A stretch of 42,262 nucleotides of DNA, from positions 1 through 42,262 of the forward strand of contig JAHJTL010000082.1 in assembly GCA_018829775.1 (NCBI GenBank). Reading direction: 5' to 3'. The notes beneath the pieces were generated by a model. It did not search any database and was not told the DNA's origin. It was given only the letters and a program-made list of their open reading frames with translations. Below are positions 1-42,262 of this stretch, one piece after another (positions within the stretch are counted from its first letter, which is position 1; every line of letters starts with the position of its first letter). A program made the position numbers and the translations under genes. The DNA comes from Chloroflexota bacterium (GTDB taxonomy: Bacteria; Chloroflexota; Dehalococcoidia; Dehalococcoidales; RBG-16-60-22).

Positions 1-447
1 CCGTAACTCTAAAACCATCCAGGCTTCTGCAGGAACTTCAAATTCGCAATCAATGCCTTTGGGCCTGGCCGGAACAAAACCGAAGCGGGGATAATAATCG
101 GGGTGACCCAATACGACTACTATCTCATAGCCAAGAAGTTGGCACTCTCTGAGACCAGCCCGAACCATTTGTGAGCCAATCCCTTTACGCTGGTGCGTTG
201 GAAGAACCGCCATCGGGGCAAGGGCGATTGCCTCGAAGCTCGAACATTCCGATTCTATAACTACTGGGCTGAACGCAATATGCCCCACAATCCTATTATC
301 CTGAACCGCAACCAGCGAAAGTGTCAAAACGCCTCGCTTTCGAAGCTTTTCAATGAGTTCTCCTTCTTCCTTTTGACCAAATGCCTCTTCATTAACATGG
401 CGAATTGCATCTTTATCTTTAGTTGTTTCTGGACGTATTATTAGCAA
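1..447 (-). CDS. GNAT-family N-acetyltransferase, YhbS-like (3' end cut by window edge)
   Basis: A minus-strand reading frame of 149 codons runs off the left edge without a stop. It starts at a TTG (445-447) preceded by a strong AGGAGG eight bases upstream, giving an N-terminus MLIIRPETTKD. The middle carries the acetyl-CoA pyrophosphate-binding signature of GNAT enzymes, QRKGIGSQMV, preceded by the usual beta strand (MAVLPTHQ). A GHPDYYPRFGF segment follows, typical of the YhbS branch. Such enzymes move an acetyl group from acetyl-CoA to an amine; the acceptor cannot be read from sequence. The family is usually about 150-175 residues, so only a short C-terminal tail is missing. It is divergent from nth. 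Family assignment is firm; the substrate is unknown. Confidence 0.85.
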   Translation of the reverse strand, partial: MLIIRPETTKDKDAIRHVNEEAFGQKEEGELIEKLRKRGVLTLSLVAVQDNRIVGHIAFSPVVIESECSSFEAIALAPMAVLPTHQRKGIGSQMVRAGLRECQLLGYEIVVVLGHPDYYPRFGFVPARPKGIDCEFEVPAEAWMVLELR

Positions 448-485
448 ACAAGTAGCCTCCTGCCAACTTCGCTAGTCTGTCGGCC

Positions 486-515
486 ATTATATCATTAGGG
501 AAGATTGGACGTCAC
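486..515 (-). promoter_or_regulatory. Promoter of the GNAT gene
   Basis: On the minus strand a perfect -10 TATAAT (486-491) lies 18 bases from a -35-like GTGACG (510-515). Transcription would start near 479, leaving a leader of about 30 bases that contains the AGGAGG of the GNAT gene. Assigned by motif and spacing only. Confidence 0.5.
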
Positions 516-571
516 TACAGAAGTTCACCTATTGATACTCCAGCCCCTTTTTAAGACGGTGAATCCCCGTA

Positions 572-577
572 TATAAT
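572..577 (+). promoter_or_regulatory. -10 box of nth, likely leaderless start
   Basis: TATAAT ends seven bases before the nth ATG (584), so the predicted transcription start coincides with the start codon and no Shine-Dalgarno sequence can be present on the transcript. The matching -35 region (about 549-555) is only T-rich. This is inference from spacing. Confidence 0.45.
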
Positions 578-583
578 GTCTAT

Positions 584-1252
584 ATGGATAAAGCACGCAT
601 TGAACAAATCTTAAAACTTTTAATCAACGAGTATGGAAATCGGGACTGGCGGCCGGATGATAGTCCGCTGAACGTGCTGGTCCAGACCATTCTCTCTCAA
701 AATACCTCTGATACAAATTCAAGAAGAGCTTTCAAGTCTCTCCTCACCTTTTTCCCTAGATGGGAGGATGCTGCCGCTGCTGATGTTTACCAGATCGCCA
801 ACGCCATAAAAGGCGGGGGGCTGGGGGAAATCAAGGCGAGGTACATCAAGCAGGCGCTCGGGGAAATCCAGCGAAAGCGAGGCCGCCTGGAGCTCGACTT
901 TTTAAATGAGCTTCCTCTGGACGAGGCCAGGGACTGGCTGACGCAGCTGCCGGGAGTGGGCACCAAAACGGCCAACTGCGTCTTTCTTTTTTCTCTGGGC
1001 CGACCGGCCCTGCCGGTGGATACTCATATTTATCGCGTGGCAATGCGGCTCGGGCTGATTGATGCCAATACCACGGTGGCGAAGGCCCACAGGTTGCTGG
1101 AAAGCCTGGTGCCGCCGGATAAGGTCTATCCTTTTCATGTGCTGATGATTGAACACGGCAGAAAAGTGTGTAAGGCGCAGCGACCACGATGTCCCGCGTG
1201 CGCTTTACGGAGGCACTGCCTATATTTCCGGCAAAACCAGCCATCGAAGTAA
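584..1252 (+). CDS. nth: Endonuclease III (DNA glycosylase/AP lyase)
   Basis: A base-excision repair enzyme that removes oxidised pyrimidines and cleaves the abasic site. At 222 residues it has the normal family length. The helix-hairpin-helix LPGVGTKTA contains the catalytic lysine K128. The catalytic aspartate is D146 in PVDTHIYR. Four cysteines, C196, C203, C206 and C212, form the C-X6-C-X2-C-X5-C [4Fe-4S] cluster near the C-terminus. All residues needed for activity are present. The ATG at 584 is the first in frame and sits directly behind a TATAAT box, suggesting a leaderless message. It is divergent from the GNAT gene and about 90 bases upstream of an unrelated gene. Confidence 0.96.
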   Translation: MDKARIEQILKLLINEYGNRDWRPDDSPLNVLVQTILSQNTSDTNSRRAFKSLLTFFPRWEDAAAADVYQIANAIKGGGLGEIKARYIKQALGEIQRKRGRLELDFLNELPLDEARDWLTQLPGVGTKTANCVFLFSLGRPALPVDTHIYRVAMRLGLIDANTTVAKAHRLLESLVPPDKVYPFHVLMIEHGRKVCKAQRPRCPACALRRHCLYFRQNQPSK

Positions 1253-1258
1253 AGTTCC

Positions 1259-1287
1259 TTGACAAGAAAAAGGCAATGTAATAAGCT
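1259..1287 (+). promoter_or_regulatory. Possible promoter for the TIM-barrel/panB pair
   Basis: A perfect -35 TTGACA (1259-1264) is followed 17 bases later by TAAGCT (1282-1287), a poor -10. The TTG of this -35 could be misread as a start codon for the following gene. The real start is the ATG at 1346, which has its own GGAGGG. Confidence 0.35.
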
Positions 1288-1345
1288 TTTCTTCGGGTCG
1301 GACACTGGAGCATTCCTGAATTCCAAATGCACTGGAGGGACGTAT

Positions 1346-2281
1346 ATGGATAAAATTGCACGGGCTATGGAGAGCGCGGGATTTCCCAGTGGCGACCGGT
1401 ATGACCTGCCAAGCTCGACCAAAACCTTCCCCGACGGCGCACACTACCGCGTGGAGATTTCCGGTATGGAGACACCCAAAGTCCTGGCCGCGACATGCGA
1501 CGAAGCTAAAAAGCAGGGGGTTCCCTTCCACCGCTCGATTTCCGTGGTACGGGGAGCTTCCATGCTCACCCGTGAACAGCTGAGAGAATTTGCCGAAATC
1601 GCCCGTGATAACCAGGTGGAGGTTATCATGACGCCGGGACCGCGACCTACCTGGTACACCGGCCGGCAGGTTGCTACTCCAGAAGGTGCCCTTTCCGGGA
1701 TGCGGATGAGGGGAATGGATTCCGTCCGGCACTACCTGATGGAACTGGAACGCTGTATCGAGCTTGGCTTCCGCGGCTTTCTGGTCTGGGATGAGGGAGT
1801 CCTTTCCCTGCTCAATACCATGAAGCAGAACGGTGACCTGCCCGAGGACATCGTATTCAAGGTCTCCATCTTCGCCGGACACGCCAATGCCACGGGAGTA
1901 AAACTGGTGGAGTCCCTCGGGGCAGGCAGCTGCAATCCGGTGGCCGACCTGACGCTGCCGGAACTGGCCTCTATTAGGAGCGTGGTGAACATTCCTCTCG
2001 ATGTACACATTCAGCTCTGGAGCTCAATGGGCGGCTTCAACCGCATCTTTGAGACGCCGGAAATCGCCCGGGTGGCTTCTCCCTGCTACTTCAAGATGGA
2101 GCCGGGTCCGGGCCTGGCAATGTACATGCCCTGGGGCATGTCCGAGGATATGCTGGCGGAACTGGGCCGGGAAAAAATCCGCTCCATCAAGAATATTATC
2201 GAACTGGTAGAACAGGTTCATCCTGAACTAATAGTATCAAAGCAGGGACCGGAAGACCTGAGAGTGCCCGTGCCAAAGTAA
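1346..2281 (+). CDS. Conserved protein of unknown function, TIM-barrel-like (possibly U32-peptidase-related)
   Basis: 311 residues from an ATG with GGAGGG at 1334-1339; an in-frame TTG further upstream is part of a -35 box and was rejected. I do not recognise a characterised enzyme. The chain alternates predicted strands and helices, e.g. NQVEVIMTPGPRP, GFRGFLVWDEGVLSLL, FKVSIFAGHANATGVKL and IPLDVHIQLWSSMGG, which fits a beta/alpha barrel. I recall similar proteins being labelled U32-family peptidases; that label is tentative because no U32 signature with assigned catalytic residues was recognised. Conserved-looking acidic and aromatic residues (WDEG, FKMEPGPG) suggest a ligand pocket. The gene ends 21 bases before panB and is probably co-transcribed with it, so it may act on a related keto-acid or one-carbon substrate. 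No signal peptide. Confidence 0.55.
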   Translation: MDKIARAMESAGFPSGDRYDLPSSTKTFPDGAHYRVEISGMETPKVLAATCDEAKKQGVPFHRSISVVRGASMLTREQLREFAEIARDNQVEVIMTPGPRPTWYTGRQVATPEGALSGMRMRGMDSVRHYLMELERCIELGFRGFLVWDEGVLSLLNTMKQNGDLPEDIVFKVSIFAGHANATGVKLVESLGAGSCNPVADLTLPELASIRSVVNIPLDVHIQLWSSMGGFNRIFETPEIARVASPCYFKMEPGPGLAMYMPWGMSEDMLAELGREKIRSIKNIIELVEQVHPELIVSKQGPEDLRVPVPK

Positions 2282-2302
2282 AAGAAGGAGGATTATAGAC
2301 AG

Positions 2303-3160
2303 ATGCCAAAGAAATCCGTTCTCGATTTTGTGGAGATGAAAAAGAAGGGTGAGAAAATCACCTATCTAACCGCCTATGATTTCCCCATGGCCAGTTTCTG
2401 TGAAAAAGCCGGTATCGACATGATACTGGTTGGCGACAGCGCCGCTATGGTTGTCCACGGTTTGCCCGGAACGGTGCCGATGACCATGGACCAGATGATT
2501 CAACATTCCCAGATAGTCAGACGGGGCGCGCCCAACACGTTCATCATCGGCGACATGCCTTTCCTCTCTTACCAGGTTTCAAGGGAAGGCGCCATTGAAA
2601 ACGCCGGTCGGTTCTTCAAAGAGGCGAGCATGGATGCCGTCAAACTGGAAGGTGGTCGCCGGGTCATCAAGCAGATTGAGGGCATCGTTGAAGGCGGCAT
2701 GTCCGTGATGGGGCACATCGGCCTGACCCCGCAGAGCTCCGGGCAGCTGGGCGGTTTCAAGGCGCAGGGGCGCACCGCGGATACCGCCATGGAGCTGATA
2801 AAGGACGCTCTTGCCATTGAAAAAGCGGGTGCCTTTGCCCTTTTGGTGGAAGCAGTTCCTCCGGAAGTGGGTTTGAAAATTTCCGAGATGCTTAAAATCC
2901 CGGTGCTGGGCATCGGCGCCGGCATGTACACCGACGGCCAGGTATTGATTATCGGTGATATGCTGGGCTACTTTGAGGCGTTCACGCCCAAGTTCGTCAA
3001 GAAATACGCCAATCTTGCCGAGGTCATTGACAAAGCGTTCCGCGAGTATATCGACGATGTCAGAACCGGCAAGTTCCCCGAGGAGAAGCACTGCTACCGC
3101 ATGGTTGAGGGGGAACTCGACAAGCTGGAATCAATGCTGAAGAATCTGCCACCGCAGTAA
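2303..3160 (+). CDS. panB: 3-methyl-2-oxobutanoate (ketopantoate) hydroxymethyltransferase
   Basis: PanB transfers a hydroxymethyl group from 5,10-methylene-THF to 2-oxoisovalerate, the first committed step to pantothenate and CoA. At 285 residues it is slightly longer than the E. coli enzyme. Metal ligands D45 (VGDS) and D84 (GDMPF), substrate-contact K114 and E116 (VKLEGG) and the catalytic glutamate E183 (LVEAVPPE) are all in place, as are GHIGLTPQS and GIGAG...DGQVL. The loop after VGDS reads AAMVVHGLPGTVPM, where classical enzymes have LGM...G.(D/S)(S/T)T(L/V)PV. It follows an AAGGAGG and a putative TIM-barrel gene, and is closed by a strong terminator. No panC or panD is in the window, so a related aldol reaction cannot be excluded. 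Confidence 0.88.
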   Translation: MPKKSVLDFVEMKKKGEKITYLTAYDFPMASFCEKAGIDMILVGDSAAMVVHGLPGTVPMTMDQMIQHSQIVRRGAPNTFIIGDMPFLSYQVSREGAIENAGRFFKEASMDAVKLEGGRRVIKQIEGIVEGGMSVMGHIGLTPQSSGQLGGFKAQGRTADTAMELIKDALAIEKAGAFALLVEAVPPEVGLKISEMLKIPVLGIGAGMYTDGQVLIIGDMLGYFEAFTPKFVKKYANLAEVIDKAFREYIDDVRTGKFPEEKHCYRMVEGELDKLESMLKNLPPQ

Positions 3161-3197
3161 TAAGCATATACTGGTGAAATCCAAGAAAAGGTAACGG

Positions 3198-3227
3198 GCG
3201 GCGTGGCATTACGCCACGCCGCTTTTT
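3198..3227 (+). terminator. Rho-independent terminator after panB
   Basis: A perfect 10-bp stem, GCGGCGTGGC paired with GCCACGCCGC around a 5-base loop (ATTAC), is followed by TTTTT at 3223-3227. It ends inside the stop codon of the convergent RACE gene. Confidence 0.93.
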
Positions 3228-5052
3228 AATCGCCGAGCGACAGGCAGCGCAGAAAGGTTTCCTCGAAGTCCGGCCTTCCAGACAACTCGATATGGTGCGC
3301 TTCAGAAGCAATCTTTTCTGCCTGACGCCTTTCTTCCAGGTCGAGCAGGGCTTTCAGGGCACCATCCATGGCCCCGTTGCCGATGAAATGTATTTTTTCC
3401 AGTGGGAACGGTGGAATCAGCCCCAAAGTGACCGCCCTTTCACGGTTGATATAGTTGCCGAACACGCCGGCGAGAAGGACTTCCTGGATATCATCGGCGC
3501 TGATGCCGGCTTCTTTCATGAGCAGTTCCACACCAGCGCGTATGGCCCCCTTGGCCAGCTGCAATTCGCGGACGTCCTGCTGGGTCAGCGTGACCTCTCT
3601 TTCTTCATCTCTGAAGATTATAAATTCCCGCGCTTCCTCACGGACTCTGACCCTCGGTGCCAGTTCCTCCGCCCACCTGGAGTTTACCTCTGCGGGCTGT
3701 AGAATGCGGCCTTTGCGGTCGAGCACTCCTGTCCGGTAAAGCTCCGCCACCAGGTCAATCAGACCGGAGCCACAGATACCTTTAGGTGCCACGCTACCGA
3801 TTACCGAGTAATCTATTTCTGGAGTGGCCTGAAAAGCGCTGATGGCGCCCTTCACCGCACGCATGCCATATTTAATCCGTCCCCCTTCAAAGGCGGGGCC
3901 GGCCGCGGTGGAGGCGGTCAGGACTCCCTTTCTGGTAGCCAGCATCACCTCGCCATTGGTGCCGATATCAATGGCGAGCCTGGGAACACGGCTCTGATGC
4001 AGCCTTGTCGCCAGGATGACGGCCACGGTATCGGCGCCCACAAAGCTGGCAATCGACGGCATGATGTGTACTTTTGCTCTGGGGTGAATCTGCAAATCCA
4101 GTTCGATTGCCGGCAGGTCGAACGGTTGATTCAAGCCTCCAACATACGGCGCCAGCGCAATATATCTGGCCTCCAGTCCCAGTAACGTATGGAGCATGGT
4201 GGTATTGCCCACCACCGTAGCTTCGAAAATTCTGTCCCGTTCTCGTTTGGCATTGCGGCACAGCCGGAGCAAAAGCTGGTTTAAACCTTTTACCAGTTCT
4301 TTCTGCAGTTTTTCTCGCTTTTCAGGACCCTCTTCTGCATACATTATCCGGGAAACAACGTCGGCACCAAAGGTGATTTGGGGATTGAGCTCCGCATCCA
4401 GGGCAACCACCTTACCGGTATGCAGGTCGGCCAGCGCCGCCGCGAGGGTGGTGGTGCCGATGTCGATGGCCACGCCCAGCATATCTCTTTCAGCGCCGGG
4501 TGGGTCCAGTTCCACCACGTCATTTCCCACCACCACCGCCTCCCCTTTAAAATTCCACTCACGGAGGCGAGCCGATAGCTCCCGCAGCAATGGCAGTTCG
4601 GTGCTTACTGGTTTATCTACGGACCGTTCCAGATACTCGGCGAGGCGGTCCCAGTCGGCCCGCTGGTCCTTTAGAGAAGGCTTACTCAATTCGAAATGAA
4701 TGCTCCGGACGTTGGGCTGCAGGGAGATTTCCTCCCCGAGCAACCCAAAACTTGCCTTGGCCCTTGAAATCTCTATCTCAGGAAGGCGGACTTCGCCGGA
4801 CTCCTCCACGGTAACCTGGCAGGCAAGGTGCCAGCCACTGTCCAGTTCCTCCCGGGACAGCTTCTCCTTCTCCGGTTCCGTGTATTTCCGGCTGATTCCA
4901 GAGAGCTGTACCTTGCACTTGAGACAGGTACCCTGTCCTCCGCAGGGTGAATCGAGGGGAATCCCGGCTTCTATGAGTGCGGTGCGCAGGTTATCGCCTG
5001 CCTTCAGTTTCAGTTCGCGGTCGGGAGGAATGACCCGGACGTTAACCTTCAT
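3226..5052 (-). CDS. RACE-type reductive activator of corrinoid methyltransferases (DUF4445/ASKHA protein)
   Basis: These proteins use ATP and a low-potential Fe-S cluster to reduce inactive Co(II) corrinoid proteins back to Co(I). The 608-residue chain starts with a [2Fe-2S] ferredoxin domain with C37, C43, C46 (CGGQGTCLKC) and C78. A linker and an ASKHA-fold ATPase region follow: phosphate loop AIDIGTTTLAAALAD around residue 195, a second AIDIGTNGEVML around 360, GICGSGLIDL around 420 and GVFGNYINRERAV near 550. The ATG abuts the stop of the upstream methyl-THF methyltransferase gene, so the two are translationally coupled. This is the same partner type as MtoD in methoxydotrophs and RACo in acetogens. 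The partner is probably the corrinoid protein at 16237-16872, in a separate operon. Confidence 0.9.
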   Translation of the reverse strand: MKVNVRVIPPDRELKLKAGDNLRTALIEAGIPLDSPCGGQGTCLKCKVQLSGISRKYTEPEKEKLSREELDSGWHLACQVTVEESGEVRLPEIEISRAKASFGLLGEEISLQPNVRSIHFELSKPSLKDQRADWDRLAEYLERSVDKPVSTELPLLRELSARLREWNFKGEAVVVGNDVVELDPPGAERDMLGVAIDIGTTTLAAALADLHTGKVVALDAELNPQITFGADVVSRIMYAEEGPEKREKLQKELVKGLNQLLLRLCRNAKRERDRIFEATVVGNTTMLHTLLGLEARYIALAPYVGGLNQPFDLPAIELDLQIHPRAKVHIMPSIASFVGADTVAVILATRLHQSRVPRLAIDIGTNGEVMLATRKGVLTASTAAGPAFEGGRIKYGMRAVKGAISAFQATPEIDYSVIGSVAPKGICGSGLIDLVAELYRTGVLDRKGRILQPAEVNSRWAEELAPRVRVREEAREFIIFRDEEREVTLTQQDVRELQLAKGAIRAGVELLMKEAGISADDIQEVLLAGVFGNYINRERAVTLGLIPPFPLEKIHFIGNGAMDGALKALLDLEERRQAEKIASEAHHIELSGRPDFEETFLRCLSLGD

Positions 5053-5847
5053 CTATGACAGCTTCCCCTGCCGATAAGCGGTGATGTATCCGGCGCAGAA
5101 CTTGTCCCTGTCCAGAATCGTCTCCGCCGCCGCCAGACCGGCCATAAGCTCGCGGTCGGTGGGGTCAATGATTGCCGAATCAAGCCCCTGGGCCATGGCC
5201 GCAATTAAGAACGTGCGGTTGATAAGCTTCCGCACCGGCAGCCCATAAGATACGTTGGTCAGCCCGCAGATGGTGTGCACTTCCGGCATTTGCCTGGTGA
5301 TTTCACCGATAGCCCCGAGCGCGGCGACTGCCGACTGGGTATCGGTGGCTATGGGGTAAATGAGCGGGTCAATGAAAATGTCATCCGGCGCCACACCTTC
5401 TTTGGTCAAAATGTCGACCATCTGCCGGGCTATATCTACTTTTTCATCAACGGTACGGCCCATGCCGGCATCGCTCTGGCACAGCACGACGATTCTCGTC
5501 CCGTACTGTTTTATCAACGGCAGCATCCCAGCCATACGCTGCTTTTCCATGGTGATGGAATTTACCAGGCACGGCTTCTTCACCAGCTTCAGGGCAACCG
5601 CGATTGCCGCCGGGTCCGGACTGTCCAGGCAGAGCGGCAAATCGGTGGCACCCTGCACCACTTCCACCAGCCAGCACAGGAACTCCGCCTCCTGCCCGAC
5701 GAAGCTGCCGGCGTTTACGTCAATGTAGCTTGCGCCGGCTTCTGTCTGGGACCTTGCCTCATTCCGGATAAAATCGGCATCTTTGGCTTTTATCGCCTCG
5801 CTGATTGTCTTGCGAGACGAGTTAATTCTCTCGGCGACAATTAGCAT
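5053..5847 (-). CDS. Methyltetrahydrofolate:corrinoid methyltransferase (AcsE/MtgA/MtoA-like)
   Basis: 264 residues with the pterin-binding (dihydropteroate synthase-like) TIM barrel used to move methyl groups between a corrinoid protein and tetrahydrofolate. Recognisable barrel motifs in order are AERINSSRKTI, YIDVNAGSF, LCLDSPDP, LVNSITMEK, QSDAGMGR, FIDPLIYPIATD and ICGLTNVSYGLP. The last carries the asparagine that hydrogen-bonds the pterin in AcsE. Length and motif order match AcsE and the MT II proteins of glycine betaine and methoxy compound demethylases. It has a strong GAGGAGG before its ATG, follows a URO-D gene by 25 bases and abuts the RACE gene. The context argues for methyl transfer to THF, feeding the Wood-Ljungdahl methyl branch, but direction cannot be read from sequence. 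Confidence 0.92.
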   Translation of the reverse strand: MLIVAERINSSRKTISEAIKAKDADFIRNEARSQTEAGASYIDVNAGSFVGQEAEFLCWLVEVVQGATDLPLCLDSPDPAAIAVALKLVKKPCLVNSITMEKQRMAGMLPLIKQYGTRIVVLCQSDAGMGRTVDEKVDIARQMVDILTKEGVAPDDIFIDPLIYPIATDTQSAVAALGAIGEITRQMPEVHTICGLTNVSYGLPVRKLINRTFLIAAMAQGLDSAIIDPTDRELMAGLAAAETILDRDKFCAGYITAYRQGKLS

Positions 5848-5872
5848 AAAAATTCCTCCTCAACTGATATCG

Positions 5873-7072
5873 CTAATCGGGCAGCTTGTCCAGGCCGGCA
5901 ATCTCCCGGAGCAGATTGATGAAGTATTTAAAATTATCAAAAGAAACGTCCGGCGGAATGGCGTGGTCCAGACCGGGGAAGAAACCACCCGTCTTACAGA
6001 GGTACGGCACCTTGGACATTACTTCCTCGCGCAGCGCATCTTTCCCCTTGAGGAAAGCCCTTTTATCAATGTGGCCGCCCAGAATGAGCTCCTTGCCGAA
6101 CTTCTTCCTCAGGGCAATGCCGTCCATGCCTGCCGCCACCTCGAGCGGCCAGGGGAAATTGACTCCGACCTCCTTGAGCCAGATAGGTATCAGTTCTTCG
6201 ATATTGCCATCGCTGTCCACATGGATGATATCGATACCATTGCTGTGAAGGAAATCGGTAATTGTTTTGTAGCGGGGTATCATGAATTTCTTGAACATAT
6301 CGGGGGAAATCAAGGGCCCTGCCTTATAGGCCATATCTTCCCAGAACCGGACGAAATCAATCCTCAGGTCTTTGACCGCCCTTTTGGCCACGCCCAGCAC
6401 CAAATAGAGCACCTGGTCCATCATGTCCTCAACCAGTTTGGGGTCGTCGTAGAACCAGTAAAGCAGTCTCTCCAGCCCCGCCCACTCCCGCAGCACCCCG
6501 AAAAAGCCAGCCATCAGCAGTACGGTGGGGGCGTCTTCACTGTTTCGCTGTGCCACATAAGCATCCCAGTCTCTGGGCCATCGCTCGGGAGTATCGGGGT
6601 CAAGCCGTTTCTTGTATTCGTTCCAGGAAGCTCTATCCTTAACCGGATGGTCTAAATACTTGGGCATGCGCAGGGGGTGCTCTTTGGAAACCTCAACCGT
6701 CTGACCGCCGAAAGCGATTTCGACCCGATGGCGTTCATCTTCTCGAATGACCTTCCGTTCAAAAACGGGGACCACCGGCGGGGTGATAAGGTAATGCCCC
6801 GGGCCCATCTGTGTGGGGTCTTCCTTTAAATCGGCACGGTTTACCCCGGCCACGATTTCCTGCGTGCTGTGAATATGGTCAAGCTGAAAATAACGGTTGT
6901 AACCATCCTGGTTTAAAATCTCTTTTGGGGCGCCCTGCCTGACCCAGGTTTCGGGTGTTTCCGACCAGTACTTGTTGAACCAGTCATATATCGGGACTTC
7001 GTCCGGTCGTTGGCCAAGGCACAGCTCCCGAAAGCGTTTCCGATTGGGCCTGAGAACACTTGATTCCTTCAT
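5873..7072 (-). CDS. URO-D superfamily methyltransferase, candidate methoxy/methylamine demethylase (MtoB-like)
   Basis: A 399-residue protein of the uroporphyrinogen decarboxylase superfamily, which in strict anaerobes includes corrinoid-dependent methyltransferases. Features seen are an N-terminal RKRFRELCLGQRPDEVPI, a central MAGFFGVLREWAGLERLL, DFVRFWEDMAYKAGPLISP, then IDIIHVDSDGNIEELIP, LILGGHIDKRAF and DHAIPPDVSFDNF. The zinc region of MtaA-type enzymes reads H-x-C, but here it is H-V-D-S-D-G, as in the URO-D proteins that act on the substrate (MT I). It is not heme-pathway HemE: no other heme gene is nearby and the neighbours are C1 genes. AAGGAGA precedes the ATG. It sits 25 bases before the methyl-THF methyltransferase gene. 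The substrate is unknown. Confidence 0.8.
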   Translation of the reverse strand: MKESSVLRPNRKRFRELCLGQRPDEVPIYDWFNKYWSETPETWVRQGAPKEILNQDGYNRYFQLDHIHSTQEIVAGVNRADLKEDPTQMGPGHYLITPPVVPVFERKVIREDERHRVEIAFGGQTVEVSKEHPLRMPKYLDHPVKDRASWNEYKKRLDPDTPERWPRDWDAYVAQRNSEDAPTVLLMAGFFGVLREWAGLERLLYWFYDDPKLVEDMMDQVLYLVLGVAKRAVKDLRIDFVRFWEDMAYKAGPLISPDMFKKFMIPRYKTITDFLHSNGIDIIHVDSDGNIEELIPIWLKEVGVNFPWPLEVAAGMDGIALRKKFGKELILGGHIDKRAFLKGKDALREEVMSKVPYLCKTGGFFPGLDHAIPPDVSFDNFKYFINLLREIAGLDKLPD

Positions 7073-7144
7073 AGCGCGGTCTCCTTCAGGTCCAGCAGAA
7101 TGGATTCAATAAGAATTTTTTATCTGTTTAAGTATAGTATCTTT

Positions 7145-8116
7145 CTAAATGTTGCACAAACTCTCGGCCAGTTCCGCGATGTAGCGGCGGTTTTCCAGTT
7201 TACCCTGCCACCGGCCGGGAATGGCATCCACGCCGAGATACGCCCCGGAGATTGCGCCCGTCATCGCTCCGATGGTATCCGTATCGCCACCGAGGCTGAT
7301 TGCACCAAGTACCGCACCGGCAAATAAATCGGGCCGGGACAGAAAGCAATAAATGGCGGTGGGGACGGAATTAAAGGCTTCAATGCCGTTTCCCAGCTCA
7401 AGCACCGTTTTTTCCGGGTCTGGCTGAACCATCAACGCGCTTATTTTGTTCAACTTCTCGCGGTACACCTTTTCCAACGTAAAGTTGATTAGCTTGGACA
7501 GGAATTCAGCCCGGTCGAAGTCCGGGGACGGTTCCAGAACAGTAGCCAGGGCAATGGCATAAGCCTGTATAGCAGCGCCTTCCCTGCCCAGCGTATGGGC
7601 ATGCGTAATTTGACTAGACCCGTAGGCCACATCCCGCAGGGTCTCCCGGTTATCACGATAAAATACGCCGATAGGTGCCGCCCTCATTGCCGAGCCGTTG
7701 CCGAAGGAACCACCGCGGTATAATCGCTGGGCCGCTTCATCCCAGGGGACACCGTCTCGAATCATACGGAAGATGCGCGGCGGCCCGGGTCCATAGCCGC
7801 GATAGGGCTCGCGCTCATAGTTGCGGACAAAGGTGTATGCCATATCCTCGCCGTCAAATCCCCGGCACCGCAACAGCGATTCGGCAACGCCGAGCATCAT
7901 GTGGGTATCGTCGGTATAGGTCAATACGGGCAGCCTTTCCGCCACCGTTTCAATTTCCTCGGGTTCCACGCGGTCATAACCTTCAAACGGCGCGCCCAGG
8001 GCGTCACCCACTGCCGTGCCGATAAAGGCACCGAGGAATTTCGACTTCAGAGCCGGACCGTCCATCTGAGAAAAGCTTACTTGCTGCTCAGACCCATCGA
8101 CTGAGCATTCGGGCAT
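7145..8116 (-). CDS. ADP-ribosylglycohydrolase family protein (DraG-like)
   Basis: Hydrolyses N- or O-glycosidic bonds of ADP-ribose using two magnesium ions. The 323 residues carry the three family motifs: GTAVGDALGAPFEG plus YTDDTHM near the N-terminus, RGGSFGNGSAMRAAPIG in the middle and SLGGDTDTIGAMTGAI near the C-terminus. All the acidic metal ligands expected from DraG (TDDT, DTDT) are present, so it should be active. The start used lies eight bases after the aminotransferase stop. An internal ATG 17 codons later (MDGPALKSKF) would begin closer to the conserved domain but has a worse ribosome-binding site. It could reverse ADP-ribosylation of a nitrogen or C1 enzyme or process a nucleoside. 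No partner ADP-ribosyltransferase is in the window. Confidence 0.9.
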   Translation of the reverse strand: MPECSVDGSEQQVSFSQMDGPALKSKFLGAFIGTAVGDALGAPFEGYDRVEPEEIETVAERLPVLTYTDDTHMMLGVAESLLRCRGFDGEDMAYTFVRNYEREPYRGYGPGPPRIFRMIRDGVPWDEAAQRLYRGGSFGNGSAMRAAPIGVFYRDNRETLRDVAYGSSQITHAHTLGREGAAIQAYAIALATVLEPSPDFDRAEFLSKLINFTLEKVYREKLNKISALMVQPDPEKTVLELGNGIEAFNSVPTAIYCFLSRPDLFAGAVLGAISLGGDTDTIGAMTGAISGAYLGVDAIPGRWQGKLENRRYIAELAESLCNI

Positions 8117-8124
8117 TTCTCTGC

Positions 8125-9492
8125 CTAGAGAAACTCCTTCTCAAAATCGGTGATGGCGGCGTCCAGCAGGTCGAAGGCTTCGTCTATCACCGGTTCGGTG
8201 ATAGTGAAGGGAGGTGAGACCAGCAGAGCATCACCGCTGACGCCGTTCTTGATGCCAATGGTGGGATAACTCATAATGCCGTGTTCCATGGCGATATGCT
8301 GGAGGCGGTTGGCTGCCTGCCGCTTCAGGGCAAAAGGCTCCCGTGCCTCTTTGTTCTGCACCAGCTCGATGCCCATGAGCAGGCCCTTACCCCGTATATC
8401 CCCCACCACAGGATGATGGGCCAGCTTTTCTCTCCCCTTCTGGAAAAAGTGCTCGCCAAGCCGGGCACAGCGCTCCACCAGCCCCTCTTTCTGGAGGACA
8501 TCGATAACCGCCAGGCAGGTGGCCGCCGAGACGGGGTTGCCCTCCATGGTGAAACCGTGCACGAAGCTGGCGCCCGTCTCCGAAAATACCCTGCCGATTT
8601 TTTCGTCGATAATCACCACCGCCATCGGGGTATAGCCTCCGGTCATCCCTTTGGCCGAGGTGATGATATCGGGGTTGACGTCCCAGTGATTAATACCAAA
8701 CCACTTGCCCGTCCGGCCAAAGCCACAGATGACCTCATCGTCGACGAGCAACACATCGTACTTGTCGCAAATATCGCGGATAATAGGGTAGTACTCCGGA
8801 ACGGGCACCATGCAGGCTGTGCCGGCGCCACCTATCGATTCGATAAAGAAGGCGGCAACGTACTGCGCGCCGACCTGATTGATAATCTCTTCGAGTGCCC
8901 GGGCGCATTTAATGTCGCAACCCGGATAGGTGAGCTCGTAAGCACAGTGGTAGCATAACGGGGCCGGTATCTTGGGCCACTGGTGCAGTACCGGCTCAAA
9001 CTTCTGCCGCCGCATGGTATGCCCGGAAACGGAGAGCGCACCGAGCGTCATGCCGTGATAGCTCTGCCAGCGGGATAGCACCATGTACTTCTCCGGCTTG
9101 CCCCTTTCCACATGATACTGGCGGGCGATTTTTATCGCTGTCTCGTTGGCCTCGGAACCGCTGTTGCAGAACTGGCACTGTGTTAAATTGGCCGGGGCAA
9201 CGCTGATAATGCGTTCTGCCAGTTCCAGAAGCGGCTCGTTGAGCCAGAAGGCACGAAAGAAGAAGGACACTTTATCAATCTGCTTTTTCGTTGCCTCATT
9301 TACCTTCTGGTTGCCATGCCCGAGGGAGACGACATGAGGCCCGCCGCTGAAGTCAATGTACTTCTTGCCATTCTGGTCATACAGGTATACGCCATCGCCG
9401 CGCTCGCAAATCACTTGCGGCGGAAGGGTTCCATGTAATGTCCCGAAAAGGTGGCTGTTCCGTTTCTGCGCTGTTCCCAATCTATCTGCCAT
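8125..9492 (-). CDS. Class III PLP-dependent aminotransferase
   Basis: 455 residues of the omega-amino-acid:pyruvate/4-aminobutyrate aminotransferase class. Visible motifs are the N-terminal YLYDQNGKKYIDFSGG, the PLP phosphate-binding FCNSGSEANETAIKIAR, the SYHGMTLGALSVSGH stretch, the cofactor aspartate in LLVDDEVICGFGRTG and the Schiff-base lysine in SAKGMTGGYTPM. A four-cysteine insert (LCYHCAYELTYPGCDIKCAR) marks a subfamily whose substrate I cannot name. Class III enzymes act on amino groups not next to the carboxylate, such as taurine, beta-alanine, GABA or amino alcohol products. It lies between an Fe-alcohol dehydrogenase (26 bases upstream) and the ADP-ribosylglycohydrolase (8 bases). 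GGGGGAG precedes its ATG. The product aldehyde could be reduced by the neighbouring dehydrogenase. Confidence 0.9.
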   Translation of the reverse strand: MADRLGTAQKRNSHLFGTLHGTLPPQVICERGDGVYLYDQNGKKYIDFSGGPHVVSLGHGNQKVNEATKKQIDKVSFFFRAFWLNEPLLELAERIISVAPANLTQCQFCNSGSEANETAIKIARQYHVERGKPEKYMVLSRWQSYHGMTLGALSVSGHTMRRQKFEPVLHQWPKIPAPLCYHCAYELTYPGCDIKCARALEEIINQVGAQYVAAFFIESIGGAGTACMVPVPEYYPIIRDICDKYDVLLVDDEVICGFGRTGKWFGINHWDVNPDIITSAKGMTGGYTPMAVVIIDEKIGRVFSETGASFVHGFTMEGNPVSAATCLAVIDVLQKEGLVERCARLGEHFFQKGREKLAHHPVVGDIRGKGLLMGIELVQNKEAREPFALKRQAANRLQHIAMEHGIMSYPTIGIKNGVSGDALLVSPPFTITEPVIDEAFDLLDAAITDFEKEFL

Positions 9493-9518
9493 ATACTCCC
9501 CCTCTGTACTCCGGATGA

Positions 9519-10688
9519 TTACTTTCCGTAAGCTATTTTGTATAGCTCGATTATCTCTTCTTTGCTTGCCTGACGCGGATTATTGGCCGGGCTGCCGCTG
9601 GCAATGGCATCCTCGCTCATTTTCGGCGCCAGCTGGTCGAGCTTTTCTTTATCCACGCCCAACTCACGCAGCGACGGTATCTTTATATCCTTAATGAGCT
9701 TCTTGACCGCCTCAGCGCCGCGCTTCGCCGCTTCCATTTCGGACAGGCCGTTTATATCCACTCCCATAGCCTCGGCAATACGCGCGTACCGGGTCGGATT
9801 TCCCTCCAGGCTGAATTCCATCACCGTGCCGAGGAGGGCGGCATTCGACGCGCCGTGACGCACGTGGAAATAGGCCCCTATGGGCCGCGCCATGCCGTGC
9901 ACCAGCGCCACGGAAGAATTGCTGAACGCTATCCCGCCCATGAGCGCGCCTATCATAGTCTTTTCCCTCGCCTCCAGGTTTTTCCCGTCAGCCCAGGCCT
10001 GCCGCAGATTGCCGGCAATCTGTTCTATGGCGGCAAGGCAGAATAGGTCGCTTATCGGCTGGGCTTTCACCGAAACGTAAGCCTCGATGGCATGGGTCAG
10101 CGCATCGATTCCGGTGGCAGCGGTAATATCGGGTGGCAGCAGTACGGTAAGCTGCGGGTCAACGATGGCTATCTCGGGCATCAAAAATGGGCTGCCGATG
10201 AGCATTTTAACGTCCCGTCTGGTATCGGTAATGATGGTAAACGGTGTAACCTCGCTGCCGGTTCCGGCCGTCGTGGGCACGGCGATAACCGGTCGGCCTT
10301 TCCTGGGGACCTTGCCCAGCCCCATGTAGTCCTCTATTGAGCCTTCGTTGGTGGCCATGACCGATATGGCCTTGGCGGTGTCCATCGGGCTTCCCCCACC
10401 GACGGCCAGAAGACAGTCGCACCCGTGGCCCCGAAATGCCTCCAGCCCTTCCTGAACATACTCTACGACTGGTTCCATATTGACGCCATCATAGATGGCA
10501 TATGCCACGCCGCCCTGTCGCAGCGACTCCAGAACACCATCAAGTATGCCCAGTTTCACCTGGTTCCGGTCGGTCACAATCAGGGCTTTCTTTAAATTTA
10601 ATTTCTTGCACTCATCGCCAACCTGTTTTGACGACCCGGAACCGGTGATAACGGCGTTGGGAATGCGGAAAGTTTTGACGGGCAGCAT
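9519..10688 (-). CDS. Iron-containing alcohol dehydrogenase
   Basis: 389 residues from an ATG at 10686-10688 with GGAGG just upstream; an upstream in-frame start would add 17 unconserved residues. NAD-binding is shown by AVGGGSPMDTAKAI and VPTTAGTGSEVTPF. The metal site motif lies in TGIDALTHAIEAYVS and HGMARPIGAYFHVRHG, supplying one aspartate and three histidines as in the family III dehydrogenases. The length is standard. These enzymes interconvert alcohols and aldehydes with NAD(P)H; members include butanol, 1,3-propanediol, 4-hydroxybutyrate and sulfoacetaldehyde reductases. As first gene of the six-gene operon with an aminotransferase next, it may handle the aldehyde released by transamination. 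Exact substrate not determinable. Confidence 0.92.
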   Translation of the reverse strand: MLPVKTFRIPNAVITGSGSSKQVGDECKKLNLKKALIVTDRNQVKLGILDGVLESLRQGGVAYAIYDGVNMEPVVEYVQEGLEAFRGHGCDCLLAVGGGSPMDTAKAISVMATNEGSIEDYMGLGKVPRKGRPVIAVPTTAGTGSEVTPFTIITDTRRDVKMLIGSPFLMPEIAIVDPQLTVLLPPDITAATGIDALTHAIEAYVSVKAQPISDLFCLAAIEQIAGNLRQAWADGKNLEAREKTMIGALMGGIAFSNSSVALVHGMARPIGAYFHVRHGASNAALLGTVMEFSLEGNPTRYARIAEAMGVDINGLSEMEAAKRGAEAVKKLIKDIKIPSLRELGVDKEKLDQLAPKMSEDAIASGSPANNPRQASKEEIIELYKIAYGK

Positions 10689-10760
10689 AAAGCTCCTCCA
10701 GAGATTAATAAATAGGCTAGATGGTAAGCCCCTTTCCAAGGAAAAGTGACTATCGACAAA

Positions 10761-10789
10761 AGTCTATTATATTCGACTCTTTACGTCAA
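10761..10789 (-). promoter_or_regulatory. Promoter of the Fe-ADH/C1 operon
   Basis: On the minus strand TTGACG (10784-10789) is followed 17 bases later by TAGACT (10761-10766). A better TATAAT at 10766-10771 is only 12 bases from the -35. Either would give a leader of roughly 65-75 bases before the Fe-ADH gene. Confidence 0.45.
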
Positions 10790-10819
10790 TCCATATGGTA
10801 ACAGTCCCGCCTTAGTCGT

Positions 10820-10848
10820 TTGACAAAGATGGCATCCGCAGTTACGAT
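10820..10848 (+). promoter_or_regulatory. Distal promoter of the DUF6282/PAC2 pair
   Basis: TTGACA (10820-10825), 17-base spacer, TACGAT (10843-10848). The -35 is perfect and the -10 matches at four of six positions. It is back to back with the Fe-ADH operon promoter. Confidence 0.5.
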
Positions 10849-10910
10849 AATGCCATACATCATAACAGGATACGGAACCCGGCCTTTTGGTGATTCACCA
10901 ACAATGTTGA

Positions 10911-10919
10911 TGCTATAAT
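10911..10919 (+). promoter_or_regulatory. Extended -10 promoter of the DUF6282/PAC2 pair
   Basis: TGCTATAAT is an extended -10 element (TGnTATAAT) with no good -35. A transcript from it would start close to 10926, at the edge of the GAGGAGG used by the gene at 10942, giving a very short leader. Confidence 0.45.
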
Positions 10920-10941
10920 TGATTGAGGAGGCGTGAAAAAT

Positions 10942-11940
10942 ATGGCCGAAAAACCCTTTGAACTGTCATTGACCCCGGATTACCTGAAAAGAATCGAGGA
11001 AATCATCACTGCGGGAGGGCGGAGCTCGCTTTATGGCCCGGAAGAAGCGGTTGCCGCCATGAAGCAGCCGAATTTCGACAATGAACGTATGTGGGGCCTG
11101 CTACGCGGCTCATATGATATCCACCAGCACACCGGGCCCTCATCGACCACCCAGCGCCTTTTCAGCCAGATCGATTTCGCCATTCAGGCCTGTGAAATGG
11201 GGCAGGCGGGCATCGTCTGCAAGGACCATACCCTGCCAACCTCTCCCTCGGTGCAGCTCACCCAGACGGTCGTTGATAAATGGGCCGAGGAACATAACAA
11301 GAAAAAGACCGAGGTCTTCGGCGGCGTGGTGCTCAATTATGCCGTCGGCGGACTCAACCCCGACGCGGTCGTGGCCAGCTACCGGGTGGGGGGCAAATAT
11401 ATCTGGTTGCCCAACATGGACGCCGCCCATCACCGCAGTGTAACACGACACTCCAAAGGCGGGGGCATTTCCGTCATCGATGAGAAGGGAAACGTGGTAC
11501 CGGAGATGAAGGAAATTCTAAAACTGATGGCGGAGACGGATATGGTGCTCGGCCTGTGTCATCAAAGCACGGCGGAACGCTTCGCCGTGGTCAAGGAAGC
11601 GGTCGAGATGGGAGTGGAACGCATCGAGGTCAACCACGTCAATTATCCGCTGACCATGGTGACGCCGGAGCAGGCCAAGGAACTGGCCAATATGGGCGCC
11701 TGTATCGGCATCTATGCCATGCACCTGGCGCCGCCGGCCTTCGTCTGGGATGAGACGATAGCCTTTTATCAGGCAGTGGGTCCGGAGCGGATTGTCTTCG
11801 GCTCTGACTGCGGTCATATTGAGACCGGCCTCCCCTGGGAACAGATGAGAAAACTGATTCTCGGCTTCCTGTTCCGCGGCGTGCCTGACGAACACATAAA
11901 AATGATGTGCCAGACCAACGCGCACAATCTGCTGCACTGA
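10942..11940 (+). CDS. DUF6282-like metal-dependent hydrolase (amidohydrolase/PHP-type fold)
   Basis: 332 residues from the ATG at 10942, ten bases after GAGGAGG; a GTG at 10933 lies too close to that site. Histidine and aspartate motifs are spread as in metal-dependent TIM-barrel hydrolases: YDIHQHTGPS near residue 60, VCKDHTLPTS, LPNMDAAHHRSVTRH, LGLCHQST, EVNHVNYPL and VFGSDCGH near residue 290. This order (H-x-H, K/H, H, H, D) is that of amidohydrolase-like enzymes. I place it in the DUF6282 group from memory. Its natural substrate is unknown to me; a cyclic amide or lactone is a guess. A PAC2 gene follows 28 bases later, probably in the same transcript, and the divergent neighbour is the Fe-ADH operon. 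Confidence 0.65.
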   Translation: MAEKPFELSLTPDYLKRIEEIITAGGRSSLYGPEEAVAAMKQPNFDNERMWGLLRGSYDIHQHTGPSSTTQRLFSQIDFAIQACEMGQAGIVCKDHTLPTSPSVQLTQTVVDKWAEEHNKKKTEVFGGVVLNYAVGGLNPDAVVASYRVGGKYIWLPNMDAAHHRSVTRHSKGGGISVIDEKGNVVPEMKEILKLMAETDMVLGLCHQSTAERFAVVKEAVEMGVERIEVNHVNYPLTMVTPEQAKELANMGACIGIYAMHLAPPAFVWDETIAFYQAVGPERIVFGSDCGHIETGLPWEQMRKLILGFLFRGVPDEHIKMMCQTNAHNLLH

Positions 11941-11968
11941 TATCTATCCTGATAAGTGGAGGTGGGGT

Positions 11969-12877
11969 ATGATGGCGAAACAGAACAATTTACAATTTTT
12001 GGAAAAGCCAGAGCTAAGGCAGCCATATCTGATCTGCGGCATTAACGGCTGGGTGGATGGTGGAGAGGCGGCTACGGGCACGACACAGTACCTTATCAAG
12101 AAACTGAAAGCTAAAAAATTCGCGGAAATGCCCCTCGACCGTTACCACGTATTCCAGGTGCCGGGGCAGCTATCCCTCAGGCCCCAGATAAAAATCGCGG
12201 ACGGGCTGCTGAAACAACACGTATTTCCGCGTAACGAGTTCTTCTACTGGGTCAACCCTCATTCGGCTAATGACCTGATTCTCTACCTGGGCACGGAGCC
12301 AAACACCAACTGGGAAGAATACACGGAGAATATACTGAATCTCGCCGCGGATTACAGCGCCAGCCGAATTTACGTGCTGGGAGGCGTCCTGGACAAGACG
12401 CCGCATACCAAGGAGGCCGGCGTGTTCTGCGCCTGCACATCGAAAGAGTTACGACAGGAGATGTTGAAGTACAGTATGCAGTCGAGCAACTACGAGGGAC
12501 CAGGCAGCTTCAGCATCACCATGCTCCATCTGTCGCAGAAGAGGAAAATGCCACTGGTGAGCATTATCGCCCGGTCCACCTACTACCCCGAATTCAACAT
12601 CGTCATTCCGCGCAATCCCAAGGCGATAAAAGCGGTCGTGCTCCGGCTGAACAGCCTTTTCCATCTCAATCTGGACCTCTCTGACCTTGACCAGGAGGCT
12701 GACGAGCTGGAGGTGAAGCTCAACTTCATGGCGAGCCATAACCAGGAGTTCCAGGCCTATATTGAGGAGCTGGAAAAGGAATACGTCGAGGTTAAATACG
12801 AAGCGCCGCTCGACCTCACAGCCAATGAAGCGGTACAGCTGGCCGAGGAATTTCTGAAAGAGACGAGGGAAGAATAG
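11969..12877 (+). CDS. PAC2-family protein (proteasome assembly chaperone 2-like)
   Basis: 302 residues. The N-terminal half has the PAC2 pattern: a first strand ending in CGINGWVDGGEAATGTTQYLI, then YHVFQVPGQLSLRP, LILYLGTEPNTNWEEYT, SRIYVLGGVLDKTPHTKE and YEGPGSFSITMLHLSQKR, with a VSIIARSTYYPEF strand. The C-terminal 70 residues are helical and acidic (EELEKEYVEVKYE). PAC2 proteins are widespread in Actinobacteria and Chloroflexi even where proteasome genes are absent. Their bacterial role is unsettled; the fold resembles purine-nucleoside-phosphorylase-like proteins. GGAGGTGGGG precedes the start; a second ATG follows immediately at 11972. It converges with the MtaA-like gene and ends 16 bases from it, with no terminator visible. 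Confidence 0.82.
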   Translation: MMAKQNNLQFLEKPELRQPYLICGINGWVDGGEAATGTTQYLIKKLKAKKFAEMPLDRYHVFQVPGQLSLRPQIKIADGLLKQHVFPRNEFFYWVNPHSANDLILYLGTEPNTNWEEYTENILNLAADYSASRIYVLGGVLDKTPHTKEAGVFCACTSKELRQEMLKYSMQSSNYEGPGSFSITMLHLSQKRKMPLVSIIARSTYYPEFNIVIPRNPKAIKAVVLRLNSLFHLNLDLSDLDQEADELEVKLNFMASHNQEFQAYIEELEKEYVEVKYEAPLDLTANEAVQLAEEFLKETREE

Positions 12878-12893
12878 CTAACTCCGTGGGCGG

Positions 12894-13928
12894 CTAATAG
12901 CCCTCTTCCGCGGCGGCGATTATCGCCTTCAGGTTTTCAATAGGGGTCTGTAGCGAGATGGCACACTCCGGCCCGATGGAGGCAACGCCCGCTTCTATGT
13001 TGTACCTGGCCTGTTTATACACATCATCCGGCGTACCCTGCAGCAGGCCCTCAATATTGCCGATGCCCCCCAGCAGCGATACCTGGCCCCCCGCCGCTTC
13101 AACAGCTTTCTTCGGGTCGTTCTGCCATTCAAAGTGATAGCCGTCATAGCCCTCGGTGGCGATGTACGGAATACGGTCGAGGCACCGTCCACATATATGC
13201 AGGATGGTCGGCCCCCCTATCTGCGCCAGCATCTTACGGTGCACCGGCACCAGGAAGTCGGCATAGGTCTGGGCGCTGACCATGGCTCCGGTGGCGTGGT
13301 CGGGAAGCACCACCGCATCGGCACCGGCGCGGAGCTGGGCGTTAGCAACGGCAATGGTCACCGGCATGTACGCCTCCAGGTATGCTCTCACCTGCTCGGG
13401 GTCAAGTCGCACCAGGATGAGGAAGTCCTCCACACCGACCGTATGGTAGCAGATGGTCCACGGGCCCATCACCTTGCCGAGTATGGCCACGCGGTCGCCG
13501 TACTCACGGCGCAGCTTCGAGATGGCATCGAGCACCACCTTTATGGACGGTTTTTCCAGCAGATTGTCCGGGATAACGACGTCCCCGGGGTTCTTCACCG
13601 GGTGCGTCATCGTCTCTGGCATCATATTATCGCTGCCCCAGTTCACCTCGCAGCCGAGGGCGGCCGCCTCCTGCTGAACGCTGAACTCCGGCATGATGGT
13701 ATCGAAGCCCAGAACCTCGTAGCCGGCGGCGGCCAGTTCCGCCATGGCACTGGCATCGGTATGGGCATCGGGAAAATGGACGCCGACCTTGTTTATCAGT
13801 TCCACACAGACAATTGAGGTGGGATTGGAGACGGAAATGCGCTTGCCCTTACGTCCGCCCATCAGGTTGGCCAGGAAACGTCGCCTCGGGGTCAGGTCAG
13901 GCTTTTCTCCGTTGGTCTCAGCAGTCAT
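12894..13928 (-). CDS. MtaA/MtbA-like methylcobamide methyltransferase (URO-D superfamily, Zn type)
   Basis: 344 residues. Transfers a methyl group between a corrinoid protein and a thiol or other acceptor through a zinc site. The zinc ligands expected of MtaA and MtbA are present: H244 and C246 (LHICGRC) and C322 (GPECAISLQTP). The N-terminal LGFDTIMPEFSVQQEAAALG is typical of this branch. It therefore differs from the three other URO-D proteins in the window, which lack the Cys ligands. In methanogens the acceptor is coenzyme M; a bacterium would need another acceptor, possibly THF via the separate MeTr, or a different thiol. It is the last gene of the 16872-12894 operon, eleven bases after the previous stop, with its AGGAG overlapping that stop codon. 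Confidence 0.85.
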   Translation of the reverse strand: MTAETNGEKPDLTPRRRFLANLMGGRKGKRISVSNPTSIVCVELINKVGVHFPDAHTDASAMAELAAAGYEVLGFDTIMPEFSVQQEAAALGCEVNWGSDNMMPETMTHPVKNPGDVVIPDNLLEKPSIKVVLDAISKLRREYGDRVAILGKVMGPWTICYHTVGVEDFLILVRLDPEQVRAYLEAYMPVTIAVANAQLRAGADAVVLPDHATGAMVSAQTYADFLVPVHRKMLAQIGGPTILHICGRCLDRIPYIATEGYDGYHFEWQNDPKKAVEAAGGQVSLLGGIGNIEGLLQGTPDDVYKQARYNIEAGVASIGPECAISLQTPIENLKAIIAAAEEGY

Positions 13929-13939
13929 CTTCTTTACTC

Positions 13940-15064
13940 CTAGACTTCGATTGGTAGGCTGCCATACTTATCAATCAACTCGACGACCCGTCGCACGCGG
14001 TTGATATCACCATCGAAGGGTACGTTGTCCCCCATCCCCACGATGAACCGATAACCCGGCGCCATCTCTTTAAACATATTCATGACGTAGGCGTCGAAGT
14101 CCTCGTCGCTGTACATCGGCTCAAACAGTATCGACGGTATCCCTCCCCATATGGTTACCTCATCGCCCAGCTGCTCCCGAAATTCTCTCATGGTAACCCC
14201 GGTCTGTGGGGCCGGCGTAATCGCCTCTGCGATGTCGATACCGGTCTCACGGAACAGGGGGTTCAAGCGTCTCATCTCCCCGTCGGCATGTACCGTGGCC
14301 AGGCAGCCGTGGGCATGGAGAAAGTCGCACACCTCCCGAAACCAGGGCACAAAATACTTCCGGAATACCGGCGTCTGAATGTCATCGCTCCAGTTGCTGC
14401 AGACCTGCAGTATCTCAAGTCCGCTGGTGACGGTTATCTCACGCTTTTTGCGGTCCAGTTCGTTCAAGAGCTCGATCAACTCCTCAACTTCCGCCGGGCG
14501 GTCAGCAAGCTCGTAGAAAAAAGTTTCATAGCCCAGTATTTCACGCATGACCCGCTGTACCGGCGACCAGGCCCTGCCCACCGGCGCAATAACTGTCCCT
14601 TCCTCACCAAGCTCGTCGCGCATCTTCTCCAGTGGCTCAAAATTGGCCACCGGCACCGTGTGCTCGATGACATACTTGAGCACCGGGTAGTCTTTTTCGC
14701 TCTTGAATAGTTTCTCCATCTCGTACTTGACCGAATACCCCTCGGACGTGTCCAAAATTTCTTTCTTGGTTACCGTTCCGACAGGAGTACGGTACTCGGT
14801 ATCGATATAAGGCGGGTCCTGTTTCTCTATCACTTCCATATCATGGTATTCTTCCCTGACGAGGGAGGCGAACAGGCGATACTGAATGCCGGCGCCGAGG
14901 TCACGGACGACGTCTATCTGGCTCCGGCCCCGGTATTTATCGGGAAGCGTGCCGTGGGCATCGTGATATTTATACCAGAGGTCGATGCGCGCCCCGAAGG
15001 GCAGTTTGTCCTGCTTTTCGCCCCGCGCCGCCGCCAGTATCCTTTGCTTCTGCGTCATTGTCAT
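13940..15064 (-). CDS. URO-D superfamily methyltransferase, tandem paralogue A
   Basis: 374 residues, and by eye about two thirds to 70% identical to the upstream neighbour at 15086-16207. Shared motifs are RIDLWYKYHDAHGTLPDKY, WSPVQRVMREILGYE, FYELADRP, NWSDDIQTPVFRKYFVPWF, TVHADGEMRRLNPLF, WGGIPSILFEPMYSDEDF and FIVGMGDNVPFDGDINR. The H-A-D-G motif replaces the H-x-C zinc ligands of MtaA. It is probably an MT I enzyme that demethylates a substrate onto the corrinoid protein encoded two genes upstream. The ATG is chosen by paralogy and a preceding AGGTTACAA; a second ATG lies two codons later. The first half is more divergent than the second, which suggests different substrates on a shared corrinoid-docking half (inference). 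Confidence 0.8.
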   Translation of the reverse strand: MTMTQKQRILAAARGEKQDKLPFGARIDLWYKYHDAHGTLPDKYRGRSQIDVVRDLGAGIQYRLFASLVREEYHDMEVIEKQDPPYIDTEYRTPVGTVTKKEILDTSEGYSVKYEMEKLFKSEKDYPVLKYVIEHTVPVANFEPLEKMRDELGEEGTVIAPVGRAWSPVQRVMREILGYETFFYELADRPAEVEELIELLNELDRKKREITVTSGLEILQVCSNWSDDIQTPVFRKYFVPWFREVCDFLHAHGCLATVHADGEMRRLNPLFRETGIDIAEAITPAPQTGVTMREFREQLGDEVTIWGGIPSILFEPMYSDEDFDAYVMNMFKEMAPGYRFIVGMGDNVPFDGDINRVRRVVELIDKYGSLPIEV

Positions 15065-15085
15065 TTGTAACCTGAACCCCTGTGC

Positions 15086-16207
15086 TTATATCTGAACCGG
15101 CAGTCGACCATGTTTATCGATAAGCTCCGCGACCCTGCCGACGCGGTTGATATCGCCGTCGAAGGGCAGATTATCTCCCATCCCCACGATGAACCGGTAC
15201 CCCGGCGCCATCTCTTTAAACATATTCCTGACGAAGGCATCAAAGTCCTCATCGCTGTACATCGGCTCAAAGAGTATCGACGGTATCCCTCCCCATATGG
15301 TTGCCTCATCGCCCAGCTGCTCCCGGAACTCCTTCATACTGACCAGGGTCTGTGGGGCGGGGGTGATTGCCTCGGCAATATCTATAGAGGTTTCCCTAAA
15401 CATGGGATTCAGGCGCCGCATTTCGCCATCGGTGTGCGCCATGACCAAGCGCCCGTGGGAATGGAGAAACTCGCATACCTCCTGAAACCAGGGCACAAAA
15501 TACTTGCGGAATACCGGCGTCTGAATATCATCGCTCCAGTTGGCGCAGATATTGAATATTTCCAGGTCGCACTCTATGCCCACCTGCAGCTTTCTTCTCT
15601 CCAGGTCTTTCACCACCTCTATCATCTCCTCCACCCGCGCCGGGCGGTCCGCCAGCTCATAGAAAAACTCTTCGTAGCCGATTATTTCACGCATTACACG
15701 CTGTACCGGCGACCAGAGCCCGCCGGCTGCGGTCATCACCATGCCGTCCTCGCCAACTTCTTCCCGTAATTTAGAATATGGCTCAAAATTCTCCACCGCC
15801 TCGGTGTGTTCCATGACGTACTTTATTACCGGGTAATCTTTCTCACTCTTAAAGATTTTCTCCATTTCATACTTTATCCAGGGCCCTTCGGAAGTATCGA
15901 AGAGTTCCTTTTTGGCCACGGTGCCGATGGGTGTATGGTATTCGGTAGTGATATAAGGCGGGTTGTTTGTTTCCACCACTTCCATATCCCGGTATTCTTC
16001 CCTGGTTACGGCAAAGAAGCGCATCTGGGCGCCGGCACCCAGGTCGCGCAGAATATCGGTCTGGCTCCATCCCTTATATTTATCGGGGAGTGTGCCGTGG
16101 GCGGAATGGTAGTTATACCACACGTCAATGCGCGCCCCGTAGGGCAGTTTATCCAGATGCTCACCACGCACCGCCGCCAGTATCTGCTGTTTATGAGTCA
16201 TTGCCAT
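15086..16207 (-). CDS. URO-D superfamily methyltransferase, tandem paralogue B
   Basis: 373 residues starting MAMTHKQQILAA, chosen by alignment with paralogue A. An 18-codon upstream extension would overlap the corrinoid gene and has no counterpart in A. It carries the same series of motifs as A, including NWSDDIQTPVFRKYFVPWF, MAHTDGEMRRLNPMF and FIVGMGDNLPFDGDINR. The long identical stretches in the C-terminal half also persist at DNA level. It has H-T-D-G instead of Cys zinc ligands. It lies 29 bases downstream of the corrinoid protein gene and 21 bases upstream of A. The position directly after the corrinoid gene is typical of MT I genes. Heme biosynthesis (HemE) is unlikely because of context and paralogy. 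Confidence 0.8.
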   Translation of the reverse strand: MAMTHKQQILAAVRGEHLDKLPYGARIDVWYNYHSAHGTLPDKYKGWSQTDILRDLGAGAQMRFFAVTREEYRDMEVVETNNPPYITTEYHTPIGTVAKKELFDTSEGPWIKYEMEKIFKSEKDYPVIKYVMEHTEAVENFEPYSKLREEVGEDGMVMTAAGGLWSPVQRVMREIIGYEEFFYELADRPARVEEMIEVVKDLERRKLQVGIECDLEIFNICANWSDDIQTPVFRKYFVPWFQEVCEFLHSHGRLVMAHTDGEMRRLNPMFRETSIDIAEAITPAPQTLVSMKEFREQLGDEATIWGGIPSILFEPMYSDEDFDAFVRNMFKEMAPGYRFIVGMGDNLPFDGDINRVGRVAELIDKHGRLPVQI

Positions 16208-16236
16208 TCGTAATCTGGATCTCTCGAGATAAGTTC

Positions 16237-16872
16237 CTATTTCCCCAGAAGCTGCTTGCACGCTGGCACCGCCCGGCCACCGTCATGAGCATAGCTATCG
16301 GCGCCGATGTAGTTGGCATAGTCCTGCGTGACCGGCGCCCCACCGACAATCACCTTCACGCTGGAACGCAGCCCCACCTCCTCCAGCGACTTGATGACCT
16401 TACCCATCACCGGCATGGTCGTCGTCAACAGGGCCGACATGCCCAGAATATCCGGCTTTTTCTCCTTCACCTCGTCAATGAATTTCTGGACCGACACGTT
16501 GAGCCCGAGGTCAAAGACCTCAAAGCCGTTCCCGCTGAGAAAGGTGGCGACCACGTTCTTGCCTATGTCGTGCATGTCGCCCTCAACGGTGCCGATGACC
16601 ACCCTGCCGATGGTCAGAACGCCGGTCTTCTCCAGTGCCGGCTGGAGCACCTCAAGGGCAGCCTTCATCGCCCGCGCCGCCATGAGCATATCGGGTAAAA
16701 AGTACTCGCCGCTGGAGAATTTCTCACCCACCACCGCCATGCCGGCCTGTAATCCCTGCGCGACGATGTCCTGCGGGTTGGTGCCGGCATCGAACGCCGC
16801 CTGAGTCAACGCCACGGTTTTTTCACGGTCGCCCTGGTCAATCGCCTGGGCCAAAAGAGACAAATCAGCCAT
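16237..16872 (-). CDS. Methyl-accepting corrinoid protein (MtoC/MtbC/MttC-like)
   Basis: 211 residues, the usual length for the methyl carrier of three-component methyltransferases. The N-terminal half is the helical cap (LVAQGL-like helices, MAVVGEKFSSGEYFLPDML). The C-terminal half is the Rossmann B12 domain with the base-off motif GDMHDIGKN, where H101 ligates cobalt, followed by LGMSALLTTTMPVM and IVGGAPVTQDYA, which bind the nucleotide tail. AAAGGAG precedes the ATG. It is the first gene of an operon with two URO-D paralogues and an MtaA-like enzyme. It takes methyl groups from the MT I enzymes, and its oxidised cobalt would need the RACE protein encoded at 3226-5052. Confidence 0.95.
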   Translation of the reverse strand: MADLSLLAQAIDQGDREKTVALTQAAFDAGTNPQDIVAQGLQAGMAVVGEKFSSGEYFLPDMLMAARAMKAALEVLQPALEKTGVLTIGRVVIGTVEGDMHDIGKNVVATFLSGNGFEVFDLGLNVSVQKFIDEVKEKKPDILGMSALLTTTMPVMGKVIKSLEEVGLRSSVKVIVGGAPVTQDYANYIGADSYAHDGGRAVPACKQLLGK

Positions 16873-16979
16873 CTAACCGACTCCTTTCTTTCTTGATAAA
16901 GACAAATAAATGGTAAAACTATTAAATTCTAGGCAAACGCGGCATAATTGTCCAGTAATCCTGGTACCGCCCGATGCAG

Positions 16980-17582
16980 TCAGCTAACATATAATCTATT
17001 CTCTTTGATATACCGGTTGACCGGCTCGGGGACAAGGTGGCGCACCGAAAGGCCTCTGGCAACGCGTTCCCTGATGTCCGTGGCGTTGATATCAACCTGC
17101 GGCTGCTTCATGAGCATAACCCGCTGCGTTATGCCCGGGATTTCCGCCTCCAGCGCTTTCAAATCCGGCTTTTTCACGCCCGGCCTGGGTACCGCTACCA
17201 GGTAACAGAGCTCGATGAGGTTTGGCGCTTCATGCCACTGCGGGAGCTGCATCAGGTTATCCTGCCCCAGTATAAAGAACAATTCATCCTCGGCATTGAG
17301 TTGCTCTTTCAGCGCGGTAATGGTATCAATCGTATAAGTTGGTCCAGACCGTTCTATTTCGATTTCAGAGATGCTGAAATAGGGCGTGTCGTCCAGCGCC
17401 AGCCGCAGCATATGCAGTCGGTGTTCGGCCGCCGTGATGATACGCTCTGGCTTGAGCCATGGCTGGCCAGCCGGGATGAAAAGTACTTCGTTCAAGTTGA
17501 GCTGCGCTCTGACCACATCGGCGACGATAAGGTGACCGTTGTGCACCGGGTCAAATGTGCCCCCCAGAATACCTGTGTTCAT
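16980..17582 (-). CDS. nadD: Nicotinate-nucleotide adenylyltransferase
   Basis: 200 residues. Joins ATP and nicotinate mononucleotide to make deamido-NAD in NAD biosynthesis. The nucleotidyltransferase start motif GILGGTFDPVHNGHL lies at the N-terminus, with the catalytic HxGH pattern (HNGH). SGPTYTIDTITAL and FILGQDNLMQLPQWHE follow, and the C-terminal motif INATDIRERV matches the family ISxTxxR. The ATG at 17580-17582 lies four bases after the obg stop; a longer reading frame would overlap obg and was rejected. It is third in a dnaA-obg-nadD order on one strand, though separated from dnaA by an AT-rich spacer. Confidence 0.95.
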   Translation of the reverse strand: MNTGILGGTFDPVHNGHLIVADVVRAQLNLNEVLFIPAGQPWLKPERIITAAEHRLHMLRLALDDTPYFSISEIEIERSGPTYTIDTITALKEQLNAEDELFFILGQDNLMQLPQWHEAPNLIELCYLVAVPRPGVKKPDLKALEAEIPGITQRVMLMKQPQVDINATDIRERVARGLSVRHLVPEPVNRYIKENRLYVS

Positions 17583-17586
17583 TGCA

Positions 17587-18852
17587 TTACCACTCCCACT
17601 CCAGAGCTCCGCAGCGTACCTTGTTACCGGGCTTAATACCCGCCTTCTCCAGTTCCCTGACAACACCGGCCCGGGAAAGCTGATGCTTGAGCTGGGCGCG
17701 TAACTCATCCTCAGAAACCCCCCGCACGGTCACAATACGTTCCAGTTCAGGGAACTGAATGACAAAGGTTTCACCTTCCCTCCTTACCCTTGGACCACGA
17801 TCTCTGGGCTGAGGACGAAATACCTTCCTCGGTGCCTCCTTAAGAGCAAGTTGGCTCCTCTCTACCTGTTTCAGCTTCTCGGCCAAGGCCACCATAAGCT
17901 CGTTAACACCCTGTCCCGTCGCTGCCGACACGAAAAATACCTCGATTCCTCCCTGCTGAAATGATTCCTCTATCTCTCTTTGCCTGGCTGCTACCTGCGG
18001 CAAGTCAATTTTATTCACCGTAACAAGTTGCGGTTTTTGTGCCAGTGCCGAATCATAAAGGCTGAGTTCATTATTCACCCGTATCATATCATCCGCCGGC
18101 GATTCGTGGCTGCCATCAATGAGGTGGAGCAGCATCTTGGTGCGCAAACTGTGACGGAGAAATTCGTGGCCCAGGCCACGACCGAGGTGAGCGTCCTCAA
18201 TCAATCCCGGTATTTCGGCCAGGACAAAATTCTGTATCCCGACCTCTGCTGCTCCCAGAATCGGTTCCAACGTGGTGAATGGATAGCTGGCGATTTTAGG
18301 CCTGGCGGCGGAAGCTTTTGCCAGTAAAGTCGACTTACCCGCGTTGGGATAGCCAATGATGCCGACATCGGCTATGAGCCTCAGTTCCAGTATAATTTCT
18401 CGTTCCTCACCGGGTTCTCCTCGCTGTGCGATACGCGGGGCCTGCTGGGTGGAGGAGGCGAAACGCGCATTGCCCCTGCCACCTCGCCCACCCCTGGCTC
18501 CAATCACCTGCTCACTGTCTACCTTCAGGTCGGCAATCAGCTCATCCTCAGGCAGGGCTGTTTTATTGGCAACCACTGTCCCCGGAGGCACTGCCAGTAT
18601 CAGGTCGCTGCCATTCCTGCCGTGTTTTCTCTTGCCCCCGCCATGTCGGCCATCACTGGCACGATATAGCTTTCGGTACCGGTATTTTCTCAGATTGGTT
18701 ACTGCTTTCTCTGCCCTGATAACCACGTTTCCTCCGTTTCCCCCGTCCCCTCCATCCGGACCACCGAAGGGTACAAACTTCTCTCGCCTGAAGCTGATTA
18801 TACCATTGCCGCCATCACCGGCCTTAATCAGTATTTCTACTTTATCTATCAT
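17587..18852 (-). CDS. obg: Obg-family GTPase
   Basis: 421 residues; a ribosome-associated GTPase important for 50S maturation and the stringent response. The N-terminal Obg domain is glycine-rich (GGDGGNGGNVVIRAE, GKRKHGRNGSDL). The G domain has GYPNAGKSTLL (G1), EIPGLIEDAHLGRGLGHEFLRH (G3 and the Obg signature), NKIDLP (G4) and VSAATGQGV (G5). The C-terminal 70 residues form an OCT domain, preceded by a basic linker. All GTPase motifs are intact. The start ATG has no clear Shine-Dalgarno sequence. nadD follows after four bases. Obg is essential in most bacteria. Confidence 0.96.
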   Translation of the reverse strand: MIDKVEILIKAGDGGNGIISFRREKFVPFGGPDGGDGGNGGNVVIRAEKAVTNLRKYRYRKLYRASDGRHGGGKRKHGRNGSDLILAVPPGTVVANKTALPEDELIADLKVDSEQVIGARGGRGGRGNARFASSTQQAPRIAQRGEPGEEREIILELRLIADVGIIGYPNAGKSTLLAKASAARPKIASYPFTTLEPILGAAEVGIQNFVLAEIPGLIEDAHLGRGLGHEFLRHSLRTKMLLHLIDGSHESPADDMIRVNNELSLYDSALAQKPQLVTVNKIDLPQVAARQREIEESFQQGGIEVFFVSAATGQGVNELMVALAEKLKQVERSQLALKEAPRKVFRPQPRDRGPRVRREGETFVIQFPELERIVTVRGVSEDELRAQLKHQLSRAGVVRELEKAGIKPGNKVRCGALEWEW

Positions 18853-19097
18853 TCTAGCAAATTACCCATCTATTAAATCCGTATATTATATATAATTATA
18901 TAAAGTATATAAGAATTTAATAGTAGTTATAATTATAAGCCTTTTTCCTTTTTATTTTTCAAATTAGGTTGAACTCGTGTTGTAAGTGGCAAGGTCGGAT
19001 AGAATTATCAAAAATTATTCAAAAACAAATAAAAAAGAAGTATCGCTGCAAAAAGAACAATTAAATGCTGCCGATATGTTATCAATACAGGGAGGTT
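18853..19097. other. Non-coding, strongly AT-rich spacer between dnaA and obg
   Basis: No gene seen. Positions 18881-18940 contain only about seven G or C bases in sixty, nearly all TA/AT steps, followed by a T-rich run (18941-18960) and further A-rich sequence. This composition fits a DNA unwinding element or simply the promoter of obg, since several TATAAT-like hexamers occur on the minus strand around 18885-18900. TTATTCAAA near 19014 differs from the DnaA box TTATNCACA at one position. Confidence 0.5.
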
Positions 19098-20459
19098 TTA
19101 CTTTGAGTTTTCTTTTAGCGGGTGCTTGATAATTTTTTGTATTTCGGCAACCTTTTGCTTTAGTGCTCTGTTGCTGCTTAGTTCGGCAGCGAGCTTTTTA
19201 CAGGAGTTGGTAACGGACGAGGGGTCTCTATCTCCCAGCAGGGCACCAACCTGGGCCAATGAACAGCTGGTGTTCTGGCGAAGGAGGTACATGGCAACAC
19301 GTCGGACCAGGGAGGTCTCTTTATCTCTCTTGCTGCTCCTCAGGTCATCCGGTTTCAGGCCAAAGCTGCTGGCAACGGCGTTAATCACCAAGCTGTGCGT
19401 ACTTATATCGACAGTCCTCTCTCTGCTGCCTATGTCTGCTATTGCTTGTTCTGCAAGTTCCAGAGAGGGCGGGGCATCAAGTAACTTAGCGAAAGCGGTC
19501 ACGCGATTCAATGACCCCTCGAGCTCTCTGATGTTCTGCTGCCCCTGGCTGGCGATGAATTTAAGGACATCATCGGCGATATTTATACCCCTCTGCTTGG
19601 CTTTTGATTGTAAGATGGCTTGGCGTGTCTCCAAGCCCGGGGGCTGAATATCGACCACGAGCCCCCACTCGAAGCGAGACCGCAGCCTTTTATCCAGCAG
19701 TGGAATTGCCTTCGGCGGCTGGTCACTGGTGACCACAATCTGGCGGTTAGCATTGTGGAGGGCGTTAAACGTGTGGAAAAAGCTCTCCTCCGTCTGCTTC
19801 TTGCCGCCGATGAATTGGATATCATCGATTAAAAGCATTCCAGCATGGCGATATTTCAGGTGAAAATCGTCAACCTTTTTCTTGCGGATTGCACTGACGA
19901 ATTCATTGGTAAACTGCTCGGCGCTGATGCAAATGACCTGGATATGCCTGGACTGTGCTATATGCGCAATGGCAAGTAAAAGATGAGTTTTGCCCAGCCC
20001 CACGACCCCGTAGATATAGAGCGGATTATAGATTTTACCCGGATTCAAGGCAACGCCCTGAGCCGCCGCATAGGCCAGCCGGTTACCATCGCCAACGATG
20101 AAGCTATCGAAGACGTATTTAGGATTGAACTGAGGAGTATCTGTTAGCGCCGGATTTAAAATGTCCGGGTCCTCTTTGTGCCCATTCGATGAATTCTTAT
20201 ATTTGCCATCGACCTGAAAAGAAACCCGGATTTCCGGGGAGGATGTGAGGTGAATGAGCGTCTTTTCAATCAGGGAACGCTGGTTCCGGTCCAGATATTC
20301 GGCGATAAAAGTGTTGGGTACGCTGACAACAAAGTGGTCATTGTGGTACTCTAAGCCTACCGTCTTTTCAAGCCATGTTCGGTAATTTGACCTGCTGACC
20401 TGAATCTGCAATTCGCCCAGGGCCGCGCCCCAAATTTCTCGTGCTGGTCTATTTTCCAT
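19098..20459 (-). CDS. dnaA: Chromosomal replication initiator DnaA
   Basis: 453 residues with all four DnaA domains. Domain I is at the N-terminus (WGAALGELQIQVSRSNYRTW). The AAA+ core has Walker A (YGVVGLGKTHLLLA), Walker B (MLLIDDIQFIGGKKQTEESF), sensor DQPPKAIPLLDKRLRSRFEWG and arginine finger region. Domain IV has RRVAMYLLRQNTSCSLAQVG and the signature position DRDPSSVTNSCKKL. The usual sequence there is RDHTTVxHACxKI, so the DNA-contact histidine is replaced by proline, the two threonines by serines and the second histidine by asparagine. The gene is divergent from fmt and transcribed away from a 354-base gap. No Shine-Dalgarno sequence is obvious before the ATG. Confidence 0.97.
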   Translation of the reverse strand: MENRPAREIWGAALGELQIQVSRSNYRTWLEKTVGLEYHNDHFVVSVPNTFIAEYLDRNQRSLIEKTLIHLTSSPEIRVSFQVDGKYKNSSNGHKEDPDILNPALTDTPQFNPKYVFDSFIVGDGNRLAYAAAQGVALNPGKIYNPLYIYGVVGLGKTHLLLAIAHIAQSRHIQVICISAEQFTNEFVSAIRKKKVDDFHLKYRHAGMLLIDDIQFIGGKKQTEESFFHTFNALHNANRQIVVTSDQPPKAIPLLDKRLRSRFEWGLVVDIQPPGLETRQAILQSKAKQRGINIADDVLKFIASQGQQNIRELEGSLNRVTAFAKLLDAPPSLELAEQAIADIGSRERTVDISTHSLVINAVASSFGLKPDDLRSSKRDKETSLVRRVAMYLLRQNTSCSLAQVGALLGDRDPSSVTNSCKKLAAELSSNRALKQKVAEIQKIIKHPLKENSK

Positions 20460-20813
20460 TAATCAGTTCAGAATAGTAAAAGAATTTTTCAATATATATA
20501 TCTGGCAAATCCCCTCGACCTGGATTCGACTCCTCCTTTTTAAAGCAAAAAAATACCCCTACCAAAAATGGATGTCAGAAATTTTACCGGGGTAGTTGCT
20601 GGCTGGAAGATTAATTAATAAATAAGAACAACGATTAATAGAATACTACCGTGCCCTTTTTCTGGCAAGGGTTTTGCTGGTAATCGCTGGGCATTTTCAA
20701 ACCCCATCAAGCCTTACCAAGTGTATCAAACTCCGTTTCTTGCTCGATTTTGCAACCATAAGTACAAAATATAAAGTTGTTGTAAAAAATTAACAATGTT
20801 ACAATTTTACACG
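20460..20813. other. dnaA-fmt intergenic region, candidate replication origin
   Basis: 354 bases without a gene, at the point where coding direction switches from minus (16980-20459) to plus (20814 onward). It contains AT-rich patches (20488-20500, 20611-20645, 20755-20810), an imperfect inverted repeat around 20552-20594 (TACCCC paired with GGGGTA) and the fmt promoter. No TTATCCACA-type DnaA box is present on either strand. The origin call rests on dnaA position and strand switch. Confidence 0.45.
20777..20805 (+). promoter_or_regulatory. Promoter of fmt (leaderless)
   Basis: TTGTTG (20777-20782), exactly 17 bases, then TACAAT (20800-20805). The start of transcription would fall at or within two bases of the ATG at 20814. 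The upstream in-frame ATG (20796) lies inside the promoter spacer and so cannot be the start. Confidence 0.65.
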
Positions 20814-21761
20814 ATGAGACCAGAATTGCGCGTGCTTTTCATGGGTACCCCGGAATTCGCCATCCCCCCGCTTGAGAAGCTGGTTCACGAGCATTGCCGG
20901 GTGGTGGCGGTCTATACCCAGCCCGATAAACCTGGCGGCAGGGGACGCTCTCTGCTTATCTCACCGGTGAAGATGGCGGCGTTGAGTATGGATTTGCCGG
21001 TGGTTCAGCCGGCCAGTTTAAAAGAGAAGGCGGCCGTGGGACGGCTCGCTGGTTTCCAGCCGGATGTTATCATTGTAGCGGCCTTCGGGCAGATATTGCC
21101 CCAAACGGTTCTGAACATCCCCCGCTACGGCTGCCTGAATATTCATCCTTCACGGCTGCCCAGGTACAGAGGCGCATCGCCGGTGGCAGCAGCGATACTC
21201 GCCGGCGACGAGGTCACTGGTGTTACCATCATGCTGTTAGACAGCGGCCTGGATACCGGGCCTCTCCTTGCTCAGGAAAAGATGGCGATATCGTCGCCGG
21301 ACACGACGGGCTCACTGTCAATCAAGCTCTCTCATATGGCGGCAGAGATGCTCCCCCGTGTGCTTAGTCGCTGGACGGCAGGTGAAATTACACCCCGGCC
21401 CCAGAACGAGGCCGAGGCCACCTATTCGCACGCCATTAAAAAGGAGGACGGCGAGATCGACTGGCAACTCCCGGCAGATGATATCTGGCGGCGCGTCCGT
21501 GCCTTTCAACCCTGGCCGGGAGCATATACCCGCTGGGCTGGCAGGCGACTTGAAATCATTGACGCCGTGGCTCTGTCGGGTCAAGGTGAGCATAAAGTGG
21601 GTGAGGTGGTGGCATTGAGGGAGGGAGCCGCCTTCGGCGTCAGCACGGGGAAAGGGATTCTGGGTGTCATTAAGGTGCAGCTACAGGGCAAACAGGCCAT
21701 GTCCGCGGTTGATTTCCTGAGAGGGCAGCGGCGGTTAGTTGGCGCCGTGCTGCCGAGTTAG
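20814..21761 (+). CDS. fmt: Methionyl-tRNA formyltransferase
   Basis: 315 residues. Formylates the initiator Met-tRNA using 10-formyl-THF. The N-terminal LRVLFMGTPEFAIPPLEKL and the catalytic stretch NIHPSRLPRYRGASPV (Asn and His of the active site) are intact, with VTIMLLDSGLDTGPLL carrying the catalytic aspartate. The C-terminal OB-like domain begins after the linker around residue 205 (RRVRAFQPWPGAYT is typical). The start at 20814 is supported by promoter position and by homologous N-termini; no Shine-Dalgarno sequence is present. It is the first plus-strand gene after dnaA, and mazG follows after 14 bases, probably in the same transcript. Confidence 0.96.
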   Translation: MRPELRVLFMGTPEFAIPPLEKLVHEHCRVVAVYTQPDKPGGRGRSLLISPVKMAALSMDLPVVQPASLKEKAAVGRLAGFQPDVIIVAAFGQILPQTVLNIPRYGCLNIHPSRLPRYRGASPVAAAILAGDEVTGVTIMLLDSGLDTGPLLAQEKMAISSPDTTGSLSIKLSHMAAEMLPRVLSRWTAGEITPRPQNEAEATYSHAIKKEDGEIDWQLPADDIWRRVRAFQPWPGAYTRWAGRRLEIIDAVALSGQGEHKVGEVVALREGAAFGVSTGKGILGVIKVQLQGKQAMSAVDFLRGQRRLVGAVLPS

Positions 21762-21775
21762 GCAAGGAGGAAAGA

Positions 21776-22555
21776 TTGGTTTCGGAAAACGACCTGGATA
21801 AATTTGAGACACTGGTGGCGATAATCGCCCGGCTGCGCGGACCGGGAGGCTGTCCCTGGGATAAAGAGCAGACCCATGAGTCGCTGCGTGAAGCGTTGCT
21901 TGAGGAGTGCTATGAGGTTCTGGAAGCACTCGATGAAAAGAGCAGCCGGAGACTGTCCGAGGAACTGGGCGACCTGCTGATGCAGATAGTATTCCACGCG
22001 CAACTCGCTGCCGAATCAGGCGAATTCCAGCTGCGTGACGTGATACAAAATATCAACCGCAAGCTCATTCAGCGTCACCCCCACGTCTTCGGCTCGGTAA
22101 AGGTAAAGGATGCCGGCGAGGCACTGGTCAACTGGGAGGCACTGAAGAAAAAGGAGAAGGGAGAGAAAGCCTCACTGCTGGACAATGTGCCGAAAAAGCT
22201 GCCGGCGCTGGGCTACAGCCAGGAAATCCAGGACAGGGCGGCCAGAACCGGATTTGACTGGGAAAACATTGGAGGTATTATTGACAAGCTGGTCGAGGAA
22301 GTTGGCGAACTGAAAAGGGCGGACAGCCAGCAAGAAAAGGTGCACGAGTTCGGCGACCTGCTCTTTACGCTGGTTAACGTGGCGCGCTGGTTGGGTATGG
22401 ACTCGGAGTCGGCACTGCGGGAGGCTAACCGCAGGTTTTATAAGCGTTTTTCCCATATGGAGGAGACCTGCCGCAAACGTGGGGTGAGCCTTGCCGACTT
22501 ATCCTTTGACGAGCAAAACGAACTGTGGGAAGAGGCGAAAAAGAAGGTAGATTGA
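21776..22555 (+). CDS. mazG: Nucleoside triphosphate pyrophosphohydrolase MazG
   Basis: 259 residues; hydrolyses NTPs and dNTPs to the monophosphate and pyrophosphate, a housecleaning enzyme. Two MazG domains are visible. The first has LRGPGGCPWDKEQTHESL and the magnesium-binding EECYEVLEAL...EELGDLL pattern. The second has LVEEVGELKRA...HEFGDLLFTLVNVARWL, also with the E-E-x-x-E and E-x-x-D residues. Start is a TTG at 21776, five bases after AAGGAGG and 14 bases after the fmt stop; no ATG fits. Length matches the E. coli protein. Confidence 0.95.
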   Translation: MVSENDLDKFETLVAIIARLRGPGGCPWDKEQTHESLREALLEECYEVLEALDEKSSRRLSEELGDLLMQIVFHAQLAAESGEFQLRDVIQNINRKLIQRHPHVFGSVKVKDAGEALVNWEALKKKEKGEKASLLDNVPKKLPALGYSQEIQDRAARTGFDWENIGGIIDKLVEEVGELKRADSQQEKVHEFGDLLFTLVNVARWLGMDSESALREANRRFYKRFSHMEETCRKRGVSLADLSFDEQNELWEEAKKKVD

Positions 22556-22603
22556 TACTGAACGGCATAAATATCTGTTCTGTAGTTCGGAAATTCGTTA
22601 TGT

Positions 22604-22609
22604 TATAAT
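22604..22609 (+). promoter_or_regulatory. -10 box of the toxin-antitoxin pair
   Basis: TATAAT 48 bases after the mazG stop. The -35 position (about 22581) is poor (TGTAGT). A transcript from here begins near 22616, making the ATG at 22657 with GAGGGAGG at 22638-22645 more likely than the ATG at 22621. Confidence 0.45.
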
Positions 22610-22656
22610 ACTTTAAAACGATGTGGTTAGGAGAGCAGAGGGAGGCGAAGTTTAAA

Positions 22657-22857
22657 ATGATTGGAGTATTTTCAAGGCCGAAAATTTCTCCTTTTATGAT
22701 TAATAGGATAGAGAATCTGCGTCGTGCACTGGAGGAAGAGGAGGAGGATATTCGGGAGGGGTTAGAGGCTCTGGCGGACAAAAAAGGTACTATCACTTGG
22801 GAACAATACGAACGGCAGAGGATGGAGCGTGAATCCCGAGGCGAGTTACCAGATTGA
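22657..22857 (+). CDS. Probable antitoxin of a RelE-type module
   Basis: 66 residues, highly charged. The sequence is RIENLRRALEEEEEDI-like helix, then EGLEALADKKGTITWEQYERQRM, ending in a short acidic/basic tail. It has no recognisable DNA-binding domain, but small helical proteins immediately upstream of and overlapping RelE toxins act as antitoxins that wrap the toxin. Its stop lies 29 bases inside the toxin gene. An ATG 36 bases upstream is in frame but lies close to the predicted transcription start. Function is inferred from its position next to the toxin. Confidence 0.6.
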   Translation: MIGVFSRPKISPFMINRIENLRRALEEEEEDIREGLEALADKKGTITWEQYERQRMERESRGELPD

Positions 22858-23104
22858 TCTACGCCGAGCCGCCCAGAAACAGTTAGACAAGCTTACTGGC
22901 CGAGATTACCACGTTGTTGCTGAAGCTATCTCTGCTTTAGCGAAACAGCCAAGACCACAAAATGTAGAAAAACTCGCAGAAAGCGGCCTATTGCGTATCA
23001 GAATTAGAGCTTTCCGGATAGTCTATTCAATCGATGATAAGGAACGTCTGGTTACAGTAGTTAAGGTAGCCAGGCGTTCAGAAGATACTTACAGAAGACT
23101 GTGA
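22829..23104 (+). CDS. RelE/ParE-family toxin
   Basis: 91 residues starting at a GTG that overlaps the antitoxin gene, with AGAGGA six bases upstream. The family pattern is clear: YQIDLRRAAQKQLDKL helix, ALAKQPRP turn, VEKLAESGLLRIRIRAFRIVYSIDD and LVTVVKVARRSEDTYRRL. The conserved arginines of the RIRxxxFRIVYSID strand and the C-terminal R-x-x-x-x-Y are those used for mRNA cleavage in RelE toxins. Overlap with the antitoxin gene implies coupled translation. The gene ends four bases before a tRNA gene on the other strand. Confidence 0.85.
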   Translation: MNPEASYQIDLRRAAQKQLDKLTGRDYHVVAEAISALAKQPRPQNVEKLAESGLLRIRIRAFRIVYSIDDKERLVTVVKVARRSEDTYRRL

Positions 23105-23107
23105 AAA

Positions 23108-23185
<78 letters not shown>

Positions 23186-23232
23186 ACAGCACTAATTATA
23201 GACGGAATTACCTGTTCTATCAAGGAAAGCAG

Positions 23233-24426
23233 ATGAAATACGTTATTTTAATCATGGATGGGGCCTCCGGATATCCCATCCCCGAGCGTGCGGGAAAGAC
23301 ATCTCTGGAGCTGGCACACACACCCAACCTGGATGCGCTGGCGAAAGAAGGCACCGTCGGGCTGGCCCGCACCGTGCCGCCCGGCATGGAGGCGAGCAGC
23401 GCCTGCGCTTGCATGTCGGTGCTGGGCTATGACCCGAAAGTGTATTATAAGGGCCGCGCCGGCATTGAAGCGAGGAGCATGGGTATTCCCATCAGCGATG
23501 GGGAGGTGGTGTTCCGCTGCAACCTGGTGGCAGTTCGGGACGGGAAGATGTGGAGCTACAGCTCGGGCTACATCAGCACCGAGGAAGCCCATGCCATGAT
23601 TGATGCCCTGAATGCAACCCTTGCCAGCGATGAGGTGCAGTTCTACCCCGGCGTCAGCTACCGGCATATCTGCAAAATCAAGGGGCACGAGGAGACACTC
23701 CAGGCCGAGTGCACGTCGCCGCACGATATTCCCGGGAAGGCAATTGCCGAACACCTGCCCCGTGGCCAGGGAAGCGAAGTGCTGCGCGACCTGATGGCAC
23801 GCTCGGAGGCGGTTCTCAAAAAACACCCGGTGAACCGGGAACGGATAGCGCGCGGTGTCATACCGGCCACCATGATATGGCTGTTCTGGGGGAGCAGTCG
23901 CTTGCCGGATATGCCGTCTTTTGAAGGCAGGTACGGCCTCGGAGCAGCCATGACCTCGGGGGTTGATTTGCTCGACGGGTTGGCGCAGCTTGCCGGGATG
24001 GAGGTACTGGATATCCCCGGCGTAACCGACAACATAGATAACGATTATGCGGCGCAGGCCAACGGAGCCATTGAGGCACTGTCGGAATATGACCTGGTGG
24101 TAGTTCACATTGAAGCGCCGGACGAGGCGGCGCATGACCGCGCCATCGACGCCAAAATCGAGGCCATTCAGAAAATCGATGCCGAGGTGGTCAGCCGACT
24201 GCGCGCATATCCGGGCGATATCCGCCTTCTCATTATGCCTGACCACCCCACCCCGATACTCGTGCAGACCCATACCGATGACCCCGTGCCCTTTCTCATC
24301 TGGGGAGCGGGGGTAAAGCCAAACGGCGCCGGCAGGTTTACCGAGGACGAAGCGAAAAGAACTGGCCTTTTCCTCGAGAAAGGGTATACAATTATGAATA
24401 AACTTGTGGCGAAGGCTGGCGGATAA
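23233..24426 (+). CDS. apgM: ApgM-type alkaline-phosphatase-superfamily enzyme: phosphoglycerate mutase or alternative homoserine kinase
   Basis: 397 residues of the archaeal-type cofactor-independent phosphoglycerate mutase family (COG3635). Start at an ATG with AAGGAAAG; extension upstream would run through the tRNA. The N-terminal metal aspartate is in [10 protein letters not shown]. The nucleophile serine region is [20 protein letters not shown], followed by [15 protein letters not shown] and, near the C-terminus, MPDHPTP...[13 protein letters not shown] with the second metal site. The stop codon TAA overlaps the lysC ATG. Members of COG3635 located with threonine-pathway genes have been proposed to act as homoserine kinase. 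The coupling to aspartate kinase here supports that role over glycolysis, but sequence alone cannot decide. Confidence 0.85.
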
Positions 24427-25643
24427 TGGCATTAATCGTGCAGAAATACGGCGGGACATCGGTGGCCGATGCCGAGCGCATCAAGAACGTGGCCAAGCGG
24501 ATTGCCCGCACCAGGGACCAGGGCAACCAGGTGGTGGTGGTCGTCTCGGCAATGGGGGATACCACAGATGAACTTATCCAGCTGGCCTATCAGATTTCGG
24601 AGGGACCGGACAACCGCGAGCTTGATGTCCTGCTTTCTACCGGTGAAGTTGTCACCAGCACCCTGCTGGCCATGGCGCTGCACAGCATGGGCTATCAGGC
24701 TATCAGCCTCAACGGTGCTCAGGCTGGAATTCGCACCGATTCAGCTTATAGTCGGGCGCGCATCCTTCAGATAGAGCCCAAGCGGGTGGTCAAAGAGCTG
24801 GATAAAGGGAATATCGTCATCGTGGCCGGCTTTCAGGGCATTACCGATGACATGGATGTCACTACACTGGGGCGGGGTGGCTCGGATACCACGGCCGTCG
24901 CACTGGCGGCCAGCCTGGGGGCGGAAGTGTGTCAGATATACACCGATGTTGAAGGGGTATACAGTGCTGACCCGCACCTGGTTTCCGAAGCACATCATCT
25001 TGACGAAATACACTATGAGGAGATGCTGGAGCTGGCGACTTACGGAGCGAAGGTGGTACACCCACGGGCGGTGGAGCTAGGGGAGTTGTTCAATATTCCC
25101 ATCCTGGTGGCCTCCAGCTTTACGGAGAATCCGGGGACTCTAATACATGGAGGGGTATCAATGGAAGTTCGGGACAAGGTAAGAAGTATTGTATATGACC
25201 TCAATGTAGGTAAGATAACGGTCGTCGGTGTACCGGATCGCCCCGGGATTGCCGCTACTATCTTCAGCCCCCTTGCCAAAGCGGGAATCAGCGTGGATAC
25301 CATTGTGCAGAACGCCAGCATTCAGGGTATCACTGACCTGACCTTTACCGTGGTCAAGGGCGACCTTGCCCGGGCGATGGAGGTGGTCAGGCCAATCGCA
25401 TCACAGATCAATGCCAGAGAGTGCGCCAGCGATGATAAACTGGGTGCGGTGAGCATCATCGGCACCGGGATGCAGAATACTCCCGGCTTTGCCGCCCGTA
25501 TGTTCAGCACCCTCAGCGAGAACAATATCAATATCCATTTGATTACGACCTCGGAAGTGCGGATAACGTGTATCATTAACGCTGAAGAGGTCCAGGAAGC
25601 GGTGCGTGCCCTGCATCGGGCGTTTGAGATCGAAGAAGAATAG
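24426..25643 (+). CDS. lysC: Aspartate kinase
   Basis: 405 residues. Phosphorylates aspartate, the entry step to lysine, threonine and methionine. The kinase domain has [66 protein letters not shown] and [14 protein letters not shown]. Two ACT domains follow after about residue 255 ([20 protein letters not shown], then [19 protein letters not shown] and [15 protein letters not shown]), so it is feedback-regulated by amino acids as usual. The start ATG shares a base with the apgM stop, giving tight translational coupling. Length is standard for single-function bacterial enzymes. Confidence 0.96.
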
Positions 25644-25660
25644 GCGGCTGCCCCGCCGCG

Positions 25661-25882
25661 TTAAACCGCCACTACTTCTTTAACTTCCGGTATCTGCTCT
25701 TTCAGGATTTTCTCAATCCCCATCTTGAGCGTCATGGTGGACATCGGGCAGCCAGCACAGGCACCAGTCAGTCTGACCTTCACGGTGCCATCATTAACTT
25801 CGACCAGTTCCACATCGCCGCCGTCTCTTTGTAGGGCGGGGCGAATCTTGTCCATTACCTCCGTGACTTTGTCCTGCATCAC
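25661..25882 (-). CDS. NifU-like C-terminal domain Fe-S scaffold protein
   Basis: 73 residues, a stand-alone Nfu domain. The pattern DKIRPALQRDGGDVELVEV and the cluster-binding C-x-x-C in GACAGCPMSTMTLK are diagnostic. It carries Fe-S clusters to apoproteins, fitting an anaerobe rich in such proteins (nth, RACE and radical SAM proteins in this window). The gene converges with lysC, leaving 17 bases. It is divergent from the AT-rich methyltransferase gene. The stretch 25883-26046 between them holds the promoter of the latter. Confidence 0.94.
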   Translation of the reverse strand: MMQDKVTEVMDKIRPALQRDGGDVELVEVNDGTVKVRLTGACAGCPMSTMTLKMGIEKILKEQIPEVKEVVAV

Positions 25883-25973
25883 AAACTCCTATAGGAAAAA
25901 ATAGCTCTATCTTTTATTTTATATACTGCGAAAGTTATAGTCAAACCAGCACAAAATCCCCTTTTAGTCAATC

Positions 25974-26010
25974 TTGGTTGGTGGCTATTAAAGGTATATA
26001 ATACCCTTAA
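25974..26010 (+). promoter_or_regulatory. Promoter of the DNA methyltransferase gene with overlapping inverted repeat
   Basis: TTGGTT (25974-25979), 17 bases, TATAAT (25997-26002). The -10 sits at the centre of an inverted repeat: arms 25988-25997 and 26001-26010 match at nine of ten positions with a 3-base spacer. Such a site is a candidate operator, possibly for autoregulation. GAGG at 26036-26040 is the ribosome-binding site of the gene. Confidence 0.6.
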
Positions 26011-26046
26011 TATGATAAAATAAGGCAAAAATTGTAGAGGTATATT

Positions 26047-27312
26047 ATGGAAAATACTTTTTATCATGGGGATTGCCTATTTGTTTTGAATCATGATATA
26101 ACCCCAGAATCAATAGACCTCATTTATCTAGACCCGCCATTCTTTACTGGTAAGGTTCAGAAAGGGATATGGCGTCCTGAGGCTATGGAAGTATCCTATG
26201 AAGATTCCAAGCGTTTTTGGTCTGAAAAAGCCGACATAATGAGAGAGAAAGCCCCACAGTGGTTACGATACATAGCTATTAAGCGTCCCGATTTTGCCTC
26301 ATACTTGTATTACATGCTAGAGAGATTGAAGGCTTGTAAGACCGTACTGAAAAGGACTGGCAGTATATATCTACATTGCGATTATAGGGCATCCCATTAT
26401 CTCAAAATGATAATGGACGAAATATTTGGGGTTAACAATTTCAGGAATGAGATTATTTGGTGCTATAAACTTGGTGGTAGACCTAAAAAGGGATGGGCGC
26501 GTAAACACGATAACATTTTATATTATACAAAAAGTGATTCATTTATATTCAATGCTGACCCTGTGAGAATCCCCTATGAAAGTAGCGGTGGTTATATATC
26601 TAGTGGTAGAAAAATCGTTAAAGGTAAAGAATACAAAGTAAATCCTTTGGGTAAAGTGCCAGAAGATTGGTGGTTTATTTCTGCATTGAATCGTGAGGAA
26701 AAGGAACGTCTTGGCTATCCCACTCAGAAACCAGAGGAATTACTGGAGAGGATAATAAAAGCTTCTAGTAATGAGGATAACTTAGTGTTAGACCCTTTTT
26801 GTGGTTGTGGCACAACTGTCATAGTAGCGTCAAAGTGGAATCGTAAATTTATAGGAATTGATATTGATACTTCTGAGAGGAGACTAGGAGAGTTGCCTAC
26901 AGCTTTTACTGTTATCAGGAATCGGGGACATGAATTATTTGCACGGTCAAAATATATAACTAGAGACTCAGGGGAGATTTTAGAGATGAACCCTCGTCAT
27001 TTTGAGGATTGGGTTAATGAATATTATAAAGCTATGAAACCTCATCCTGATAAAGGTGTAGATGGTATTACACGTGACGGCATACCCATACAGGTCAAAT
27101 CTTTTGTAATCAAATATGATGTTCTTAGTAAATTCATTACTGACGCAAAATATCACCCTAACGTGCCTCAGCCTATCAAAATGGTTCTCGTAGTATCCCA
27201 AATTGGCTTTGATGATGGGGCTAGAAAACGGAAATTTGAGATTGAAACGGCTGAAGGGATAGAAGTGCAATTGGTTGCTCCTGAAGATATGTTAAGGATG
27301 GAGACCATATAA
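26047..27312 (+). CDS. Site-specific DNA methyltransferase fused to a PD-(D/E)XK (Mrr-like) nuclease domain
   Basis: 421 residues. The N-terminal 300 form an amino-methyltransferase of the beta order: catalytic motif IV DPPF at residues 29-32 comes before the SAM-binding motif LDPFCGCGTT at 248-257, with YPTQKPEELL in front of the latter. After residue 315 the chain reads MNPRHFEDWVNEYY, DKGVDGI, IPIQVKSF, placing E320, D339 and Q349-V350-K351 in the pattern of Mrr-type restriction nucleases (QxK variant of PD-(D/E)XK). One protein may therefore both modify and cut DNA. No separate endonuclease gene is adjacent. The gene and its flanks are far more AT-rich than the neighbours, pointing to horizontal gain. 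Recognition sequence unknown. Confidence 0.82.
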   Translation: MENTFYHGDCLFVLNHDITPESIDLIYLDPPFFTGKVQKGIWRPEAMEVSYEDSKRFWSEKADIMREKAPQWLRYIAIKRPDFASYLYYMLERLKACKTVLKRTGSIYLHCDYRASHYLKMIMDEIFGVNNFRNEIIWCYKLGGRPKKGWARKHDNILYYTKSDSFIFNADPVRIPYESSGGYISSGRKIVKGKEYKVNPLGKVPEDWWFISALNREEKERLGYPTQKPEELLERIIKASSNEDNLVLDPFCGCGTTVIVASKWNRKFIGIDIDTSERRLGELPTAFTVIRNRGHELFARSKYITRDSGEILEMNPRHFEDWVNEYYKAMKPHPDKGVDGITRDGIPIQVKSFVIKYDVLSKFITDAKYHPNVPQPIKMVLVVSQIGFDDGARKRKFEIETAEGIEVQLVAPEDMLRMETI

Positions 27313-27356
27313 TGAGCCAACAACCAAGATTGAGTAGAACCAATCCCCTTGTTTCG

Positions 27357-27382
27357 TTGACCTGTTTAATGTAGAATATAAT
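27357..27382 (+). promoter_or_regulatory. Possible promoter of the TPR-gyrA operon
   Basis: TTGACC (27357-27362) and TATAAT (27377-27382); the 14-base spacer is short, so the true -35 may be offset. The -10 overlaps an in-frame ATG at 27381, supporting the downstream start of the TPR gene. Confidence 0.35.
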
Positions 27383-27416
27383 GCTTGCAATCGGGCTTAT
27401 TTTTTCAGGGGGGATG

Positions 27417-28235
27417 ATGACGTACCAGGAAGAGAGACTGGCGAGCCTGAAACGGCAGCGCACCAAGCAGGCAATAGACCTGGCAATGCAGGGTCGCTGG
27501 CAGGAGGCAATTGCCGCCAACAAGGCAATTCTGGAGGACTTCCCTAACGATGTGGATGCCCACAATCGCTTGGGCCGTGCTTATATGGAACTGGGAGAAT
27601 ATCGGCAGGCCAAAGAAGCTTATGGCCGAACCGCCGAGCTTGACCCTTTCAACACCATTGCCAAGAAGAACCTGCAACGCTTGAACTATCTCGGTGAGGC
27701 TAAAGTCACCGCCGAAAGCACGGCACGTAAGGTTGAGCCGCATCGGTTCATTGAGGAAATCGGCAAGGCTGGCGTGATAAACCTCTATCATCTGGCGCCA
27801 ACGCAGGTACGCGCCCGCCTCGTCGCCGGCGATGAGGTATTTCTCAAGATAATTGGTATCCGTTTGGTAGTTGAGGATGACCTCGGGCAGTACGTGGGGC
27901 ATGTTGACCCGAAGAACGGGCAGCGCCTGATTAAACTGATGGATGGCGGCAACAAGTATTCGGCGGCGGTGGTGAGCTCCACTGAAGAAGCGATGACCGT
28001 TATTATCCGTGAGGTCTATCAGGACCCGAGCCAGATAGGGAAACTGTCTTTTCCATCAAAAGGAGTGGGGGAAACCAAGCCTTACGTTGACGAAAAGGTC
28101 TTCAAGCTTGAGTCTGAAATTGAGGAAATAATGCCGGAGGAATCTGGCTACACCATTATTGGCGGCGATGAAATAGAAGTATTGCCGGAGGAGTCTACTG
28201 ACATCAGTGACGAGTCCGTCAGCGAAGAAGAATAG
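27417..28235 (+). CDS. Tetratricopeptide-repeat protein with a DUF-type C-terminal domain
   Basis: 272 residues. The start is the second of two adjacent ATGs after AGGGGGG; an earlier frame start overlaps the promoter. About residues 20-95 hold two TPR-like repeats (AIDLAMQGRWQEAIAANKAI, DVDAHNRLGRAYMELGEYRQ, AKEAYGRTAELDPFNTIAKK). The middle third has a compact strand-rich stretch (LYHLAPTQVRARLVAGDEVF, IRLVVEDDLGQYVGHVDPK, NKYSAAVVSSTEEAMTVIIR) that looks like a small beta domain. The last 60 residues are acidic and probably disordered. No signal peptide or membrane segment. It directly precedes gyrA (13 bases), so it may be co-transcribed. I do not recognise a specific function. Confidence 0.75.
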   Translation: MTYQEERLASLKRQRTKQAIDLAMQGRWQEAIAANKAILEDFPNDVDAHNRLGRAYMELGEYRQAKEAYGRTAELDPFNTIAKKNLQRLNYLGEAKVTAESTARKVEPHRFIEEIGKAGVINLYHLAPTQVRARLVAGDEVFLKIIGIRLVVEDDLGQYVGHVDPKNGQRLIKLMDGGNKYSAAVVSSTEEAMTVIIREVYQDPSQIGKLSFPSKGVGETKPYVDEKVFKLESEIEEIMPEESGYTIIGGDEIEVLPEESTDISDESVSEEE

Positions 28236-28248
28236 GGGGTCATAGCCC

Positions 28249-30767
<2,519 letters not shown>

Positions 30768-30771
<4 letters not shown>

Positions 30772-31532
30772 GTATGCCCAGCCTTTCGATGGCCGGCAAG
30801 GTGGCTATTGTTACCGGGAGTTCTCGCGGGATAGGCAAGGGAATTGCCCTCATGTTTGCCGAGGCAGGCGCCGATGTGGTGGTCTGCAGTCGAAATCTGG
30901 ATGGGAAACTGGAGCTGGCGGCGGAGGAAGTAAGGAAACTGGGGCGACGTTCGCTGGCGGTCACCGCCGATGTCGCTAATAGCGTCGATATAGATAATCT
31001 GGTAAAGCAAACGATGGCTGAGTTCGGTGCTATTGACGTTCTGGTCAATAACGCCGGAACCGGTATCAGGACACCGGTGCTTGAACACAGCGAAGAGGAC
31101 TGGGATAAGGTCCTTGACACCAATCTGAAGAGCTGTTTTCTTCTGTCAAGGGCGGTGGGGAAAATAATGATGGAGCAAAAGCGGGGCAACATCATCAATA
31201 TCGCCTCGATGCGGGGCATCGTGGCGGCCTCAGGCCGGGTCAGTTACACCGTTTCCAAAGCGGGCATTATCATGCTCACCCGGGTGCTGGCGCTGGAATT
31301 TGCTCCCTATATACGGGTAAATGCTATCGCCCCAGGCTGGATCATGACTGAACTTACCAAGGTTCAGTGGCAAGACCCCAAAATCCGCAAGGAGATCGAC
31401 GCTACCATACCGATAGAGCGCTGGGCAACGGTGGAAGAGATGGCCAGCGTGGCTCTTTTCCTGGCCTCGGACGCTTCCAGTTATGTCACCGGTCATACCC
31501 TTGTGGCGGATGGCGGCATCTCTACGACCTAG
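30768..31532 (+). CDS. Short-chain dehydrogenase/reductase (SDR), FabG-like
   Basis: 254 residues, classical SDR length. The cofactor loop is [13 protein letters not shown], the NNAG motif is present ([11 protein letters not shown]), and the active site has Ser (NIASMRG) and Tyr-x-x-x-Lys (YTVSK). The C-terminal PGWIMTEL and ADGGIS are typical. Such enzymes reduce or oxidise hydroxyl/carbonyl groups with NAD(P); FabG-like or sugar/steroid dehydrogenase roles are equally possible. GGAGGGCAGGAA precedes the ATG, which overlaps the gyrA stop by four bases. Its TAG stop overlaps by three bases the TAG of the convergent radical SAM gene, through a shared CTAG. Confidence 0.92.
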
Positions 31533-33361
31533 CTTCTGGCCTTGAGCTTCTGCCGGCAGCCGGGATGCCGGCGTTGCAGTCCACAGGAATAGCAGTCGTT
31601 ATAGCGGCAGTCAGGCGTTTCTTTGCCCTCCATGGCAAAGCGGTACTCCTTCTTCAGAAAAGCAGTCGATATTCCCAGGTCGATGTGCGCCCAGGGCAGC
31701 AACTCGTCGAAAGTGCGTTGACGGTGTGCGTAAAAGGCGGGGTCAAGTCCGCTCTCGTCGAAAGCACGGCGCCAGTTCTCGTAATTGAAATGCTCGTTCC
31801 AGGCATCAAATTTGGCGCCCATTTTCCAGGCACGGTGGATTGCCGCGCCCAGGCGCCGGTCGCCGCGTGATATAACTGCTTCCAGAAGGCTGGCCTTCGG
31901 GTCCTGCCAGGAAAGCTTTGCTCCCAGCCGGCGCAGCCCCTGCCTTAAAATTTCATGCTTGGCATTTAACTGCTTCTCATCTTCCTGACCCACCCACTGG
32001 AAAGGGGTGTGCGGCTTGGGGATAAAAGTGGCGGCACTGACCCTCAGGCTCGGCACCTTTCCACTCACCTGCTTTCCCAGGGAGCGGATTTTCTCTACCA
32101 GCCTGACAATCTCGGCGACATCTTCGGCTGTCTCCGTGGGCAGGCCGAGCATGAAGTACAGTTTTAAGCCCGTCCAACCCCGCTCAAAGGCGATGGCCGC
32201 CGTTTCCAGGAGTTCTTCTTCCGGAGTATTTTTGTTGATGACTCGACGCAGTCGCTCGCTGCCAGCCTCCGGGGCAAAGGTCAGTCCCGTCCTGCTGCGT
32301 TCCGGGAGCGTGCCCATCAACCGGACGGAAAATTGACTGATGCGCAGGCTGGGCAGCGATAGGGCAAGGTTCGGGTATTCAGCTACCAGACCGGTGACCA
32401 GCTCATCAATGCCGCCATAGTCGCCGGTGCTCAGCGAGACCAGGGATATTTTATCGTAGCCGCAGCGGCCGATGATTTCGCCCGCTGCCTTGAGTACCTC
32501 TTCCCTTGGGCGCTCCCGTACCGGACGGTAGATAATGCCTGCCTGGCAGAAGCGGCAGCCACGACTGCACCCCCGCTGTATCTCTATGGCGCCGCGGTCG
32601 TGCACGACCTCAATATAGGGAACAACCTGATTGGTTATCGGTGGCGGCAGCTTGTCCACGATGCGCCGCTGGATGCGTGATTTTGCTTCCGGCACGGTCG
32701 GCGTGAAGCTGGTCAAGAGTCCGTCAGCCTGATATTCTACCTGATACAGGCCGGGAACATATATGCCCGGAATGGGTGCCGCCTGCCGCAGGAAATCGCT
32801 CTTTCCGGAACCGCCCGCCTTTTTCCACTGGCGGTAAACCTCCAGAAGCTCGAGGGCGACCTCTTCCCCGTCGCCGATGACAAAGAGGTCGATGAAGTCG
32901 GCCATTGGCTCGGGGTTCAGCACAGTGCTGCCACCGGCGATGATAAATGGATAGTTCTCGCCTCTCTCCGCGACGAGAACCGGGATATGCGCCAGGTCAA
33001 GCATATTCAGCACGTTGGTGTAGGTGAGCTCATAGCCGAGGGAGAATCCGATGATATTAAAGTCTTTTAGCGGACGTTTGGACTCAAGGCTGAAGAGAGG
33101 CATGTCTCTTTCCCGCATCACTGCTTCCATATCCACCCACGGCGCAAAGACACGCTCGGCAAGCGTGTCCGGCTGGCGGTTGAAAAAGTCATAGAGAATG
33201 GGCAGGGCGATATTGGACATGCCGATTTCATAGGTATCGGGGTAGCTGAGGGCGATTTTTATCGGCGTGCTGTCCCAGTCCTTGGCGATGCTGTTCCACT
33301 CGCCGCCGGTGTAGCGCCCTGGCCTGGTTACTTTGGGCAGAATATCATTTAGATTGGTCAA
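31529..33361 (-). CDS. B12-binding-domain radical SAM protein (TIGR03960-like)
   Basis: 610 residues. An N-terminal Rossmann-like B12-type domain (KIALSYPDTYEIGMSNIALP, IIGFSLGYELTYTNVLNML, IAGGSTVLNPEP) precedes the radical SAM core. The cluster motif is RGCSRGCRFCQAG, i.e. C-x3-C-x2-C. The core continues with ISLVSLSTGDYGGI, FAPEAGSERLRRVINK and LKLYFMLGLPTETAEDV. The C-terminus carries ASLLEAVISRGDRRLG and a cysteine-rich end, TPDCRYNDCYSCGLQ. This is the TIGR03960 organisation, a family of unsettled function found in many bacteria. The TIGR03936-type partner often found next to it is absent. No Shine-Dalgarno sequence is obvious. Confidence 0.87.
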   Translation of the reverse strand: MTNLNDILPKVTRPGRYTGGEWNSIAKDWDSTPIKIALSYPDTYEIGMSNIALPILYDFFNRQPDTLAERVFAPWVDMEAVMRERDMPLFSLESKRPLKDFNIIGFSLGYELTYTNVLNMLDLAHIPVLVAERGENYPFIIAGGSTVLNPEPMADFIDLFVIGDGEEVALELLEVYRQWKKAGGSGKSDFLRQAAPIPGIYVPGLYQVEYQADGLLTSFTPTVPEAKSRIQRRIVDKLPPPITNQVVPYIEVVHDRGAIEIQRGCSRGCRFCQAGIIYRPVRERPREEVLKAAGEIIGRCGYDKISLVSLSTGDYGGIDELVTGLVAEYPNLALSLPSLRISQFSVRLMGTLPERSRTGLTFAPEAGSERLRRVINKNTPEEELLETAAIAFERGWTGLKLYFMLGLPTETAEDVAEIVRLVEKIRSLGKQVSGKVPSLRVSAATFIPKPHTPFQWVGQEDEKQLNAKHEILRQGLRRLGAKLSWQDPKASLLEAVISRGDRRLGAAIHRAWKMGAKFDAWNEHFNYENWRRAFDESGLDPAFYAHRQRTFDELLPWAHIDLGISTAFLKKEYRFAMEGKETPDCRYNDCYSCGLQRRHPGCRQKLKARS

Positions 33362-33420
33362 GTTGTTCCTCTGTGCTAACGGGATATCTGACTTTATCTT
33401 AAAAGGGGGATAAAATCAAT

Positions 33421-33445
33421 AAAGAGAGGTGAAGCCTCTCTTTTT
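33421..33445. terminator. Bidirectional-looking terminator hairpin
   Basis: AAAGAGAGG and CCTCTCTTT pair around TGAAG, with T-runs on both strands. It lies between the dnaK stop and the radical SAM start and would back up the primary dnaK terminator. Confidence 0.75.
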
Positions 33446-33506
33446 AGCCTTGTTTAGCCTTCTTCCAGAGTGAGTTGGCAGATTGTTTTCTACCTCACCC
33501 CCTGAA

Positions 33507-33534
33507 TCCCCCTCTCCTTTGAAGGAGAGGGGGA
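33507..33534. repeat. Long GC-rich inverted repeat, possible dispersed intergenic element
   Basis: A 13-bp perfect inverted repeat (33507-33519 with 33522-33534) with a 2-base centre, embedded in a longer imperfect one whose outer arms are CCTCACC and GGTGGG-type sequence. It resembles the short palindromic repeats scattered between genes in many bacteria. No second copy exists in the window. Confidence 0.6.
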
Positions 33535-33541
33535 GGTGGGT

Positions 33542-33560
33542 AAAAGGGGCGAAGCCCCTC
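33542..33560 (-). terminator. Rho-independent terminator after dnaK
   Basis: On the minus strand AGGGGC-TTC-GCCCCT is followed by TTTA, starting 11 bases after the dnaK stop. It is the first of three hairpins in the gap 33362-33571. Confidence 0.8.
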
Positions 33561-33571
33561 TATAACTCCTT

Positions 33572-35497
33572 TCACACCTCGCGGAATTCGCCTTCCACGG
33601 TGCCTTCACCTTCCCCGCCGCCGCCTTCTCCGCCACCTTCCTGTTCGGGAGGTGCCTCACCTTCCGGGGGTGGTGGGGGCTGCTGCTGGTACACCGCAGC
33701 GCCGACTTTTTGCATTACGTCGTTTAACTCCTGGCTGGCCGTCCGGATGGCTTCAACATCTGAGCCCTGCAGCGCCGAGCGCACAGCAGCGACCTTGGCT
33801 TCCACCTCCTGGTTCAGTTCGGCGGGTATCTTGTCCTTGTTGTCGCGGAGGGTCTTCTCGGCGGTAAAGGCGAGGGTATCGGCCATATTACGGGCTTCCA
33901 CTTCCTCGCGTCGTTTGCTGTCTTCGGCGGCATGCGTTTCCGCATCTTTCTGCATTTTGTCTATCTCTTCCTTGCTCAGACCGCTTGAGGCGGTGATGGT
34001 TATCTTCTGCTCGCGGCCGGTGCCCTTGTCCACCGCTTTGACATTGAGGATGCCGTTGGCATCTATGTCGAAGGTGACCTCAATCTGGGGTATACCGCGC
34101 GGCGCGGGCAGGATGCCATCAAGGATAAAGCGACCCAGGGTGCGGTTGTCGGCGGCCATGGGCCGTTCCCCCTGCAGGACGTGGATTTCCACGCTCGGCT
34201 GGTTGTCGGCAGCGGTGCTGAAAATCTGGCTCTTGGAGGTGGGTATGGTGGTATTGCGCGGGATTAGGGGTGTGGCCACAGCACCCAGTGTCTCGATGCC
34301 CAGGGTAAGCGGGGTAACATCGAGCAGCAGGACTTCCTTTACTTCACCCTTGAGCACACCGGCCTGAATGGCGGCGCCGACGGCAACCACCTCATCCGGA
34401 TTCACGCCCTTGTGCGGCTCCTTGTTGAAAAACTGCTTGACCTTGTCCTGCACCAGCGGCATCCGGGTCTGTCCGCCGACGAGGATAACCTCATTGATTT
34501 GACCAGCGGTCTTGCCGGCGTCTTCCAGCGCCTGCTTGCAGGGACCCAGGGTCTTCTCCACCAGGTCTATAATCAGCTGCTCCAGCTTCGCCCGTGTGAG
34601 CGTGTAGTTCAGATGTTTCGGGCCACTGGCGTCAGCGGTAATGAAGGGCAGATTAATTTCCGTCTGCTGGACGGTGGAGAGTTCAGTCTTCGCCCTCTCC
34701 GCGGCTTCCTTCAGGCGCTGCAATGCCATCTTGTCCTGCCTGAGGTCGATTCCCTGGTCGCGCTTGAACTCGTCGCCGAGCCAGTCTATGATTCTCTGGT
34801 CAAAGTCATCGCCACCGAGGTGCGTATCACCGGCGGTTGATTTGACATGGAAAGTGCCCTCGCCAATCTCAAGGATGGAGATGTCAAAGGTGCCACCGCC
34901 CAGGTCATAGACGGCAATAGTCTCCTCTCTCTTTTTATCAAGGCCGTAGGCGAGGGACGCTGCGGTGGGCTCATTGATAATGCGCAGCACGTTGAGGCCG
35001 GCGATGGTGCCGGCATCTTTGGTTGCCTGTCGCTGTGCATCATTAAAGTAGGCGGGCACGGTTACCACGGCATCGGTTACTTGCTCCCCGAGGTAGGCCT
35101 CGGCATCCGTCTTCAATTTCTGCATAATCATGGCCGAGATCTCTTCAGGCCGGTACTCCTTGTCTCCCATCACCACCGTGGCTTCATTGTTCTTCCCTTT
35201 AGTCACTTTGTAGGTCTTGCGCTTGGCGTCCTCTTCCACCGGGAGTTCACGCCCGACAGGCTCTCCCCATTTGCGGCCCATAAACCGCTTGATGCTGTAA
35301 ATGGTATTTTCAGGATTGACGATTGCCTGGCGCCTGGCTATCTGCCCGACCAATCGTTCTCCGTTCTTGCTTACTGCCACTACCGATGGTATCAGGTTGC
35401 TGCCCTCGGCCGATGGTATGACCACCGGCTCGCCACCCTGCATCACCGCCACTTCGCTCATCGTTGTTCCCAGGTCAATTCCAACAGCTCTTCCCAT
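33572..35497 (-). CDS. dnaK: Molecular chaperone DnaK (Hsp70)
   Basis: 641 residues, standard Hsp70 length. ATPase motifs are IDLGTT at the N-terminus, [15 protein letters not shown] and [14 protein letters not shown], followed by the linker [17 protein letters not shown] and the substrate-binding domain ([15 protein letters not shown]). The first phosphate loop reads [13 protein letters not shown] where most DnaKs have GTTNSCVAV. The lid ends in a Gly/Glu-rich tail ([13 protein letters not shown]) rather than the usual EEVKD-type tail. GGAGGAAGAG lies at the end of grpE, and the TAA of grpE abuts the ATG. It is the last gene of hrcA-grpE-dnaK; no dnaJ follows. Confidence 0.97.
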
Positions 35498-36046
35498 TTA
35501 CTCTTCCTCCTTCTCTGTGTCTTCTCCATTGCCCACCACTACCATGGTCGGGCGAATAACTTTGTCATGTAACTGGTAACCTTTTAGTATTTCCTCGATA
35601 ATGATGCCTTCCTTGCCTTTATCCTGTCTTACCGCTTCATGAAGGTTGGGGTCGAATGGTTTCCCCAGCGCTTCAATCTGGGTAAGCCCCTGCGCTTCCA
35701 GGGTGGCTTTGAATTTACGATAGATAAGGTTAACACCATCCACCCAGGCGATGCTGGCCAATTTTGCCGGCACATGCTCGAGCGCTCTCTCCAGGTCATC
35801 AAGGACAGGTAAAATTTCTAGCATGAGACTGGCATTGGCAAAACGGGTGTATTCCACCCTATCCTGCTCGCTGCGCCGCTTGAAGTTAGCGAAGTCGGCC
35901 TGAGTCCGCTGCCAGCCGGCCAGGTTGGCTTCTGCCTTTTCCTGTTCCTCAACCAGTGCCTGCCCCAGGCTTTCCACATCCTCATTTTCAGCGACCTCTG
36001 ATACCGCGTCCATGTCCTGCTTTTCTTCTGATTCCGATGACATCAT
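35498..36046 (-). CDS. grpE: Nucleotide exchange factor GrpE
   Basis: 182 residues. Releases ADP from DnaK. An acidic N-terminus (SESEEKQDMDAVSEVAENED) leads to a long helix (ANLAGWQRTQADFANFKRRS) that forms the dimer stalk, then a beta domain with FDPNLHEAV and VIRPTMVVVGNG. It lies between hrcA (64 bases away) and dnaK (adjacent). Two ATGs occur in tandem at the start; the first is used. The gap to hrcA contains a perfect 12-bp palindrome. Confidence 0.95.
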   Translation of the reverse strand: MMSSESEEKQDMDAVSEVAENEDVESLGQALVEEQEKAEANLAGWQRTQADFANFKRRSEQDRVEYTRFANASLMLEILPVLDDLERALEHVPAKLASIAWVDGVNLIYRKFKATLEAQGLTQIEALGKPFDPNLHEAVRQDKGKEGIIIEEILKGYQLHDKVIRPTMVVVGNGEDTEKEEE

Positions 36047-36080
36047 AATCTATCTTACGTTATCTTATGAAATTTGCCTA

Positions 36081-36092
36081 TGACTTAAGTCA
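36081..36092. other. Perfect 12-bp palindrome between hrcA and grpE
   Basis: TGACTTAAGTCA, 34 bases upstream of the grpE start on the minus strand. It is not flanked by a T-run and so is not a terminator. It may bind a regulator or be chance. Confidence 0.35.
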
Positions 36093-36110
36093 CGAATTCA
36101 TTCGCGTGCT

Positions 36111-37121
36111 TCAGTAGAGTCCAGACATCAACTCGCTGAGTATCTTGGACAGATAGTCAACCGTGGGGATGGTATGTGAGTAGGGCATACGGGTAGGGCC
36201 AAGAACGCCAATCGTGCCTACGGCTTCGTTGGAGATGCCGTACTTGCTTATCACGATACTGTAGTCGTGTAAGGTTTCATCCTCATTTTCGCTACCGATG
36301 ATGACCCTCGTCTTCTGGTTTTCCAACTCCCTCGGAATGATGGTCTTGGTGAGGCGCCGCTTCTCCACCAGCTCCATGAGATTGCGTATTCTATCGCTGT
36401 GTGTAAACTCGGGCTGGCTGAGCATGAAATGAAAGCCATCGAGATACGGCTCTTCATACTCCTGCTCATCCTCGTCCTGCATCATACGGCTCAGGATTTC
36501 TTTAATCTGTTCTTCGGCAGGGGAAAGGTCGATTTCTCTCTCCGCGACCTGCGCTCTGTTCCGGTCGGAAAAAGCAGCGCTGAGCTTATTGGACATGACG
36601 GTCAGGCTTGGCTGCGGAATTGCCTCGTCGAACGTGATTAATTGCTCTTTAACTTTGGCACCGTGAAGGACAAGAACCACAAGAGCCAGCGTGTCCTGCA
36701 GGGACAGCAGTTCCATATGCTTGAACCGACAACCTGTCGGCTTGGGGGTGGTCACGACTGCCATATTCTGTGCCTGCTGCGCCAGCAGCGTCGCTGCCAG
36801 GCTCAACCACTTCTCCAGGTCTCGCTCAACCTGGTGAAAAAGGTGGCTGATCAACCGTTGCTCCGATTCAGAAAGCAAGATATCTTTGAGAGATTCTACA
36901 TGGAAACGGTAGCCCTTATCCGAAGGCACGCTGCCGGCGGAGTGATGGGCGCGGATAATGTACCCTTCGTGTTCCAGCCGTGCCATCTCATTGCGGATGG
37001 TGGCTGGACTAACCCCAAGCGCCGATTCCCGGGCAAGGCTCTGGGAAGGGATCGGCACCGCCTGGTCAATATACTTTGATATAATCAGGTTCAGTATGGT
37101 TTCCGCTCGCGGAGATAGCAT
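36111..37121 (-). CDS. hrcA: Heat-inducible transcription repressor HrcA
   Basis: 336 residues from the ATG at 37119-37121, which has GGAG six to seven bases upstream and gives the usual N-terminus MLSPRAETILNLIISKYI. A TTG at 37133 touches the CIRCE operator and is unlikely. The winged helix (SLARESALGVSPATIRNEM, HEGYIIRAHHSAGSVPSDKGYRF) binds CIRCE; the GAF-like effector domain follows, with the C-terminal NEAVGTIGVLGPTRMPYSHTIP signature. HrcA represses heat-shock operons and is released when GroEL is titrated by unfolded protein. It autoregulates this operon. Confidence 0.96.
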   Translation of the reverse strand: MLSPRAETILNLIISKYIDQAVPIPSQSLARESALGVSPATIRNEMARLEHEGYIIRAHHSAGSVPSDKGYRFHVESLKDILLSESEQRLISHLFHQVERDLEKWLSLAATLLAQQAQNMAVVTTPKPTGCRFKHMELLSLQDTLALVVLVLHGAKVKEQLITFDEAIPQPSLTVMSNKLSAAFSDRNRAQVAEREIDLSPAEEQIKEILSRMMQDEDEQEYEEPYLDGFHFMLSQPEFTHSDRIRNLMELVEKRRLTKTIIPRELENQKTRVIIGSENEDETLHDYSIVISKYGISNEAVGTIGVLGPTRMPYSHTIPTVDYLSKILSELMSGLY

Positions 37122-37133
37122 TTTAAACTCCAA

Positions 37134-37160
37134 TTAGCACTCTAAGCCCGAGAGTGCTAA
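37134..37160. promoter_or_regulatory. CIRCE operator (HrcA binding site)
   Basis: TTAGCACTC-N9-GAGTGCTAA, a perfect match to the CIRCE consensus, 12 bases from the hrcA ATG and just downstream of the hrcA promoter. HrcA bound here blocks transcription of hrcA-grpE-dnaK at normal temperature. Confidence 0.98.
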
Positions 37161-37168
37161 TCAGTTAT

Positions 37169-37198
37169 AATTTAGCATCTTGCCCCCCATATTGTCAA
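37169..37198 (-). promoter_or_regulatory. hrcA operon promoter
   Basis: Minus-strand TTGACA (37193-37198) with TAAATT (37169-37174) 18 bases away. Transcription would begin inside or at the edge of CIRCE, the usual arrangement for HrcA-controlled operons. Confidence 0.7.
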
Positions 37199-37209
37199 GC
37201 GTTATTTCC

Positions 37210-37238
37210 TTGACCATTATGCCTGCCTGTGATATATT
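37210..37238 (+). promoter_or_regulatory. Promoter of the MBL-fold hydrolase (leaderless)
   Basis: TTGACC (37210-37215), 17 bases, TATATT (37233-37238). The predicted transcription start coincides with the ATG at 37246. Its -35 lies only 11 bases from the hrcA -35 on the other strand, so both promoters may compete for polymerase. Confidence 0.65.
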
Positions 37239-37245
37239 TGGCAGG

Positions 37246-37878
37246 ATGGATATTAACTGGTTGGGCCATTCGTGTTTTCGTATCAGGGGCAAACAGGCAG
37301 CCATAATCACCGATCCATTTCCACCGGATATAGGCTACACACTGGGTAAACCGACCGCTGACATTGTCACCGTGAGCCATCAGCATCACTCCCATGCTTA
37401 TGATACGGGTATAGGTGGCGACCCAAAGGTAATTACCGGCCCCGGCGAATATGAAATTAAAGGCGTCCTGATAATCGGCATTGCGACCTTTCACGACGCC
37501 GATGGAGGCAAAATAAAAGGCAAAAATACCGTCTATCTCATAGAGGTCGACGGTATTACGGTTTGTCATCTTGGAGACCTGGGTCATGTGCTCACAACAG
37601 AGCAGGTGGAAGAAGTTGATGATGTGGATGTGCTCCTCCTTCCCGTAGGCGGAGGGTCCACGATTAACGCATCCACAGCCGCCGAGGTAATCCGTCAGAT
37701 TGAGCCCAAAGTGGTGATACCGATGCACTACAAAACGCCCGTCATTAAGCGGGAACTGGCACCCGTGGACAGCTTTATGAAAGAGATGGGAATAGAGCGG
37801 CCGGCCTCCCAGCCAAAGCTTTCCTTAAATCCTTCAAGCCTCCCCATGAGCACACAAGTGTTTCTGCTTGATTACTGA
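37246..37878 (+). CDS. MBL-fold metal-dependent hydrolase, UPF0173/UlaG-like
   Basis: 210 residues. Metallo-beta-lactamase fold: starts MDINWLGHSCFRIRGKQAAI, then ITDPFPPDIG, metal motif VTVSHQHHSHAYD (HxHxxH variant reading H-Q-H-H-S-H), VITGPGEYEIKGVLIIGI, VCHLGDLGHVL with the bridging aspartate, LLLPVGGGSTI and VVIPMHYKTP with the last histidine. This is the pattern of the broad UPF0173/UlaG-like group whose substrate is usually unknown. The start is set by the promoter (an upstream ATG at 37180 lies within the divergent hrcA promoter) and the message is probably leaderless. It converges with the coiled-coil gene. Confidence 0.88.
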   Translation: MDINWLGHSCFRIRGKQAAIITDPFPPDIGYTLGKPTADIVTVSHQHHSHAYDTGIGGDPKVITGPGEYEIKGVLIIGIATFHDADGGKIKGKNTVYLIEVDGITVCHLGDLGHVLTTEQVEEVDDVDVLLLPVGGGSTINASTAAEVIRQIEPKVVIPMHYKTPVIKRELAPVDSFMKEMGIERPASQPKLSLNPSSLPMSTQVFLLDY

Positions 37879-37916
37879 AATAAGTCGTAGCTCTGGTGGG
37901 AAAAGTAAAACCCTGA

Positions 37917-38933
37917 CTACTCTGGTATTTTATCCGAAATATCCTTGAGCTTCTCTAAGGCTTCTTTAGTGCTGACTTTCCCGTCTTGTAATTCTTTGCA
38001 GACATCTTGAATCTGTTTTAGACTATCGATAATTTGCTTTTCTTTTTCCGCCTCTTGCCTCGTCCGTTTTTCCGCTTCCTCGGCCTGCTTTCTGGCTGAT
38101 TCCTCAGCCTCTCGGGCTTTCCCGGTTTCTTCGACTTCCTGTTTGGCCTGTTCCCTGGCTTCGCGTTCCTCCTCCAGTTTGGTCAGCCTTTCGATTTCTT
38201 TTGCTCTCTTGGCTAATTCGGCTTCAAGTCTTGCTTTTTCCCTTACCTCTTCTGCTTCTCGTTTAGCCTTTTCCCTGGTTTCGCGTTCCGCTTCTGGTTT
38301 AGCCCTTTTCTCTTCCTCTTCGGCCTGCTTTCTGGCCAATCTCTCAGCTTCCTGGGCTTTCTTGGCTTCTTCTGCTTCACGCTTGGCCTGTTCTCTGGCG
38401 GCTATTTCGGCATCCTTTTTAGCTCTTTTCTCCGCCTCCTCCGCTTCCTTTACCGCCTTTTTCTGTTCCTCTTCAATTCGCTTGGCTTCTTCAGCTTCTC
38501 GTTTAGCCTTTTCCCTTTCCTCGCGTTCAATTTCTCTCCTGGCTGCCTTTTCCGCTTCTTCGGGCTGCTTTCTGGCCAGTCTCTCAGCTTCTTGTGCTTT
38601 CTTGGCCTCTTCAGTCTCTTGCTTGGCCTTTTCCCTGGCTTGGCGTTCGGCTACTGCTTTAGCCCTTTTCTCTTCCTCTTCGGCCTGCTTTCTGGCCAAT
38701 CTCTCAACTTCTTGTGCTTTCTTGGCTTCTTCAGCTTCTCGTTTAGCCTTTTCCCTTTCCTCGCGTTCAATTTCTCTCCTGGCTGCCTTTTCCGCTTCTT
38801 CGGCCTGCCTCCTGGCAAGTACTTGCGCCCGTTGCTGTCTGGCACGACCGCCCTTCAATATTGGATACTGACAGTACTGACAGTAATCACCGCTACCGGT
38901 CGTCTCTTGGCCACAGTTGGGACACCTTGCCAT
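37917..38933 (-). CDS. Zinc-ribbon protein with a long repetitive coiled coil (TolA-like composition)
   Basis: 338 residues. Residues 4-22 form a zinc ribbon, CPNCGQ...CQYCQY. Residues 35-290 are a highly charged, Ala/Glu/Lys/Arg-rich helix with repeats such as AKREAEEAKKAQEAERLARKQ, predicted as a long coiled coil or single alpha helix. The last 40 residues form a small amphipathic domain (IIDSLKQIQDVCKELQDGK, VSTKEALEKLKDISDKIPE). No signal peptide or membrane segment, so it is cytoplasmic. GAGG precedes the ATG. I do not recognise a family with a known function; zinc ribbon plus long helix suggests a scaffold or spacer. An antisense frame of 242 codons is a repeat artefact. Confidence 0.8.
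   Translation of the reverse strand: MARCPNCGQETTGSGDYCQYCQYPILKGGRARQQRAQVLARRQAEEAEKAARREIEREEREKAKREAEEAKKAQEVERLARKQAEEEEKRAKAVAERQAREKAKQETEEAKKAQEAERLARKQPEEAEKAARREIEREEREKAKREAEEAKRIEEEQKKAVKEAEEAEKRAKKDAEIAAREQAKREAEEAKKAQEAERLARKQAEEEEKRAKPEAERETREKAKREAEEVREKARLEAELAKRAKEIERLTKLEEEREAREQAKQEVEETGKAREAEESARKQAEEAEKRTRQEAEKEKQIIDSLKQIQDVCKELQDGKVSTKEALEKLKDISDKIPE
38481..38803 (-). repeat. Internal DNA repeats in the coiled-coil gene
   Basis: An 83-bp stretch at 38481-38563 is repeated without change at 38721-38803, exactly 240 bases (80 codons) apart. Another near-identical block of about 49 bases around 38298-38346 recurs at +360 bases. Multiples of 3 keep the frame, indicating recent in-frame duplication or gene conversion. 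Confidence 0.85.
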
Positions 38934-38964
38934 TTATGACCTCATACCTTCAAATTTATAATAT

Positions 38965-38993
38965 ATTCTATCCTATATTATGCGTATAGGCAA
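38965..38993 (-). promoter_or_regulatory. Promoter of the coiled-coil gene
   Basis: Minus-strand TTGCCT (38988-38993), 17 bases, TAGAAT (38965-38970). The leader would be about 25 bases and contains GAGG before the ATG at 38933. Confidence 0.5.
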
Positions 38994-39036
38994 AGGGTAA
39001 CACAGGGCATCGTTTAATATCCGTCTGTAGGGATAA

Positions 39037-42000
39037 CTAGCTGCGTCTAAGACCTAGCGCAAGCACCACAATGGTAACAATGAGCAGAATGATAGCGAGA
39101 AGGAGTGCGCCAATAAGGTAGACCACCCAGTCAGGGGTGTGCTGGACCGGTGCCGACGACGGTGGTACGGGTGGCGACGGTTGTGGTGGAGCCGGGGGCA
39201 CCGGTGGCGTTGCTGGTGATGGGGCAGGTATGGGAATCATTGCCGTTGGCGGCGCCGATGGTTGCACCAAAGATGGTGGTGGCAGCTCGGTGGTGAATAT
39301 GCCAACCGCACTCCAGGCACTTTTGGTATCAGCGCTAATGGCCCTGACCTTCCAGTAGTAAGTGGTACCGAGATTGAGATCAAGGTTGCCCTGCCAGGCA
39401 GTAGCGGGCAGGGAAAAATCACCGGTTCGGCTAATAACCAGGTTGGAAAACTGAATATCGCTTGATACGAGTAATTCGTAGGTTACTGCTTCAGGCACTG
39501 CGCTCCATTGAAACAACGGCTTGACGGGGACACCCATTTCCCCCGATTCAGGGCTCTCCAGCCGGATGTTCGTTGTATCCGTATCCAGGCAGGTGGTGAA
39601 CAACCATTTAGACGACCAATGGCTCAATACCGGCTCTTTTACGCGTACACGCCAGTAATATGTCGTTGCTGGCTCAAGGGTTGGTAACCTTGTTGTGCTT
39701 GCTTTGGTTGTACCTTCAAAGTCGGTGGGGACGGAAGAAAAGTCGGTATCAAAGTCAAGCTGCCACTCATATGTGGTTGCACCGCCCTCCGCGTCCCAGT
39801 CTAAGTGAACGTTACTGACGGTGTGGTTAATCAGAGTGCCAATGCCATCTCCGTTATCGGCAGGTGAGAGTGACGTGACAGGCGAGGTAAGACTATCGTA
39901 AAAGGTAAGTAATCGGGCCTGATTAGTATCGATTGCCCACAAGTGAAAACCATGGTACCACAGGCCGGACAACTTTACACCATCGCTGAGCCCTCGGGTA
40001 ATTGTCTCAAAAGTGGGGCCGAGTGAGTAGGTAGGATTAAGGCAGCGTTCCATACCGCCGTCAGCCTTTGTGTTGCTGGCATATAGCACTCCACTGGGAG
40101 TAGCGATTACCTGGTTGAGTGTCCCGCCGCTGGGCAGCGTGCTATCGATGCTCTCCCACTCATCACTGGAACCTATCTTAAAGCGGTAAACTCCTTTACC
40201 GGCGGTGGTACTGGCAGCATAGACAATATGATTGCTGCTGAAATCTGGATCAAAAGCCACGGATACTGATCCGCTGAGCGGCGGCGACGTAGCATCAGGT
40301 GGCAACGGTTCGAATTTTTCCCCATTATTGTTAGAAAGATAGACCCAGCCATTACTGTTGCCAATGAGTATCGTTGCATCGTGGTCAAAGTCGGGTGATA
40401 GCATAATGGAGTTTATCGTCTGGCTGCCCGCAATGGTTCCGCTTTGGTAGGTATAGCCGCCATTTGTCGTGCGGTAGACATAAGCATTACTGCCGACGTA
40501 ACTGCCAATGAACAGAGTGTCATCATCAACCACGGTCCAGGCGTGAACTGGCAACGAGATGCCGGAATCAGGGTCAATGGCGAGGTGCTTTGCATACCGC
40601 TGCCCGTTATCAACTGATTTCCACAGTACCGACTGACCGTTGCTATTTCCGGCCAGGAACAGAACCTGGCTGTCATTTCCGTATTTTGGGGAAGGCTCAA
40701 TCAGGTCGATGGTATCAACACCATCCAGACTGCTGGACAACAGCCTTTCCCATTTCTGCCCGTCGTCAGTACTTCGCCAAAAGCAGTAATTACCCCCGAA
40801 AGTCAGCAGAAAAAGCGTGTTATCTTGATTATAATCAGGTGAAGGCGCGAAATCTGTGATGTCGGAAATATAGTTATCAATCAAACCAACCTGATTCCAA
40901 ATAATTCCTCCATCGTCGCTCAACGAGAAGGCGCTGTCACTGCCGCTGGTCGCCGCATATGCTTTGTAATCACTATTAGAGTCGGTGTTCATGAGTACAT
41001 AGGTATTGGAACCGCCGGTAGGCTCTTTTCGGCTTTTAGTCCAGTTGCGCCCATCGTCCTCGCTGTAATAGGTCTGAGCACTATTGGCGGCTCCAGCCAG
41101 CAGGTATATAGCATTATCAGCGCTGGCCGCTGCCAGGCCGGTAATATCGATGTTGCTAATACTATAAGCAGAGCCCACATTGAGGTCGGTGGCGCTGGAA
41201 CTTCCCGGCGACTCCCCGGTGACAATTTTGTAGGCATCGCCGGCACCGGTGCCGGTATCAATAGCGACGAATAAAGTAGCATCTGGAGATGTGCCCTCAT
41301 ATTCTGTGGGGAAAGCAATAGCAGCAGAGTTGTTAGCGGCCACGGAAGCAGGTGTTCCCGAGTTGTCTTTGTCGAGCTTGGCATTGCCGAAGGTAGCACC
41401 CCAGCCAGCATCACCGATTTTAAACCGCACCAGGGTATCAGTCTCATCGGTAACCACGGCCACTAGCTGCCAGTCGGTTGCGTAGCTTGGCGAGAAAGCC
41501 AAGGCGTAAACGTCATAGCTGCCGATATTGCTATCGACCCAGCTGGTTATCACCGGTTCCTCATCCAGGATGTAAACGCCTCCGAATTCAGAGCTGTCCG
41601 TGTCTCTGGTGGCGACGGCGATAATGTTGCTGCTGGGATGGGTGACAGCGATATCAGTAATCTCTATATTATTGCTTCCCGCCCCGCCCGGATTGGCGGC
41701 AAGCTGGACAAATTTCTTACCACCATCGGTGGAGCGGCGGACGTTGGCTGTCGTAGCGTAGTAAATGGTGTTTTCGTCCTGCGGGGAGATGGCAATGTCC
41801 ACAATGCTGTCCTGGACATCACCGATATATGACCAGCGGTAACCACCATCTGTGGACCGATAAAGAGTATAGGAAAGCCCTGGTACGTAAGCATAGAGGG
41901 TGCCATTGGCTGACATCGTCAGGTGCTGAACGTCAGAACCATTGGCCAGCAGCCAGTTGCCGGCGTTTCCTTCAGCCGGAGTGTTCACCCGGCTCCATTT

Positions 42001-42096
42001 GACTTCATCGGCAGAGACAGAGGTGCTTGGTGCCAGGCTAAATATCGGCATGGATGCAAGCAAGGCAAGTGATAAAAGCAACTTTAACTTTGCCAT
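39037..42096 (-). CDS. Large secreted BNR/Asp-box beta-propeller protein with FN3-like domains and C-terminal anchor; candidate S-layer protein
   Basis: 1019 residues from the ATG at 42094-42096. A signal peptide, MAKLKLLLSLALLASMPIFS, probably ends at SVSADE. About residues 40-720 contain at least eight Asp-box-like loops (STDGGYRWSY, STDGGKKFVQ, SEDDGRNWTK, SDDGGIIWNQ, STDDGQKWER, SVDNGQRYAK, TTNGGYTYQS, SNNNGEKFEP), as in sortilin-like propellers. Two fibronectin-III-like domains follow (ATTYYWRVRVKE, GTTYYWKVRAIS). Then comes a Pro/Ser/Ala-rich wall-spanning linker and a final hydrophobic helix ending GLRRS, which anchors it in the membrane. In Dehalococcoides the surface layer protein is annotated as a BNR/Asp-box repeat protein (from memory), so an S-layer or adhesin role is likely; sialidase catalytic residues were not identified. 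Confidence 0.85.
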   Translation of the reverse strand: MAKLKLLLSLALLASMPIFSLAPSTSVSADEVKWSRVNTPAEGNAGNWLLANGSDVQHLTMSANGTLYAYVPGLSYTLYRSTDGGYRWSYIGDVQDSIVDIAISPQDENTIYYATTANVRRSTDGGKKFVQLAANPGGAGSNNIEITDIAVTHPSSNIIAVATRDTDSSEFGGVYILDEEPVITSWVDSNIGSYDVYALAFSPSYATDWQLVAVVTDETDTLVRFKIGDAGWGATFGNAKLDKDNSGTPASVAANNSAAIAFPTEYEGTSPDATLFVAIDTGTGAGDAYKIVTGESPGSSSATDLNVGSAYSISNIDITGLAAASADNAIYLLAGAANSAQTYYSEDDGRNWTKSRKEPTGGSNTYVLMNTDSNSDYKAYAATSGSDSAFSLSDDGGIIWNQVGLIDNYISDITDFAPSPDYNQDNTLFLLTFGGNYCFWRSTDDGQKWERLLSSSLDGVDTIDLIEPSPKYGNDSQVLFLAGNSNGQSVLWKSVDNGQRYAKHLAIDPDSGISLPVHAWTVVDDDTLFIGSYVGSNAYVYRTTNGGYTYQSGTIAGSQTINSIMLSPDFDHDATILIGNSNGWVYLSNNNGEKFEPLPPDATSPPLSGSVSVAFDPDFSSNHIVYAASTTAGKGVYRFKIGSSDEWESIDSTLPSGGTLNQVIATPSGVLYASNTKADGGMERCLNPTYSLGPTFETITRGLSDGVKLSGLWYHGFHLWAIDTNQARLLTFYDSLTSPVTSLSPADNGDGIGTLINHTVSNVHLDWDAEGGATTYEWQLDFDTDFSSVPTDFEGTTKASTTRLPTLEPATTYYWRVRVKEPVLSHWSSKWLFTTCLDTDTTNIRLESPESGEMGVPVKPLFQWSAVPEAVTYELLVSSDIQFSNLVISRTGDFSLPATAWQGNLDLNLGTTYYWKVRAISADTKSAWSAVGIFTTELPPPSLVQPSAPPTAMIPIPAPSPATPPVPPAPPQPSPPVPPSSAPVQHTPDWVVYLIGALLLAIILLIVTIVVLALGLRRS

Positions 42097-42143
42097 GTGG
42101 CGAATTCTACTCTTGGGTGGAAGCAAAGTCAATAGCTTTGGGC

Positions 42144-42174
42144 AAAAAGAGAGCCCCCCATTCGGGGGGCTCTC
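42144..42174 (-). terminator. Rho-independent terminator after the partial anchored gene
   Basis: A perfect 11-bp stem (42149-42159 with 42164-42174) and ATTC loop, followed on the minus strand by TTTTT (42144-42148). It lies 31 bases after the stop of the gene entering from the right edge, so the BNR gene has its own promoter within or after it. Confidence 0.93.
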
Positions 42175-42204
42175 GGAGTTACGGAGTGTTACCGATACCG
42201 TACC

Positions 42205-42262
42205 TTAGACCGCTCGTCTGGTCCTCATGATGAGGACGATGAGCGCGATTACCAGTACCGCA
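42205..42262 (-). CDS. C-terminus of a membrane-anchored protein (5' part outside window)
   Basis: The last 18 codons before a TAA (42205-42207) read AVLVIALIVLIMRTRRAV: a hydrophobic helix followed by a basic tail. This matches the design of the downstream BNR protein's C-terminus (hydrophobic helix then GLRRS). It may be a second surface protein of the same kind. Only the end is seen, so the family is open. Confidence 0.6.
   Translation of the reverse strand, partial: AVLVIALIVLIMRTRRAV

Follow-up and report, generated by a model that had tools for sequence, protein, structure and literature searches.

Gene content of the locus

The minus strand of the window (the whole stretch of 42,262 nucleotides that was analysed) encodes, at positions 3226–16872, a corrinoid protein (CP), the tandem UroD-type proteins UroD2 and UroD3, an MtaA-like protein, a further URO-D protein (UroD1), an MtgA-like methyltransferase and a RACE activase. 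DUF6282 and PAC2 genes on the plus strand separate two minus-strand groups, and in the second group genes for an iron-containing alcohol dehydrogenase (Fe-ADH), an aminotransferase and an ADP-ribosylglycohydrolase lie among the predicted demethylation genes. Every gene that the original prediction had named in this interval was recovered in place by family scores and motifs.

16237–16872, minus strand: corrinoid protein, predicted methyl carrier, 211 aa (PF02607 + PF02310, TIGR02370, DMHDIG motif)
15086–16207, minus strand: UroD3, core MT I candidate, ORF open to 16261 (PF01208, 45 bits)
13940–15064, minus strand: UroD2, MT I candidate, tandem duplicate of UroD3 (PF01208, 63 bits)
12894–13928, minus strand: MtaA/CmuA-family methyltransferase with H244/C246/C322 triad (TIGR01463, PDB 4ay7)
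11969–12877, plus strand: PAC2-family protein, conserved neighbour between the groups (PF09754, 138 bits; in L036, L039, L045)
10933–11940, plus strand: DUF6282 amidohydrolase-like protein, conserved neighbour (PF19799, 187 bits; in L036, L039, L045)
9519–10688, minus strand: Fe-ADH, putative accessory, ORF open to 10739 (PF00465, 194 bits)
8125–9492, minus strand: class-III aminotransferase, putative accessory (PF00202, 322 bits; 87–88% homologues in L036, L039)
7145–8116, minus strand: ADP-ribosylglycohydrolase-family protein (PF03747, 228 bits)
5873–7072, minus strand: UroD1, possible further methyltransferase (PF01208, 44 bits)
5053–5847, minus strand: MtgA-like methyl-THF:corrinoid protein methyltransferase, MT II (NF005719, PDB 4o0q, D75/N96/D160)
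3226–5052, minus strand: RACE reductive activase of corrinoid protein (RACo_C_ter, Raco_middle, RACo_linker, Fer2; 2Fe-2S cysteines)
2303–3160, plus strand: PanB (ketopantoate hydroxymethyltransferase), convergent conserved neighbour, not claimed for the system (TIGR00222, 322 vs. 207.6 bits; in L037, L039)
1259–2281, plus strand: protein beside PanB, not claimed for the system (no Pfam/NCBIfam match; 81% homologue in L037)

The start of UroD3 is probably the ATG at 16207, not 16261, because homologues begin at 16207; homologues of Fe-ADH begin at MLPVK. Promoter-like sites were seen upstream of the CP (16954–16926) and of Fe-ADH (10789–10761). The promoter scan (13 vs. 8.4) and the terminator scan (15 vs. 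13.4) gave numbers close to chance.

The CP matches B12-binding (102.9 bits), B12-binding_2 (83.2 bits) and TIGR02370 (219 bits, cut-off 215), and its DMHDIG motif is intact. The MtgA-like protein scores 324 bits for NF005719 (cut-off 259), has 4o0q as its top PDB match (E = 2.8e-61) and retains D75/N96/D160/GLTN, and the RACE protein reaches 264 bits for RACo_C_ter, with its 2Fe-2S cysteines intact from C37. Both are distinct from AcsE and AcsV of the same genome (32–33% identity). One or more MT I candidates, a CP, an MT II and a reductive activase are thus encoded together, which is the gene content of a corrinoid-dependent MT1/CP/MT2/activase system, and the four roles of MtoABCD are present in the window, as had been predicted.

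Subsets of the window genes that overlap one another are found grouped in five further MAGs, at 59–92% identity, which argues that the grouping is not due to chance. The conserved core consists of the CP, UroD2/3, MtgA and RACE; CP homologues (50–86%) adjoin UroD2/3 in most relatives, and in 9 of the 11 informative loci the CP gene lies immediately upstream of the UroD2/3 homologues. In two Dehalococcoidales MAGs, L037 and L038, the core CP-UroD3-(MtaA)-MtgA-RACE is contiguous, with MtaA missing from L037. The earlier description of a toolkit split over two operons is true of the window, but the layout therefore looks derived.

UroD1, Fe-ADH and the aminotransferase vary between genomes and would have accessory roles. 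UroD1 has an 85% homologue in L036 and none in L039, a paralogue on contig C20, and a homologue in L053 that adjoins a CP. The ADP-ribosylglycohydrolase gene was not seen at the corresponding place in L036 or L039.

Kinship and metal-site motifs of the methyltransferase candidates

All three URO-D proteins score above the PF01208 cut-off (44–63 vs. 23.9 bits). UroD2 and UroD3 are 73% identical, while UroD1 represents a different, variably present family, unrelated to them at the sub-family level. We rejected HemE as the identity of any of the three: TIGR01464 gives at most 51 bits against 303, the MRQAGR motif is absent, and the HemE clade excludes them with 100/100 support, so that the clustering with HemE named beforehand as a refutation did not occur. 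HemE itself was not found in the genome.

The tree lent no support to kinship with MT I proteins of the MtoB/MtvB/CdmB type. UroD1-3 fall outside a clade (100/100) formed by a CdmB fragment and four CdmB-like proteins, which stands in for MtoB/MtvB; the branches are long. Descent from MtoB/MtvB, tested on these stand-ins, is thus not supported. CdmB matches UroD2/3 weakly at best (profile E 0.007–0.07), the UroD1 profile does not find CdmB, and a search of the genome at E ≤ 1e-5 returned no CdmB-like protein. A cluster built like the window locus, but with a CdmB-like MT I, is present in L077.

By sequence comparison, UroD2 and UroD3 belong to a narrow clade nearly confined to Chloroflexota, of which we found no characterised member. 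A scan of viral contigs with UroD3 gave no relative, and a search of plasmids with UroD1 gave remote matches only. The AF2 model of UroD3 (pLDDT 85) has the UroD/MtaA fold; CdmB is absent among the fold matches listed, which has no bearing on kinship. The UroD1 model, obtained from single-sequence input, was of no use (pLDDT 38).

UroD2/3 carry an H-x-D-G-E motif and a later invariant Asp (D345 in UroD3 numbering), and lack both cysteines of the H-C-C site. A published rule sorts the metal-site motifs of UroD proteins into carboxylate sites, which are O-type, and H-C-C sites, which serve S/Se chemistry (PMC10418091). By this rule UroD2/3 are classed as O-type, although the rule may not hold for them, because some UroD MT1s, namely CdmB and Moorella MtvB, are without zinc (PMC13222342).

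The picture is different for the MtaA-like protein. It exceeds the TIGR01463 cut-off (262 vs. 235.4 bits), which places it in the MtaA/CmuA family, but falls short of the score required for the MtaA equivalog (250 vs. 400 bits). PDB 4ay7 matches it over nearly its whole length (E = 2.2e-48) with the zinc triad kept, and H244/C246/C322 are invariant in five homologues. This protein does not fill any of the four MtoABCD roles, and its retained H-C-C site points to a thiol or selenol as the reactant. Together with O-type UroD2/3, its S/Se-type site suggests that a single CP is served by two types of port.

The MtaA-like protein could instead be the main methyltransferase of a system for methylated sulfur or selenium, like the type 1 mlp clusters, with UroD2/3 secondary. 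The invariant triad, the retention of MtaA in the window, L036, L038, L039 and L045, and the assignment of H-C-C UroD proteins to S/Se chemistry (PMC10418091) agree with this, but L037 lacks MtaA while its CP, UroD3, MtgA and RACE genes are contiguous, UroD2/3 have neither cysteine, and exemplar type 1 mlp clusters have several H-C-C proteins and no THF methyltransferase. We regard this explanation as quite unlikely.

Proposed methyl transfer and candidate donors

With a probability of about 0.75, we propose that the locus encodes a corrinoid-dependent methyl-uptake system that would feed CH3-THF to the acetyl-CoA pathway, with a methoxy compound as the probable main donor. From the gene content and motifs we infer the direction of methyl flow, the oxygen donor and the roles of MtaA and the accessories. 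UroD2/UroD3, as MT I, would demethylate an external substrate and load the methyl group onto Co(I) of the CP, and MtgA, as MT II, would pass it on to tetrahydrofolate, with ATP-dependent re-reduction of cobalt by RACE after accidental oxidation. The His-Cys-Cys site of the MtaA-like protein would probably make it a second port, for a thiol or selenol, on the same CP. The CH3-THF formed would enter the host's acetyl-CoA (Wood–Ljungdahl) pathway, and the search proposed for its genes was successful: the genome encodes FTHFS, MTHFR, AcsE, CFeSP and CODH/ACS, as well as AcsV.

Methoxy compounds are the most likely substrate, judging from the metal-site motif of UroD2/3. Of the suggested use of methoxy-aromatics or another methylated C1 source, methyl uptake is retained, while the methoxy-aromatic part is drawn from the carboxylate metal-site motif and has rivals among other donors. 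Neither a transporter for aromatic acids nor a pathway for aromatics is present in the window.

One such candidate would be a quaternary or otherwise N-methylated amine, such as choline, glycine betaine or a related compound, with UroD2/3 performing a non-MttB amine demethylation and Fe-ADH and the aminotransferase processing the amino-alcohol product. MttB (PF06253) is absent not only from the window, as noted originally, but from the whole genome, which fits such a role of UroD2/3; MtmB-like proteins (contig C19) and six other UroD genes are, however, encoded elsewhere in the genome. In L042, OpuAC glycine-betaine-type ABC genes come after the UroD2/3 homologue, a context that speaks for quaternary amines, and on contig C13 such genes stand before a further CP+UroD module, but the transporter context varies among relatives (TRAP in L031 and L032), and the window's cluster has none. 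The top NCBIfam profile of Fe-ADH is the choline dehydrogenase GbsB, although at 392 bits it stays under the cut-off of 550. The carboxylate motif fits oxygen better, and the quaternary-amine MT1s known to us are all of the MttB family, which also counts against an amine; overall, we consider this donor unlikely.

Organohalide metabolism is a known trait of the order Dehalococcoidales, and this would favour a halomethane such as chloromethane, the donor type of the UroD-superfamily proteins CdmB, CmuA and MecC/MecE. Haloalkane UroD-superfamily MT1s have arisen more than once (PMC13222342). However, UroD2/3 lie outside the CdmB-like clade, the genome search for CdmB-like proteins (E ≤ 1e-5) was negative, and the motif residues of UroD2/3 are conserved and polar, in contrast to the mostly aromatic, metal-free cavity described for CdmB. 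We consider a halomethane very unlikely.

Alongside the methoxy reading, there is a minority possibility that UroD2/3 represent a new class of MT I, found almost exclusively in Dehalococcoidia, with a donor new for UroD enzymes (e.g., a quaternary amine or a methoxylated amino-alcohol), and share one CP with an MtaA from their own operon that is specific for thiols.

Comparison with known systems

The host is an uncultured relative of Dehalococcoides. Little is known about the growth substrates of uncultured Dehalococcoidia, which occur widely in sediments and groundwater. Methyl uptake through a conserved core, combined with the acetyl-CoA pathway, would be a concrete carbon-source candidate for a group otherwise best known for organohalide respiration; our literature search, of incomplete coverage, returned nothing on a system of this kind from Dehalococcoidia. 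The locus also marks a UroD methyltransferase clade without a characterised member found, and a cluster where O-type and S-type sites seem to use one CP jointly. The predicted chemistry is of a known kind, and the putative substrate-binding enzymes UroD2/3 are a lineage of their own. To our knowledge, CoM use by the host is not to be expected.

The MtoABCD (Methermicoccus, Archaeoglobus) and MtvABC (Moorella) systems of aromatic O-demethylation have the four roles in common with the window: a CP, a UroD-superfamily MT I (two tandem copies), an MtrH/MtgA-type MT II acting on a pterin, and a reductive activase. In contrast to them, UroD1-3 of the window lie outside the stand-in clade for MtoB, an H-C-C MtaA protein is added, Fe-ADH and an aminotransferase take the place of aromatic transporters, and the host has THF and the acetyl-CoA pathway, not methanogenesis.

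The methylcobalamin:CoM methyltransferase MtaA of M. mazei (4ay7) is the near full-length match of the 12894–13928 protein, zinc triad included, but the locus lacks MtaB and its protein is under the equivalog cut-off. The CdmBCA chloromethane system of Acetobacterium dehalogenans (PMC13222342) likewise combines a UroD-fold MT I, a CP and an MtgA-type MT II, although CdmB is a weak match at best to UroD2/3. Type 1 mlp gene clusters (PMC10418091) bring together a CP, RACE and an H-C-C protein of MtaA type, as does the window. We rejected this cluster type on content, since besides CP and RACE it needs at least Mlp2 and Mlp3, and so more than one H-C-C UroD protein, whereas the window has a single H-C-C protein, a dedicated MtgA and two carboxylate-type UroD proteins.

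Gene content and conserved core

Pfam and NCBIfam scans of the window bore out the gene identities and positions of the original prediction:

16237-16872, minus strand: corrinoid protein (CP)
15086-16207, minus strand: UroD3, a URO-D protein
13940-15064, minus strand: UroD2, a URO-D protein adjoining UroD3
12894-13928, minus strand: MtaA/CmuA-family protein
5873-7072, minus strand: UroD1, a third URO-D protein
5053-5847, minus strand: MtgA-like pterin methyltransferase
3226-5052, minus strand: RACE activase

In corrinoid systems, the Co(I) state of the CP is methylated by a first methyltransferase (MT I), a second (MT II) passes the methyl group to a C1 carrier, and cobalt repair falls to an activase (PMC8630106). 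The DMHDIG motif of the CP and the 2Fe-2S cysteine set of RACE are intact, MtgA has D75, N96, D160 and GLTN, and the MtaA-like protein has H244/C246/C322. UroD2 and UroD3 are tandem copies (73% identical), whereas UroD1 shares just 22–26% identity with them over part of its length. An iron alcohol dehydrogenase (Fe-ADH), a class-III aminotransferase and an ADP-ribosylglycohydrolase are further members of the second gene group, and DUF6282 and PAC2 genes lie on the plus strand between the two minus-strand groups.

Among 245 genomes of the class, 4 (host included) carry near homologues of UroD2/3, and when 84,980 species genomes were scanned by pattern, UroD2/3 homologues turned up almost exclusively in Chloroflexota MAGs. 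The exception is a 25% identical relative in one KSB1 MAG (L046:4350-14457), which lies close to ACS, AcsV and CFeSP genes. Two relatives have an uninterrupted gene row, CP-UroD3-MtaA-MtgA-RACE (L038) and CP-UroD3-MtgA-RACE-DUF1638 (L037); L036 and L039 have the longer layout of the window without the glycohydrolase, L036 also lacking UroD2 and L039 UroD1. A CP directly precedes the UroD2/3 homologue in 9 of the 11 loci where this position is visible (the window, L035, L036, L037, L038, L040, L043, L044 and the L047 fragment) and is absent ahead of it in L041 and L042; in L053 the UroD1 homologue likewise adjoins a CP. We infer that CP, UroD2/3, MtgA and RACE form the core of the system, with MtaA as a frequent partner and the remaining genes variable.

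PanB and a protein without a Pfam or NCBIfam match adjoin the locus on the opposite strand (1259-3160); both are kept in L037, and PanB in L039. Elsewhere, positions 26001-28000 have a G+C content of 0.43 against about 0.54 in the surroundings and cover an ORF (26047-27312) resembling a DNA methyltransferase, possibly a recent insertion.

C1 metabolism of the host

The host genome (2.16 Mb, 118 contigs, 95.6% complete) contains Wood-Ljungdahl genes: CODH, ACS, CFeSP, AcsE, AcsV and FTHFS lie on contig C8 together with a molybdopterin oxidoreductase, and two MTHFR-family genes are present. Host AcsE and AcsV are only 32–33% identical to MtgA and RACE of the window, respectively, which therefore has its own dedicated set. 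Overall, gene content and conservation support well the proposal that a complete set of corrinoid methyl-transfer genes supplies C1 metabolism, and the absence of MttB-type proteins predicted for the window holds for the whole genome.

Four further CP modules are found on other contigs. Those on C13 and C61 each combine a CP with a UroD, and that on C10 (L022:6663-9692) is a second Fe-ADH, CP and UroD group, its Fe-ADH 41% and its UroD 27–28% identical to those of the window. In the C19 module (L021:6484-9968), a CP comes first and two MtmB-family (PF05369) genes stand in tandem after it, with 461–462 codons and no in-frame stop; these monomethylamine methyltransferase homologues seem not to use pyrrolysine.

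Metal sites and candidate methyl donors

According to a published rule for the UroD superfamily, a His-Cys-Cys metal site marks S- or Se-methyltransferases and a carboxylate substitution at this site O-methyltransferases (PMC10418091). The MtaA-like protein retains His-Cys-Cys, and the aligned motif of UroD2/3 is H-x-D-G-E, with an invariant Asp further on. By this rule, UroD2/3 would take methyl groups from O-methyl donors and the MtaA-like protein would act as a thiol or selenol port, donor types being read here from site motifs in a superfamily where certain UroD MT I proteins carry no zinc (PMC13222342). The UroD1 counterparts are VDSDG and LDH, the first His not being invariant.

Methoxy compounds would fit the UroD2/3 site, although window content does not fix the substrate. 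Quaternary amines are a live rival, because genes of OpuAC glycine-betaine-type ABC transporters adjoin a UroD2/3 homologue in L042 (10001-14663) and, on C13 (L016:4665-10818), a distinct UroD module, and choline dehydrogenase is the best profile for the window Fe-ADH, with a score under the cut-off. OpuAC genes stand beside UroD methyltransferase genes despite the MttB-free host genome. TRAP transporters adjoin other relatives, which suggests that donors may differ among members.

Position relative to HemE, CdmB and MtoB

Chloroflexota HemE proteins form their own clade in the tree (100/100), with all window UroDs outside it and lacking the MRQAGR motif; no HemE was found in the host genome at E 1e-60. 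For the AlphaFold2 model of UroD3 (pLDDT 85, pTM 0.85), the structural matches include URO-D (best Z 23.1, rmsd 3.4 over 312 residues) and M. mazei MtaA (Z 20.8, rmsd 3.5 over 306 residues); this establishes the fold of the superfamily but not what the protein does.

The O-demethylase/CdmB group was represented by stand-ins, the CdmB C-terminal fragment (9rui) and CdmB-like proteins found in the phylum with it (32–38% identity over the fragment). These group in one clade (100/100), with UroD2/3 (100/99) and UroD1 (100/100) falling outside it; UroD1 joins UroD2/3 with moderate support (94/91) on long branches. MtoB is the closest known relative of CdmB at 31% identity (PMC13222342), so this tree bears on MtoB only indirectly. 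As far as the stand-ins show, a link to MtoB-type methoxydotrophy by descent is not supported. In another Chloroflexota genome (L077:448-7586), DUF1638, RACE, MtgA, CP and two UroD genes stand in a row, the UroDs being a CdmB/MtoB-like pair found with the CdmB fragment; this is likely an O-demethylase or dehalogenase cluster of another lineage in the phylum.
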